Shown here: one piece after another, positions 1 through 50,927 of the stretch
Layout: each line of letters begins with the position of its first letter
Numbering within the stretch: position 1 is the stretch's first letter
NCBI RefSeq assembly: GCF_014196915.1
Contig: NZ_JACIEP010000023.1
Location: 1 to 50,927 of the forward strand
Length of the DNA: 50,927 nt
Source of the DNA: Dysgonomonas hofstadii
Lineage (GTDB): Bacteria; Bacteroidota; Bacteroidia; Bacteroidales; Dysgonomonadaceae
Direction of reading: 5' to 3'
The notes under the pieces: model-generated
Database searches by the model: none
Told to the model about the DNA's origin: nothing
Seen by the model: only the letters and a program-made list of their open reading frames with translations
Translations under genes and position numbers: made by a program

Positions 1-92
1 GGTTTAAAGAAAGGCTACAAAAAAAGGGATTCCCCGAAAAAGTAGTGAATAGCGCAAGGGAAAACGGAGAATATATTGATGTGACAGTTTAG
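1..92 (+). CDS. C-terminal end of an unidentified protein (partial)
   Basis: A reading frame is open from base 3 to a TAG stop at 90-92 and enters from outside the window. The visible tail reads FKERLQKKGFPEKVVNSARE and ends in a short hydrophobic strand. The pattern of a helix, then a Gly-Phe turn and a strand resembles the end of an SPOR-type peptidoglycan-binding domain, but 29 residues are too few to be sure. It lies in the same direction as mnmE with about 170 bp between them. I do not assign a function. Confidence 0.35.
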   Translation, partial: FKERLQKKGFPEKVVNSARENGEYIDVTV

Positions 93-265
93 GGTGAAAA
101 AAGAGAATTCGTGAATTTATTACATTCGTTACATTTTTGTTAAAAATATGAATCCGTATTTGCGAAAGTGTACTTTTTTGTGTTTGTTATGAACTGTATT
201 GGAGTATTATGTTTTGGTTTATACCCGATTAAGCAGTAACTTTGATATCTTATTAATTTAGGTAT

Positions 266-1657
266 ATGCACAATAATAATATAATAGCAGCGATCTCTAC
301 ACCTGCCGGTATAGGCGGTATTGCTGTCGTCCGGCTATCGGGTGAAGGTTGTATTGGTTTGGTCGATTCGCTATTCGAATCTTCGAACGGTAAAAAGCTT
401 TCGGAACAGAGGGCTAATACAATACATTTCGGATCGGTAATGGATGGTGGTTTTGCTTTGGATGAGGTGTTGGTCAGTATATTCAGGGCTCCTCATTCAT
501 TTACAGGGGAAGATACCGTGGAAATATCCTGTCATGGATCGTTATATATTCAACAGAATATATTGAGGTTACTTCTATCTAAGGGAGCGATGCTTGCTCA
601 GCCGGGAGAATTTACTCAACGGGCCTTTCTGAATGGAAAAATGGACTTGTCGCAGGCTGAATCGGTTGCTGACCTCATTGCTTCGACTTCTGCCGCAACT
701 CATCGTTTGGCGATGAATCAAATGCGTGGTGGCTTTAGTGATAAACTGATGGAGTTGCGCACCGAATTGTTGAACTTTACTTCATTGATAGAACTGGAGC
801 TTGATTTCTCGGAAGAAGATGTCGAATTTGTCAATAGAGAAAGGCTGAAAGATACTGCTGATAATATTGAATATCATATCAGCAAGTTAGCCGATTCGTT
901 CAATGTGGGAAATGCGATAAAGAATGGTATACCAGTTGCTATTATAGGTGAAACCAATGCAGGGAAATCTACACTGCTGAATCTGTTGTTGCATGAAGAT
1001 AAGGCGATTGTTTCCGATATACATGGTACTACCCGTGATGTGATAGAAGATACTATAAATATACAAGGCCTGATTTTCAGGTTGATTGATACAGCGGGAA
1101 TCCGGGATACAACAGACGAGATAGAGAGCATCGGCATAGAACGCACTTTCAGGAAAATAGAGCAGGCCAGCATTGTCCTCTGGATCGTGGACGCAGGCAC
1201 AGCGGATGAGCATATAGAGGAGGTGGCACAGAAAATTCTTCCTGTGGCTGAGGGTAAGCAACTTGTTCTTGTGTTTAATAAAGTCGATACTATTTCGGCA
1301 GAAAGAAGGGCCGAAAAAGAAAGGCTGCTGGAAGATGAGGTGACAGAGCGTATATTTATCTCTGCCAAATATGATCAGGGAACAGATGATCTGGAACAGA
1401 TGTTGATCGGGTTGGCAAATCTGCCTCATGTGAGCGATCAGGATGTGATTGTTACGAATATGCGACACTATGAAGCATTGGAAAAGGCATTAATAGCAAT
1501 ACGGCGTGTGTCGGACGGTTTGGATTTGCAGATATCGGGTGATTTCCTGGCTCAGGATATCCGTGAATGTATGCATTATTTAGGTGAAATAACGGGGCAA
1601 ATTTCTACTGATGAGATATTAGGTAATATATTCGGGAAGTTTTGTATCGGCAAATAA
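266..1657 (+). CDS. mnmE: tRNA modification GTPase MnmE (TrmE/ThdF)
   Basis: MnmE works with MnmG to install the cmnm5 group on U34 of tRNAs in the cytoplasm, using GTP and methylenetetrahydrofolate. The 463-residue length is normal. Visible parts are the N-terminal folate-binding domain (about 1-120), a helical domain, and an inserted G domain with G1 GETNAGKST (228-236), TTRD (255-258), DTAG (275-278), NKVD (338-341) and an SAK motif near 368. The protein ends in the family-typical FCIGK with its catalytic Cys, so the 3' end is intact although an integrase-bearing island follows directly. The ATG at 266 begins the family-typical N-terminus (IAAISTPAGIGGIAVVRLSG). A hairpin terminator follows the stop. 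Confidence 0.97.
   Translation: MHNNNIIAAISTPAGIGGIAVVRLSGEGCIGLVDSLFESSNGKKLSEQRANTIHFGSVMDGGFALDEVLVSIFRAPHSFTGEDTVEISCHGSLYIQQNILRLLLSKGAMLAQPGEFTQRAFLNGKMDLSQAESVADLIASTSAATHRLAMNQMRGGFSDKLMELRTELLNFTSLIELELDFSEEDVEFVNRERLKDTADNIEYHISKLADSFNVGNAIKNGIPVAIIGETNAGKSTLLNLLLHEDKAIVSDIHGTTRDVIEDTINIQGLIFRLIDTAGIRDTTDEIESIGIERTFRKIEQASIVLWIVDAGTADEHIEEVAQKILPVAEGKQLVLVFNKVDTISAERRAEKERLLEDEVTERIFISAKYDQGTDDLEQMLIGLANLPHVSDQDVIVTNMRHYEALEKALIAIRRVSDGLDLQISGDFLAQDIRECMHYLGEITGQISTDEILGNIFGKFCIGK
1640..1657 (+). other. Candidate attachment site at the mnmE 3' end
   Basis: The last 18 bases of mnmE are TTTTGTATCGGCAAATAA. They encode FCIGK and the stop. The equivalent bases of mnmE/trmE are the integration target of Salmonella genomic island 1 and relatives (established knowledge). 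An island with its own tyrosine integrase begins a few hundred bases downstream, so this could be the chromosomal side of the junction. I could not find a second copy marking the far end, so the assignment is inference. Confidence 0.35.
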
Positions 1658-1698
1658 TAAGTGATCAATATTAATCGAAAATAATTATCAATCATCAC

Positions 1699-1730
1699 AA
1701 AGTCACCGTTTTATGGTGGCTTTTCTTTTT
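1699..1730 (+). terminator. Rho-independent terminator after mnmE
   Basis: AAAGTCACC and GGTGGCTTT form a 9-bp stem with one G-T wobble around a 7-base loop, followed by TTTTCTTTTT. It lies about 40 bp after the mnmE stop and would separate mnmE from the island genes. Confidence 0.8.
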
Positions 1731-1852
1731 CTCTATTCTATCTTTGCTCATCAATAATTATGGTTGTTTTGATGATATTTATGTCATTTTTGTACCGATC
1801 ATCGGAAAAATTGCACTCTCGTTTGGATTGATAACACAGATTATGCATATTT

Positions 1853-1897
1853 GCAACATATAGCAACGCTGTGATACAAAGTGCAACATCAGGCAAC
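1853..1897 (+). repeat. Four GCAAC repeats in helical phase
   Basis: GCAAC occurs at 1853, 1863, 1883 and 1893, so the copies are 10, 20 and 10 bp apart and lie on one face of the helix. They stand 30-75 bp before the HTH/integrase gene pair. Such arrays near integrase genes commonly bind the recombinase arm domain or an excisionase, or act as an operator. Which one applies here is not shown by the sequence. Confidence 0.6.
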
Positions 1898-1926
1898 AAA
1901 TTTTAGCGAAGTTAAAGGATAGAATT

Positions 1927-2853
1927 ATGAGCAATAAATTAGAGATTATAAAAAAATGTGAGCACTGCGGAAAAAGATTCGTGGCACAGAGAACGACTAC
2001 CCGATATTGTTCTCATCAATGTAACTCGAGAGCTTATAAAGAAGATAAGAAGAAGAGAAAGGTCGTAGGTCTCAACTATGCTGTTATGCAGGAGATAGAA
2101 CGGATCAGTGAACGTTTCGAAGAAATTCAGGATAAAGAGTTTCTGTCTGTGGTAGAAACAGCTTTTCTATTAAGTATTGAGAGGACCACTGTTTATCGCT
2201 ATCTACATCGCCGACAATTAAAAGGGATCCGGATGGATGGCAAAACCTTTATTCGTCGTTCAGATATTGATGCGATGTTTGATAATGCCGAAAAATACGA
2301 GTCAAAGGCCAGGCCGAGTGTCGAAGCAAAACCGCTCACTGAATTCTATACAGTAGCTGAGATCAAAGAAAAGTTCAATATTAAAGAATCGTGGTTGTTC
2401 AAAGTAGCCAGAGAGAATGATATACCTAAAACTCTGATTCGCGGAAAATCCTATTTTAGCAAGAAGCACATTGATAAATATTTTGAAAAGAAAGGCATCA
2501 ACGATAATCAGGATATTAGAGAATGGTATACAGTTGCAGATATCATGAGAAAATATGGGCTGACTCTCAATGCAATATACAGCTTTGTCTCAGAGAATCA
2601 AATACCCAAGAAGAAGGATGGGCGAATGGTTTTATACTCCAAACAAGATTTCGATGTAGCAAAGGGATATGAAAAACCCAAGGAGCCTGAATATTATTCA
2701 GTAGAAGAAGCTATGGAGCAATACAGCCTGACTCGGGATGCGCTATACCATTATATAAAGTATCATAATATACCCAAAGTGAAGGATGGGCGATACATTA
2801 AGGTATCGAAGCCTGAACTCGATAAATTGTTTAACCCTCAAATAACACAATAA
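1927..2853 (+). CDS. Zinc-finger protein with four excisionase-type HTH units
   Basis: This 308-residue protein is probably a DNA-binding accessory factor (excisionase or directionality factor, or regulator) for the integrase that starts one base after its stop. It opens with a small zinc-ribbon-like motif (C11, C14, C28, C32), then a basic stretch (KEDKKKRK). Four copies of a MerR/excisionase-like helix-turn-helix of 45-50 residues follow, starting near residues 75, 138, 200 and 256. Each has the pattern of a 'YTVAEI'-like start, a helical turn, 'IPK' and a short strand pair before 'KxxxDxxF'. Tandem duplication of one HTH unit in a single chain is notable. The phased GCAAC repeats just upstream are candidate targets. 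Confidence 0.75.
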   Translation: MSNKLEIIKKCEHCGKRFVAQRTTTRYCSHQCNSRAYKEDKKKRKVVGLNYAVMQEIERISERFEEIQDKEFLSVVETAFLLSIERTTVYRYLHRRQLKGIRMDGKTFIRRSDIDAMFDNAEKYESKARPSVEAKPLTEFYTVAEIKEKFNIKESWLFKVARENDIPKTLIRGKSYFSKKHIDKYFEKKGINDNQDIREWYTVADIMRKYGLTLNAIYSFVSENQIPKKKDGRMVLYSKQDFDVAKGYEKPKEPEYYSVEEAMEQYSLTRDALYHYIKYHNIPKVKDGRYIKVSKPELDKLFNPQITQ

Positions 2854-2854
2854 T

Positions 2855-3961
2855 ATGGCAACACTGACGAGAGTTCATCTCAGACAACGAGATGCAACAA
2901 GAGGAAGGATAAGCCTCTATTTAGACTACTACCCTGCAATTCGTGATCCCCACTCCATGAAGATGACACGGCGTGAGTATTTGGGTATTTACATTTATGC
3001 AAAGCCTAAAAATGAATTCGAGAAAGAATTCAATAACGAAATGTTGATGAAAGCTGAAGCTATCAGAAGCATAAGGGTACAATCCATTATTAATGAAGAA
3101 TTCGGATTTTTAGACAAGAATAAAGCGAAGGCGGATTTTCTCATCTACTTTAAAACCAAAGCGGAAAAGAAAGATCAGAAATGGATGAAAGTGTATCAAC
3201 ATTTTTCTAACTTCGTCAAAGGCAAATGCACTTTCGGAGAAGTAACAGTAGATCTATGCAATCGGTTTAGGGATTATCTACAGGATGCAAGGCAGTTGAA
3301 AAATAAGAACTATCGGATATCGCAGAATTCAGCGTCCGGATATTTCTCTACTTTCAGAGGATTATTGAAGGTAGCCTATAAAGAGAAGTTTTTTAGAGAG
3401 AATCTGAATGACTTTCTTGATTCAATAGAAACAACTGACGTAAAGAAAGAATATCTTACTCTAGATGAAGTCAAGCTGCTAGCCAACACCCCATGCGATG
3501 ATTACCCGATATTAAAAACTGCTTCTTTGTTCTCCTGCATGACCGGATTGCGAATCAGTGATATATTGAAACTCGATTGGAAAGAAATAGAGCCAGCTTC
3601 GGATGGAGGCTATTGCATGCGATTGCGAACTGAAAAGACTGAAACAGAAACAACCTTGCCGATTAGTGATGAGGCTTTGGATTTATGTGGTAAACGAGGA
3701 AAAGGAAAAGTCTTTAAAGGTCTACAACGAAGCATGACTCAGCAACCTTTAAAAGCATGGGTTGCCAGCGCGGGGATAACAAAACACATTACATTCCATT
3801 GCTTTCGGCATACTTTTGCTACCTTGCAGATAGCTTTAGGAACGGATATTTATACTGTCAGTAAAATGCTTACACATAAAAATGTCTCTACAACACAGAT
3901 ATATGCGGATTTGGTTAGTTCGAAGAAACGAGAATCAGCTAATAAAATAAGCTTAAAATAA
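2855..3961 (+). CDS. Tyrosine recombinase (island integrase)
   Basis: A site-specific recombinase of the phage-integrase family, 368 residues. The N-terminal arm-binding region (1-100) and core-binding domain (about 110-185) precede the catalytic domain. The catalytic set is complete: R233 in TGLRISDIL, a Lys around 254-257 in RTEKTET, H315 and R318 in HCFRHTF, H341 in LTHKN, and nucleophile Y350 in QIYADL. It retains the first catalytic Arg, unlike the two IntDOT-like enzymes further right. It is translated directly after the multi-HTH protein, and the pair sits beside the mnmE 3' end. It is the likely enzyme that inserted this island. Confidence 0.93.
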   Translation: MATLTRVHLRQRDATRGRISLYLDYYPAIRDPHSMKMTRREYLGIYIYAKPKNEFEKEFNNEMLMKAEAIRSIRVQSIINEEFGFLDKNKAKADFLIYFKTKAEKKDQKWMKVYQHFSNFVKGKCTFGEVTVDLCNRFRDYLQDARQLKNKNYRISQNSASGYFSTFRGLLKVAYKEKFFRENLNDFLDSIETTDVKKEYLTLDEVKLLANTPCDDYPILKTASLFSCMTGLRISDILKLDWKEIEPASDGGYCMRLRTEKTETETTLPISDEALDLCGKRGKGKVFKGLQRSMTQQPLKAWVASAGITKHITFHCFRHTFATLQIALGTDIYTVSKMLTHKNVSTTQIYADLVSSKKRESANKISLK

Positions 3962-3967
3962 AAGATT

Positions 3968-4552
3968 ATGAGTACAAACATTCTATATCCATACACTCTT
4001 GAAAAGAAAGGTGATATGATTAAATTGGAAATTATGCCAAAGAGAACTCATAATCCTTTAAATATATTATATATAGTAGTAATGATTCTGTCTTCAATTT
4101 CCATAGTTGGCTGTACAAGCTCTCTTTTTTTGATAGACTTTTTCACATCCAAAGACTATTTAGCACTAATTTCTGTTATTATAGGTTCTCTTTTATTTCT
4201 TGTACTCGCTTTCTACCTTCTAAAGTGGGAAAGAAAGGGCAATGAGATATTTATTTTACACCCCAATAAATTGGAGAATATTGTGACAATCAAGCCTTTT
4301 AAAACGGAGAAGCATATTTTCGATTTTGAGAAATTGGAAATTGGATATCAATCAGGAGAATATTTTTCTACTGAAGAAGAGGCGAGCCTACTAGGTGTAG
4401 AGCTAGACTTAGAGAAAGTTGTAGGTAATTATCCTATTCAGTTCTATATGGACGATGGGTTACAGGTCGTTGATTCAGAGCGAAGAATCCCTATTGAAGT
4501 AATCAGAAAAATAAAAGAAGAATACCTTTTAAATCAGAATAGCCATGAATAA
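3968..4552 (+). CDS. Small membrane protein of unknown function
   Basis: I do not recognise this 194-residue protein. It has two predicted membrane segments, about residues 33-57 and 67-87, with a short polar linker. A soluble C-terminal part follows that looks like a small mixed alpha/beta domain, with a positively charged stretch (LLKWERKG) just after the second segment. It begins 6 bp after the integrase stop and its end overlaps the start of the Fic gene by 8 bp, so the two are probably co-translated. It may partner the Fic protein, but nothing in the sequence proves that. Confidence 0.7.
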   Translation: MSTNILYPYTLEKKGDMIKLEIMPKRTHNPLNILYIVVMILSSISIVGCTSSLFLIDFFTSKDYLALISVIIGSLLFLVLAFYLLKWERKGNEIFILHPNKLENIVTIKPFKTEKHIFDFEKLEIGYQSGEYFSTEEEASLLGVELDLEKVVGNYPIQFYMDDGLQVVDSERRIPIEVIRKIKEEYLLNQNSHE

Positions 4553-5114
4553 TAAAGGAAAAGTGGAAAGTGGCAATACTTTATCAGAGAATGAAAGAGT
4601 AGGACTACTGCGTGTCATATCAGACTATACCTATGCTTTAGACACCTTAGATAGATACGATTATCAAAAACTTGAGATTGAAAAAACGACGGTCGATGAA
4701 CCTTTCAGAGCGAATTATGATAATGCGATGGAAGCTATCTATGTATTGAGAGATAAGTTTGGAAGTGGTGGTTTGTTCGGAAATGAGAAAGATCAGTCTT
4801 TCAAAAGCTCAATCAGTACCATTTATCAAACATTTGGAGGAGAAGAATTATATCCCAGTATAGAAGAAAAAGCAGCGATGTTACTATACTTAGTAACTAA
4901 AAATCATTCATTTAGTGATGGAAATAAGCGAATTGCAGCATTCCTATTCCTTTGGTTCTTGGAGAAAAATGGTATTCTGTACAAAAGTGATAGTACAAGA
5001 CTTATTGAAAACAATACGCTCGTTGCTCTTACTTTAATGATTGCGGAAAGCCGTACAGAGGAAAAAGATATTATGGTAAAAGTTATTGTGAATCTGATAA
5101 ACCAGAATAATTGA
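4545..5114 (+). CDS. Fic/Doc-family protein (RhuM-type C-terminal half)
   Basis: The Fic core motif is HSFSDGNKR at 121-129, with the catalytic His121, the acidic Asp125 and the phosphate-binding Asn127 and Arg129. Fic enzymes usually transfer AMP from ATP to a target protein; Doc phosphorylates EF-Tu. The sequence from about 20 to 189, including the LFGNEKDQSF stretch and the C-terminal VALTLMIAES segment, resembles the C-terminal part of RhuM-Fic fusion proteins in Bacteroidota. Here the RhuM domain is absent and a separate membrane protein overlaps the start by 8 bp. No inhibitory (S/T)xxxE(G/N) helix is obvious. It could be a toxin, or a regulator of a neighbour. Confidence 0.85.
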   Translation: MNNKGKVESGNTLSENERVGLLRVISDYTYALDTLDRYDYQKLEIEKTTVDEPFRANYDNAMEAIYVLRDKFGSGGLFGNEKDQSFKSSISTIYQTFGGEELYPSIEEKAAMLLYLVTKNHSFSDGNKRIAAFLFLWFLEKNGILYKSDSTRLIENNTLVALTLMIAESRTEEKDIMVKVIVNLINQNN

Positions 5115-5176
5115 TAGGGGTAACAACAAAACTGAAAATCAGGTAATAAGATAAATTTAAAGTAAACATCCCACAT

Positions 5177-6232
5177 ATGAACATTACTATAAAAAACATA
5201 CGGCTAAAGAGTCAACAACTATCAGAACAGACATTTGATACTCCAAAAGAAGTGGTGTCATGGATGGGAGCTATGCAAGCTCAGGATTTCACTATGGCAA
5301 AATGGGCTATTGCCATCAGATCGAAACAATGTATAGAACAAGGTATTGAAGAAGCTTTCAACCGGGGAGATTTTCTTCGAACCCATATCATGCGCCCAAC
5401 CTGGCATTTTGTTTCTGCGGAAGATATCAGGTGGCTTCTGAAATTGACAGGAGAGCGAATTAAAGGCGCATGGAAATATGTAAAAGATTTGAAGGTTGAT
5501 GAACACGAACTTACAAAATGTTATAACCTGTTAGAAAGGACACTTAGGGACAATAACCATCAGACCAAGGACGAGATTACAAAAATATTCGAGCAAGAAG
5601 GATTAGGGGCTACCGAGAGACATATATACCTCTTTACAATGTTGGCAGAAGCGGATGGCATTATATGCAGCGGTGTATTGAAAGAGAAAAAACAAACATA
5701 TGCACTACTGGACGAAAGAGCTCCCCAAAGCAAAGATATACATAAGGATGAAGCACTGGCAAAGCTAGCTCAAAGATATATGCAGAGCCATTCTCCTGCA
5801 AGTTTACAGGATTTTGTCTGGTGGTCGGGGTTGACGATCAAAGATTGCAGACACGCTTTTAGTCTCATCGACAATGAATTGATAAAAGATCACTTCGGTT
5901 CTACCGAATTATATATCCACAAAGACTATAAAGAATGTGCTTCTTCGGATACAAATATACTTCACTTCCTGCCTGCTTATGATGAGTATATTATCAGCTA
6001 CAAGGATAGGACAAATGTTCTAGACTTAGAGCATCATCCGAAAGCTTTTAATAACTATGGTATATTTCAATCAATTATACTGTATAATGGTCATGGTGTA
6101 GGTAATTGGAAAAAGATTAAGAAAGCGAAAGGGATTAACTTTGATATTTCTTTTTGGGATAGTAAGTTAAAAGTAAGCAAGGAGTTACTTGCCTTAGAAG
6201 GGAAGAAATTTCAGGATTATATTAAGAAATGA
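5177..6232 (+). CDS. AlkZ-like winged-helix protein (putative DNA glycosylase)
   Basis: This 351-residue protein belongs to the winged-helix family that includes AlkZ/YcaQ, glycosylases that remove bulky or cross-linked alkylated bases. Family marks are GAMQAQDF, with a Gln-Ala-Gln at 34-36 that matches the QxQ catalytic motif described for AlkZ-like enzymes; RPTWHFVSAED near 74; QDFVWWSGL near 212; and LPAYDEYIISY near 265. The length is typical. It is followed by an overlapping gene (ATGA), so the pair is probably translated together. In this island it may repair DNA alkylation damage, next to the larger RNA-repair cargo. Activity on a given lesion cannot be read from sequence. Confidence 0.85.
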   Translation: MNITIKNIRLKSQQLSEQTFDTPKEVVSWMGAMQAQDFTMAKWAIAIRSKQCIEQGIEEAFNRGDFLRTHIMRPTWHFVSAEDIRWLLKLTGERIKGAWKYVKDLKVDEHELTKCYNLLERTLRDNNHQTKDEITKIFEQEGLGATERHIYLFTMLAEADGIICSGVLKEKKQTYALLDERAPQSKDIHKDEALAKLAQRYMQSHSPASLQDFVWWSGLTIKDCRHAFSLIDNELIKDHFGSTELYIHKDYKECASSDTNILHFLPAYDEYIISYKDRTNVLDLEHHPKAFNNYGIFQSIILYNGHGVGNWKKIKKAKGINFDISFWDSKLKVSKELLALEGKKFQDYIKK

Positions 6233-6774
6233 GAATAGCAATGAATTTCAAAGCTAAATTATCGGAGCGGATTGGTATGGATGATATCCATGAAATACTT
6301 CGTTTAACTCAGCAAAGTGATAAGCGAAAGCAAGAATTGTATGATTTAGTTATTGGAGAAGATGAAAAAATAGGATATCATGCGGCTTGGATTTTCACAC
6401 ATTTTTCTTTGGAAGCTAATAAATGGTTATATGAAAAGCAAGATGAACTTATTGACGAAGTGATGACATGTGAGCATGGAGGTAAACGGAGGGTTGTTCT
6501 CAATCTGCTTTATAAACAGCCTTTGGCAGATCCTCCGAGGGTTGATTTTCTGGATTTCTGTCTGGAGCGAATGCTCTCAGTTAAAGAATTACCGGGTGTG
6601 CAGTCACTCTGTATGAAAATAGCTTACGAGCTCTGCCGTATTATTCCTGAATTAACGCAGGAATTGAAGACTACTCTTGAGATGATGGAAGGGGAATTAT
6701 GCCCGGCTATCAGGTCCGTGCGAAAGAATATTCTTAAAGCAATTCCTAAAGGGAAAAGCTTACAAAAATATTAG
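6229..6774 (+). CDS. Helical protein of unknown function, coupled to the AlkZ-like gene
   Basis: I do not recognise this 181-residue protein. It is almost all helix, with repeated amphipathic stretches of about 30-40 residues (for example DEKIGYHAAWIFTHFSLEAN and VQSLCMKIAYELCRIIPEL), which suggests a small HEAT-like solenoid. Its ATG overlaps the stop of the AlkZ-like gene (ATGA). A start at 6241 (MNFKAK) would also be possible, but the coupled start is simpler. The tight linkage suggests a job with the putative glycosylase. HEAT-like folds also occur in the AlkD glycosylases, but I see no catalytic motif that would support that role here. Confidence 0.6.
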   Translation: MRIAMNFKAKLSERIGMDDIHEILRLTQQSDKRKQELYDLVIGEDEKIGYHAAWIFTHFSLEANKWLYEKQDELIDEVMTCEHGGKRRVVLNLLYKQPLADPPRVDFLDFCLERMLSVKELPGVQSLCMKIAYELCRIIPELTQELKTTLEMMEGELCPAIRSVRKNILKAIPKGKSLQKY

Positions 6775-6985
6775 TATCTGAACTATAAGGATCCGGAGAA
6801 TATATTTCTTGAAAGATTTCGAAATAAAAACTATAAGGAAAAAGTTAACTTTCGATGAGGCTAAATTTAAGATCGAGTTGAATAACAGCCCCTACTTGAA
6901 AAGGTAAAAGCTAATCCCTGATAAAAGAAACTCAAGTTTATTATTCTATTTTACTTTTTTATCAAAGATCAGCCTTTCTGTATTT
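6775..6985. other. Short region between convergent genes
   Basis: This gap separates the plus-strand genes from the minus-strand repair operon. It holds one protein-like frame (6809-6907 on the plus strand, TTG start, 32 codons, with TFDEAKFKIELNNSPYLKR at its end) that may be a remnant or chance. I see no clear terminator hairpin. Confidence 0.25.
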
Positions 6986-7903
6986 TTAAAAACTTCCATA
7001 ATTCACCTGAAAACATGGTAGTCTCAATTCTTTCCGCCAAAGATCAACCACTTGATCCCTATCATCCAAAACGAATTCAATAAAGTACTTATTCTTAATT
7101 TCAGCCTCATAAATTTCACTTTTGATAACAGAGTCCTTTCGGAAATCTTTAGATTGACGCATCCAAAGCTGGTGATAAGGAATGTCATATCTTTCCAAAA
7201 ATCGAAGAGTTGGTTCACGAAAACGATCTTCCCTTCCTGATACAAGCAGTATCTCATATTCTTCTTTGGCAAAAACTTTCAATGTATTGGCAACAGGAAT
7301 ATTTAATTCATCCTCATCACATGAGCTTGCATCAAATGGGTTGCGATGATTCATTAAAGCTAATGTTCCGTCTAAATCACAAATAATCGCTTTTGGGAGT
7401 GATATGTCTTGCTTAATGGTCAATACACGATTGTCCTGCAAAGGTCGAGTCGAAAAATCAAATACCTTTTTCAATTCTTCCAACTCTTTCATATAACGTT
7501 TCTGAACATTAGTCGGGATATATTTACCGGTTTCTTTATTTCGTTTTTCGCATCGTTCGGCAATTGTTTTGGCTTCTGCTTCAAATATTTTGAATGAAAT
7601 ATCCGCTAAATGATTGAACTTTTCAATATAATGGTTCAGATATTCAGTCTTACAATGTGTAGCATCGAGCAATACGTTGAAGCGTTTGCGTAACAAAACT
7701 TCTATTGAGACATCCAACATTTCTGTTATCATCCCCTCTTCGTACGGAGGAAGATTTGAATATGTGAAATGCATAGTACGAAAATCATCACGGCATAGGC
7801 GCATCCAGTTTTCTTCAGTACGGATAAAATATTTGGAAAAGGTCGATTTTCCCGAACCAGGAGCACCAATTAATATTAATAGTTGTGGATTTTTTCTTTT
7901 CAT
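6986..7903 (-). CDS. T4-like polynucleotide kinase / HAD 3'-phosphatase
   Basis: This 305-residue enzyme should prepare broken RNA ends for ligation: its kinase phosphorylates the 5'-OH, and its phosphatase removes a 3'-phosphate or opens a 2',3'-cyclic phosphate. The kinase part has the P-loop GAPGSGKST (13-21), the CRDDFR motif (37-42) that matches the Asp/Arg substrate site of T4 Pnkp, and an arginine-rich lid (117-136). The phosphatase part is of the HAD type with DLDGTLALMN (176-185; D176 and D178 catalytic), VSGR (221-224) and LDDRDQV near 279. Canonical bacterial Pnkp instead carries a calcineurin-like phosphatase. It is the last gene of the hen1 operon, 15 bp after the ligase gene. 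Confidence 0.93.
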   Translation of the reverse strand: MKRKNPQLLILIGAPGSGKSTFSKYFIRTEENWMRLCRDDFRTMHFTYSNLPPYEEGMITEMLDVSIEVLLRKRFNVLLDATHCKTEYLNHYIEKFNHLADISFKIFEAEAKTIAERCEKRNKETGKYIPTNVQKRYMKELEELKKVFDFSTRPLQDNRVLTIKQDISLPKAIICDLDGTLALMNHRNPFDASSCDEDELNIPVANTLKVFAKEEYEILLVSGREDRFREPTLRFLERYDIPYHQLWMRQSKDFRKDSVIKSEIYEAEIKNKYFIEFVLDDRDQVVDLWRKELRLPCFQVNYGSF

Positions 7904-7918
7904 TTTAATTCTTCTTTT

Positions 7919-9103
7919 TTACAATCTTGTATCCAACCCAGCTTCTGCTTTTTCACCCATAATACGGTCGAAAACCAGATTCTTGAGGAAATAGTTTTCT
8001 TTGTTAATATCTTTGTATGGGACTTTCAATAATTCCCAGTTCAGCATCCAGTCATTGATAGAGCATTCCAGTTTTCGTCCAATATTACGTTTATAGATAT
8101 AGTAGCCATATTGATCATGGAAATTGACACCGTATATCATAGTCAAATATTGGTTATTTCTCACTTTGAAAGCTGGGGGCATTCCTTTGATAAAAGCTTG
8201 CCGGGGTTTGATAACAATTCCTTCTTCGCTATTCTTCTCTAATGTAGCAAACCAAGAATAAACAGTTTCTATTGATTGATCTAATTCTGTATCATTATCT
8301 ATCGACAGATGTAAAAATTCATCATCATTTACTTCTTTATAACTAAGGTTGTCATTTACAAATTCCTCCGAACCGTCATCAAATACTTTCTTTAAAATAT
8401 TGAAAGGTTTGAAATAAATATCTCCCTGTTGCCCGAAATGATTGATCTGAGTCTCGTAGACATCAATGCTTTGCTTGTAAACAGTCAAATCCAACACCTT
8501 AAATTCAAATAGAGATTCATATTGACGGATGATATGGTGCGGATACTTTGCTCTGAGATCCTTGGTTGACAGCATATTTTTATCTTCAATGAATTGCTTG
8601 TAGGCATCTGATTCTCTTACGGCTTCAATCTTTTTATACAAACTGGAATTTGCGAGGTGTTCAAAGTGATTTTGATGCACGTTTAAATATCCACCAAATT
8701 CATTTTCTATTAATCCTTTACCCATAGAACTCCAAGGCATCAATTCAGATTGAATTATTATTAATTGTAAGTTAGTCCAATCGAAACGAGCATGTAATTC
8801 ACGACAAGCTTCTTTTGCAGCATCCAAATCGATATGGTCTATTTTGTGCCCATTGCGACTTACAAAATAAGTATCTTCCAAATTTTTGTTTAAGTAAATG
8901 TCGCAATACGATCCCATATATTTTTTCTCGACAACGACCTCTTTTATTCCATTATCATAAAAATAACGGATAGCCTTGTCGATACTCTCAATTTCCTTTC
9001 GCTCCGGCGATTTAGGCGCAGGGGATATGGTTGGAGAAAAGGCATTTATTTTATTCTCACAAAACCAATCTATTCTATTCTTTAGTCTTTTTAGGTCTTC
9101 CAT
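7919..9103 (-). CDS. Stand-alone Pnkp-type RNA ligase
   Basis: An ATP-dependent RNA ligase of 394 residues that should seal 3'-OH/5'-phosphate ends. Motif I is KYMGS, with K61 as the AMP-accepting lysine. SRNG follows at 82-85, motif III lies in FEFKVLDL (199-206), motif IV is EGIVIKP (294-300) and motif V is AFKVRN (311-316, K313). Two stretches match the ligase domain of bacterial Pnkp rather than T4 Rnl1: ELMPWS at 120-125, and the C-terminal end NLVFDRIMGE...LDTRL. In canonical Pnkp this domain is fused to kinase and phosphatase and needs Hen1 for full activity. Here it is a separate chain. Its ATG directly follows the stop of the nucleotidase gene. Confidence 0.9.
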   Translation of the reverse strand: MEDLKRLKNRIDWFCENKINAFSPTISPAPKSPERKEIESIDKAIRYFYDNGIKEVVVEKKYMGSYCDIYLNKNLEDTYFVSRNGHKIDHIDLDAAKEACRELHARFDWTNLQLIIIQSELMPWSSMGKGLIENEFGGYLNVHQNHFEHLANSSLYKKIEAVRESDAYKQFIEDKNMLSTKDLRAKYPHHIIRQYESLFEFKVLDLTVYKQSIDVYETQINHFGQQGDIYFKPFNILKKVFDDGSEEFVNDNLSYKEVNDDEFLHLSIDNDTELDQSIETVYSWFATLEKNSEEGIVIKPRQAFIKGMPPAFKVRNNQYLTMIYGVNFHDQYGYYIYKRNIGRKLECSINDWMLNWELLKVPYKDINKENYFLKNLVFDRIMGEKAEAGLDTRL

Positions 9104-10033
9104 TTATTTTATTTTTTGTGTATTTGTAATTCCGAATGGAATGTGTACTGCAGGAATATTTTTCAAATGAGATAAATGCCCTAATTGATCATCGAAGAAT
9201 ATATGGGGATGCATTACATCTAATACTCTAGCCTTATCAATACCTCCCAAAAAGAAAGCTTCATTTACGTCTACGCCCCAGTTCTTTAAGGTATTGATTA
9301 AGCGCTCATGAGCAGGTGCATTTCTTGCTGTTACTATAGAAGTCTTTAATATTCTTTTATAATTTCTATCTTCCATCATCTTCTTAGACTCCATTTTTTG
9401 AAAAATAGCTATTCTTGCAAAAAGATTCGCCAATAAGCCTGGTTTAAGAGGTATAGTTGCATTATTTTGTTCAGATAAGTGGAACGCTTCCATCCCTTTA
9501 GATTGATAAACTTTTTCAGCATCATCATTAGCTATGACTCCATCAAAATCAAAAGCAATTCTTAATTCATCACTTTCATCATCTTCCATTCTTGCATCCA
9601 ATACTCTCCCTGCTGCATAACCATTCTCACATGCGGCTCTTACGTCATTTTCATCAGCAGATAAAAACAAGGATGTATTAAATGCAGGTAAATATTCATA
9701 AGGAGATGAGCCTGAGAAAAAAGCTGCCCTAGTAATATTTAGATCATATTTCTTTATGGACCTAAAAGCTCGAAGACCTGTCTCAGGACTATTTCTCGAA
9801 AGTAATATGACCTCTACAGGTTGCTCCTCTGAAAATATATTATTCAAATTTAGCAGTCTCTTTATAAAAGGGAATGCGACCCCTTTTTCAAAGGTTCTAT
9901 CTATATTTTGTTCTTGATATTTTTTATACTCTTCTACACCTTTCTCTTTGAATATTTGGTGAGATTCAGATAAATCAAATAAAGCACTTGAGGCTACAGC
10001 TATTACTAATTTCTTATCTATTGGATATGGCAT
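9104..10033 (-). CDS. Cytosolic 5'-nucleotidase I-like HAD protein
   Basis: This 309-residue protein resembles the cN-I (NT5C1) family of HAD 5'-nucleotidases, which hydrolyse nucleoside monophosphates. The HAD nucleophile motif is FDFDGVIAND at 161-170 (D162 and D164). Other family marks are an N-terminal region starting KLVIAVASSALFDL, the stretch ILLSRNSPETGLR near 76-88, SIVTARNAP near 232 and a C-terminal IFFDDQ. It lies between hen1 (9 bp away) and the ligase gene (directly adjacent) in one operon. Its role in repair is not established: it may clear nucleotides made by the other enzymes or act on RNA ends. Confidence 0.85.
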   Translation of the reverse strand: MPYPIDKKLVIAVASSALFDLSESHQIFKEKGVEEYKKYQEQNIDRTFEKGVAFPFIKRLLNLNNIFSEEQPVEVILLSRNSPETGLRAFRSIKKYDLNITRAAFFSGSSPYEYLPAFNTSLFLSADENDVRAACENGYAAGRVLDARMEDDESDELRIAFDFDGVIANDDAEKVYQSKGMEAFHLSEQNNATIPLKPGLLANLFARIAIFQKMESKKMMEDRNYKRILKTSIVTARNAPAHERLINTLKNWGVDVNEAFFLGGIDKARVLDVMHPHIFFDDQLGHLSHLKNIPAVHIPFGITNTQKIK

Positions 10034-10042
10034 ATATAAAAG

Positions 10043-11347
10043 TTATTTGTTGTTTCTTGTTATCACACAACCTTGCGTGGGTTGAATACCATTTAAATTA
10101 TCTCCCAATTGGAAAAATTCAATATTTATATCTTTACTTTCGGTACATTCTGCAATCAGATTAAGAAACTCTTGTCGAGTTGGCTCAAAATGGTGGTCAT
10201 CATGACGAAACTCTGTCTCCATATTGTAGAACTGATTAAACTCTGCATTCGGTGTTGTTATAATCAATTTATTGAAATTGTATGACAAAGCTTCCTGTAT
10301 CAATTCTTTTGCTATACCTACAGGATTATGTTCAATAACCTCAGTTAGTAGAATATTTATACAATCGTTAGAATCGAATTCCTCTAATGAATTAAAAAAT
10401 AAAAGATTGTCTTCATCATATCGGCGAGAGATAGTTTCAGCCAATCGCTCAAACTTCTCATCATGATCTACTGCATAATAGATAGATGAAAACTCTTTAT
10501 TCATCATCTTTTTATAGTATGTAAATTCGCCACAACCAATATCAAGAATTGGGATATCTCGTTCTAATAGATTAGTTATAAAATGAATTCGTTGCAGATA
10601 TGTTCCTTGTAATACTAGATTGGCTTCTAATCCGTATTTTGCCAGATAATCTTCAAAGACGGGTTTTAACTCATTAAACTGTCGTTCCGATTTTACTGCT
10701 TTCATTATAAACAGGTAGAAAACGAAATAAGGCACATTATCTATGTTTGTCAATATACGTCCGTACTTTTGAGCAAGGCCATCGTCGATATAAGTAAACA
10801 TTCCATAATCGTTAGTCACATGTGTAAACAGTGAGACTAAAGCCAATAAATTAAATGCTTCGAATGTACTTTTAGCCGAAATCGTAAGGTTAAAAATACG
10901 ACCTGACTGTTGTGTGACTTTTACCCCCTCAAAATATTTGGTTGGCAGGAATCTACCGTTTCTGTACCAGTTAGAATCAATATAGAACGATGGTATTTCA
11001 ATGACACAAGGTTCTATATCAGCTTCACCTTGAGTAATACCAAGCCACTGAATATCTTTTGATGCAAATTCGTCCTTGCTTTTTAATATATGTCCAAATA
11101 GTTCATTACAGATATGTAACACGGCCAATGGTGTACAATAGCTCTGATAATCTATCTGATTAGACTCTTCGGGCATATAACTATACTTGGTGTCTTGAAA
11201 TACAACTTCGTAATAATTCTTGTTGACTGCATTCCCTACAATCTGCCCGTTCTTCAATGGTTTAAAATACAACCCATTGTCTGTATCCGGATTTTTATAT
11301 AGGATATCTAATAGTCGGTCATTTTCGCTCTTAATTTTTAAAATCAT
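10043..11347 (-). CDS. hen1: Hen1 RNA 3'-end 2'-O-methyltransferase
   Basis: Hen1 adds a methyl group to the 2'-OH of the terminal ribose at a break, so the repaired junction cannot be cut again at the same site. The C-terminal half (about 240-434) is the methyltransferase: SAM motif LDIGCGE (268-274), the metal-binding TEVIEH (E336, E339, H340), TTPNAEFN (364-371) and RHDDHHFEPTR (381-391), which carries the remaining metal-ligand His. These match the Hen1 signature closely. The N-terminal half (1-240) is divergent but has the length of the bacterial Hen1 domain that binds and activates the ligase. The gene heads a four-gene operon. A 36-bp promoter/operator block lies directly upstream. Confidence 0.93.
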   Translation of the reverse strand: MILKIKSENDRLLDILYKNPDTDNGLYFKPLKNGQIVGNAVNKNYYEVVFQDTKYSYMPEESNQIDYQSYCTPLAVLHICNELFGHILKSKDEFASKDIQWLGITQGEADIEPCVIEIPSFYIDSNWYRNGRFLPTKYFEGVKVTQQSGRIFNLTISAKSTFEAFNLLALVSLFTHVTNDYGMFTYIDDGLAQKYGRILTNIDNVPYFVFYLFIMKAVKSERQFNELKPVFEDYLAKYGLEANLVLQGTYLQRIHFITNLLERDIPILDIGCGEFTYYKKMMNKEFSSIYYAVDHDEKFERLAETISRRYDEDNLLFFNSLEEFDSNDCINILLTEVIEHNPVGIAKELIQEALSYNFNKLIITTPNAEFNQFYNMETEFRHDDHHFEPTRQEFLNLIAECTESKDINIEFFQLGDNLNGIQPTQGCVITRNNK

Positions 11348-11373
11348 AATTGGTTGTTCTTTGATTTATGATG

Positions 11374-11409
11374 CAAAGTAAAATAGAGGATGCGCAGTAT
11401 TTTTGCGCA
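11374..11409 (-). promoter_or_regulatory. Operator and promoter block upstream of hen1
   Basis: A perfect inverted repeat TGCGCA-N7-TGCGCA lies at 11391-11409. Nine bases closer to hen1, at 11374-11381, the minus strand reads TTACTTTG, one mismatch from the Bacteroidota -7 consensus TAnnTTTG. No good -33 box is found at the right distance; that position falls inside the inverted repeat. 32 of the 36 bases are identical to the block at 15327-15362. This suggests a shared regulator, probably the WYL protein. Confidence 0.75.
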
Positions 11410-11414
11410 CACAT

Positions 11415-11987
11415 TTATTTTTTAATAAAATGTTCAATTATCTCTTTATAATCTGTTTGAAAGACCACTATCAAGGTATGCACGGTGTCTGATAACCAAG
11501 ATAAAATAGTGTCATGAAGTATATCTACATAAATATCAAAATCCTTTTCACTCAGATTAATAGAAGAATCGTGCACGATGACTATATCTTTCTCTTCAAT
11601 CCACATAAAATCATTTAAACAATCATTTACAGCATCCCAATTACGACCAAAGTAGTTTGGAAATCGGAGCTTTTCAGATAACTCGTCAAATAAATGTTTT
11701 ACTCCATTTATCTTAGATATGTGCGTTATAAATGATTTTCTCACTTCGAATTCAGATGGTTTCGACATGAAAATTATATGACTATCTACGCATGTTTGAT
11801 TTTTCTTAAACATATCTCTTGCCTGATTTAGTGATAAAGTATTCGCTCCTATTTCATAGTCAGGATTATGAAGTTGAATAGCATCGTCTTCCCATCCACA
11901 AATAGGACAAATCAGGAATGTTCCACCAATTTCTTCTTCATGATCAAATATTCCACAACAAGGACAATGTGTATTTGGTTTTTTCAT
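11415..11987 (-). CDS. CPCC-domain and barstar-domain fusion protein
   Basis: This 190-residue protein joins two domains known from immunity proteins. Residues 1-65 form a cysteine-rich CPCC domain (CPCC at 8-11, then CPICGWEDDAIQ at 27-38). Residues about 80-190 are barstar-like, with the signature FPNYFGRNWDAVNDCLND. Barstar inhibits RNases such as barnase by blocking the active site. The start overlaps the end of the HEPN gene by 4 bp, so the two are co-translated. A plausible inference is that it neutralises an RNase, either the adjacent HEPN protein or one from outside. HEPN toxins are not usually paired with barstar, so this pairing needs testing. Confidence 0.87.
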   Translation of the reverse strand: MKKPNTHCPCCGIFDHEEEIGGTFLICPICGWEDDAIQLHNPDYEIGANTLSLNQARDMFKKNQTCVDSHIIFMSKPSEFEVRKSFITHISKINGVKHLFDELSEKLRFPNYFGRNWDAVNDCLNDFMWIEEKDIVIVHDSSINLSEKDFDIYVDILHDTILSWLSDTVHTLIVVFQTDYKEIIEHFIKK

Positions 11988-13489
11988 ATTTTATATTCTT
12001 CATCAATTTCTGGATATTCTTGAGAAGCAATAAAACCACTTAATTTGTTTTTTTCTTCCTCAATAAGTACACCCTTACATAAGTAAATAATAGAAGCACG
12101 CACTAGAGACAAAAGTTTTAATGCTTTCTCTTCAAACTCTTCCCTTGATATCTCTAGAGTTAGATCGTTATCTATTTTCTTCATTTCTCCCCCAAAATCA
12201 TAGTCAATTATTTTAAATGACTTGTGTTCTATAAAATTTCTTATGTCTGCTATATTTTCAGAATCAGGATCAACTATAAAATTCTGATCTTTGAAATAGA
12301 GATCTTTACTTACCCAATAGAGCCCTTTTATAGCCCAATTCTGACCATCGTTAAATTCTTCTCTTAATTGTTTGTTTTTTCTGTCTTTATACCATATTTT
12401 GCTGAAATTGATTTCGTGGGGCTTTACATCAATTCTGAAATATTCTCGTAGGAGATATGCTATTTTATCAAAAATGGAGTAACAAATTCTATATGCAGCT
12501 TTTGCTTTTTCCATGCTATAAGAATATATAGAATAATCAAATGTATCCATTAAATAATTATTCTTATCAGAAAAGTGTTTTTCCTGACAAAAAACAGCTT
12601 CATATAAAAAGCATCTAGCTGAAACATATTCCTGCTTGATCTGATTAAATATATTCTGATAAACGTAATTAGGATAATTTTCTTTTTTATAAGTTATTGA
12701 AGGCAAAAAGAGATCATCTTCTGCGGCTATCTTATTTATTGTAATGTCATTTAATGAATTTAAAAACAATCTATTATCCAAACTCCATTCTCGATACTCT
12801 ATTTCTTTTTTTGTTGTGCCAATATTATAGTTATCCCAATTAAAACTTAGAGATAAATTTTGTTCTCCAATAAACTCTTCGAGATTATTAACTAAATCTT
12901 TTATTTGGCTCTTTATGGTAATGCTTATATCATTATATCTTAAACATGACTTGAGGAGGTTATATGCTTTTTGAAAATATATAATTTGAGTTTTATCATC
13001 AATATATCGTGCATATCTTAAAATACCATGCCCTATGTTACATATTGCCATTCCAAAATCAGGATAGACTTCGAGTGCTTTATTCCACATGATATGAGCA
13101 TCAACAAAGCGTCCAATATGATCATAGCTATTTCCTAAATTAACATAAACTTGAGCTTTCTGAAAAGAGGAATTACCATGTCCAAAATATTTAATAGACA
13201 GTCTCAAATAAAAAATTTGTTTTTCTTGTTTGTTACATACAAAGGGTATATCCTCTGGTGCAATTTCCTGATTCATTTGATTAGCCCAAGCATTTGATAA
13301 AAAGTAATAAAAAATGCTTTTTTCTTCCGAAGAAAAATCTTTGATATCGAGATTTTCTGCGTAATGTATTATTCCTTTTAACTTTTCAATATCGTGTTTA
13401 TCGCCAGCTTCATTAATCTCATTGCCAAGGAATTCAATAACTTCCATAGAAGTTAAATCGTCATAGTTTACTATAACATAATCATTCAT
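11984..13489 (-). CDS. LA2681-like HEPN protein with TPR-like N-terminus
   Basis: A 501-residue protein. The N-terminal half (1-210) is helical with TPR-like repeats (for example SSFQKAQVYVNLGNSYDHIG and the DAHIMWNKALEVYPDFGMAI stretch). The C-terminal half matches the LA2681-like HEPN family: RLFLNSLNDITINKIAAEDD, NQIKQEYVSARCFLYEAVF, DKIAYLLREYF and GLYWVSKDLYF. It ends with R417-N418-F-I-E-H422, the RNxxxH motif of metal-independent HEPN ribonucleases. It probably cleaves RNA under some trigger, with the TPR part as sensor or scaffold. It lies between rlaP and the CPCC-barstar gene (4-bp overlap) in the repair operon. The cleavage target cannot be read from sequence. Confidence 0.85.
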   Translation of the reverse strand: MNDYVIVNYDDLTSMEVIEFLGNEINEAGDKHDIEKLKGIIHYAENLDIKDFSSEEKSIFYYFLSNAWANQMNQEIAPEDIPFVCNKQEKQIFYLRLSIKYFGHGNSSFQKAQVYVNLGNSYDHIGRFVDAHIMWNKALEVYPDFGMAICNIGHGILRYARYIDDKTQIIYFQKAYNLLKSCLRYNDISITIKSQIKDLVNNLEEFIGEQNLSLSFNWDNYNIGTTKKEIEYREWSLDNRLFLNSLNDITINKIAAEDDLFLPSITYKKENYPNYVYQNIFNQIKQEYVSARCFLYEAVFCQEKHFSDKNNYLMDTFDYSIYSYSMEKAKAAYRICYSIFDKIAYLLREYFRIDVKPHEINFSKIWYKDRKNKQLREEFNDGQNWAIKGLYWVSKDLYFKDQNFIVDPDSENIADIRNFIEHKSFKIIDYDFGGEMKKIDNDLTLEISREEFEEKALKLLSLVRASIIYLCKGVLIEEEKNKLSGFIASQEYPEIDEEYKI

Positions 13490-13501
13490 AATCTCAACTT
13501 T

Positions 13502-14560
13502 TTACTTATACAATTCTTCTCTCATTTCAACCAATACCTTTTCCGCCACTTGTTTATCAGGTGTATCAGGTAAAGTAGAAGTTAAACAATACGATTCTAT
13601 ATTCTCCATCAACCTATCAGCCATAGCCAATAAATCATCATAATCCATATTACCCGATTTTATATCAAGTAGTTGTTCCCTGTTAAGTCTTTTGACATTC
13701 AACTTTCCATCCCGCAATATTTCCTCTGCCACCTGCAACAGTCGTATAGTGTGCATCATATTTTTAGAATCGTAATTCTTTCCATGATTCAAGTTTGTCT
13801 GATAGCGATTGTCGTTGCGCTCTTCCACCCAATCCCAATATTCCTTATACTCTTTACAATAGAGCGAATAAGCTTCCATATTCCAATATAGATAGGCAAG
13901 AGCCTGTTGTCCTTTAGGTATGGATGATAGTGACACCTCATTGGCTGTATCTTTTACGGCTATACCATGATAACCATATTTGTTTTCAGAATCATAGAAT
14001 AGAGCGTACATACCTTTGGCATGAGAGATTGAACTCAATCCGCACAATTCCTGCATATAACCTTGCTTGTCGAGCCATTCTTTTACAGGAACAGATTGAT
14101 AATTATCCATTATATAGCAAAAGTACAATACTGTTTTAGGTTCTTTCTCCATCGGATTCACAACCTTCTTTTTATATCCTCTTGCCTTTCGTATCTGAGT
14201 CAGGGCATAGCCCGCAAAAGTATCTTTACATAGCTTGGATAAGAACATATCTATATGAAGCTTGTCCATCAATGGATGTTTATATAATATACATTCATTT
14301 GGAGAAGCCAATAGTTCCAATAGATTCGGATTGTTTTTACAAAGTAACTCGACAAATCGCCCCAGTTCATAATACACCTCATCATTGGTTTCATTACTTA
14401 TCTGAGGTATATATTCCAAGCCATAAAACTGCTCTTTGGGCAGATAAAATACCCCTTTCAGATCAGTATCCGACTGTGGGGTCTCTAATCCGTATGCTTT
14501 GCTGCCACTCACACATTCAAAAAGAAGCAGCCCTTTATCTTTTATTTCTTGTATAGTCAT
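13502..14560 (-). CDS. RlaP-family nucleotidyltransferase (second of two)
   Basis: This 352-residue protein is a DNA polymerase beta-like nucleotidyltransferase of the COG3541/RlaP group, which is associated with RNA-repair operons. The active site is visible as GSKAYGLETPQSDTDLKG (19-36), with GS at 19-20 and catalytic D31 and D33. The C-terminal helical part has the family mark NYDSKNMMHTIRLLQVAEEIL, followed by ...LNREQLLDIKSGN. Such enzymes could add nucleotides to trimmed RNA ends before sealing, by analogy with CCA-adding enzymes; that role is inferred. Its ATG overlaps the stop of the other rlaP gene by 4 bp. The HEPN gene starts 12 bp after its stop. Confidence 0.88.
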   Translation of the reverse strand: MTIQEIKDKGLLLFECVSGSKAYGLETPQSDTDLKGVFYLPKEQFYGLEYIPQISNETNDEVYYELGRFVELLCKNNPNLLELLASPNECILYKHPLMDKLHIDMFLSKLCKDTFAGYALTQIRKARGYKKKVVNPMEKEPKTVLYFCYIMDNYQSVPVKEWLDKQGYMQELCGLSSISHAKGMYALFYDSENKYGYHGIAVKDTANEVSLSSIPKGQQALAYLYWNMEAYSLYCKEYKEYWDWVEERNDNRYQTNLNHGKNYDSKNMMHTIRLLQVAEEILRDGKLNVKRLNREQLLDIKSGNMDYDDLLAMADRLMENIESYCLTSTLPDTPDKQVAEKVLVEMREELYK

Positions 14561-15306
14561 TTTAATATCGTTTTTCTAAAAAACTCATCAGCTATCTTTC
14601 GGTCAAAGTCTTTCTTTGTTAGTTGTTGAGAAGCTTCCATACAATAGTCGAATGTCCGATCTATCCATGTTTTTATATCTTGATCTATTTCTATCAAATA
14701 ACTTTCATTTGCTGTTGATTTCAACTCTATCAAAGATAAAACCTTTTTACGCAAATCATCTGTCAATAAATCCATTAAAAGAAATATATTCATTGGAGAT
14801 ATTGTATTCTTTTCTGCACACCACAAAGCTGCAAGAGTTGGTCGAAGTACATAAAACAGTTTCTTTATTTTTATATCTTTCCCATTCATAGTCTCCATCG
14901 CTCCTCGTGCTATACCCAGATAATGATGTATGTTGCTGCGAGGGCAAAAATAGCTTTTACAAAGTGTCCACACTTCATCTTTGAATGTGGTATCTTCTTT
15001 ATATATTACAGGTGATTGTAGCCATTCGAATGGAGTAGTATTCGACTTGGTTATCAGCTGCAATACTTTTGATATATCCCACCCATATATATCCAATTCA
15101 TTGTTTATAGGAAAAGACAGATGATCTTTCTTTGACTGTATTGTCAGGTAATCTTCAAGCTGTCGAGTGTATATAAACCTCACATCATAATCACTATCAG
15201 GTGAAGGAAATCCCCATGCTCGGCTACCTGACTCACAGGAATAAAGTATTTTTATTCCGCAGGCTTTTTCTATCTCAGTTAGTTTTTGTTGTATAGTTGT
15301 TTTCAT
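14557..15306 (-). CDS. RlaP-family nucleotidyltransferase (first of two)
   Basis: This shorter relative (249 residues) has the same active-site layout: GSRAWGFPSPDSDYDVRF at 27-44, with GS at 27-28 and catalytic D39 and D41. The C-terminal helical region contains GIARGAMETMNG and LRPTLAALWC, typical of the compact RlaP/YbbB-like form. It leads the minus-strand operon and its stop overlaps the start of the longer homologue (ATGA). The tandem pair may form a heterodimer or act on different ends. The start at 15306 is the only ATG before the conserved N-terminus, and it lies 20 bp from the promoter block at 15327-15362. Confidence 0.87.
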   Translation of the reverse strand: MKTTIQQKLTEIEKACGIKILYSCESGSRAWGFPSPDSDYDVRFIYTRQLEDYLTIQSKKDHLSFPINNELDIYGWDISKVLQLITKSNTTPFEWLQSPVIYKEDTTFKDEVWTLCKSYFCPRSNIHHYLGIARGAMETMNGKDIKIKKLFYVLRPTLAALWCAEKNTISPMNIFLLMDLLTDDLRKKVLSLIELKSTANESYLIEIDQDIKTWIDRTFDYCMEASQQLTKKDFDRKIADEFFRKTILK

Positions 15307-15326
15307 TGTTATTTACTTTAATGGTA

Positions 15327-15362
15327 CAAAGTAAAATACAGCATACGCAGTATTTTTGCGTA
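15327..15362 (-). promoter_or_regulatory. Operator and promoter block upstream of the rlaP operon
   Basis: The inverted repeat TACGCA-N7-TGCGTA lies at 15344-15362, and the minus-strand TTACTTTG box at 15327-15334. The spacing between them is the same 9 bp as at the hen1 site. Only 4 of 36 bases differ from that site. Two of those are the outer arm bases of the inverted repeat, changed on both sides so that dyad symmetry is kept. This supports a protein-binding site rather than chance similarity. Confidence 0.78.
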
Positions 15363-15387
15363 ATGAAAAACATTTTTATTATTTTTG
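15355..15387 (+). promoter_or_regulatory. Promoter for the secreted-protein/wyl operon
   Basis: On the plus strand TTTG at 15355-15358 and TATTTTTG at 15380-15387 fit the Bacteroidota -33/-7 pattern, with 21 bp between them. The -33 box lies inside the right half of the inverted repeat at 15344-15362, so the protein that binds there would also control this promoter. The first gene starts 28 bp downstream. Confidence 0.6.
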
Positions 15388-15415
15388 AGAATAAATACCC
15401 ATAAATCTAAATCTT

Positions 15416-16312
15416 ATGAAAAAAACAACTTCTTTTTTTATCTTCTTCCTGATTACATTTGGTCTGCATGCTCAAAATAAACAATCGAAACTTATAGAAC
15501 TAGGTAAAACATACAAAAATTTTATGTTTGTGAATAACCCTACGGATGACTATGTGAAAAATCTAAAAGAGAATAGCTCAGAGGATTTAATGGCTACTAC
15601 AGATTTCATTATCCAAACCATAATTCCGAAAACAAAAATTATTGATAAAGCTTATTTAACTTTGCCTGATGAACAGACTCTGAAAAACATCTACATTGTT
15701 TGCTCTGTCAATTATAATCTCCATGCCAAAGAACCAGTAACGAATGAGCAGATAGTAGATAGTCTATTAAATATTACTATTCCCAGATATGAAATGATTG
15801 ATAGATATTACAGCATGTTGTTTGCCTCATATGGGAATAAAGTAAAGCCATTTAATATGTCTAAAATTGATTTTCGTTTGCATGAATATAATTTACAGAA
15901 TGATACAGAGAAGGGTATTCTGTTTTTACGTTGTATGGAGTTTTGTGGTAAACAGATTTGGGGGTTAATAAATATTGCAAAACCGATGAATACTAAAGGA
16001 GCTTATGAAAATATAAAGAAATATCCTAAATTCAATGGATTAAAGTACTATCAGTATAATGATTTCAATTTTCCTGATTTTGAAATGGTTATTTATACAA
16101 ATAGAGGAAAAGAAAGTTATAAAAACTACTTTATAGGTAAATATTATGAGGTCCTCTTGAATCATTTGCTATGTATTAAAAAAGAAGATAAATCGGAAAA
16201 AGAATATCATGAACTGTTATTAGGCTCTATTTTGAGAGATAAAGATTATTATAAGTATTCTAAAAACAAAGATATCTTAGAAGGTCTTTTTAAAGAAATA
16301 AAAACAGATTGA
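15416..16312 (+). CDS. Secreted or periplasmic protein of unknown function
   Basis: I do not recognise this 298-residue protein. It begins with a classical signal peptide (MKK, a hydrophobic stretch SFFIFFLITFGL and an AQ cleavage site near residue 20). The remainder is helical, polar and lysine-rich. There is no lipobox and no further membrane segment. It is the first gene after the divergent promoter region and lies 10 bp before the WYL regulator gene, so the two share a transcript. A secreted protein co-transcribed with a cytoplasmic RNA-repair regulator is unexpected. It may sense an envelope or extracellular signal, but that is speculation. Confidence 0.65.
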   Translation: MKKTTSFFIFFLITFGLHAQNKQSKLIELGKTYKNFMFVNNPTDDYVKNLKENSSEDLMATTDFIIQTIIPKTKIIDKAYLTLPDEQTLKNIYIVCSVNYNLHAKEPVTNEQIVDSLLNITIPRYEMIDRYYSMLFASYGNKVKPFNMSKIDFRLHEYNLQNDTEKGILFLRCMEFCGKQIWGLINIAKPMNTKGAYENIKKYPKFNGLKYYQYNDFNFPDFEMVIYTNRGKESYKNYFIGKYYEVLLNHLLCIKKEDKSEKEYHELLLGSILRDKDYYKYSKNKDILEGLFKEIKTD

Positions 16313-16322
16313 GAATAATACT

Positions 16323-17339
16323 ATGCCAGTAAACCGTAACGCCCTAATCCGCTATAAAACAATAGATACTTGTCTACGTAATAAATATAGACAGTGGACA
16401 CTTGAAGACCTTATAGATGCTTGTTCTGACGCTCTCTATGAATATGAAGGAATAGACAAAGGTATCAGCAAACGCACTGTGCAAATGGATATTCAGATGA
16501 TGCGCAGCGAGAAACTAGGTTATAATGCACCTATTATTGTTTATGATAATAAATACTACAAATATGAAGATGAGGATTACAGCATAACTAATACGCCATT
16601 GTCAGAACAAGACTTGAAAACAATGTCTGAAGCTGTTGAGGTTTTGCGTCAATTCAAAGGGTTCTCTTACTTTTCAGGTATGGGCGATATCGTCAGCCGC
16701 TTGGAAGATCATGTAACTTCGGCAAAACAGAAAACTATACCTGTTATAGACTTTGAGAAAAACAAAAGCCTGAAAGGGTTGGATTATCTTGATATTATTT
16801 ATCATGCTATTGTCAACAAGCAAGCACTAAATTTGAAATATCGTTCATTCAAAGCCCGCTCGGCAAATACATTCTTATTCTATCCTTATTTACTAAAAGA
16901 ATATCGCAACAGATGGTTTGTATTTGGCCGACGAAAGGGAAATCTAATCAATCTGGCATTAGATAGAATACATAGTGTAGAGATCGCTGAGAAAGAAAGA
17001 TTTATAGAAAATAATTTATTCGATCCTCAGACTTTCTTTGATGATTTGGTTGGTGTTACTAAGAATGTAGGGATGAAAGCTCAGTCTGTCCGTTTCTGGG
17101 TAAATAAAGAAAATGCACCTTATGTACAGACTAAACCTTTTCATAAAAGCCAGAAAATAGTTGAAGAGCACGAGGACGGTTCCAAAACATTCGAAATTAA
17201 TGTGGTTATCAATCAGGAGCTACAAAGGGAGTTCTTTGGATATGCCGATACTATAAAGATCTTATCTCCACAATCATTAGTTGACTTTATGGCTTGGAAA
17301 TTAAGATTGGCAAAGGAACAATACGAAAGTGATATATAA
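16323..17339 (+). CDS. WYL-domain transcriptional regulator
   Basis: A 338-residue regulator. Residues 1-80 form an N-terminal winged-helix region (ISKRTVQMDIQMMRSEKLGY is the recognition part). The WYL domain spans about 155-225, with YPYLLKEYRNRWFVFGRRKG and a following LALDRIHSVE. WYL domains bind nucleic acid or nucleotide ligands and often control defence and repair operons. The gene lies divergent from the rlaP operon. The inverted repeats at 15344-15362 and 11391-11409 are its most likely operators, giving control of both repair operons and of itself. Whether it activates or represses is unknown, but the missing -33 boxes at the repair promoters fit activation. Confidence 0.9.
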   Translation: MPVNRNALIRYKTIDTCLRNKYRQWTLEDLIDACSDALYEYEGIDKGISKRTVQMDIQMMRSEKLGYNAPIIVYDNKYYKYEDEDYSITNTPLSEQDLKTMSEAVEVLRQFKGFSYFSGMGDIVSRLEDHVTSAKQKTIPVIDFEKNKSLKGLDYLDIIYHAIVNKQALNLKYRSFKARSANTFLFYPYLLKEYRNRWFVFGRRKGNLINLALDRIHSVEIAEKERFIENNLFDPQTFFDDLVGVTKNVGMKAQSVRFWVNKENAPYVQTKPFHKSQKIVEEHEDGSKTFEINVVINQELQREFFGYADTIKILSPQSLVDFMAWKLRLAKEQYESDI

Positions 17340-17356
17340 TTATTCCAAAAGTATTT

Positions 17357-17637
17357 TTACAATACTCTACTTAGAGCTTTTATTCCTTTTTCTAAATCTG
17401 CTTCAGACAAAGAAGCGTAACCTGGTCTAACTCCTAATATTGGTTCTCCAAAACTAAATCTGTCGGGAGTATAGAAATTTATAGATTTAAGATTAGTTTT
17501 CTTTTGCACTTGAAATAAATCAATATTTTCAATTGGTTTAATCCAAAAAGCCAATCCTCCATCGGGTTTCTTGTAAGTCATTTTATTTCCGAAATAATTA
17601 TTTAAGAGAGATGAGAAAAAGTCTCTTTTTTTGTCCG
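17357..17637 (-). pseudogene. C-terminal remnant of a MocR-type PLP-dependent regulator
   Basis: The minus-strand frame is open from about 17637 to the stop at 17357 and reads ...RDFFSSLLNNYFGN, then KPDGGLAFWIK, and ends LSEADLEKGIKALSRVL. This is the C-terminal end of the aminotransferase-like domain of MocR/PdxR-type regulators. The HTH and most of the PLP domain, including the PLP lysine, are absent, and a stop codon precedes the frame. The ATG at 17581 is internal to the conserved stretch and not a real start. The break probably marks an island edge. Confidence 0.7.
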
Positions 17638-17697
17638 TCTATAGGTTTACACTTTTTATTGTCAACCGTTTTCAGGCCAAAACAGACATTTCAGCTA

Positions 17698-17724
17698 CGA
17701 CAAATTACGACAAACTGCGACAAA
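17698..17724 (+). repeat. Three CGACAAA repeats spaced 10 bp
   Basis: CGACAAA occurs at 17698, 17708 and 17718, exactly one helical turn apart. The array lies 110 bp before the first HTH gene of the second mobile segment and 60 bp after the broken MocR remnant. This placement mirrors the GCAAC array in front of the first integrase. It is a candidate arm site or operator for the recombinase or excisionase. Confidence 0.6.
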
Positions 17725-17833
17725 AACCGTCAAGTTAAATTTCTTCCCTTTAATATTCTCATCTTGCATTCGTAACACCAATTATGAGTGTTATATTACT
17801 ATTGTTTAATCGCTAATTTAAGAAAATTCCATT

Positions 17834-18181
17834 ATGATATGCACAGAAATTACTTTTGAAAAATTGCCTGAGGCGGTGGCGTATCTAATCAAGTCGGTAT
17901 CAGAAATCAAGTCGATGATCGAAGACCGGAAAAGATCAGATTCTCCAAAAGAAAGGATTCCTATTGGAATTGACGAGGCTTGTTGCATTATCCGGAAGGC
18001 CAAATCTACAGTTTATGCTTTAGTCAGAAAGGGATTATTACCGAGCTATAAGCGTGGTAAAAAGCTTTTCTTCTTCGAAGATGAATTGATAGAATGGATC
18101 GCAAAAGGCAGACGAAAAACAATTGAAGAAGTCAGAGCCGGAATAGAAACAGATATGTACAGTAGATATCGAAGAAAGTAG
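17834..18181 (+). CDS. Excisionase-type HTH protein
   Basis: A 115-residue DNA-binding protein of the helix-turn-helix type common in Bacteroidota mobile elements. A short N-terminal helix (1-35) precedes the HTH at about 50-100: IGIDEACCIIRKAKSTVYALVRKGLLP, then a wing (SYKRGKKLFFFEDELIEWI). The basic tail ends RYRRK. It is the first of three small HTH genes read in the same direction, facing an integrase on the other strand. It is probably a directionality factor or regulator of transfer. The phased CGACAAA array is 110 bp upstream. Confidence 0.82.
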   Translation: MICTEITFEKLPEAVAYLIKSVSEIKSMIEDRKRSDSPKERIPIGIDEACCIIRKAKSTVYALVRKGLLPSYKRGKKLFFFEDELIEWIAKGRRKTIEEVRAGIETDMYSRYRRK

Positions 18182-18236
18182 CCAGTCAATAATATCTTAA
18201 TTCCTTATTTTTATTAAATAATTTAAATTAAACAGT

Positions 18237-18524
18237 ATGGAAAAAGAATTTATCATGATTGAAAAGGACATTTTTAATAAAATGTTGGAACGTCTCGCCA
18301 AGTTTGAACGGTTTGTTGATATTTTATACAACAAGTATAATCCAAGTAGAAACACTAAATGGCTTGATACAAGAGAGGTCTGCTCCATCCTGTGTGTTAC
18401 CCCAAAAACATTGCAGATTTATCGGGAAAACGGGAAATTGGGATTCTCTCAGATCGAAGGTAAGATTCTTTATCTGAAGAGTGACATCCAAGATTTTTTG
18501 GATAACAATGAAGTAGCTAACTAA
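18237..18524 (+). CDS. Small HTH protein, second of three
   Basis: A 95-residue protein with an N-terminal helix and an excisionase/MerR-like HTH. WLDTREVCSILCVTPKTLQI starts near residue 41, followed by the wing SQIEGKILYLKSDIQDFL. The fold is the same as in the proteins before and after it, although the sequences are diverged. The likely role is DNA binding in control of integration or excision. It starts 55 bp after the previous gene and ends 13 bp before the next one. Confidence 0.8.
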   Translation: MEKEFIMIEKDIFNKMLERLAKFERFVDILYNKYNPSRNTKWLDTREVCSILCVTPKTLQIYRENGKLGFSQIEGKILYLKSDIQDFLDNNEVAN

Positions 18525-18537
18525 TAAATTTTCAACA

Positions 18538-18828
18538 ATGAAAAAGATAACAGAATCAGATGCCAGAGTTTCCTATTTCTTTAATACCATAGAGCGTATA
18601 ACCCTTCAGGTCGAAGATTTGTTAGATATGCAAAAGCTGTTGTTTAACGGAGAACACTATATTACGGACGAAGAATTATCAAAACTTTTAAAGATTCATC
18701 GACGTACATTAAATGATTATCGCAAGAAAGGGATATTACCCTATATCTATTTTGGAGGGAAGGTTCTCTATAAAGAATCAGTAATACAGAATATTTTAAA
18801 GGAACTATATTTGCCTAAATGGAGATAG
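18538..18828 (+). CDS. Small HTH protein, third of three
   Basis: A 96-residue relative of the two preceding proteins. The N-terminal part is helical, with the HTH at about 40-85: ITDEELSKLLKIHRRTLNDY, then a wing with IYFGGKVLYKESVI. It ends 28 bp from the convergent integrase gene. Pairs of such proteins are usual beside Bacteroidota integrases; three in a row are less so. Each may bind a different site. Confidence 0.78.
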   Translation: MKKITESDARVSYFFNTIERITLQVEDLLDMQKLLFNGEHYITDEELSKLLKIHRRTLNDYRKKGILPYIYFGGKVLYKESVIQNILKELYLPKWR

Positions 18829-18856
18829 TATTGAGTTTGGGTAAGAGATATGTAAA

Positions 18857-20107
18857 TTATTTCTTGCCCGGCTTATCTTTGGGTGTTGTATTAGACTTCA
18901 TGAAATCCTCGATGAGGTATTCTAGCTTATCCTTCACCAGATCTATCTCATCCAATATTTTCTGATCAAGTATCTTGGCATATATCTGGGTCGTTTTCAA
19001 GTCGGAATGTCCAAGGATCTTAGCAATACTTTCGATGGGCATTCCTTTGGTTATCATAAGCGTGGCAAAAGTTCTTCTGGCCATGTGCATCGTTAATATT
19101 TTCCGAATACTGCAAGTTTTTCCGATGGGTTTTAAACGATCGTTCATCTGTTTATTAGTCGGAACAGGGAAAATATATTCTGTCTTACTTTTGTATTTCT
19201 TTATCAGAACCAGAGGAATTGGCAGTAAAGGTATAAAGCATGGATTGTTTGTCTTACTACGATTCATCATAATGATGTTATCTGTTATATCTGAATGTTT
19301 TAAGTGCTTTAAATCAATATAAGATAACCCCGTGAAGCAGCAGAATAAGAACATATCCCGAACCCTGTTCAAGGATAAATTATCAAATTCCTGTATTATA
19401 ATTCGCTGTAATTCTTTCTCTGTCAAGACTTGTTTTTCCGGCTTCTTTACGCTCAACACGGTATCGACAAAAGGGTCCCTGTCTATATAACGATTCCGGT
19501 AAGCACTAGTGGTTACTTGCTTCAAGCGGCGCATATGCCTTATCATTGTATTGTGAGAGCAATTTCCTTCACTTAAAAGATACACTTCGAAACCCGTTAC
19601 GAACTCATGATTGATCTTCTTTAGGTTAATATCTTTTGAATGATAGGTTGATTTCAGAAAATCAATTATTTTTCTTCTGGTACAGATATAGCTGTCTGCT
19701 GAAGCTGCTTCAATTACCTTGCTTTTCACTAATGACTGCTTCTGACCAATCAGCTTATCGAATAAATCCATGAGAAAATATTCTTCGCCCAGACTGTCTT
19801 TACCTAAAAAAATATTCCTTATCCTTGTTATAGTAACAATATCTTCCTTGGCTGCCAATTTGTAATACAAATTCTCTAAATCAACATGAATAGACATTAA
19901 TGAACGATTAATGTCACGGGCTAGTTTTGTATACCCGATGGCCTTCTGTGCCTGTGAGTTCCAGAGAACCGGATCTATATTTATTCCGGATGCGAATGAA
20001 AGAGATTGACGGTCCAGCTTTAGCTGCACGTTGATAGGAGTTGAACCTTTGGAGTTCAACTTCGTTCTTTTGATGAAAAACTTTACACTGAATCTAAAGT
20101 TAATCAT
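18857..20107 (-). CDS. Tyrosine recombinase, IntDOT-like
   Basis: A 416-residue recombinase with an arm-binding domain (1-95; FSVKFFIKRTKLNSKGSTPI start), a core-binding domain (105-210) and a catalytic domain (225-390). Catalytic residues seen are K285 in RSKTNN, H341 and R344 in HMARRTF, H367 in LGHSD and the nucleophile Y376 in QIYAKI. The first catalytic Arg is replaced by S262 in FTGLSYIDLK. IntDOT of the CTnDOT elements has a Ser at this place too, so the enzyme can be active. It converges on the three small HTH genes and diverges from a second integrase at 20878. Confidence 0.93.
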   Translation of the reverse strand: MINFRFSVKFFIKRTKLNSKGSTPINVQLKLDRQSLSFASGINIDPVLWNSQAQKAIGYTKLARDINRSLMSIHVDLENLYYKLAAKEDIVTITRIRNIFLGKDSLGEEYFLMDLFDKLIGQKQSLVKSKVIEAASADSYICTRRKIIDFLKSTYHSKDINLKKINHEFVTGFEVYLLSEGNCSHNTMIRHMRRLKQVTTSAYRNRYIDRDPFVDTVLSVKKPEKQVLTEKELQRIIIQEFDNLSLNRVRDMFLFCCFTGLSYIDLKHLKHSDITDNIIMMNRSKTNNPCFIPLLPIPLVLIKKYKSKTEYIFPVPTNKQMNDRLKPIGKTCSIRKILTMHMARRTFATLMITKGMPIESIAKILGHSDLKTTQIYAKILDQKILDEIDLVKDKLEYLIEDFMKSNTTPKDKPGKK

Positions 20108-20877
20108 ACATATATTTTTTCTTTACATTTAAGGTCATCTATCAGGTATTTATAATTTATTTTGATATATCGGAAGGTTTAGCCAAACTATTACTCTATT
20201 TGTTGTACTTGTGTATCCATATCAGGGTGACTCAGTTCTCATTTTTATAATACGCTAACAATCAGTGATGTTTTTATATTGTGGTTCGTTGTAGTTCCAG
20301 GCAAACTTGAATCATTACCCTTCAATCTTATTTACAAAATCTATAAAGAGTATAATTTTATACACGAGTTTTATATTTTCCATATCTAAGGTTCATCATA
20401 TTTCACTATTTTCCACATTAAGGTTCATTCTTGATTATTTAACAACTATTTAACATATTGATTTTCAGTAAAAATTGCTCTTTTTTATTTGAATTAATAG
20501 ACTAATTATCAATTAATTAGTTGTAAAATAAATGGTACTAAAGGCTCTGGTACTGCCTGGAACTAGAACCTTCTATAATTCTTCAAAATTAACTATCTAA
20601 TTATTAGCAAGTTATAAATGTAAACTTTACAGAAATTCCAATTTAACTAAAATATTAACTCAATACGGTGAAAATCAACGCAAGAAATGTTAGACATAAA
20701 TTAGACATATTCCTGAGATACAGATCTAAATATTTAATTTTACACTTTAGATTCCGAGAGTATTATATTCATCGTATTTCAATAAAACGTCTTTAGAATA
20801 AGCGTTAAATCATTCCTAATATAAGGTACTTTCTCAGGTACGATTTTACATAAACTATATAAAGCCAATAATTAAAC
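20108..20877. other. 770-bp gene-free region between divergent integrases
   Basis: This AT-rich stretch contains no convincing gene on either strand. It carries a perfect 12-bp inverted repeat, TAGTTCCAGGCA at 20292-20303 and TGCCTGGAACTA at 20554-20565, about 250 bp apart. A short direct repeat TGGTACT lies at about 20533 and 20548. It must hold the promoters of both integrases. It may also hold the recombination site of one or both of them, but no core-type duplication was identified. Confidence 0.5.
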
Positions 20878-22071
20878 ATGCGAGAAACGTTTCGGGTATT
20901 GTTCTTCATTAGAAAAAATCAACTGAAGGACAATGGACTAGCAACGATTATGATCCGGATAACAATCAACGGAAAACAAATTCAGTTTAGCAGTAAGCTA
21001 GAAATTGATCGTACCGCCTGGTCTCAGAAGGAAAATAAAGCGATAGAAGATCCTTTTCTGTATATTAATGAACTTCTAGAGGAAATAAGAAGTAAAATAA
21101 AAGTTCTTTACTTCGATTTGTCATCCAAACATCAGGTTATATCTCCTTCCATGCTCAAGCAGGCATATTTAGGAAACGGTGATGAAATGCTCCTTAGCTA
21201 TCAGTTTAAAGAGCAAGTCAAAATATTCCGTTCTAAAAACGGCAGAAGCATATCGGATGTCACAGCAAACTGTTACAAGCTTACCCATAACCGTATCACC
21301 GAGTTTATGTTTAAGAAATATAAGAAAAAAGGTATAATGATTCAGGATATTGATCTGATATTTCTAGAGCATTTTTACAATTACCTGAGAGAACAATATC
21401 ACTGTAGCAATAATACATCAATGAAGTACATGAAACGATTTGCAGCTATTCTAAATTTTGCAGAGAAGATCGGATTATTAAAGATCAATCCATTTAAACT
21501 TTTCCGGTTCCATATTGAAAAGAAATATCCGGTTTATCTGACAGAAGACGAGGTAAACCTGATTACTGACAAAACCTTTATGACAGAGCGATTAAACAGG
21601 GTTAGGGATGTTTTTGTATTTTGTTGTTGGACAGGTATATCCTATAGGGATGTTTGTAATTTGACAGTTTCTGATATCCAATGCCGTAATAAAAAATACT
21701 GGCTCATTTTTATCAGGCAGAAAACCGATAATATATCACAAATACCGCTACTGGATGTTCCTTTGCAAATACTGGAAAAGTATCACCCCGATTATCATAA
21801 ATATTCTGGCGACAAACCTCTGTTTTCTATGTCCAGTAACCAGAAAACTAATGAATATCTCAAAGAGATAGCTAATATCTGCGGTATTCAGAAGAGTATC
21901 AGCTTCCATGTTAGCAGACACACATTTGCTACACTGGCGCTTAATAAAGGTGTTTCCTTGGAGTCTGTAAGTAAGATTCTCGGACATACGAACATCAGAA
22001 CGACAATGCTTTATGCGAATGTTACAAATCAGAAGATAGAATCAGAAATGAATAGAATGAGGAAAACATAA
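20878..22071 (+). CDS. Tyrosine recombinase, second IntDOT-like enzyme
   Basis: A 397-residue recombinase with the same architecture as the divergent one: arm-binding (1-90), core-binding (105-215) and catalytic (220-385) domains. H344 and R347 are in HVSRHTF, H370 in LGHTN and nucleophile Y379 in MLYANV. The first catalytic Arg is again replaced by Ser, S255 in WTGISYRDV. The two proteins are clearly related but not near copies, so they came from different elements or an old duplication. It starts at the ATG next to the conserved N-terminus. AT-rich palindromes begin directly after its stop. Confidence 0.92.
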   Translation: MRETFRVLFFIRKNQLKDNGLATIMIRITINGKQIQFSSKLEIDRTAWSQKENKAIEDPFLYINELLEEIRSKIKVLYFDLSSKHQVISPSMLKQAYLGNGDEMLLSYQFKEQVKIFRSKNGRSISDVTANCYKLTHNRITEFMFKKYKKKGIMIQDIDLIFLEHFYNYLREQYHCSNNTSMKYMKRFAAILNFAEKIGLLKINPFKLFRFHIEKKYPVYLTEDEVNLITDKTFMTERLNRVRDVFVFCCWTGISYRDVCNLTVSDIQCRNKKYWLIFIRQKTDNISQIPLLDVPLQILEKYHPDYHKYSGDKPLFSMSSNQKTNEYLKEIANICGIQKSISFHVSRHTFATLALNKGVSLESVSKILGHTNIRTTMLYANVTNQKIESEMNRMRKT

Positions 22072-22072
22072 A

Positions 22073-22200
22073 TATACTATAATTTATAGTATATATTATA
22101 TCATCCGAAATTCAATAATAAATAATATAGTATTATTTATAGTATAATATATACAAATCATATATCTATCAATTTGGAATATACTATCAATTATAGTATA
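22073..22200 (+). repeat. Cluster of TATACTAT/ATAGTATA palindromes
   Basis: A perfect palindrome TATACTATAA-T-TTATAGTATA lies at 22073-22093 and a related 21-bp one, TATACTAT-N5-ATAGTATA, at 22180-22200. Between them TATAGTAT occurs twice in direct order near 22126 and 22138. The cluster ends 77 bp before the next gene. It could be an operator for that gene, or an origin- or transfer-related site; the almost pure A/T content also allows low-complexity drift. Confidence 0.5.
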
Positions 22201-22276
22201 TATACTTAGAAAATCAATTTATTATCATAAAACATTATATATTTGATAGTACAATCAAACGTATAACAGTTATTTT

Positions 22277-23158
22277 ATGATACTAGAATATAAGATTACT
22301 GATAAGATGATTTCATCGGTTGTCTCAATTTCTGAAAAGATTGGCCGACTAAAGGAGATCAGAAGAGTAAACAAGCATATTGACTTTGATCAGGCTTGTA
22401 TTGTCAGAAACATCCAAAGAATTCTTAAAGGGAAAAATATAATTTATCCTGACAAAGTTATTTCTGACTCACTGGGACCAGAGCATTCAATACGGAAAGA
22501 GGATGTCGAATCTATTCTTCCTGTAATTGAGTTTCATGTTACTCATTTAACAAATAGGGAACTGGATATTAACATATATGCGGAAACATATAACAGTAAC
22601 GAATATTTTGAGGAGATACCTACCTGGAAATTGGATCGGATTATTGAAAGAACCGATTTTTCACCTCAATTTTTTCTCTATTCTATTGCCGACTTCTGTA
22701 ACGAGTGTAATAATCTAACTTCTGATTATTTCATAGAAGGGTGGCTAATCAATCGCTTTTATAAGGAATATCGGATTATATTATGCCTAGCATATAATAA
22801 TTATTTAAAAGAGCAGAAGAAGGTAGATGTTTTCGCTTACCTCTTTGCTCAAACTTCTCTCCATAAGGACCCACCGCGATATGAATTCTTTTTATCTGTG
22901 ATTGATACTTTATTGGATGGATGTATTGAATATTATTATGAATTGTATAATCCTAAATCGGGTCGGGTTGAATTGCTAAGAGGAACGATAAAAGAGCCAT
23001 TCTCGCGAAAAGACTATTTGGCTTATTATGATATATCAGAACCTACTGCAAGTTTAGATCTGAGAAAAGCTGTTGAAGAAGGCCTCCTTTCCATAAAAGG
23101 AGATAAGAGAAATGCGAGGTATTGGTATAAGAATGATGGCCAAATAGAAATTTTATAA
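22277..23158 (+). CDS. Protein of unknown function with a Fic-type C-terminal winged helix
   Basis: I do not recognise the main part of this 293-residue protein. The C-terminal 45 residues (FSRKDYLAYYDISEPTASLD, then LRKAVEEGLLSIKGDKRNARYWY) look like the winged helix that ends many Fic-family and similar regulators. Residues 1-60 (KITDKMISSVVSISEKIGRL) also recall the start of such Fic proteins, but no HPFxxGNGR motif is present in the middle. It may be a Fic-derived protein that lost its catalytic core, or a separate helical family. The upstream palindromes may be its operator. Confidence 0.55.
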   Translation: MILEYKITDKMISSVVSISEKIGRLKEIRRVNKHIDFDQACIVRNIQRILKGKNIIYPDKVISDSLGPEHSIRKEDVESILPVIEFHVTHLTNRELDINIYAETYNSNEYFEEIPTWKLDRIIERTDFSPQFFLYSIADFCNECNNLTSDYFIEGWLINRFYKEYRIILCLAYNNYLKEQKKVDVFAYLFAQTSLHKDPPRYEFFLSVIDTLLDGCIEYYYELYNPKSGRVELLRGTIKEPFSRKDYLAYYDISEPTASLDLRKAVEEGLLSIKGDKRNARYWYKNDGQIEIL

Positions 23159-23160
23159 TA

Positions 23161-23262
23161 AAATTCTCACAAGCGGATTTATTACAAGATATAGAATATC
23201 TATTTCAAGATGGAAAGATATTTGAAGCCGAAGATAATCGACTTAAGATTGCTGTTGATTGA
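23161..23262 (+). pseudogene. Short protein-like fragment
   Basis: The frame encodes KFSQADLLQDIEYLFQDGKI and ends at a TGA at 23260-23262. It has no start codon of its own, and its frame is closed by no stop between it and the preceding gene. It looks like the tail of a small regulatory or immunity protein, but the parent family is not recognised. Confidence 0.3.
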
Positions 23263-23529
23263 AGCAAGTGGATTTGTTTTTAAAGCTAGTAGATGAGCTA
23301 AATCCCCATACTTTTATTCTTTATGCAATAATTGTCCCGGTTAGGTAATGACTTAGGGCGTTACCAGTCTCCTTTATTTGAAACTAAAGAAGAGCTTGTC
23401 TCTTTCTTATCTGAATTTAGATCTTATATTGAAACTAATGCTATACATCAGTTATTGATTGGCACTATAGACAACTCAGGACTTCTAGTATATGATCAAC
23501 ATAATGCAATATATGCTTATGATAATTGA
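23259..23529 (+). pseudogene. Frameshifted small conserved protein
   Basis: Two frames make one plausible protein of about 90 residues. The first part (from a TTG at 23259) reads LKQVDLFLKLVDELNPHTFI and LYAIIVP, then hits a stop near 23345. The second part continues in the next frame with RLGNDLGRYQSPLFETKEEL, FLSEFRSYIETNA and LLVYDQHNAIYAYD. The join falls at about 23332-23340. It lies in a stretch full of broken frames before the helicase gene. The family is unknown to me. Confidence 0.5.
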
Positions 23530-23541
23530 GATAATTACAAA

Positions 23542-23700
23542 ATGATTCTTAATAATAGTGAATATCTAGAAAAAAGTTTCAATTTCCTAGTGCTAAATAT
23601 TCACCACTATTACCCGGAAAATGATATCTTTGAAGATAGAATCCTCAAGGTCCTGGATTGACAAATTTTTCCTCTGGATGAAGAGAGTGATTTGTATTAA
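23542..23700 (+). pseudogene. Small reading frame with an in-frame stop
   Basis: An ATG at 23542 opens a 39-codon frame (MILNNSEYLEKSFNFLVLNI and on to a TGA at 23659). The same frame continues for 12 more codons (QIFPLDEESDLY) to a TAA at 23698. The acidic, polar composition across the TGA suggests a single small protein broken by one stop. There is no recognised homologue. Low confidence. Confidence 0.3.
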
Positions 23701-23742
23701 CAAAAAAACACAAGTACCTGAATAACCTAAACTGAATAAAAC

Positions 23743-26700
23743 TTGAAGCAACAAAAAATACTGGAATTCTGGAGAAACGTTGAGATCTTCGATTTGCCTG
23801 ACTTTAACAAAGACGCATATCTTATTGAAGAGGGGGAACCTCTACCATGGCTTGGAAACAACAAACCATCAAATGCAAATTACAAATATCGTTATACAAT
23901 TATTTTTGGAAAGATTCAAAAGGAGGTGATTGTAGAGCATCTCAATAATTTGTTAGATATCAAAGAACAAAATGACTGGGAGCAATCGGTAACCGGCTTT
24001 AGCTGTTTATCTGCGTTGATTTTAGATGAAAAGGGTTATCCACAGGAGGATAGCTATGTCGTAGCTAGCTACACATTCGGAATAAGAATTTTAGAACAGA
24101 ATAAAAATCTTTCGATAGTGGCCGGAGATTTATCAAAGTCGAAAGATGATTTTCTCGATCGCTACAATTTTCAGGTCTTTGATTTTGATGGTAAGCAAGT
24201 ATTTCAAGGAGACCGAGTTCTATGGGAACATTTGGATAAGGAAATTAGCTATCTAAAAGATATTAATAAATGGTGGGATCAGGATATAAATATCTATCTC
24301 TTGATAGAAACTGTACCTAAAGATAGTGAGCCTAATACGAGCTTTCTAAACAGTTTTTATTTAAATGATCTAAACTACTTATCAGCTACAGAAAAGAAGA
24401 ATGACTTAGGTATTGCTCTTCAATCGTATTTAACATTAGTTCCATCAACTATAGAAAGAAAAGATTTAATACAAAATAAGGAATTATTACTTCAAAGCTT
24501 TGATCCCCGATCCATGACCTCTGGAAGATGGCCTTCTAAAATTGAATATGGCCTGTACTCTGCTCAAGCTGGAGCGGTAAATACAATCTTTTCCAATCTC
24601 AGAGTAAAAGAGGGTCTACAAGGTGTTAATGGGCCTCCGGGCACAGGTAAAACAACATTATTGTTAGATGTAATTGCTGAAGTTATAGTAGAGAGAGCCA
24701 AAGTCATATCAGATCTTGGATGTGATAAACTATTTGAAAGTAAATACATAAAAATTGAGAAAGAATCAGGTTATGATCAATATACTTATAGTTTAAAGCC
24801 TTCGTTGAAAAACAATTTCGGGATAGTTGTGGCCAGTAATAATAATGCTGCGGTGGAAAATATAAGTAAAGAACTGCCCCTCAAGAAAAAGATTGATTCA
24901 GAAATATTTCCAGATGCTGATTATTTTTCATCCTGCTCACAGTTATTAATCGAAGAGGATAGTTGGGGTACATTGGCAGCAGCCTTAGGGAATATGAAGA
25001 ATAGGTCTACTTTCAAGAAGGCCTTTTGGCAGTCAGAAGAAAAAACAGGACAGATAGGCTTTAACGAACTGTTACACAGCATTTATAAAGAGGAGGATAA
25101 AACAGAAGTGTATCGCAAAGATTTCAGAGAACAAGATAGACTATTTAAAAGTCTATTGCATGAATTTGAGAACTTTAAAAAACAAGCAGAAATATTTCAT
25201 CAACAACTTCCAAAGTATATAGAAAATAAACAAAAAGAGGCCCAATTCATAAATGAACTTGCTGAAATCAAGAGTAAGTTGATTAAACTTTCAGATGAAA
25301 GAGCGTATCTAATCAAAGAAGAAAATACAAGAAAGAATGATTCAGATAAAATTCAGACTTTACTAAGTTTACAGTTGCAACGAAAACCGACATTTTTCTT
25401 TTTCCAGAAACTTTTCTCTACTTCAGCCTACAAACGATGGAATTCTGAGGCAGAGGAACTTATTAATAAGTCGAGGAAGATAACTTCTTTACTGGATGAT
25501 AGCAGGACGAAGCTTGCTAATTATAAGAATGAGATTAATGAATCAGAAAGTAAGCAAAAGAAACTAAAGAACAATTTATCTGAACTAAATGTATTCTTTT
25601 CAGGTTACCAGAAACTACAGAATATATTATGTGAAAAATATGGAATAGAAACAAAGAATATACTTGATATTGCTTTTCTACAGAAAGATTTAAAAGAAAT
25701 ACATCTGCTAAGTCCATATCATTCTCCCAAAATAGCGAAACTAAGAAGCGATATCTTTATTGCTGCACTCCAATTACATCAGGATGCTATACTCGTGAAC
25801 GCAAAAAGAATTAGAAATAATCTATTGGCATTTTTCGAGATGCTTTCAGGTTGGTCTAACGTAAATAGAGAGGTAGCCCAAAACCTTTGGGATACTTTCT
25901 TTTTATGTGTTCCTGTCGTTTCTACCACATTAGCATCTGCAAGCAGATTGTTTCCAAGTATTGATAAAAATCAGATAGGATGGCTGCTTATTGATGAAGC
26001 AGGACAAGCGACTCCTCAGTCAGCAGCAGGATTAATACATCGATCCAAACGATGTGTAATTGTTGGTGATCCTCTACAGGTAGAACCGGTAGTTTCAATG
26101 CCTGAAAGATTAGTAACAAAACTGCGCAAAGAACAGAACGTCGAATTAGACTGGTCACCATGCAAAGTATCAGTACAACAGTTAGCCGATAGAGCTTCTC
26201 TCTCCGGAACATATATGCAAGTAGGAGACTCAGAAGAAAAGATTTGGACAGGTTTCCCTTTGCGTACGCATAGGCGTTGTGATAATCCGATGTTTTCAAT
26301 AGCCAATGAGATTGCTTATAGCAACCAAATGGTAAAAGCGATCAATGAGAACTCAACTGACGAATTTCTCGGCGCATCTAAATGGTTTCATGTAGAATGC
26401 GATTCTACCCCATATAATAAGCATGTCATTTTAGAAGAAGTTAAGTTTCTTCAAATGAAAATTTATGAATTGCAACAGATGGGTTATTTCGGTAATATTT
26501 ATGTCATTTCTCCTTTTAAATCCGTTGCTGATTATTGTTCTAATGAATTCAAGAAACAGAACAATATCTCCTGCGGTACAATACACAAATTTCAAGGAAA
26601 AGAAGCAGATATTGTTTTTCTCTTATTAGGAAGTAACCCGGCATCTCCAGGGGCAAGGAACTGGGCATCTCAAAAGCCCAATATGCTGAATGTTGCTTTG

Positions 26701-26793
26701 ACAAGGGCTAAAAAACGTTTTTATGTTATTGGAAATAAGAAGTTATGGGCATCTTGTAACTATTTCAACGCTATGGGAAATGTTCTGGAATAA
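23743..26793 (+). CDS. Superfamily 1 helicase (AAA_11/AAA_12 type)
   Basis: A 1016-residue ATPase of the Upf1-like SF1 group. Motif I is GPPGTGKTT near residue 297; motif II DEAGQATPQSAAG near 751; motif III VGDPLQVEPV near 774. Later motifs include HKFQGKEADIVF near 947 and NVALTRAKKRFYVIG near 982. Two long insertions (about 320-430 and 440-650, the second strongly coiled-coil) separate motif I from motif II. The start is a TTG, since no ATG precedes the conserved-looking N-terminus (ILEFWRNVEIFDLPDF). It is followed 74 bp later by an HNH-type endonuclease gene that is truncated, so the pair was probably a defence or restriction module. Confidence 0.88.
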   Translation: MKQQKILEFWRNVEIFDLPDFNKDAYLIEEGEPLPWLGNNKPSNANYKYRYTIIFGKIQKEVIVEHLNNLLDIKEQNDWEQSVTGFSCLSALILDEKGYPQEDSYVVASYTFGIRILEQNKNLSIVAGDLSKSKDDFLDRYNFQVFDFDGKQVFQGDRVLWEHLDKEISYLKDINKWWDQDINIYLLIETVPKDSEPNTSFLNSFYLNDLNYLSATEKKNDLGIALQSYLTLVPSTIERKDLIQNKELLLQSFDPRSMTSGRWPSKIEYGLYSAQAGAVNTIFSNLRVKEGLQGVNGPPGTGKTTLLLDVIAEVIVERAKVISDLGCDKLFESKYIKIEKESGYDQYTYSLKPSLKNNFGIVVASNNNAAVENISKELPLKKKIDSEIFPDADYFSSCSQLLIEEDSWGTLAAALGNMKNRSTFKKAFWQSEEKTGQIGFNELLHSIYKEEDKTEVYRKDFREQDRLFKSLLHEFENFKKQAEIFHQQLPKYIENKQKEAQFINELAEIKSKLIKLSDERAYLIKEENTRKNDSDKIQTLLSLQLQRKPTFFFFQKLFSTSAYKRWNSEAEELINKSRKITSLLDDSRTKLANYKNEINESESKQKKLKNNLSELNVFFSGYQKLQNILCEKYGIETKNILDIAFLQKDLKEIHLLSPYHSPKIAKLRSDIFIAALQLHQDAILVNAKRIRNNLLAFFEMLSGWSNVNREVAQNLWDTFFLCVPVVSTTLASASRLFPSIDKNQIGWLLIDEAGQATPQSAAGLIHRSKRCVIVGDPLQVEPVVSMPERLVTKLRKEQNVELDWSPCKVSVQQLADRASLSGTYMQVGDSEEKIWTGFPLRTHRRCDNPMFSIANEIAYSNQMVKAINENSTDEFLGASKWFHVECDSTPYNKHVILEEVKFLQMKIYELQQMGYFGNIYVISPFKSVADYCSNEFKKQNNISCGTIHKFQGKEADIVFLLLGSNPASPGARNWASQKPNMLNVALTRAKKRFYVIGNKKLWASCNYFNAMGNVLE

Positions 26794-26867
26794 AATACTA
26801 TATGAATTATTCTTTATCCCAAGAAACAGACTCAAAGCGAATTCTATAATTTAGAATAGATAAGTTT

Positions 26868-27524
26868 ATGAAAGATATTAGCTATTATATAGCTTGTTTT
26901 AAGAAACTAAAAAGGGCACCCAATCTGGGAGAAGCGCCTCATAAACCGATTCTTTTATTGAGTGTCATTGATTGCTATAATGCAGGTTACATAAATTCCG
27001 AAAGAATCTACATTATAGCCGAGCTGATGGCATATTTTAAAAGTAACTGGCAAGCATATGTAAGAACAGCTCATATAATGAACTTCACTTTACCCTTCTT
27101 TCATATGTCTCGTGAACCTTTCTGGGATCTGATTGAAAAAAGAGGTTATGAAATAGAACTCACATCTAAAAAATCTATTAAATCATTTAATGCCCTATAT
27201 ACAGCGACAGATTATGCCGAAATAGACAAAGAATTAATGATCTTATTCTTAAATAATGAGAGCACGGCTCTTCTTAAAAGTATTTTACTGCAACAATATT
27301 TTTCTCACTCCGGTCGGCAAAAGACAAATACATATTATTTGGATTCTATTACAAAAGATATTTTAAATGAATCAGGCGTTCTTTACAGCAAAAAACTGGA
27401 AAAGATATCCAAAACAATGAATGAAGAGGAATATGAAGAGAAGATTTTCTTGCGTAGCTCTTTATTTAATGAGAACATCCCTATTATCTACAACTACACT
27501 TGTTATGTGTCAAGATACTCTTGA
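26868..27524 (+). pseudogene. HNH endonuclease lacking its catalytic domain
   Basis: The 218 residues match the N-terminal region of COG3440-type HNH restriction endonucleases: LGEAPHKPILLLSVIDCYN (19-37), then a helical linker, and the typical approach to the nuclease, FLRSSLFNENIPIIYNYTCY (190-209). In intact relatives the HNH domain begins at that cysteine. Here the frame ends six residues later (VSRYS, then TGA), and the next 400 bp contain no HNH motif. The gene is therefore truncated by deletion or rearrangement. Its partner is the SF1 helicase upstream. Confidence 0.72.
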
Positions 27525-27542
27525 TATGAACCATAAAAAGGA

Positions 27543-27579
27543 AATCTGACAATCATAGAAAACACACAACTGTCAGATT
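27543..27579 (+). terminator. Inverted repeat after the truncated HNH gene
   Basis: AATCTGACA (27543-27551) and TGTCAGATT (27571-27579) form a perfect 9-bp stem around a 19-base loop. No T run follows, so it is a weak terminator candidate. It could instead be an end of a lost insertion. Confidence 0.35.
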
Positions 27580-27681
27580 AAGTCTTAGCTATTACACATA
27601 AATTATGGACAGTTCCGAAAAAACAAGTGCTTTATGTATCAGGAGAAGATACTAAAGAAGAGTTACAATAAATATAAAATT

Positions 27682-27826
27682 GACAACTTAGTAACTGAAG
27701 TCTGTCTACGATTTGCTTAGATTCAAATTTTACAAACTTGCTAAATCTAATCAAATTTACTAGTTGAAACCTGTTAACTATTGAAGTGTTGCGATTCGCT
27801 TATTTGTCTATTCTTGTGTTTTTTAC
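27682..27826 (+). repeat. Direct repeat flanking the SDR/AraC block, left copy
   Basis: About 145 bp match the stretch at 30758-30902 in the same orientation. The best part (ACTGAAGTCTGTCTA, then GATTTGCTTAGATTCAAATT and TTAC) is nearly identical; the middle has small insertions and substitutions, and the match resumes around GAAGTGTT and TTCTTGTGT. The rest of the 27525-27930 gap holds only the inverted repeat, this copy and the promoter region of the SDR gene. Confidence 0.75.
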
Positions 27827-27830
27827 CTTG

Positions 27831-27900
27831 ATTGGCCTTTTAAACAAAGTAACTTCAGACGTTTGAACAAAGCCTGATCCTGATGTCCTATCTACTTTTG
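27831..27900 (+). promoter_or_regulatory. Motif and promoter upstream of the SDR gene
   Basis: ATTGGCCTTTTAAACAAAG at 27831-27849 recurs with one change at 29522-29540, upstream of the AraC gene. A perfect -7 box TACTTTTG lies at 27893-27900, 30 bp before the start codon. The spacing to the motif suits an activator site. The AraC-type regulator two genes downstream is the natural candidate. Confidence 0.5.
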
Positions 27901-27930
27901 TTTCATCAATAACAAATAAAATTAAAAAAG

Positions 27931-28926
27931 ATGGAACAGCACAATTATCAAGGAGCTCTGCAACATCCGACAGGTTCAGGCTTCAATGCAAAATCGACAG
28001 CAGCAGACGTAATCAAAGGTATTGACCTGACGGGGAGAATCGTCATCGTAACCGGTGGCAACACTGGTATCGGCCTTGAGACCACCAAAACATTGGGACA
28101 GGCAGGAGCAACCGTTATTGTACCTGCAAGAGATGTAGAAAAAGCAAAACGTAACCTGGAAGGAATTGCTCATGTCGAAATAGAATCGATGGATTTGATG
28201 GTTCCTGCTTCTATTGATGCATTTGCTCAAAAATTTCTGGATTCTGGCAGGCCTCTTCATCTTCTGATCAACAATGCGGGCATTATGTGGGTACCACTTC
28301 GCCATGATAGCCGTGGTATCGAATCACAGCTGGCGACTAACTATTTGGCACAATTTCAATTGACGGCGAGGCTGTGGCCCAGACTTAAACAAGCGAATGG
28401 TGCCAGGGTCATCAATGTATCTTCTCACGGCCACCAGTTCGGAACCTTCGATTTTGATGATCCTAACTTTCAACACCGTGAATACGAAACATTACAGGCA
28501 TATGGTCAATCCAAAACAGCCAGTAATTTATTTGCTCTAGAATTGGACTATCGAGCCAAAGCCTTCAATGTACGGGCATACAGCCTGCATCCTGGTTCCA
28601 TTGCTGGAACGGAACTGGGAAGGGAAGCTCCATTAGAATTATTTATAAAAATGGGATTTGTCGATGAAGAGGGCAACATGCGTCCCGATGTATTAGCATC
28701 ACTCAAAACCATACCGCAGGGAGCAGCCACAACCGTATGGTGCGCTACTACGCCTTTGCTCAATAATATTGGTGGCGTATACTGTGAGGATGCAGAGGTA
28801 GCACTATTAGCATCCGATAGCGGGATGTCTGCGGGGGTTAAACGCTATTCGCTGGATGAGGCTGAAGCCAAACGTTTGTGGAAATGGAGCGAAGAAGCCT
28901 GCAGCATATCTTTTTCAATTATTTAA
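27931..28926 (+). CDS. Short-chain dehydrogenase/reductase
   Basis: A 331-residue SDR. The NAD(P)-binding motif TGGNTGIG is at 41-48, NNAG at about 114-117, the catalytic Ser in NVSSHGH near 163, and the catalytic pair in YGQSK (Y191, K195). The N-terminal 30 residues before the Rossmann fold and the C-terminal extension resemble the retinol-dehydrogenase/WWOX-like group of SDRs rather than FabG. The substrate cannot be read from sequence. The base composition is less AT-rich than the neighbours, which suggests separate origin. It is followed by a broken second SDR gene and an AraC regulator. Confidence 0.9.
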   Translation: MEQHNYQGALQHPTGSGFNAKSTAADVIKGIDLTGRIVIVTGGNTGIGLETTKTLGQAGATVIVPARDVEKAKRNLEGIAHVEIESMDLMVPASIDAFAQKFLDSGRPLHLLINNAGIMWVPLRHDSRGIESQLATNYLAQFQLTARLWPRLKQANGARVINVSSHGHQFGTFDFDDPNFQHREYETLQAYGQSKTASNLFALELDYRAKAFNVRAYSLHPGSIAGTELGREAPLELFIKMGFVDEEGNMRPDVLASLKTIPQGAATTVWCATTPLLNNIGGVYCEDAEVALLASDSGMSAGVKRYSLDEAEAKRLWKWSEEACSISFSII

Positions 28927-28940
28927 TTCCAAGATAAAAA

Positions 28941-29449
28941 ATGAAAACATTTCAAGATAAAATCACTGTCATTACTTGTGGTAACAGTCGTGTCGGCTAT
29001 GCTACAGCGAAAAATTGCATAACAATTGAGCCAACGTGGTCATAATCGGCAGGAGAAAGGATGCTATTGAAAAGGTGGCATTAGAATTGAATATCACCGG
29101 AATGATGGCTGACCAATCCCACCTAGGCGATATAGAGAAACTGACCTCAGACATTTTAGCGCAATTTAGAAAAATGGATCTCCTGCTGATAAATACAGAA
29201 ATAACAAAATCAGCGCCGATAGAATCAATCTCTCAGCAGGTATTTGATGAAATCAAGGATGTGAATTTCAACGGAGCTTATTTTACCTTAGGCAGGTTCA
29301 TAGCTATCCAGAACGAAGGTGCTTCGGTGATATTCCTATCCTCCACTTCGGCCACAATTTCGCCTCCAATGGCTTCCGTCTATGCCTCAAGTAAGGCAGC
29401 CTTTATTACAGGGGTTATTTTTTTCATCTATGGCAGACAATCACTATGA
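28941..29449 (+). pseudogene. Broken second short-chain dehydrogenase
   Basis: The ATG at 28941 opens MKTFQDKITVITCGNSRVGY, where the TGGNSGIG motif has lost two glycines. The frame is then lost: the conserved continuation (ANVVIIGRRKDAIEKVALEL) runs in another frame from about 29026, after an in-frame TGA. The latter part keeps the Ser in FLSSTSA and YASSK of the catalytic centre. It ends prematurely in unrelated residues (FFIYGRQSL) where about 80 more residues are expected. It is a dead gene, related to but not a copy of the SDR before it. Confidence 0.8.
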
Positions 29450-29521
29450 GTATTTTAGAGGAGATCCATTTCAAAAGAACGGTAGTGGACATCATTTATA
29501 TCACCGTTCTTTAAAAGTTAA

Positions 29522-29540
29522 ATTGGACTTTTAAACAAAG
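29522..29540 (+). promoter_or_regulatory. Second copy of the SDR/AraC upstream motif
   Basis: ATTGGACTTTTAAACAAAG differs at one base from 27831-27849 and stands 69 bp before the AraC gene. It may be the binding site by which the regulator controls itself and the SDR gene. Confidence 0.5.
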
Positions 29541-29608
29541 CAGATTAAATGATTTTTTTATTTTTACAATACTATTTTCCGTAAAAGAAAGAAACAAAAA
29601 TACATACC

Positions 29609-30430
29609 ATGCAATACGAGGCAAGATACATAACAGATGATATCAAGCTTTCCTGTTACGAGGATAAGTTTTTCAAGTCGGACATCATCTTTGAGCACCA
29701 TATGCTAATCTGGTTCATTTCGGGTGAAACAAAAATCGTTCAGGCAGATGCCACTTATATTTTTAAGGAGAATGATATTTTCCTGATCCCAAGAAACCAA
29801 TTGTCCACCATCATCAATTATCCTAAAAATGGGCAACCGCATAAAACAGTCGTAATGCACCTTTCCACAAGGAGATTAAGAAATTTTTATGCTGGTCTGG
29901 ATGTAACTGCCCAAACATTAAAATCACCTAAAATCTATCTTTTCAACAATCATCCCTTACTGGAAAGTTGTCTGTCTTCGCTGATCCCGTATTTTGACGT
30001 GAAAGAATTGCCTGAGAATATAGCGTCACTAAAAATTACAGAAGCTATTAGTATTCTAAGGGCAATCGACAAAAGTATAGACAATATACTGGCTAATTTT
30101 GAAGAACCAGGAAAAGTCGATCTGGTCGACTACATGGAAAAGAACTTTATGTTTAACCTTCCTCTTGAAAAATTTGGATACCTGACTGGGAGAAGCCTGA
30201 CTACTTTCAAAAGAGATTTCAGTAAAGTGTTCAATACAACCCCACAACGCTGGCTCACCCAAAAACGGCTGGAACTGGCACATTACCAGTTCACAGAAAA
30301 ACAGAAACGTCCCATTGATGTCTGTTACGAAACAGGCTTTGAAAACCTGTCGCACTTTTCATACGCATTTAAGAAATACTTTGGATATTCACCAACTGAA
30401 TTACTGAACCAACTGAATCCTAGACCTTAA
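29609..30430 (+). CDS. AraC-family transcriptional regulator
   Basis: A 273-residue regulator. The N-terminal part (1-165) is a cupin-like ligand domain (HMLIWFISGETKIVQADATY, ENDIFLIPRN). The C-terminal part has the paired AraC helix-turn-helix: FNLPLEKFGYLTGRSLTTFK (first), PIDVCYETGFENLSHFSYAF (second) and the closing FGYSPTELL. It probably controls the SDR genes before it. AraC/SDR pairs of this type are frequent in Bacteroidota. The block is enclosed by the two direct repeats. Confidence 0.92.
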   Translation: MQYEARYITDDIKLSCYEDKFFKSDIIFEHHMLIWFISGETKIVQADATYIFKENDIFLIPRNQLSTIINYPKNGQPHKTVVMHLSTRRLRNFYAGLDVTAQTLKSPKIYLFNNHPLLESCLSSLIPYFDVKELPENIASLKITEAISILRAIDKSIDNILANFEEPGKVDLVDYMEKNFMFNLPLEKFGYLTGRSLTTFKRDFSKVFNTTPQRWLTQKRLELAHYQFTEKQKRPIDVCYETGFENLSHFSYAFKKYFGYSPTELLNQLNPRP

Positions 30431-30610
30431 ATTAAGATTACTAACTTTCTTATTATAAATAATTAAGGGGTAAAATCAATACACTTATCCTATAAAACAA
30501 AGAAAAAAGTATATAACCGAGAGCCCTAAGCGAATACAGTGAAGCTAAGCTATGATTGCAGTAATCTAGTTTGTTTGCCCGAGTACTAAGCATCATTGCC
30601 TACAGTTGTG

Positions 30611-30755
30611 GAACTAAAAAGTAAATATTCACGCAAATACAAACCTACAACTGATTCTTCCTATAAAGAATTAATTGCTGAAAATATATTGAATCGTAAT
30701 TTTTCTTCTTTTTGACTGACAAGAATATGTGTTTCGGATATCACTTATTTGCCAG
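30611..30755 (+). pseudogene. IS3-family transposase (OrfB) remnant
   Basis: The plus-strand frame reads ELKSKYSRKYKPTTDSSYKE, ENILNRNFSS, a stop at 30713-30715, then LTRICVSDITYLPVT. The pattern NLLNRNF...VWVSDITY is typical of the start of the DDE domain in IS3-family OrfB proteins. The stop and the loss of both ends show a dead fragment. It lies directly left of the second direct repeat. The bases from 30431 to 30610 hold no gene I can support. Confidence 0.65.
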
Positions 30756-30757
30756 TA

Positions 30758-30902
30758 ACAACTTAATAACTGAAGTCTGTCTAAGATTTGCTTAGATTCA
30801 AATTTTACGAACTTCCTAAATATAAGTAAACTTGCTAATTTTAAAATTATTACATATGGAAGTGTTACTATTTGCGTATATGTCTTTTCTTGTGTGTTTT
30901 TT
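30758..30902 (+). repeat. Direct repeat flanking the SDR/AraC block, right copy
   Basis: This stretch matches 27682-27826. Within it CTAAG-ATTTG-CTTAG forms a small palindrome that is imperfect in the left copy. It begins directly after the IS3 transposase remnant, so the repeat may derive from an insertion sequence or from a duplicated target region. Confidence 0.72.
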
Positions 30903-30964
30903 CATATTTATAACAATAAGAGACCGCATTTGGCTTTAAAGATGAAAACGCCTAACTTTATGCA

Positions 30965-30996
30965 TCAAAAAACCGATAGACGTAAATCTACCGGTT
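30965..30996 (-). terminator. Terminator of the polysaccharide utilization operon
   Basis: Read on the minus strand, AACCGGTAGA and TCTATCGGTT form a 10-bp stem with one wobble around a 6-base loop, followed by a T run. It lies 80 bp after the stop of the last gene of the operon. Confidence 0.85.
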
Positions 30997-31077
30997 CTTA
31001 TAAATATTTACTATAAATCCTGTCAACCTATTTCAGGACGGGACATCTATACTGAGACCAGTAAAAGTTAGCCTTTA

Positions 31078-32175
31078 TTATTGTTTCAGTTTCTCTACTT
31101 CCTGATTGTAAAGCCACTGAACCTGTCCGCTCAATAATGCCGTATTATAGAATTTAATTTCATCCATCATACCCTGGAAGTGATCCCATGATGTAGGTGT
31201 ATCCCAACCTGACCAGTCCCATGAGGCTTTTGCTTCGGCATAAGTTGTTGCCGCTCCAATCATCAACGGCAGTTGAGTACCCAATGGAGATACATACGGT
31301 GCAGACTGGCTGCCTACGAGATTCGGCTTGCCGGTGCTGGTCCACTCTTTTGTCAGTAACCCGTTTATGTAGAATGACAATTTTGAACTTTCGAGGTCAA
31401 GTACAACTACAATATGCTTCCAGCTACCTATAGATACAGAAAGGTCTGCTTCGTTATCCGCATCGGTAAAACCTGCCTGCGATTTGATTGTGAAGAATGC
31501 TTTACCTTGTTCCTGTATCTGGAATTTCCAGTTGTTCCAGTAATTCAGAGAAACTATATAGTTGCCACCCTTTATTACTTCTGGTTTCAACCATACGGCA
31601 ATACTCAGTTTCTTGCCGAGGAAATCAGAAGGATTGTAATTTTGCACTTCGAGATGTGCTCCACTCTTGAAATAAAGGGCTTTATTTACTCCGTCATCCA
31701 CAAATTCCGGTAGTACAGATGTTGAGAAGATTTCAGAAGGTCCCGGTTTCAAAGTCGCTGTCAGGGCTTTTACCCCGTCACCGACAAGTGAAGTTCCTGT
31801 TCCTTCATCAAAGCTCCAACCGGCTAACAGATTTTCTTCCGGAATACCTATCATCTTATCATTAAGAAAACGTTCTAATGCTTCTTGCAGGTGTATTCTC
31901 ATATTTACAACTTCCTGAGCAGATATATTCCCGTTGTCGACAACTTCCTGGATAATATCCAGTTTTGTCTTAAACCTGTCTATAGTTTCTTGTTTATATT
32001 CTGCTGAAGTAGCTTTTGCTATAGAATCATATCCTGCTGCAAGTTCATTCTTGAGTACTGCAGTGTCCCCGGGTACAAATTCTTCCTTATCATCATTGCT
32101 ACAGCCGATAAATAGTGTAGATGAAAGTACCAGAGCAAATATCAGTAATGTACTAAATATCTTATTCTTTTTCAT
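31078..32175 (-). CDS. LamG-domain surface lipoprotein
   Basis: A predicted outer-membrane lipoprotein of 365 residues, probably a surface glycan-binding protein. I take the ATG at 32175, because it starts a proper signal peptide (MKKNKIFSTLLIFALVLSST, then LFIGC lipobox); the longer frame would overlap the susD end. A helical segment of about 80 residues follows (FIVAR-like, TAVLKNELAAGYDSIAKAT). Then comes a LamG/concanavalin-like domain (about 125-350) with WSFDEGTGTSL, LEVQNYNPSDF, LSIAVWLKPE, WKHIVVVLD and MMDEIKFYN. It is the last gene of the operon and lies 20 bp after susD. Confidence 0.87.
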   Translation of the reverse strand: MKKNKIFSTLLIFALVLSSTLFIGCSNDDKEEFVPGDTAVLKNELAAGYDSIAKATSAEYKQETIDRFKTKLDIIQEVVDNGNISAQEVVNMRIHLQEALERFLNDKMIGIPEENLLAGWSFDEGTGTSLVGDGVKALTATLKPGPSEIFSTSVLPEFVDDGVNKALYFKSGAHLEVQNYNPSDFLGKKLSIAVWLKPEVIKGGNYIVSLNYWNNWKFQIQEQGKAFFTIKSQAGFTDADNEADLSVSIGSWKHIVVVLDLESSKLSFYINGLLTKEWTSTGKPNLVGSQSAPYVSPLGTQLPLMIGAATTYAEAKASWDWSGWDTPTSWDHFQGMMDEIKFYNTALLSGQVQWLYNQEVEKLKQ

Positions 32176-32194
32176 AGTCATTGTTTTTAGTTGA

Positions 32195-33631
32195 TTAAAT
32201 ACCATTGTTTGAATCCAATTCATTCTGCGGTATAGGGAAATAATAGCGAGGCTCCTGCCATTTGAAATCAGAACCTAAAGCCTGAGTTGCCACGTCTTTT
32301 CCCCAACGCATCAGATCGAAGAAACGATGGAATTCAAAACCAAGCTCGCGACGACGTTCCAGATAGATAACCGAACGCATTTGCTCCTGATTCACAGGTT
32401 TTGCATAGGCAAGTCCGGCTCTGTCCCTTACCAGCTTAAGAGCTGCGGCAGCCTTATCCAGATCGTTTGTTTCTGTATATGCTTCTGCTTTCATCAGCAA
32501 GATATCGGCATAACGCAGGTAAATATACGGCAGTCCACCATCGCCCTTTGTTCCGGCAGGCACTTCTGCCAATGGTTGATTATGCTTTTTCACCAGATAG
32601 CCGGTAATGCTCCATGTAAGGTCAAATACATCGTCGTTCAACCATTCTTTACCTGAACGTCCGATTGAAGCATCGAGGCGGGGATCGGTCTGTCCTGTAG
32701 TTGTTTGTTCACTGAAACTCAGAACATAATTATTTGTTGGTGCATTGAAGTAATACCCTCCTTCTACAAGCGGTGCAAACCACTGGTTCAGAGAATTACC
32801 CAACCCGGGATTTTGATTGCTTTCGTGCAGGATTGCAAATATAGCCTCCCTGCTATCTTCAGCTCCTAATTTGAACAAGTCTTCATAATTAGTTTCAAGT
32901 CCATAAAGGCTCAGCGGTTCTAACTTGGTTGTAATAGTTGTTATACAATCATCCCATTTCTTCTGATATAACTGGGCTTTAGCCAGCAAACCGTAAGCAG
33001 CGCCTTTGGTTATCCGGCCTTTATCTGCTGTTTGCGTATAAGACGGAGGTAATACTCCGGCAGCATCATTCAGGTCTTGTTCTATCTGCCGGTATATCGG
33101 AGAAACTTCGCTCAATCCCATATTTACATTAGAAGTACTTACCGGCTCTATTCTCAAAGGTACTTTACCCCAGATATTCACCAGATTAAAGTAATAATAT
33201 GCCCTGATAAATTTAGCCTGAGCAATCATCTGCTGCTTGACACCATCATCAACACCTGCGCCATAATTAGCATGTATTACATTGTTGGCACGATTAATGC
33301 CTTCATAAGCAAATTTCCAGTATGAAAGCAAAATCCCGTTGTCCGATTTGATATTAAACTCGTCTATCATACCTATCTCAGCCTGGTCGGAAGCACTTCC
33401 ACCTTTCACGGCATCGTCGGATGCTACATCTCCGAAGACCCAGATCATATTTGAAGAAGTGGTAAAACTCAAGCTGTTATATACTCCGGTCAATGCCAGA
33501 TTTGCCTCCTCTTCGGTATTGTATATATTGTTGGATGTATATTCACCGTCCAGTTCTTCATTCAGAAAATCGTTACACGAACTGAAGGAGAATGTCCCTA
33601 ATATAGTTAGTATTGTTATTATTTTTTTCAT
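32195..33631 (-). CDS. SusD/RagB-family outer-membrane glycan-binding lipoprotein
   Basis: A 478-residue SusD homologue that forms the lid of the SusC transporter and captures oligosaccharides at the cell surface. It has a lipoprotein signal with Cys19 (FSSCNDFLNEEL) and the helical TPR scaffold (YNTEEEANLALTGVYNSL near 43; FIRAYYYFNLVNIWGKVPL near 140). It ends with the family-typical RRRELGFEFHRFFDLMRWG and the final YYFPIPQNELDSN. The length is normal. It follows susC by 13 bp. Confidence 0.95.
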   Translation of the reverse strand: MKKIITILTILGTFSFSSCNDFLNEELDGEYTSNNIYNTEEEANLALTGVYNSLSFTTSSNMIWVFGDVASDDAVKGGSASDQAEIGMIDEFNIKSDNGILLSYWKFAYEGINRANNVIHANYGAGVDDGVKQQMIAQAKFIRAYYYFNLVNIWGKVPLRIEPVSTSNVNMGLSEVSPIYRQIEQDLNDAAGVLPPSYTQTADKGRITKGAAYGLLAKAQLYQKKWDDCITTITTKLEPLSLYGLETNYEDLFKLGAEDSREAIFAILHESNQNPGLGNSLNQWFAPLVEGGYYFNAPTNNYVLSFSEQTTTGQTDPRLDASIGRSGKEWLNDDVFDLTWSITGYLVKKHNQPLAEVPAGTKGDGGLPYIYLRYADILLMKAEAYTETNDLDKAAAALKLVRDRAGLAYAKPVNQEQMRSVIYLERRRELGFEFHRFFDLMRWGKDVATQALGSDFKWQEPRYYFPIPQNELDSNNGI

Positions 33632-33644
33632 ATCAGGTAATTTT

Positions 33645-36600
33645 TTAAAAGGTTATGTTTACTCCGAATGTAAAGGATTTAGAAACAGGATAAGTCCCCC
33701 AGTCTATACCATTGGCCATATCACCTTCTCCTGTCGAATTGGAACTTACTGTCATTTCAGGGTCGAGTCCCTTGTATCCGGTAAAGGTGAACAGGTTGGT
33801 AGCGCTACCGAACGCCCTCAGGCTGCTGATGTATCTTGATTTGATAGGGAAAGTATATCCCAGTTGAATGTTCTTTAGTCTCAGGTATGAAGCGTCTTCC
33901 AGAAAACGTGTAGATGCTATCGCATTATTCGATTTAGCACTCCATGACGGTCTCGGATATTCGTTAGAAGTTCCTTCTCCTCTCCAGTAATTATCATACA
34001 TATCTTTCGATACGGAGAAACCTCTGAAAAATCCTTCTGTTTCAGTAGTCATCTGGTGATATATATCGTGACCGAATGCGCCCTGAAAGAATATCGACAA
34101 GTCCCAGTTCTTATAATTACCCTGAAGATTAAGTCCGAGTGTCTGTTTTGGGATAGAAGAGCCTACATGCCCCCTGTCTTTTTCGTCAATTACACCGTCG
34201 TTGTTCAGGTCTTTATATTTGACATCCCCCGGTTTTACATTTGCTCCCTGATATGCTGATTTCACGATTTCCTCTTCATTCTGGAATATTCCATCCATCT
34301 GATAAAGATAAAATGAACCGATAGAATATCCTTTTTCTATATATTTTGCAAAAACGCCATTATCCACACGTCCTGCCTGTATAGGCGCATCCAGTTCCAG
34401 TACTTCATTGTGCAGGTAGCCCCAGTTCAGTGAGGCGGAAAAGCCCATATCCTTGTATTGCTTGCGAACAAACAGTTCTACATCAACACCTTCATTCAAC
34501 ACCTTTCCGGCATTCACCCAATAAGGGGAAGCGTTACCAATAGACGGAGGTAATGGTGCGCGCACAAGCATGTCGCTCGATTTCTTATTATAATAATCTA
34601 CGCTAAAGCCGTATTCCCCCTTTCCGAAGGCCATATCCAATCCAAGGTTAAACTGTTTACTGGTCTCCCATTTCAACTTATCATTACCCAACTGGCTCTG
34701 AATATATCCAACAGATGGATTTCCACCGAAAGGGTAGTTTGAATATGGTGTATATTTGTCTGTATATGCATATAAAGCTATATTCTGATTACCTACAGCT
34801 CCCCATCCGGCACGCAGTTTCAACAGATTAATCGCTTTAATTGATTTCATGAAATCTTCCTCATGGATATCCCATCCCGCAGAAAATGAGTAAAATGTAC
34901 CCCATCTGTTTCCTTCTGTAAAGCGTGAAGATCCATCCTGACGCACTAAAGCCGACAGATAGTATTTATAGTTATAATTATAATCGACCTTACCAAAGAA
35001 TGAAAGTAAAGAATAAGCCCAGTCATTTGAATAGAAGGTATCACCATTTACAGATGAAGATGTATTTTTGTCCGTACCATTGTAGCGGATCGCTTCTGTA
35101 CCTGCCATTGCATTCAATGTATGCACGTCGTTAAATGTCTGAACTGTATTGAAGACTGAGTTTAGCGTCCATCCCAGACTTTCGTTATTCTGCCCTAACA
35201 GGGAACTTGGATTATTTATCCTGTCATTTGTTCCCCATGTTTTGTTATTGATATTATAATCACTTTTCTTATAGTCGATCCCAAAATTGGAATTCCAAAC
35301 TATATTATAGGGCAGTTTTGCTTCTACATTGAATTTACCCAGAAAAGTATCTTCGTCTCTTACCCTGTCGGTCATGTTCGCCAGTCCTACCGGATTGTAA
35401 CCGTCACCGAAAAAGCTGTTGTATTCGGCCTGTCCGAAATATTCGCTCGGTAAATCCACATAATTCCCGTTTGCATCATAGGTCGGAATTGCCGGATTAC
35501 GCATATATGCATACCGTACAACACTACCGCCTTCATTGCTACCGTAACCATCTCCCGAACTTGGCACAACATGAGTCTTAGCCTTTCCTCCGTTTACATT
35601 CAGACCTAGTTTCAGCCAGTTTGTCGCTTTATAATTGAGGTTTACACGTCCCGAAAATTTTTCATAATCACTATTCTTGATAATACCTTCCTGATTGTAA
35701 TAAGAAAACGATGCCAGATAGTCAAACTTATCTTTACCTCCGCTGACTGACAATTCATGCACATTCAGCAGCGCAGTCCTGAAAATTTCATCCAAGTGAT
35801 TGATGTTTGCGAAATCCTTAATCAGACCGCCTTCTATCAATGTTCTTCCATCATTTTTAGCCGCTACATTATAAATATCTATATATTCGTTCGTATTTAC
35901 CATCTTTGGAAGGCTTCCGTGAGTCTGTACTCCGAACTGACCGTTATAAGCAACTTTCACTTTGCCATTCTGCCCTTTTTTAGTAGTGACCAACACAACC
36001 CCATTGTTTGCACGGGAACCATATATAGCAGCAGAAGATGCATCTTTCAGCACCGAAATATTCTCAATATCGGAAGGAACAATAGAGTTCAATCCGTTTT
36101 CGGAAGGAATCCCGTCTATAATATATAGAGGATCATTCGAAGAGTTTATAGAACCTGTACCACGTACACGCACGGTAACTCCGGCTCCCGGAGCCCCTGT
36201 CGCGGAAGTGACCTGGACACCGGCAACTCGTCCCTGAAGTGCCTCAGATACTCCCGGAGCAGGAACTTGTGTCAACTCCTTCGAGTTTACCTTACTTACG
36301 GCACCCAGCACTTCCCTTTTCTTCATTGAGGTATAGCCTACAACGACTACCTCATCCAGTTCTGTGTTAGGTATAAGCCTTACATTCATTTCAGTAGATT
36401 TGGATACTGTGATTTCCTGAGCATTGAACCCGACATAGGAAACCGTAATCTTATCACCCTTAATATTCAGGGTAAATTTACCGTCAATATCAGTTACAGT
36501 ACCATTAGGAGTTCCTGTTTCTACCACTGTAACACCGATCAACGCTTCTCCTGTAGATGAATCTGTCACCATACCGGAGATTGTTTTTACTTCCTGTGCA

Positions 36601-36656
36601 AATATATTCGCAAAGGCAAAAAGTAAAAGACAAGTGAAAAATAAACGTTTTAACAT
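33645..36656 (-). CDS. SusC/RagA-family TonB-dependent transporter
   Basis: An outer-membrane TonB-dependent importer of oligosaccharides. I place the start at 36656 (MLKRLFFTCLLLFAFANIFA signal peptide), giving 1003 residues; the frame itself reaches 36722 but would overlap the preceding gene. Visible parts are the carboxypeptidase-like regulatory domain (ISGMVTDSSTGEALIGVTVV), the plug with SSAAIYGSRANNGVVLVTTK, and a long beta barrel ending SKSFTFGVNITF. It pairs with the SusD protein downstream and is the transport core of this locus. Confidence 0.95.
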   Translation of the reverse strand: MLKRLFFTCLLLFAFANIFAQEVKTISGMVTDSSTGEALIGVTVVETGTPNGTVTDIDGKFTLNIKGDKITVSYVGFNAQEITVSKSTEMNVRLIPNTELDEVVVVGYTSMKKREVLGAVSKVNSKELTQVPAPGVSEALQGRVAGVQVTSATGAPGAGVTVRVRGTGSINSSNDPLYIIDGIPSENGLNSIVPSDIENISVLKDASSAAIYGSRANNGVVLVTTKKGQNGKVKVAYNGQFGVQTHGSLPKMVNTNEYIDIYNVAAKNDGRTLIEGGLIKDFANINHLDEIFRTALLNVHELSVSGGKDKFDYLASFSYYNQEGIIKNSDYEKFSGRVNLNYKATNWLKLGLNVNGGKAKTHVVPSSGDGYGSNEGGSVVRYAYMRNPAIPTYDANGNYVDLPSEYFGQAEYNSFFGDGYNPVGLANMTDRVRDEDTFLGKFNVEAKLPYNIVWNSNFGIDYKKSDYNINNKTWGTNDRINNPSSLLGQNNESLGWTLNSVFNTVQTFNDVHTLNAMAGTEAIRYNGTDKNTSSSVNGDTFYSNDWAYSLLSFFGKVDYNYNYKYYLSALVRQDGSSRFTEGNRWGTFYSFSAGWDIHEEDFMKSIKAINLLKLRAGWGAVGNQNIALYAYTDKYTPYSNYPFGGNPSVGYIQSQLGNDKLKWETSKQFNLGLDMAFGKGEYGFSVDYYNKKSSDMLVRAPLPPSIGNASPYWVNAGKVLNEGVDVELFVRKQYKDMGFSASLNWGYLHNEVLELDAPIQAGRVDNGVFAKYIEKGYSIGSFYLYQMDGIFQNEEEIVKSAYQGANVKPGDVKYKDLNNDGVIDEKDRGHVGSSIPKQTLGLNLQGNYKNWDLSIFFQGAFGHDIYHQMTTETEGFFRGFSVSKDMYDNYWRGEGTSNEYPRPSWSAKSNNAIASTRFLEDASYLRLKNIQLGYTFPIKSRYISSLRAFGSATNLFTFTGYKGLDPEMTVSSNSTGEGDMANGIDWGTYPVSKSFTFGVNITF

Positions 36657-36687
36657 GGTTTTATTTATTATTGGTTTGTGAGATTTA

Positions 36688-38424
36688 TTATTTGTATGCA
36701 ATAGTGTATTTGCCATCTGCAACTACTTTATTATTATCTGTAGCCAGTTTTGTCCCGGCAGGAAGTTCTACTATAATACGCGCATCACCGGCAGGAATTT
36801 CAAACACGCCGTCAGACGATACATTTTTGGCGACATATTCTTTACTTACAATATCGAAGAGGTCTACAATATCCTTTGCCGGATATTTTACCGATTTACT
36901 TTCTTTATGAGGATTGTAATATAAATAAACAGGATAGTGACGTTCGGCGTAGAAATCGGTCGCATTACAATTCAATTGAAGAATACCCCTGACATTTGTC
37001 TCCTTTATTATAGCTCCGAAAATACCCATAGGCGAGGAACTATATACGCTGAACATGCTTGCCGGAGGATTTCCTTTCGCCCATTTAGGGCCATCGCCCA
37101 AAGCCACCGGAGTTTTTCCTTTGAGTGAAGCCTTGCCGTAATCATCTACACGGCGCAGTCCTTCGTATGAAATATTATCGTTCGTAATATTCTTCATCTC
37201 AGGGTCCCACTGATGTTCATCATCAATTTCCATCGGGAAAAACAGACGGCATGCGTTTGCATTGTTGAGCATCCATTTGCCGATAGCCTTAGCATATTGC
37301 GGTTCATACTTTACCATAGACACGAAAGGCCATGCAGGTTTAATACTATTCATCAGGAAGGCATAGCCTCCACCGTCGATAATACTACCCTGAAGTCCGT
37401 TCACCTCATAATCGCCCCATTTGCCCACAATAATTCCCCAGCCATTACGTCCGTCGGGATTCTTACAACCGTCGAAGGTCCAATCGAGTAACTTTTGTAC
37501 ATCGTAATTTGTACCCTCCGTCGCATTCAGATATGCAGCTGCATACACTCCCAAAGGCAACAGTATTTCATAGAAACGGCTTTCTTTCTGGGAGAGTAAT
37601 GCTTCTGTCGCATTCTTGGCATGAGCCAGATAACGGGGATCACCAAACTTATTATAGGCACAAAGCAATACATAAGCATGGCCGCCCGCCGCATCCTGTT
37701 GCAATGGTATATGGTTCACCATTCCCTGCATCCGTGCATAGTCGAAGTATGAATAATCGTAGTTCCCTGCCAAAACAGAATCTGCTTTTACAAACTGTTC
37801 GGCAATAGAGCGTTGTATCTGTTCTGCTCCGTCTACATTGGGGAAAACATCACATACGGCATAGTAAAGCGCATTCGGAAATACATCGTACCACCAGTCG
37901 CGACCATATCCGCCGCCAAGCATGCCTACTTCGGGCGTTGTATTATTCATCACTATATTCCACCCGTTATCTTTGTTGAAATAATTCTGAACCATTTTTA
38001 CATAGTTATATCCATCCTGATTCGTTTTGTCTATCCCTACCAGCCCCGCTCCTAAAAGCGCGGCCAATGAGTTCAGGCTTTCATGGAATTCCCCGTTATT
38101 GGTATTTTTACCCTGACGGATATCTTTTACGGCTGTGTATAATCCGAATGTAGGCTGATCTATGTTCCTGCGGCTATCATCGAGCCATATCATCGAGCCT
38201 ACTTCACTCTTATTGTTCCAGTCGAAAACAAAGCTATCAAACGACTTGGCCTTGGCTTCCCAATCCAGCATTTTATAAGAGCCGGGCATATCGGGCATAG
38301 AATCGACCCGTGCAATCGAGACCTGCTCTACTTTGCTCCCGTATGAAATGTTCTTTTCGGAACAAGCCATTGATAGCAAGGAAACCAAACAGATTAAAGA
38401 TGTTTTAGTTTTGCTCATTTTCAT
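36688..38424 (-). CDS. Secreted lipoprotein, probable alpha/alpha-barrel carbohydrate enzyme of unrecognised family
   Basis: I cannot place this 578-residue protein in a known glycoside hydrolase or lyase family. It has a lipoprotein signal (LICLVSLLSMAC, Cys at about 21). The middle is rich in helices with aromatic and acidic motifs (GGGYGRDWWYDVFPNALYYA near 167, DAAGGHAYVLLCAYNKFGDP near 245, GWGIIVGKWGDYE near 329), as in alpha-toroid enzymes. A C-terminal beta region (about 470-578) follows. Its place between MFS transporter and SusC in a GH130 operon suggests it processes the imported glycan. Its start overlaps the MFS end by 20 bp; ATG 38418 is also possible. Confidence 0.7.
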   Translation of the reverse strand: MKMSKTKTSLICLVSLLSMACSEKNISYGSKVEQVSIARVDSMPDMPGSYKMLDWEAKAKSFDSFVFDWNNKSEVGSMIWLDDSRRNIDQPTFGLYTAVKDIRQGKNTNNGEFHESLNSLAALLGAGLVGIDKTNQDGYNYVKMVQNYFNKDNGWNIVMNNTTPEVGMLGGGYGRDWWYDVFPNALYYAVCDVFPNVDGAEQIQRSIAEQFVKADSVLAGNYDYSYFDYARMQGMVNHIPLQQDAAGGHAYVLLCAYNKFGDPRYLAHAKNATEALLSQKESRFYEILLPLGVYAAAYLNATEGTNYDVQKLLDWTFDGCKNPDGRNGWGIIVGKWGDYEVNGLQGSIIDGGGYAFLMNSIKPAWPFVSMVKYEPQYAKAIGKWMLNNANACRLFFPMEIDDEHQWDPEMKNITNDNISYEGLRRVDDYGKASLKGKTPVALGDGPKWAKGNPPASMFSVYSSSPMGIFGAIIKETNVRGILQLNCNATDFYAERHYPVYLYYNPHKESKSVKYPAKDIVDLFDIVSKEYVAKNVSSDGVFEIPAGDARIIVELPAGTKLATDNNKVVADGKYTIAYK

Positions 38425-39667
38425 TAATAGTATTAGTTTGTTTGATAATGTTCTTTGCTAAAGGATAAGCTATCAGCTGGATAGCTCCCACCAGAATAAG
38501 GGCGTACTTCAGAGCGAAATCTTCCGAAACCCCGAAGGCCAGTATAATAAACAGGATCAATCCGGCTGCTCGTCCGATAAATAAGCCGAATTCGTGACTG
38601 AGGATATAAGTGTACTCGTTGCGTTTCTCTATTTTCACAACGGCATCTATAGTTTGCATCATAATAGGGAAGTAAGCCAAATCGAATAATGGCTGGAAAA
38701 TCACTTTACATAATACGAAAATAATCACTCCTGTCGCTGTAAACAAAATTCCATTGAATAAGGTTCCTGCAAAGAATATAATTAACCCCGCCACAAATAT
38801 TTTAAGCCTGTCTTTAGGTTGGGCTATACGTCCCAGAACATAGACAAGAATCGCTGTTAATGCTCCGCTAACTCCCTGTATAAGCCCCAACGCCCCCTCA
38901 TCACCGACAAGTTTGAGCACCAGAATTGCCGGAGCTGTAACCAGAAAACCCTGAACCATGCCTTTCAAAGACGAAAGGACTAACATCTTGCGCCAAAGAA
39001 GGCAAAAGCGGAAGTATATAAAATCTTTCTGTACGGGATTGGTAAATTTTCCTTTCCACAGTACAATACACGCGATAACCGTCAATATGATGACACCGAT
39101 GGTTACAAGCTGATAAGCCAGATTTATATTCACTACCATGCCAAACAATTCTTTACCATCTATCTGACTCAGGAAAGCTCCTATCACCAGCGGAACGCTA
39201 ATGGAAGCGATGGAGAAAAAGAATGATTCCAGTCCGAAGAAATAGTTCCGGTTGCTATCCGTTGTATTATTCAGCGTCAGCAGATACCTGTTTGTCCAGA
39301 AAAAACCTGACGCGGCACCCATTGCAAAGCCTGCTACCCCCAGTTCCACAAAACCAAGCGATTTGACAGACATCATTGCAAACATAGATAATCCGCTTAC
39401 AAGAATCCCCCCCGCATACAATGTCTTTACATTAACAGAGCGAAGCAGGTATCCATTCAGGAATGAGGTCGCAACAATTCCTATATACATAAACAGTTGG
39501 TAGAACGCGACCGATATGGGGTCGCTGGTATTGCGCATAACATAGGCTCCCACAAATATTTCCACTACAGGGAGAACCAATGCATAGAGCATATTGGTCA
39601 TCAGCAAGGTACGCATATTCGGCTCTTGCTGTTTAAAGAACATGTATTCTTTTTTCAGTTTGTTCAT
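38405..39667 (-). CDS. MFS transporter, likely for the imported disaccharide
   Basis: A 420-residue inner-membrane protein with about 12 hydrophobic segments. It belongs to the major facilitator group found in Bacteroidota glycan loci. The MFS loop motif is not obvious, but the spacing of helices is right (for example MLYALVLPVVEIFVGAYVM near 27, ISVPLVIGAFL near 156 and ALILVGAIQLIAY near 394). It stands 21 bp after the GH130 gene and overlaps the next gene, so it is part of the operon. It most likely carries the GH130 substrate from periplasm to cytoplasm. Confidence 0.87.
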   Translation of the reverse strand: MNKLKKEYMFFKQQEPNMRTLLMTNMLYALVLPVVEIFVGAYVMRNTSDPISVAFYQLFMYIGIVATSFLNGYLLRSVNVKTLYAGGILVSGLSMFAMMSVKSLGFVELGVAGFAMGAASGFFWTNRYLLTLNNTTDSNRNYFFGLESFFFSIASISVPLVIGAFLSQIDGKELFGMVVNINLAYQLVTIGVIILTVIACIVLWKGKFTNPVQKDFIYFRFCLLWRKMLVLSSLKGMVQGFLVTAPAILVLKLVGDEGALGLIQGVSGALTAILVYVLGRIAQPKDRLKIFVAGLIIFFAGTLFNGILFTATGVIIFVLCKVIFQPLFDLAYFPIMMQTIDAVVKIEKRNEYTYILSHEFGLFIGRAAGLILFIILAFGVSEDFALKYALILVGAIQLIAYPLAKNIIKQTNTINENEQN

Positions 39668-39688
39668 TTCAGATTTTTAACCGATGGT

Positions 39689-40741
39689 TTATTTTAATGT
39701 ATTCAGGATTTCTGCTATTGAGAACTCGGCTCCGCAAATAACCTCATCGCTCGCACCATAATACATTTTTATAGTATCGCCGTCTACCAGATGCCCGTTT
39801 GTAAATACCACATTACCGAAAAATCCGGTTTGCTCGTATGGTGCGATTGGCTCCATAATAGGACCTGTACTGCGTGCCAGAACTTTAGACGGATCATTCA
39901 GGTCCAACAAGAGAGCACCAAGGCAATAACGGTGATTGAAATCAGCGCCGTGATATATCTCCAGCCATCCTGCCTCCGTTCTTACCGGAGCTGCTCCTGC
40001 TCCTATGCGGGCACAATCCCACATGCCGTCACGAGTGGTAGCAATACATCTGTGGTTACCCCAATGGAAACGATCCGGCGATTCGGCTACCCAGATGTAA
40101 TTCCCTCCTAATTCGGGGCTACTAGGGCGATGCAATGCAAAATATTTTCCATTTATTTTGTCTTCAAACAATGCACAATCTTTGTTATGCGGAGGGAATA
40201 TCATGCCATGACGTGTATAGTCCTTCCAGTTCCGGGTATGTATAAGCCCTACTCCGACTGCGACAGGCGACACTTCGGTAAAGGTCAGGAAAAAACCGTC
40301 TTCTGTCGTAGCCACCCTGCAATCCTCAATGCCAAACGATTCCAGCTTACCCTCTCCGAAAATAGGAGGATATTCACTTTCCTCTTTGAAGTGAATCCCA
40401 TCTTCACTGGAAACCAATCGGAGGTATGACATTGTTGTCAGGTAATTCTTACCTTCATATCCTATCACGCGCGGATCGGATGCATCCAGTTTAGGATCTT
40501 TAGCATCGAAAGACAGAACTTCTATTTTACCATCTTTGTTATATACCGGGAAGCTGATGATTCCCTCTTTTTGAGTGGGACGCTCGGCCACACGTAGCAG
40601 CAGCCAGATTTTGCCATCAAATCTGAAAACACCCGGATTCAGGAGGCAGGTTATTTCCATACCTTCGATTCCCGGTTTCAGGTCTGAAGGTTTTAATAAT
40701 GGGTTTTGAGAAAATCTTTTTGCTATATCCATATTTTTCAT
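39689..40741 (-). CDS. GH130-family beta-mannoside phosphorylase
   Basis: A 350-residue five-bladed beta-propeller enzyme of GH130, which phosphorolyses or hydrolyses beta-1,4- or beta-1,2-mannosides. Family marks are NPGVFRFDGKIWLLLRVAERP near 35, DASDPRVI near 86, GIEDCRV near 136 with the Asp region of the general acid, NKDCALF near 186, ALHRPSSP near 202 and WLEIYHGAD near 256. There is no signal peptide, so it works in the cytoplasm. It is the first gene of the operon, 154 bp from the divergent sensor gene. ATG 40732 is an alternative start. Beta-mannan or N-glycan core mannosides are the likely substrates. Confidence 0.93.
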   Translation of the reverse strand: MKNMDIAKRFSQNPLLKPSDLKPGIEGMEITCLLNPGVFRFDGKIWLLLRVAERPTQKEGIISFPVYNKDGKIEVLSFDAKDPKLDASDPRVIGYEGKNYLTTMSYLRLVSSEDGIHFKEESEYPPIFGEGKLESFGIEDCRVATTEDGFFLTFTEVSPVAVGVGLIHTRNWKDYTRHGMIFPPHNKDCALFEDKINGKYFALHRPSSPELGGNYIWVAESPDRFHWGNHRCIATTRDGMWDCARIGAGAAPVRTEAGWLEIYHGADFNHRYCLGALLLDLNDPSKVLARSTGPIMEPIAPYEQTGFFGNVVFTNGHLVDGDTIKMYYGASDEVICGAEFSIAEILNTLK

Positions 40742-40779
40742 GATTAAAAATTAGTATCATTACAATTCCGAATTCGCAA

Positions 40780-40846
40780 CAAATCTATAACCCCGCATCT
40801 GGAAAGAGGTATACTATATTCTCAAAAGGGTATACACATGCTATAC
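40780..40846 (-). promoter_or_regulatory. Promoter and probable regulator site of the glycan operon
   Basis: On the minus strand TAGATTTG at 40780-40787 is a perfect -7 box (TAnnTTTG) for the GH130 operon. No -33 box is found at 19-21 bp. Instead GGTATAC occurs at 40808-40814 and 40829-40835, exactly 21 bp apart, with a third partial copy GCTATAC at 40840-40846. Direct repeats two helical turns apart next to a promoter without -33 box fit activation by the hybrid regulator encoded divergently at 40896. Confidence 0.6.
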
Positions 40847-40895
40847 AACATATTTCGTTTAAATTTGCGATTCGATATGCTGATATCTTTGTAAT

Positions 40896-43800
40896 ATGAA
40901 TTCATTCAAAACCATATATTCTATTATCTCCGGTATTATATTCTGTTTCTTTATAATACCTGCGATTGCTTATTCCCAGAATACAGTCAAACAACTGTCG
41001 AACACCGACGGGCTGTCCAATAATTCTGTAAACTGTATTTTCGAAGATTCGGAACAAACAATATGGATAGGCACATGGGACGGCCTCAACTCGTATAACG
41101 GGAGAGATTTTAAAACCTACCGTTACAACCGGAATAACAAATCCTCGATAAGCAATAATGTAATCCGGCAAATTATGGAGTCTGATACAAACCATCTCTG
41201 GATAGCGACGGATTACGGTGTGAACAGATGGGATAAACAAACTCAGGGATTTACGAATTATTTTCTAGGAACAGAACATCAGATACCGAAGCAAGAGAAG
41301 TCTTTTCTGATAAGTACAACCTCTCAAAAGGATATAATATGCTATGTAAAGCAGCAAGGATTATTCCGTTTCGATGCCGGACAGCAGACATTTATCCCGG
41401 TAAACCATTCTCTAACTGACGGTACTGTCAAAACCTTTGCGATTGATGGAAACGATAATATATATTTCTTATATGAAAACGGAAGACTGCAACAGTCTAA
41501 ATTATTATATCAGGATAAAGAGATTACATTATCCCAACCCAGATATTTAGAGCAGGAAAAGCCTGTATCCAATATATTCATGCTACATAATAATATGCTG
41601 GTACTGAACTATCGGGGATATCTGAAAATAATAGATGACAGAAACCTTTATCCAAGTACTATTGACTTTGACAAGGACAAGACTATCTCCCAGATTGTGT
41701 ATTATAAGGATAACTTATTGATAAGCTATTACGAAGGAGGCTGTGAAACCTATAATCTGAACACGAAAGTATATCAGCCAATACAAAGTATTTCTCCCAG
41801 AGTATCCATATTCTCGCTTTTTTCAGGCAGTCAGGATATACTTTGGGTAGGAACAGACGGGCAAGGCATACTTAAAGTATACGAATATGACTCTCCGTTC
41901 AAAACAGTTTATACGAACCATCCGGTAAGAAGCTTTTGTCAGTATAACCGGAATGAAATATTAGTGGGAACGAAGGGGGACGGGATCAAGATATTAGAAA
42001 AGGAAACAGGGAAATTATCCGACTTCTTAAATATCAGTTCGGGATTAATATCAAATTCTGTATATACAATAAAAAAGAACCAGTCGGGAGACATATTCAT
42101 CGGTACTGAAGGTGAAGGTATCAACATATTATCGAAAGATAAGCAATTGTACAGATTAAGTATTCCGGCGAAACATCCTGTCTTTAGAGCAGTTTACAGC
42201 ATCCATTTTACAAGTAATGACTCGCTATTATGGCTAGGAACATCCGGCTACGGACTGATAAAAATAGCATTGACAAAAAGAGCAAACCACTATGAAGTGC
42301 AGGATATAGAACAATATACATCTGCCGATAAACATAATTCCCTTAATAACAATGTTATATACTCAATAACTTCGGGAGTGAATAAAAACCAGTTATGGCT
42401 GGGTACGCGTGGAGGAGGCATAAGCCGGTTTAATATAGAGGATAAATCATTTGAACGGATAGAAGATATAGACAATAATCTTTCCCTGACAAACAATGAC
42501 GTTCTTTCCCTGACAAGGGATACAGAAAGTCTGTGGATTGGCACAAGCTATGGGCTTAACCGCCTCGGATTGAGCAACAATCTATCAGGAATACGGGAAT
42601 ATACAGAAAAGGAAGGACTGGCCAACAATACAATACACGGTATTCTTGAAGATGAGACAGATAATATATGGATCAGCACCAATCAGGGAATTTCCCGCAT
42701 CAATCTTTTCGACAATAGTATTACAAATTATTCATCGAAAGACGGACTTCAGAACGACGAATTCTCTGATGGAGCCTATTATAAGGATGAAGATAAGATA
42801 CTCTATTTCGGAGGGGTGAACGGATTCAACTATTTCAACCCGGAAAAGATACATCTGAGAGACTTTAACCCATCTATTGGGTTGAGTAATCTCAGGATAT
42901 TCAACACGGCGCAGAATATAAATGAACGAATAAATGATAATACACTAAAACTGGCATATGACGAGGCATACGTAACATTCTCATTTATTGCGCATGATTT
43001 CATCAACAACGAAAATTGTGAATATGATTATCGTTTGCTCAACTTTTCGGATGAATGGATAAACAATGGCAACAACCCTAACATTGTATTCACAAAATTG
43101 CCTCCCGGAAAATATCGGCTGGAAGTAAAAGTGACAAACGGCGACAGGGTATGGGGTGATAATATATATACTTTAAGCATAGATGTGGCATATCCGTGGT
43201 GGCTGAGTACAGTTGCTTTTATCATATACACCATACTGGCCCTTATTATCGTGTATATAGCATATTCAGTGATAAGAAACAGGATCAGGCTCAACAGGCA
43301 ATTACTGCTCGAACATATCGAAAAGCAGAACCAGCAAAAAATGCATGAGTCGAAACTCAATTTCTTCACCAATGTCGCTCACGAATTCTTTACTCCGCTC
43401 ACTCTTATATACGGACCCGCACAGCACCTGCTCGAGAAAGCGGATCTTGACGGATATACCAAACGGTATATACAAATAATTAAAAACAATGCCGACAGGA
43501 TGCAAAAACTGATCAACGAACTGATGGAGTTCCGGAAAGTAGAATCGGGACACACACCTCTGCATCCGGAAAGCATAGATATAAAACTTTTGATAGAATA
43601 TATCACGGATAACTATACGGAAATAGCACAGGAAAACAAAATAGAATTCAGGGTAGAGACGGATAGTATATCTACTATTATTACCGACCGTAATTCATTG
43701 GAAAAAATTATATTCAATCTTATTTCTAATGCTTTCAAATATACGCCGGCAAATGGCTTTATACATATCAGTGTTACACAAAACAATAATCTGCATATAA

Positions 43801-44864
43801 GTATCAGGAATTCAGGGAAGGGACTGACGGACAGGCAGATGTCCGAAGTGTTTAACCGCTTCAAAATCCTGGAAACATCCAAGTTACAAAATTCAACAAG
43901 TACAGGCATCGGACTAGGTCTGACAAAAAGCCTGACCGAAATGCTCGGTGGAGAAATCAGTGTATCAAGCAAACTGGGAGAATACGTCATGTTCGAAATA
44001 GATATTCCTCCGATGAAATCCAATCAGCTGATTTCAGCAATAGACAGCCAAGATGATGACCGGATAGCTATAAGTCCGCAAATCTATGATAAGAAAGATA
44101 TCTCGATTTTGATTGTCGAAGACGAAAAAAATATACGGGAATTTCTTAAAGATATACTAAGCCCCTACTATAATATCAGTGAGGCCGGAGACGGGGAAGA
44201 GGCGGTATCGATGATAGAACAGAATATGCCCGATATAATATTAAGTGACGTACTGATGCCAAATATGGATGGAATGGGGCTTATAGATAAACTCAAATCC
44301 GATCCGAAGACGGCGCATATACCAATTATAAATGTATCGGCGAAAAGCTCGGTGGAAGACCATATCAATGCATATCAACATGGAGCGGATCTGTATATTA
44401 CAAAGCCTTTCCATCCACGTCATGTGTTGACTACCGTGCAGAACCTGATAAATAAACGTTCCGTACTGAAAGATTTTTTCAATTCGAGCCTTTCATCTAT
44501 TACTATAAAAGATGGGATTACGATCCATCAGGATGATGAACGATTGTTGCAGGAGATAGTGTCATTCATTGAGAAAAACATGGACGACGAATCATTAAAC
44601 CCCAATGCAATAGCCGACGCTCTTGGGTTGAGTAAAGCAACATTGTACCGGAAATTAAAGGACATGGCAGATAAGACCCCCAGCGAATTTGTAAGAACAA
44701 TCCGGCTCAATTACGCGTCACAGCTTTTGATAACTACAAAGCTGACCGTATCCGAGATCATGTTCAAATCCGGATTTACCAACAAGTCTTATTTCTACAG
44801 GGAATTCTCGAAGCAATATGACATGTCGCCGAAAGAATACAGGCTATCCAAGACTAAAGAATAG
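40896..44864 (+). CDS. Hybrid two-component system sensor/regulator (HTCS)
   Basis: A 1322-residue sensor and transcription factor in one chain, the usual activator of Bacteroidota glycan loci. In order: signal peptide (1-28); periplasmic beta-propeller repeats (Reg_prop type, such as IWIGTWDGLNSY and LWLGTRGGGISRF; about 30-660); Y_Y_Y domain (about 690-760); transmembrane helix (about 770-795); histidine kinase with the H-box NVAHEFFTPLTLI (His near 829); ATPase part with GIGLGLTKS; receiver domain with IILSDVLMPNMDG (Asp near 1117); and AraC-type HTH (about 1220-1322). It is divergent from the GH130 operon and probably binds a mannoside-type breakdown product. Confidence 0.95.
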   Translation: MNSFKTIYSIISGIIFCFFIIPAIAYSQNTVKQLSNTDGLSNNSVNCIFEDSEQTIWIGTWDGLNSYNGRDFKTYRYNRNNKSSISNNVIRQIMESDTNHLWIATDYGVNRWDKQTQGFTNYFLGTEHQIPKQEKSFLISTTSQKDIICYVKQQGLFRFDAGQQTFIPVNHSLTDGTVKTFAIDGNDNIYFLYENGRLQQSKLLYQDKEITLSQPRYLEQEKPVSNIFMLHNNMLVLNYRGYLKIIDDRNLYPSTIDFDKDKTISQIVYYKDNLLISYYEGGCETYNLNTKVYQPIQSISPRVSIFSLFSGSQDILWVGTDGQGILKVYEYDSPFKTVYTNHPVRSFCQYNRNEILVGTKGDGIKILEKETGKLSDFLNISSGLISNSVYTIKKNQSGDIFIGTEGEGINILSKDKQLYRLSIPAKHPVFRAVYSIHFTSNDSLLWLGTSGYGLIKIALTKRANHYEVQDIEQYTSADKHNSLNNNVIYSITSGVNKNQLWLGTRGGGISRFNIEDKSFERIEDIDNNLSLTNNDVLSLTRDTESLWIGTSYGLNRLGLSNNLSGIREYTEKEGLANNTIHGILEDETDNIWISTNQGISRINLFDNSITNYSSKDGLQNDEFSDGAYYKDEDKILYFGGVNGFNYFNPEKIHLRDFNPSIGLSNLRIFNTAQNINERINDNTLKLAYDEAYVTFSFIAHDFINNENCEYDYRLLNFSDEWINNGNNPNIVFTKLPPGKYRLEVKVTNGDRVWGDNIYTLSIDVAYPWWLSTVAFIIYTILALIIVYIAYSVIRNRIRLNRQLLLEHIEKQNQQKMHESKLNFFTNVAHEFFTPLTLIYGPAQHLLEKADLDGYTKRYIQIIKNNADRMQKLINELMEFRKVESGHTPLHPESIDIKLLIEYITDNYTEIAQENKIEFRVETDSISTIITDRNSLEKIIFNLISNAFKYTPANGFIHISVTQNNNLHISIRNSGKGLTDRQMSEVFNRFKILETSKLQNSTSTGIGLGLTKSLTEMLGGEISVSSKLGEYVMFEIDIPPMKSNQLISAIDSQDDDRIAISPQIYDKKDISILIVEDEKNIREFLKDILSPYYNISEAGDGEEAVSMIEQNMPDIILSDVLMPNMDGMGLIDKLKSDPKTAHIPIINVSAKSSVEDHINAYQHGADLYITKPFHPRHVLTTVQNLINKRSVLKDFFNSSLSSITIKDGITIHQDDERLLQEIVSFIEKNMDDESLNPNAIADALGLSKATLYRKLKDMADKTPSEFVRTIRLNYASQLLITTKLTVSEIMFKSGFTNKSYFYREFSKQYDMSPKEYRLSKTKE

Positions 44865-44866
44865 TA

Positions 44867-45615
44867 TCAGGATTTATCGCGCCTTTCCAGAAAATCAGAC
44901 GGCAATACTCCATACTGTTTTTTGGAAACATTTGGCAAAATACGACGGATTATTAAATCCGACCATATAGCAGACCTCATTTACCCGGTACTTATTTTCA
45001 TTCAATAATTCTGTCGCTCTTTTCAGTCTTACCATCAGCAACAGTTTATTCGAGGTGATACCCGACAGGTTTTTTATCTTGGCAAATAAACCGGAACTAC
45101 TGACATGAAGCTCTTCGGCTAAATGCTCGAAAGTGAAATCAACATTGGCAATATTCTTTTCTATAATATCGTTTACCTTTGCAAGGAACTCTTCGTCTTC
45201 CCTGTTTCCTGCAATGCTTTTCAAAGAGGCAAATGGTGTCTCCGTAAATTTCTTCAACAGGTTTCGTCTCGATTCGAGTAGATTTCTTATCTGCACCGAA
45301 AGGAATGAGATAGAAAATGATTTCTCTACATAGGCATCAGCTCCTATCTCCAGCGCTTCAATCTTCGATGCAATATTGGTCTTGGCCGTCAACATTACCA
45401 AAGGAATATGATTCCAGAGAAAACTACTCTTTACCTTATTACAGAATTCTATCCCATCCATATTGGGCATCATAATATCGCTTATGATAAGGTCTACTTC
45501 CTCCCTTTCCAATAATTTTATTCCTTCCATGCCATCATTTGCCAAAAGTACATTATATACTAGAGCCAGATTCTTTTTTATAAACTCCTGCATATCTGGG
45601 TTATCTTCTACAATC
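44867..45615 (-). pseudogene. Truncated second HTCS regulator (receiver and AraC part)
   Basis: The frame carries a receiver domain (FLIVEDNPDMQEF just before the ATG at 45593, then DLIISDIMMPNMDGIEF and LTAKTNIASKIEALEIGADA) and an AraC HTH (LAEELHVSSSGLFAKIKNLS, VCYMVGFNNPSYFAKCF). The sensor and kinase parts are missing: upstream the match stops at about 45615. At the C-terminus a run of A bases shifts the frame. Correcting it gives QKQYGVLPSDFLERRDKS and a stop at 44867-44869, while the uncorrected frame ends early at 44895. It abuts the intact HTCS gene tail to tail with two bases between. It is a relic of an older or neighbouring glycan locus. Confidence 0.82.
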
Positions 45616-45644
45616 AGGAAAGCGCTGGTGTGATATACAATTTT

Positions 45645-45716
45645 ATGGAGGATTGGTTAAATGAAGGTCTTAAAGCCGGTTATAGCTATTATATTGATGT
45701 GCAAATTAGAAATTAA
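45645..45716 (+). pseudogene. Short C-terminal fragment, parent unknown
   Basis: A 23-codon frame MEDWLNEGLKAGYSYYIDVQ and IRN ends at a TAA at 45714. The 'AGYSYYIDV' end resembles the last strand of fimbrillin-like or other beta-sandwich surface proteins. It directly follows the broken HTCS remnant, so this may be the edge of a deleted gene. Confidence 0.3.
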
Positions 45717-45745
45717 AAATCGGATAATAACAAAACGATTATATC

Positions 45746-46267
45746 ATGGTAGAAAAAGAACACAGATTAACGGCAGAGGAGTATATTAAGTCATACAGGG
45801 AGAGTCATAAAAACTTAGAAATTAACGAAGAACAAATGGACAACATATGTTCAAGCATTGGAGAGATATATGATTGTGGAGAGAAGACGCCCAACTATTA
45901 CAGGGCTGACTTAATAAGTTTGCTTTTTTATGTTAGAGTACTGGTGACATATCACACAGAAAGCATTCCAAATCAATTTAAAAAATCCTTCATAGGAAAT
46001 TGTGGAGGAGCATCCTTTCCTGGAAGTACATACTATTCAGCAGGTAATCTATGTACAAAAAAAGGTCATTCTTTTGATGACATTTTTCATAAACAAGAAT
46101 CAATAAGTATAATTGGCCCAACACCAGTAATCGCGTTCGCTATTATACATTTTTATGAAAAAAAGAGCAATTTACTTGGTTGGCTAGAGCTTGTTGGTGC
46201 TGGAACTGTATTTGGTGTTATGGGGGCACAGGTAATTGGAAAGATGGGGATTTATAAACAAATTTAA
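45746..46267 (+). CDS. VapA-like protein (tentative)
   Basis: A 173-residue protein without signal peptide. Residues 80-170 resemble the beta-barrel core of the Rhodococcus equi VapA family: the strand pattern NCGGASFPGSTYYSAGNL, the middle SISIIGPTPVIAFAIIHFYEK, the turn KSNLLGWLE and the glycine-rich end GAGTVFGVMGAQVIGKMG. I judge this from memory of the family pattern, not from an alignment. The N-terminal 70 residues are polar and helical. The genes on both sides are broken, so it probably arrived with a lost element. The last 32 bp overlap the start of the next frame. Confidence 0.45.
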   Translation: MVEKEHRLTAEEYIKSYRESHKNLEINEEQMDNICSSIGEIYDCGEKTPNYYRADLISLLFYVRVLVTYHTESIPNQFKKSFIGNCGGASFPGSTYYSAGNLCTKKGHSFDDIFHKQESISIIGPTPVIAFAIIHFYEKKSNLLGWLELVGAGTVFGVMGAQVIGKMGIYKQI

Positions 46268-46943
46268 ATATCAGAATATCGAAAATTCATTTTATCAGAT
46301 AGCCAGACACACTTTCCGGCTATCTTTTCCCAACAAAGTCATTGGGGATGAAATCTTGTCCAACTATTCTCTATTTTTTGTAGAGAATGGAGACGAATAT
46401 CTGTTTAGCCTTTCGGTAGCAGGCAATATTTTTGATCACAATACTTATAAACATATTGGGGCGTTTGACGACGATATAGCCTCAATCAGTATTCTCAAAT
46501 CCCTAAAAGGGTATTTACGTTTCCGAATTGCCTATCCTGAGAGTGAAGAGTTTTGCACGATGGATGTAGATGCATGCTTTAAAGAAGCACAGGTTCAACT
46601 GCCTAATGATGAGCGACATCATTTTTTCTGTCTCAACAACTGTTTGATGCTGCTCTACGTCTTTGCAACTTCCAACCTCGACACTTTACTGATACACGCT
46701 TCTGTTATTAAAAACGATGAACAAGGTTTTGTCTTTTTAGGCAAGAGTGGAACAGGCAAAAGTACGCATAGCCGTTTGTGGCTGGAACATGTCGAAAGTA
46801 ACGAATTGCTAAACGACGACAATCCCGTAATTCGCATCATAGATAGCAAAGCCTACGTTTTCGGTTACGCCGTGGAGTGGTAAGACACCCTGTTATAAAA
46901 ACGATTCGGTTCCGTTGCGAGGCACCGTAAAACTACGACAGGT
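46236..46943 (+). pseudogene. HprK-like kinase pseudogene
   Basis: The frame encodes a protein with the HPr-kinase/PEP-carboxykinase-like P-loop signature: LLIHASVIKND, FLGKSGTGKSTHSRLW (P-loop) and LLNDDNPVIRI. After VFG one extra base (near 46866) shifts the frame, and the apparent gene ends at 46883. In the other frame the conserved continuation is present: PWSGKTPCYKNDSVPLRGTV, then KLRQ. It stops being alike at about 46943, where the truncated integrase on the other strand begins. Both a frameshift and a deletion therefore have inactivated it. The N-terminal start is unclear because the frame overlaps the VapA-like gene. Confidence 0.8.
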
Positions 46944-47824
46944 TGAAAGTCCGTTTTCTTTCTGCGGTATTTAAGCCAAAGGTTATCATCTTCATCTGTA
47001 AACAGATTCTCTTCTCTTATGTGGACTATATCCGCATAAGAAGTACCGGTATAGCAAGCGAAGAGAAACAAGTCACGGGTAAGCAGATAAGAATGACGGT
47101 TAGGGGCAATTTCCAAATCTCGGATTTTTTCAAAACTTTCCCTGCTTAATGCTTTGGGAGTGGCTTCTTTTTGTTTGGGTAGTTTGTAATGGACAAAATG
47201 CAGTTTCTCGGAAATACCTTCTTTGAAAGCAATCTTACACATCTTTTTCAGGATAGCCAGATAGTGGCGAACTGTATCCATTGAATAGCCCTGTTCGACC
47301 AGAACAAAATCCTGATATTCCCGGATGAACTGTTCGTTTAATTGTCCGAAAGCAATATCCTTTGTTTTAAATTTCTTTTTGATGAATTTGCCTAATGAAC
47401 GGTGGGTGTACACGTAACCACTTAAGGTGGTCGGGGCAACATCTATTCCGATACGGGCTCTCAGTCCGTCAATATACTTGTCGAGAAGTACGAGCAGGGT
47501 TGTTTGTGCGCCCATACTTCCCTGAAAGAGGTTTTTGACTGATTCGGCATCGAAAGGCCGGTTACGCTCTATGAGCGTATCATAAGCCGAATGGACAGCA
47601 AGCAATAGTTCCTCTATTTTGGCATTGGTGACTACTGCTTCACGGCTTTTACCATCCAGGCGGCTTTCGCGGGGATTCCACAACCCGGGAGTACAGGAAA
47701 GTTTCAGGCTGAACTGCGACATAGACCTACCGATAGTAATTCTTCCCATGATGGGAGTTTTACCCGACTTATCGGGGCTGCTTTTTTTCAGGTAAAGCAA
47801 AACCTTGAATTTTTCTTGTTTCAT
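46944..47824 (-). pseudogene. Tyrosine recombinase lacking its catalytic C-terminus
   Basis: A Bacteroidota integrase starting at ATG 47824 (MKQEKFKVLLYLKKSSPDKS). It has the arm-binding domain (SGKTPIMGRITIGRSM), the core-binding domain (TTLSGYVYTHRSLGKFIKKK) and the beginning of the catalytic domain (FACYTGTSYADIVHI, then LKYRRKKTD). After that the sequence changes to bases of the HprK-like pseudogene read backwards, so H-x-x-R, the second His and the Tyr nucleophile are all missing. The first catalytic Arg place holds Ser, as in IntDOT. The frame runs on to 46865 but the extra part is not integrase. The upstream ATG at 47860 is less likely. Confidence 0.85.
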
Positions 47825-47861
47825 AACACTTATAATTTTGTGGGCTTTGCCTTTAGGCAAA

Positions 47862-47995
47862 GTTACCTGTTTTACAAGTGCTCTTTGTTGTGCAAAATAC
47901 TGTGAATCAGAACAAACAAACCGAATGATGTTTCTGCGATCTGCTATGAGTTACCTGTTTTAATCCGGTAACTATCGTGGTAACGGATTGGTAAC
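47862..47995 (+). repeat. GGTAAC repeats upstream of the truncated integrase
   Basis: AGTTACCTGTTTTA occurs twice, at 47861-47874 and 47949-47962. GGTAAC then follows in the other orientation at 47967, 47979 and 47990, 12 and 11 bp apart. The array sits 40-170 bp before the truncated integrase start. The rest of the 47861-48457 gap holds the integrase remnant at 48085-48208 and the promoter region of the next gene. Confidence 0.55.
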
Positions 47996-48084
47996 GTAAA
48001 TACTGCTATATTCTGCCAAAATTCATTTTACCTGATGACGCAGAAAAGAGAAAAACTACTCATTCTAAATTACTTACGTTATAC

Positions 48085-48208
48085 TTGCTTCAATTCGCTG
48101 ATTACCGTTTTTCTACGAATTATACACGTAGCCAGACATACTTTTCGGACGATTGCGGCTAAAAAGGGTATACGGGATAGCATTGCGGAACGCATCATGA
48201 GACATTAA
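48085..48208 (+). pseudogene. C-terminal remnant of a tyrosine recombinase
   Basis: The plus-strand frame reads FNSLITVFLRII, then HVARHTFRTIAAKKGI and SIAERIMRH before a TAA at 48206. HVARHTF is the H-x-x-R box of tyrosine recombinases, and IAERIMRH resembles the region of the second His. The Tyr segment is missing. It is opposite in orientation to the truncated integrase at 46944-47824, so it is not simply that gene's lost end in place. Confidence 0.6.
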
Positions 48209-48457
48209 ATAAAGAAATATTATAATGTCTTTATTATAAAATATTGTAAAACAATAAATAAGTCGTTTTTCTTTCGTATCTTTAAAACTTGAGCAATCTG
48301 GTTTTTATTGTATCTATCTTCTCAATGTTTTGCTCCGCGCTGGTTAGCGGATCTTCCCATCGTCAAAATCGACAACAAAATTAACTTTCTTGTTTATGGT
48401 ATTAATCAGTTACGAGAATGTGTAATGCTTTTGTCGTAACACATTTTTGTAAATAAG

Positions 48458-49555
48458 ATGAAATCATTTTTTATAGGGAATATGGAAGTTAAACTTCCGG
48501 TTATCCAAGGTGGAATGGGTGTAGGCGTATCTTTGTCCGGTTTAGCATCAGCGGTAGCCAATGAAGGAGGGATAGGAGTTATATCGTGTGCCGGTTTGGG
48601 ACTTATCCATAAAGGCCACGGAGATTTTATTAAGAGCAGCATTTGGGGGCTAAAAGAAGAGTTGCGTTTAGCCAGAGAAAAAACAACCGGCATAATAGGA
48701 GTCAATATAATGGTGGCTTTATCCAATTTTGCAGATATGGCGCGTACAGCCATCGAAGAAAAAGCGGATGTCATATTTGCCGGAGCAGGACTACCGTTGG
48801 ACCTGCCATCTTATCGGACTGTGGATAGTAAAACCAAGTTAGTTCCGATCGTTTCTTCCGCCCGGGCCTCAAAAATAATTTGCGAGAAATGGCATAATAA
48901 TTACGGTTACCTTCCTGATGCGATCGTTGTAGAAGGCCCGAAAGCAGGAGGGCATTTAGGATTCAAAAAAGAGCAAATCGATGATAACCTGTATTCTCTG
49001 GAACAGATAATTCCCGAGGTCATAGAAACAGTTTCATTATATAAAGGAATAAAAACGATATCAGTTATTGCCGCAGGTGGGATATCTTCAGGAGGGGATA
49101 TATACCGTTTTATCGAAATGGGGGCATCAGCTGTACAGATGGGAACAATATTTGTTACTACAGACGAATGCGATGCTTCAGAAGCCTTCAAGCAGGTCTA
49201 TCTTACTGCTAAAGAAGACGACTTAATGATAATCAACAGTCCCGTAGGGATGCCCGGGCGTGCCATTAAAGGAGAATTTCTCAAACGTGTTGCCGATGGA
49301 TTAGAAGTTCCTAAAAACTGTCCTGTACATTGTATAAAAACCTGCGACTTTACGAAGAGCCCCTATTGTATTATGAAAGCATTATTTAATGCTGCAAAAG
49401 GTGATATGAGAAAAGGGTATGCTTTTGCCGGAGTAAATGCACATCTGGCACAGAAAATAAGCAGCGTAAAAGAAGTTGTATACAGGCTGAAAGAAGAATT
49501 TACCCTGGCGGAAAAAAGGACATTATTAACAATAGGGCTGTCTCATGAACTATAG
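48458..49555 (+). CDS. Nitronate monooxygenase family protein
   Basis: A 365-residue FMN-dependent TIM-barrel enzyme of the nitronate monooxygenase / 2-nitropropane dioxygenase family, which also includes FabK-type enoyl reductases. Visible marks are VIQGGMGVGVSLSGLA (15-30), GVISCAGLG (40-48), GPKAGGHLGF (about 159-168), IAAGGISSGGDIYRF (about 203-217) and ASAVQMGTIFVTTDECDAS (about 223-241), the FMN-phosphate region. A Cys-rich segment near 290-308 (CPVHCIKTCDFTKSPYC) is typical of the Bacteroidota form. Many Bacteroidales carry this gene as part of the core genome, so the accessory region ends before it. Confidence 0.9.
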   Translation: MKSFFIGNMEVKLPVIQGGMGVGVSLSGLASAVANEGGIGVISCAGLGLIHKGHGDFIKSSIWGLKEELRLAREKTTGIIGVNIMVALSNFADMARTAIEEKADVIFAGAGLPLDLPSYRTVDSKTKLVPIVSSARASKIICEKWHNNYGYLPDAIVVEGPKAGGHLGFKKEQIDDNLYSLEQIIPEVIETVSLYKGIKTISVIAAGGISSGGDIYRFIEMGASAVQMGTIFVTTDECDASEAFKQVYLTAKEDDLMIINSPVGMPGRAIKGEFLKRVADGLEVPKNCPVHCIKTCDFTKSPYCIMKALFNAAKGDMRKGYAFAGVNAHLAQKISSVKEVVYRLKEEFTLAEKRTLLTIGLSHEL

Positions 49556-49717
49556 TCTGGTAGAAGAAACAATAAGAAGATATATCCGGGAATACAGGAA
49601 TGGCCTTGATATTCTGTGCTCAGGATGAACAAGGCTTGCTCAAGGATATTCAGAAACTTACAGGAAAGTGTCTTACAGTATCGAGTCAATAATAAACATT
49701 CACTAAAACTACAATAT

Positions 49718-49957
49718 ATGGTAGCAAAACAGAATTCTTCAGCAAATAAGAAAGAAGGTGAAATAACCCGTTCTGAAAGAACTTCGGCAACACAACAAGC
49801 CGAGTCAGTGCTGAAAAATGCAAAGGAGCGTGCCGGAGATGTTATCCATGTCGTAATTAGTGACAGGACTACAATTGAACTTCCGGCTCATTTATCACAG
49901 GAAGAGATAGATGCCCGTGTGGAGAAATATATAGAATTGCATAAATCGAAGATATAG
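49718..49957 (+). CDS. Small conserved protein of unknown function
   Basis: I choose the ATG at 49718 (MVAKQNSSANKKEGEI), giving 79 residues; a longer frame from 49616 has no protein-like N-terminus. The polar N-terminal part is followed by IHVVISDRTTIELPAHLSQE and a final helix, a pattern of a small alpha/beta protein. No known domain is seen. It lies before two RNA-binding protein genes in the same direction. Confidence 0.5.
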   Translation: MVAKQNSSANKKEGEITRSERTSATQQAESVLKNAKERAGDVIHVVISDRTTIELPAHLSQEEIDARVEKYIELHKSKI

Positions 49958-50029
49958 TTTCTAGAGAATTGCTGTGATAAAAATAATAAGTATTCATTAT
50001 AAAAAAACAAAGATATTTTAAGAATAAGT

Positions 50030-50482
50030 ATGGCTAAATCAAACTCATTTAACAAGAGAGAAATAGAAAAAAACAAACAACAAAAAAGAAAAGAAAAACA
50101 GCAAAAACGGGAAGAAAGAAAAAATAATCCAGCCGATTCTTTTGAGGATATGATTGCTTATGTAGATGAAAACGGAGTTATAACCAGTACTCCTCCCGAC
50201 CTCACTAATAAACGAAAAATCAAGATCGAAAATATAGCTGTTTCTACACCGAAAAAAGAAGATCTGGAAGATCCTATATTGAATGGGCGTGTAGAATACT
50301 TTAACCCCGATAAGGGATATGGTTTTATTAAACATACAGGAAGTACGGATAAATATTTTTTCCATGTGAGCAGTGCTCCGGCTTCCATTACAGAAGGAAA
50401 TATGGTGACATTCGAATTGGAACGTGGTCAAAAAGGCATGAATGCCGTAAGGATTACTCTTGCCAATAAGGACGGCCAGTAA
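50030..50482 (+). CDS. Cold-shock domain protein with basic N-terminal extension
   Basis: A 150-residue RNA-binding protein. The first 35 residues are a highly basic, Lys/Gln/Arg-rich helix (KNKQQKRKEKQQKREERKNN). The cold-shock domain occupies about 82-147: LNGRVEYFNPDKGYGFIKH (RNP1 as KGYGFI) and DKYFFHVSS (RNP2 as YFFHVS). Such proteins bind single-stranded RNA and act as chaperones. It stands 27 bp before an RRM protein gene, and the two probably form one operon. Confidence 0.9.
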   Translation: MAKSNSFNKREIEKNKQQKRKEKQQKREERKNNPADSFEDMIAYVDENGVITSTPPDLTNKRKIKIENIAVSTPKKEDLEDPILNGRVEYFNPDKGYGFIKHTGSTDKYFFHVSSAPASITEGNMVTFELERGQKGMNAVRITLANKDGQ

Positions 50483-50509
50483 TCAATAATAATTAATTTA
50501 AGAAAAAGA

Positions 50510-50818
50510 ATGAACATTTATGTATCAAATCTAAACTTTAGCACAACAAGCGAGAGTTTACAGGAATTATTTGCAGCGTATGGTGAAGTTGAATCTGCAA
50601 AGATTATCACAGACAGGGAAAGCGGAAGGTCTCGCGGATTCGGTTTTGTAGAAATGCCAAATGATACCGAAGGGCAAAATGCCATATCGGGATTACACGA
50701 CACCAATTTTGAAGGAAAGACTATTGGCGTAAGCATAGCACGCCCAAAAACCGAAAGAAGCAGCGGCGGATATAACAACCGGGGCGGAAATGGTGGATAT
50801 AATAGAAATCGCTATTAA
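50510..50818 (+). CDS. RRM-domain RNA-binding protein
   Basis: A 102-residue protein with one RNA recognition motif at 1-78: RNP2 IYVSNL (3-8) and RNP1 RGFGFVEM (42-49). A short Gly/Asn/Arg-rich tail follows (GGYNNRGGNGGYNRNRY). This small RRM type is widespread in Bacteroidota and cyanobacteria and is often cold-regulated. It directly follows the cold-shock gene. Nothing further is seen in the remaining 109 bases of the window. Confidence 0.93.
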   Translation: MNIYVSNLNFSTTSESLQELFAAYGEVESAKIITDRESGRSRGFGFVEMPNDTEGQNAISGLHDTNFEGKTIGVSIARPKTERSSGGYNNRGGNGGYNRNRY

Positions 50819-50927
50819 TCAAATAGTATAGTTAAGGTGTAAAAGTTTAGACTAGATCTGACAGTAGGGCAAAATTTTCAAGGTTTAATATTAGGTTTTT
50901 CTAAGCCATAATTTCTTGGAATAGTTA

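What the first reader, a model, noticed from the sequence alone, without database searches (positions are those of the whole stretch)
6986..17339. A ten-gene RNA break-and-repair island with its own regulator
Eight minus-strand genes combine two RlaP nucleotidyltransferases, a HEPN protein with the RNxxxH motif, a CPCC-barstar fusion, Hen1, a cN-I-like nucleotidase, a separate Pnkp-type ligase and a T4-like kinase/HAD phosphatase. A secreted protein and a WYL regulator run divergently. Each family is seen directly by motifs. Pnkp-Hen1 and split Pnkp1-Rnl-Hen1 complexes are established. The full gene set, with a putative RNase and a putative RNase inhibitor in the same regulon, suggests a module that senses ribotoxin attack, cuts or holds RNA, extends ends, seals them and methylates the junction.
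Basis: partly seen in the sequence, partly recalled or inferred. Interest (0 to 1): 0.92.

Follow-up and report, generated by a model that had tools for sequence, protein, structure and literature searches.

The report
RNA-repair island with shared switch
A Bacteroidota bacterium carries a gene island built around a known machine that mends cut RNA, and it and its relatives share one DNA switch, probably worked by the regulator gene beside it, that seems to turn on many different RNA-repair genes together.

Summary
[quoted passage not shown] The trio is contiguous, in one order, in 33 of 33 loci; RlaP recurs in 15 and a WYL regulator in 22. HEPN, CPCC-barstar, cN-I and the secreted gene occur in 0 of the 32 other loci, so the ten-gene set is not a conserved module.

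New is the control. A palindrome, TRCGCA-N7-TGCGYA, lies before hen1 (11391-11409) and before the RlaP operon (15344-15362), and before hen1 in 28 of 33 loci. At 70 of 73 sites a -7-type TTTG ends exactly 17-18 nt downstream; 0 of 73 on the other strand. In relatives lacking this hen1, sites precede TROVE/Ro60, RtcB, RlaP and a tRNA-like RNA. Genomes with a WYL orthologue have two or more sites in 9 of 11 cases, the others in 6 of 90. I read this as a WYL-controlled RNA-damage regulon of interchangeable repair modules plus local cargo. WYL binding, activation and the ligand are inferred.

The parts
6986..7903 (-). pnkp1: T4-type kinase + HAD phosphatase
   Evidence: Pfam HAD_PNKP 1e-48; PDB 4xrp_A Pnkp1 E 1.2e-104 over residues 6-305
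7919..9103 (-). rnl: RNA ligase of PNKP-ligase type
   Evidence: Pfam PNKP_ligase 8.3e-25; PDB 4xru_B Rnl E 3.9e-151 over 1-394
9104..10033 (-). cN-I-like 5'-nucleotidase, local cargo
   Evidence: Pfam 5-nucleotidase 1.5e-124; PADLOC candidate PDC-S08 1.4e-134; 0 of 32 other loci
10043..11347 (-). hen1: 3'-terminal 2'-O-methyltransferase
   Evidence: Pfam Hen1_N 8e-64; PDB 4xrp_C E 7.9e-166 by profile; EVIEH and RHDDH residues invariant in 8 of 8
11374..11381 (-). -7-type box (TTACTTTG) of the hen1 promoter
   Evidence: TTTG ends 17 nt after the operator; no mapped transcript start
11391..11409 (.). operator palindrome before hen1
   Evidence: TGCGCAGTATTTTTGCGCA; equivalent in 28 of 33 loci
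11415..11987 (-). CPCC-barstar fusion, putative RNase inhibitor, local cargo
   Evidence: Pfam CPCC 5.2e-21, Barstar 1e-17; two helix Asp align with barstar; fusion in no other of 395 genomes
11984..13489 (-). TPR-HEPN_LA2681, putative RNase, local cargo
   Evidence: Pfam 4.3e-69; RNxxxH invariant in 6 of 6
13502..14560 (-). rlaPb nucleotidyltransferase
   Evidence: Pfam RlaP 4.9e-24; alignment
14557..15306 (-). rlaPa nucleotidyltransferase
   Evidence: Pfam RlaP 1.7e-71; alignment
15327..15334 (-). -7-type box (TTACTTTG) of the rlaPa promoter
   Evidence: TTTG ends 17 nt after the operator; no mapped transcript start
15344..15362 (.). operator palindrome between the rlaPa and secreted-WYL operons
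   Evidence: TACGCAGTATTTTTGCGTA
15416..16312 (+). secreted-type protein of unknown family, local cargo
   Evidence: no Pfam or NCBIfam match; no homologue among fetched loci
16323..17339 (+). WYL-WCX regulator, proposed to bind the operator
   Evidence: Pfam WYL 3.5e-12, WCX 4.8e-11; co-occurrence with operator sites

Best explanation
This is one locus of a WYL-controlled RNA-damage regulon. Shown by sequence: a Pnkp1-Rnl-Hen1 trio, a tandem RlaP pair and a WYL regulator, with one palindromic operator placed 17 nt from a -7-type box in front of each of the two repair transcription units. Inferred: the WYL protein binds that operator; when RNA is cut (anticodon nucleases, RNase bacteriocins, phage-triggered RNases) it is switched on by a nucleic-acid ligand, most likely an RNA fragment, and brings RNA polymerase to promoters whose -33 region is replaced by the operator, much as PafBC does by sigma adaptation. 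RlaPa/RlaPb then replace or add nucleotides at damaged ends, Pnkp1 heals the ends, Hen1 2'-O-methylates and Rnl seals, so that the junction resists a second cut. HEPN, CPCC-barstar, cN-I and the secreted protein are locally acquired cargo in the same transcription units: a putative RNase for disposal or growth arrest, an RNase inhibitor, a nucleotide-salvage enzyme and an envelope factor; their roles are guesses.
For: Trio full-length homologous to the solved complex and contiguous in 33 of 33 loci. Shared palindrome: 2 in the window against 0.06 expected; before hen1 in 28 of 33 loci, 73 exact sites in 659 kb against none in 20 Markov sets. TTTG at 17-18 nt in 70 of 73, 0 of 73 on the other strand; in a second set of sites 15 of 17. 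Genomes with a WYL orthologue have two or more sites in 9 of 11 cases, the others in 6 of 90, p 1.2e-7; 10 of 54 sites lie within 1 kb of a WYL gene. Sites precede TROVE, RtcB, RlaPa and a second RNA ligase in relatives. Precedents: PafBC (PMC11804915, passages), RtcR (PMC7790460, passages).
Against: No binding, expression or repair data. WYL genomes G407 and G415 have no exact site, and 25 of 90 genomes without a close WYL have at least one site. Five of 33 loci lack the palindrome before hen1 (one has only 74 bp upstream). 11 of 33 loci show no WYL in reach. The operator of the second WYL locus in this genome (L137) has an imperfect arm and its spaced TTTG points away from the WYL operon, towards no ORF within 800 bp. 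In the secreted-WYL direction the window's operator has no spaced TTTG. Many loci are one genus, Flavobacterium; the tests ignore phylogeny.
Confidence: 0.72

Rival explanations
1. Same regulon, but WYL is a repressor (as BrxR and CapW are, recalled) that covers the -33 region and lets go when it meets its ligand.
For: The palindrome covers the place of the -33 element; papers on WYL regulators of defence systems exist (PMC9122601, PMC9122588; search listing only).
Against: The spacing is held to 17 or 18 nt in 70 of 73 sites and the A-rich side faces upstream in these, which a repressor would not need; PafBC works at a similar place as an activator.
Confidence: 0.3
2. The palindrome is the site of another regulator; WYL is only a neighbour.
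For: Two WYL-bearing genomes lack exact sites, and 11 of 33 loci have no WYL within reach.
Against: 9 of 11 against 6 of 90 genomes; 10 of 54 sites within 1 kb of a WYL gene, two about 40 bp from WYL genes of only 51-54% identity.
Confidence: 0.15
3. Anti-phage or abortive-infection island: HEPN is the effector and the repair genes undo its damage or that of the phage.
For: HEPN with RNxxxH in the same transcription unit as RlaP; cN-I matches a candidate defence family; distant Hen1 in large phages.
Against: HEPN and cN-I are in 0 of 32 related loci; no listed defence system is complete.
Confidence: 0.15
4. HEPN with RlaP, or HEPN with CPCC-barstar, is a toxin-antitoxin pair lodged in the operon (MNT-HEPN-like, recalled).
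For: Adjacent genes, 12-bp gap and 4-bp overlap.
Against: Five other HEPN loci show no relative of RlaP or of the barstar fusion; RlaP pairs occur without HEPN in 9 other trio loci and in 6 of 13 RlaP loci of the order.
Confidence: 0.08
5. One reading: all ten genes form one break-and-repair machine.
For: Tight spacing and shared operator.
Against: Four of ten genes occur in 0 of 32 other loci; repair was reconstituted with three proteins (PMC4411300, abstract).
Confidence: 0.07

Closest known systems
[quoted passage not shown] PMC4411300)
   Same: Full-length homologues of the three subunits
   Different: Genes contiguous here, whereas the paper reports hen1 far from rnl-pnkp1; joined to RlaP, WYL, a shared operator and cargo
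[quoted passage not shown] Burroughs and Aravind 2016, not held; described in PMC7824862, passages)
   Same: Family and conserved Asp residues; found with RNA ligases
   Different: Two different RlaP paralogues as a recurrent tandem pair, here tied to one operator
WYL-Hen1-Pnkp-RlaP locus on an Enterococcus raffinosus plasmid (NZ_CP081847.1)
   Same: WYL genes divergent from hen1, pnkp and an RlaP 50% identical to RlaPa
   Different: One fused Pnkp annotated as metallophosphoesterase, two WYL genes, no cargo of this kind; operator not tested there
PafBC (WYL activator, sigma adaptation; PMC11804915)
   Same: WYL protein with a motif near -26 in place of the -35 contact; nucleic-acid ligand
   Different: Heterodimer, DNA damage, Actinobacteria; here single gene, RNA repair, Bacteroidota, binding unproven
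RtcR and the rsr-yrlBA-rtcBA operon (PMC7790460)
   Same: Regulator of RNA-repair genes including Ro60 and RtcB; answers to broken tRNA
   Different: CARF/sigma-54 protein there, WYL here

Membership tests
Pnkp1-Rnl-Hen1 complex | Three separate proteins homologous over full length | tested here: met
Pnkp1-Rnl-Hen1 complex | Heterohexamer with repair and methylation activity | not testable with these tools
   needs purified proteins
Classical Pnkp-Hen1 | One Pnkp with kinase, metallophosphoesterase and ligase domains | tested here: not met
   ligase and kinase-HAD are separate genes; TIGR04075 73.3 and 22.8 bits against a cut-off of 750
RlaP | Family match and conserved Asp triad | tested here: met
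RlaP | Adds nucleotides to cleaved RNA | not testable with these tools
   a prediction in the literature (PMC7824862, passages)
HEPN_LA2681 | Family match with RNxxxH motif | tested here: met
   RNase activity not testable
MNT-HEPN or other HEPN toxin-antitoxin pair | HEPN and its neighbour co-conserved as a pair | tested here: not met
   five other HEPN loci, no RlaP or barstar-fusion relative seen
WYL regulators acting by sigma adaptation | WYL + WCX domains | tested here: met
WYL regulators acting by sigma adaptation | Motif at fixed distance from the downstream promoter box | tested here: met
   70 of 73 and 15 of 17 sites
WYL regulators acting by sigma adaptation | Protein binds the motif and activates with a nucleic-acid ligand | not testable with these tools
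   needs binding and transcription assays
RtcR-type RNA repair operon | CARF + sigma-54 activator | tested here: not met
   the regulator matches WYL and WCX only
Listed anti-phage defence systems (PADLOC) | Complete named system | tested here: inconclusive
   only candidate PDC-S08 (cN-I), generic WYL and Cas3c models to the WYL gene, and a weak mads_8 hit (E 5e-4) to the kinase

The most novel reading that the evidence does not exclude
Bacteroidota own an RNA-damage response that parallels the SOS or PafBC response: one WYL protein, switched on by RNA fragments, drives through a single rigid operator-promoter unit a set of interchangeable RNA-repair modules (Pnkp1-Rnl-Hen1, RtcB, Ro60/TROVE, RlaP pairs, a T4-type RNA ligase, tRNA-like RNAs), and species load further cargo such as an RNase inhibitor and a HEPN RNase into the same transcription units.
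Probability: 0.5. Interest if true: 0.82.

Novelty: new variant of a known kind. Interest (0 to 1): 0.62.

Why it matters
How Pnkp-Hen1-type RNA repair is switched on is, as far as I recall, not established; of the papers read here only the RtcR work defines a signal. A short operator with fixed promoter geometry makes the question testable with one protein and two promoters. It is also a genome-wide handle: the same unit marks RtcB, Ro60, RlaP, a second RNA ligase and tRNA-like RNAs in relatives. And it sorts the ten genes into core and local cargo, so that barstar and HEPN can be tested one by one instead of being taken as parts of one machine.

Tried and rejected
Ten-gene machine: rejected as a conserved unit because four genes occur in 0 of 32 other loci. 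HEPN-barstar or HEPN-RlaP pair: not supported by five other HEPN loci. Classical Pnkp-Hen1: not met. RNA families in window 1-21000 and tRNA or tmRNA genes in the whole window: none found. The sigma-70 promoter scan was uninformative (45 found, 53.7 expected), and so were its four terminator-like sites as terminators (5.0 expected), but that list first showed the palindromes. Secreted protein: no family and no homologue among the fetched loci; left unexplained. 746-aa gene of the Flavobacterium loci: no convincing solved relative (best E 0.014). RlaP: no solved relative at E 0.1. The HEPN profile matched PDB chains through its TPR part only, in the 60 of 81 hits shown. Structure prediction and fold search were not used: without an alignment they would say little, and the HEPN homologues came from sources the tool does not take. 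SUKH-like cargo of 7 Flavobacterium loci was tested on one member and scored below Pfam's cut-off (23.6 against 25.4 bits), so I do not count it as an immunity family. Most cargo families were named from one tested member.

Rows left out before counts: in the WYL contingency I left out a partial WYL hit of 78% identity (G452, residues 185-335, no site) and a second, stop-bearing partial copy in G408; counting G452 would make it 9 of 12 against 6 of 89 (not run as a test). The 33 loci come from a scan seeded by two Hen1 peptide patterns and are not a census; some contigs are short, so absence of WYL or RlaP there is a lower bound.
Full report
1. What is there. The ten ORFs are present exactly as described and nine of ten have Pfam families. 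The eight minus-strand genes are packed with overlaps of 4 bp or gaps of 0-15 bp, with one exception: 67 bp between CPCC-barstar and hen1. The window is one contig of a 5.04-Mb genome; the closest named trio locus is from Dysgonomonas sp. 520 (Hen1 88% identical).

2. The core is known. Kinase-phosphatase, ligase and methyltransferase match, end to end, the chains of the solved Pnkp1-Rnl-Hen1 complex: E 1.2e-104, 3.9e-151 and, by profile, 7.9e-166. Wang et al. 2015 (PMC4411300; abstract and found passages) rebuilt that complex from Capnocytophaga gingivalis and showed repair of ribotoxin-cleaved tRNA with 2'-O-methylation. They report ten species with such a hen1 and say that it lies far from the rnl-pnkp1 operon. 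Here the three genes are together.

3. How conserved is the set. Hen1 of this type is rare: 6 of 395 genomes sampled across the phylum, this genome and one weak partial hit included, and 4 of 101 relatives, this genome included. A pattern-seeded scan of named genomes gave 32 loci (several are the same contigs as). Clustering of all ORFs of 70 aa or more in these and in window 1-26000 (590 ORFs): Hen1, Rnl and Pnkp1 in 33 of 33, same order; WYL in 22; RlaP in 15 (25 proteins; 10 loci with both paralogues). In the genomes of two more loci (L019, L020) RlaP genes lie further out. HEPN, CPCC-barstar, cN-I and the secreted gene are in the window only; a phmmer search of the fetched proteins found no homologue of the last three, and HEPN only in loci fetched for HEPN itself. 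In other loci the same stretch holds other genes, each named from one tested member: a T4 Rnl1-type RNA ligase (17 loci), TROVE (4), an AAA ATPase (5), DUF5677, DUF3990, GNAT, UPF0167, an HD-kinase beside a further RNA ligase, a nitroreductase. No flanking family is shared between the window and L018, and three mutually related tyrosine-recombinase-like genes flank the island (2855-3961, 18857-20107, 20878-22071; named by eye, clustered together), which fits movement of the island.

4. HEPN, barstar, RlaP. HEPN_LA2681 is rare (4 of 395; 3 of 101 by protein search; this genome included each time). RNxxxH is invariant in six homologues. In the five other HEPN loci fetched, no relative of the barstar fusion or of RlaP was found; one has a distant WYL gene beside HEPN (26% identity). 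The CPCC-barstar fusion was found in no other of 395 genomes; two hits covered the barstar part only. The barstar helix keeps two Asp aligned with barstar's own; that these contact barnase is recalled. RlaPa and RlaPb keep three Asp. RlaP occurs in 14 of 295 genomes of the order, this one included; of the 13 other loci fetched, 6 hold the RlaPa-RlaPb pair and none a relative of Hen1, Rnl or Pnkp1 (several contigs are short).

5. The shared switch. A terminator scan showed two near-identical palindromes: TGCGCAGTATTTTTGCGCA at 11391-11409, in the 67-bp gap before hen1, and TACGCAGTATTTTTGCGTA at 15344-15362, between the RlaP operon and the secreted-WYL operon. The window has exactly these two matches at up to 3 mismatches; 0.06 are expected. 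Genome-wide, at up to 2 mismatches, there are two more. One lies 50 bp before a nitroreductase-DUF6713-WYL operon whose WYL is 92-93% identical to the window's, but its spaced TTTG points the other way. The other lies 83 bp before an orphan gene of 137 aa, with the spaced TTTG.

6. Conservation of the switch. With at most one arm mismatch the palindrome lies within 200 bp upstream of hen1 in 28 of 33 loci; of the other five, L029 has only 74 bp upstream and L021 has its site before RlaPa; L025, L026 and L028 have none. The 33 loci (659 kb) hold 73 exact sites; 20 first-order Markov sets held none; 68 of 73 lie outside ORFs of 100 aa or more. On the hen1 strand a TTTG ends 17 or 18 nt after the palindrome in 70 of 73, on the opposite strand in 0 of 73; eleven scrambled palindromes gave 0 or 1 match. 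Random positions have TTTG at four such offsets in 4%. Where an ORF starts within 300 bp, it is Hen1 24 times, the T4-type RNA ligase 12, RlaP 3, TROVE once, others 9 times. TTTG is part of the Bacteroides -7 box TAnnTTTG; [quoted passage not shown] The palindrome thus covers about -41 to -22, the place of the -33 element (inferred; no mapped start).

7. Who binds it. Among 101 relatives (this genome included), 11 have a full-length WYL orthologue at 74% identity or more. Of these, 9 have two or more exact sites, against 6 of the other 90 (Fisher p 1.2e-7); for at least one site it is 9 of 11 against 25 of 90 (p 8e-4); for sites with an A4/T4 spacer 9 of 11 against 3 of 90 (p 5.5e-9). 10 of all 54 sites lie within 1 kb of a WYL gene found, two of them about 40 bp from WYL genes of only 51-54% identity. 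Against: G407 and G415 have the WYL but no exact site, one partial WYL (G452) was left out, and the tests ignore phylogeny.

8. The wider regulon. I took 13 stretches around sites: two of this genome, two of genomes with the trio, nine of seven relatives in which one search found no such hen1. Of 17 sites there, 15 have the TTTG spacing, each on one side only. They precede TROVE/Ro60 (5 sites), an RtcB ligase (47 bp in L141, 775 bp in L139), RlaPa (L140), a 746-aa-type gene behind a tRNA-like RNA (L143), and genes of unknown family; two lead to no ORF within 800 bp. The two failures are a site inside an ORF (L148) and one of two sites in L149. RtcB was named by Pfam in L139 and by 81-86% identity in L141 and L142.

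9. How it most likely works. Shown: core enzymes, operator geometry, regulon membership by position. Inferred: binding by WYL, activation, ligand, end restoration by RlaP, all roles of the cargo. The nearest precedent is PafBC, a WYL activator that sits between sigma and a -26 motif after binding ssDNA (PMC11804915, passages). RtcR shows that broken tRNA can be the signal for RNA-repair genes (PMC7790460, passages). The strict spacing and orientation favour an activator over a repressor without proving it.

10. Novelty. The enzymes are known. The general idea is in print too: Makarova et al. 2014 predict that WYL domains sense nucleotides or nucleic-acid fragments (PMC4012209, passages), and PMC9503650 (passages) suggests that RNAs with cyclic phosphates may act on CARF and WYL transcription factors, some of which regulate RNA-repair pathways. 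A distant parallel of the gene set lies on an Enterococcus raffinosus plasmid (two WYL genes divergent from hen1-pnkp-RlaP). I found no operator, promoter unit or member list of such a regulon: searches 'WYL domain' + 'RNA repair' (13 papers; passages seen in five of them, of which one, PMC7824862, was not searched for WYL and one, PMC11888443, matched in its reference list only; the rest by listing), 'WYL domain' + 'RNA ligase' + 'operator' (0), 'RtcB' + 'WYL' + 'Bacteroid' (1, PMC7824862), 'Hen1' + 'WYL' (0). The central comparative paper, Burroughs and Aravind 2016, is not held and may mention WYL genes in such operons. I therefore call it a new variant of a known kind.

Noticed in passing
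L030, L031, L033, L035, L039-L048 (e.g. L041:4434-4551) and L143:2565-2686: tRNA-like RNAs of 114-125 nt (Rfam tRNA model with an insert, not called by ARAGORN) lie between operator-promoter units and a 746-aa RING-like gene in 14 of 14 Flavobacterium loci with that gene and in one of two Dysgonomonas-genus loci (L143 yes, L149 no); four loci have two copies, each after its own operator.
   Followed up: partly
L036:17167-17741, L039:19455-20271, L048:20933-21273, L049:18483-18715: Clusters of 3-5 ordinary tRNA genes (Ser, Gly, Trp, Asp, Ile, Pro, Ala) lie within the repair loci of four Flavobacterium genomes (24 loci scanned), perhaps spare tRNAs.
   Followed up: no
L137:4953-7311 (G000:C4): A second WYL gene in the window's genome, 92-93% identical, behind a nitroreductase-ferredoxin gene and DUF6713, with an imperfect copy of the operator in front.
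   Followed up: partly
L138:3846-4361 (G000:C15): An orphan 137-aa gene of unknown family in the window's genome has an exact operator and spaced TTTG in front; a possible trans member of the regulon.
   Followed up: no
L049:7011-9929: A 972-aa protein with reverse transcriptase and nitrilase-type (CN_hydrolase) domains sits directly before hen1 in Flavobacterium jejuense; it resembles RT-nitrilase defence proteins (recalled).
   Followed up: no
window 266-1657, 2855-3961, 18857-20107, 20878-22071: An mnmE-like gene followed by a tyrosine-recombinase-like gene, and two more such genes beyond the island (named by eye), suggest mobile-element borders.
   Followed up: no
OP883945.1, OP752703.1, AP018399.1, OV032902.1, AP014858.1 (phages); NZ_CP106993.1, NZ_CP081847.1 (plasmids): Distant Hen1 homologues in 5 phage records of 158-385 kb and 6 plasmid records; on the Paenibacillus plasmid hen1 and a Pnkp-like gene stand near a Thg1-type guanylyltransferase.
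   Followed up: partly
window 46236-46883 and 46865-47860: Two facing ORFs overlap by 19 bp; one looks by eye like an integrase, the other has a kinase-like P-loop, and both look cut short.
   Followed up: no
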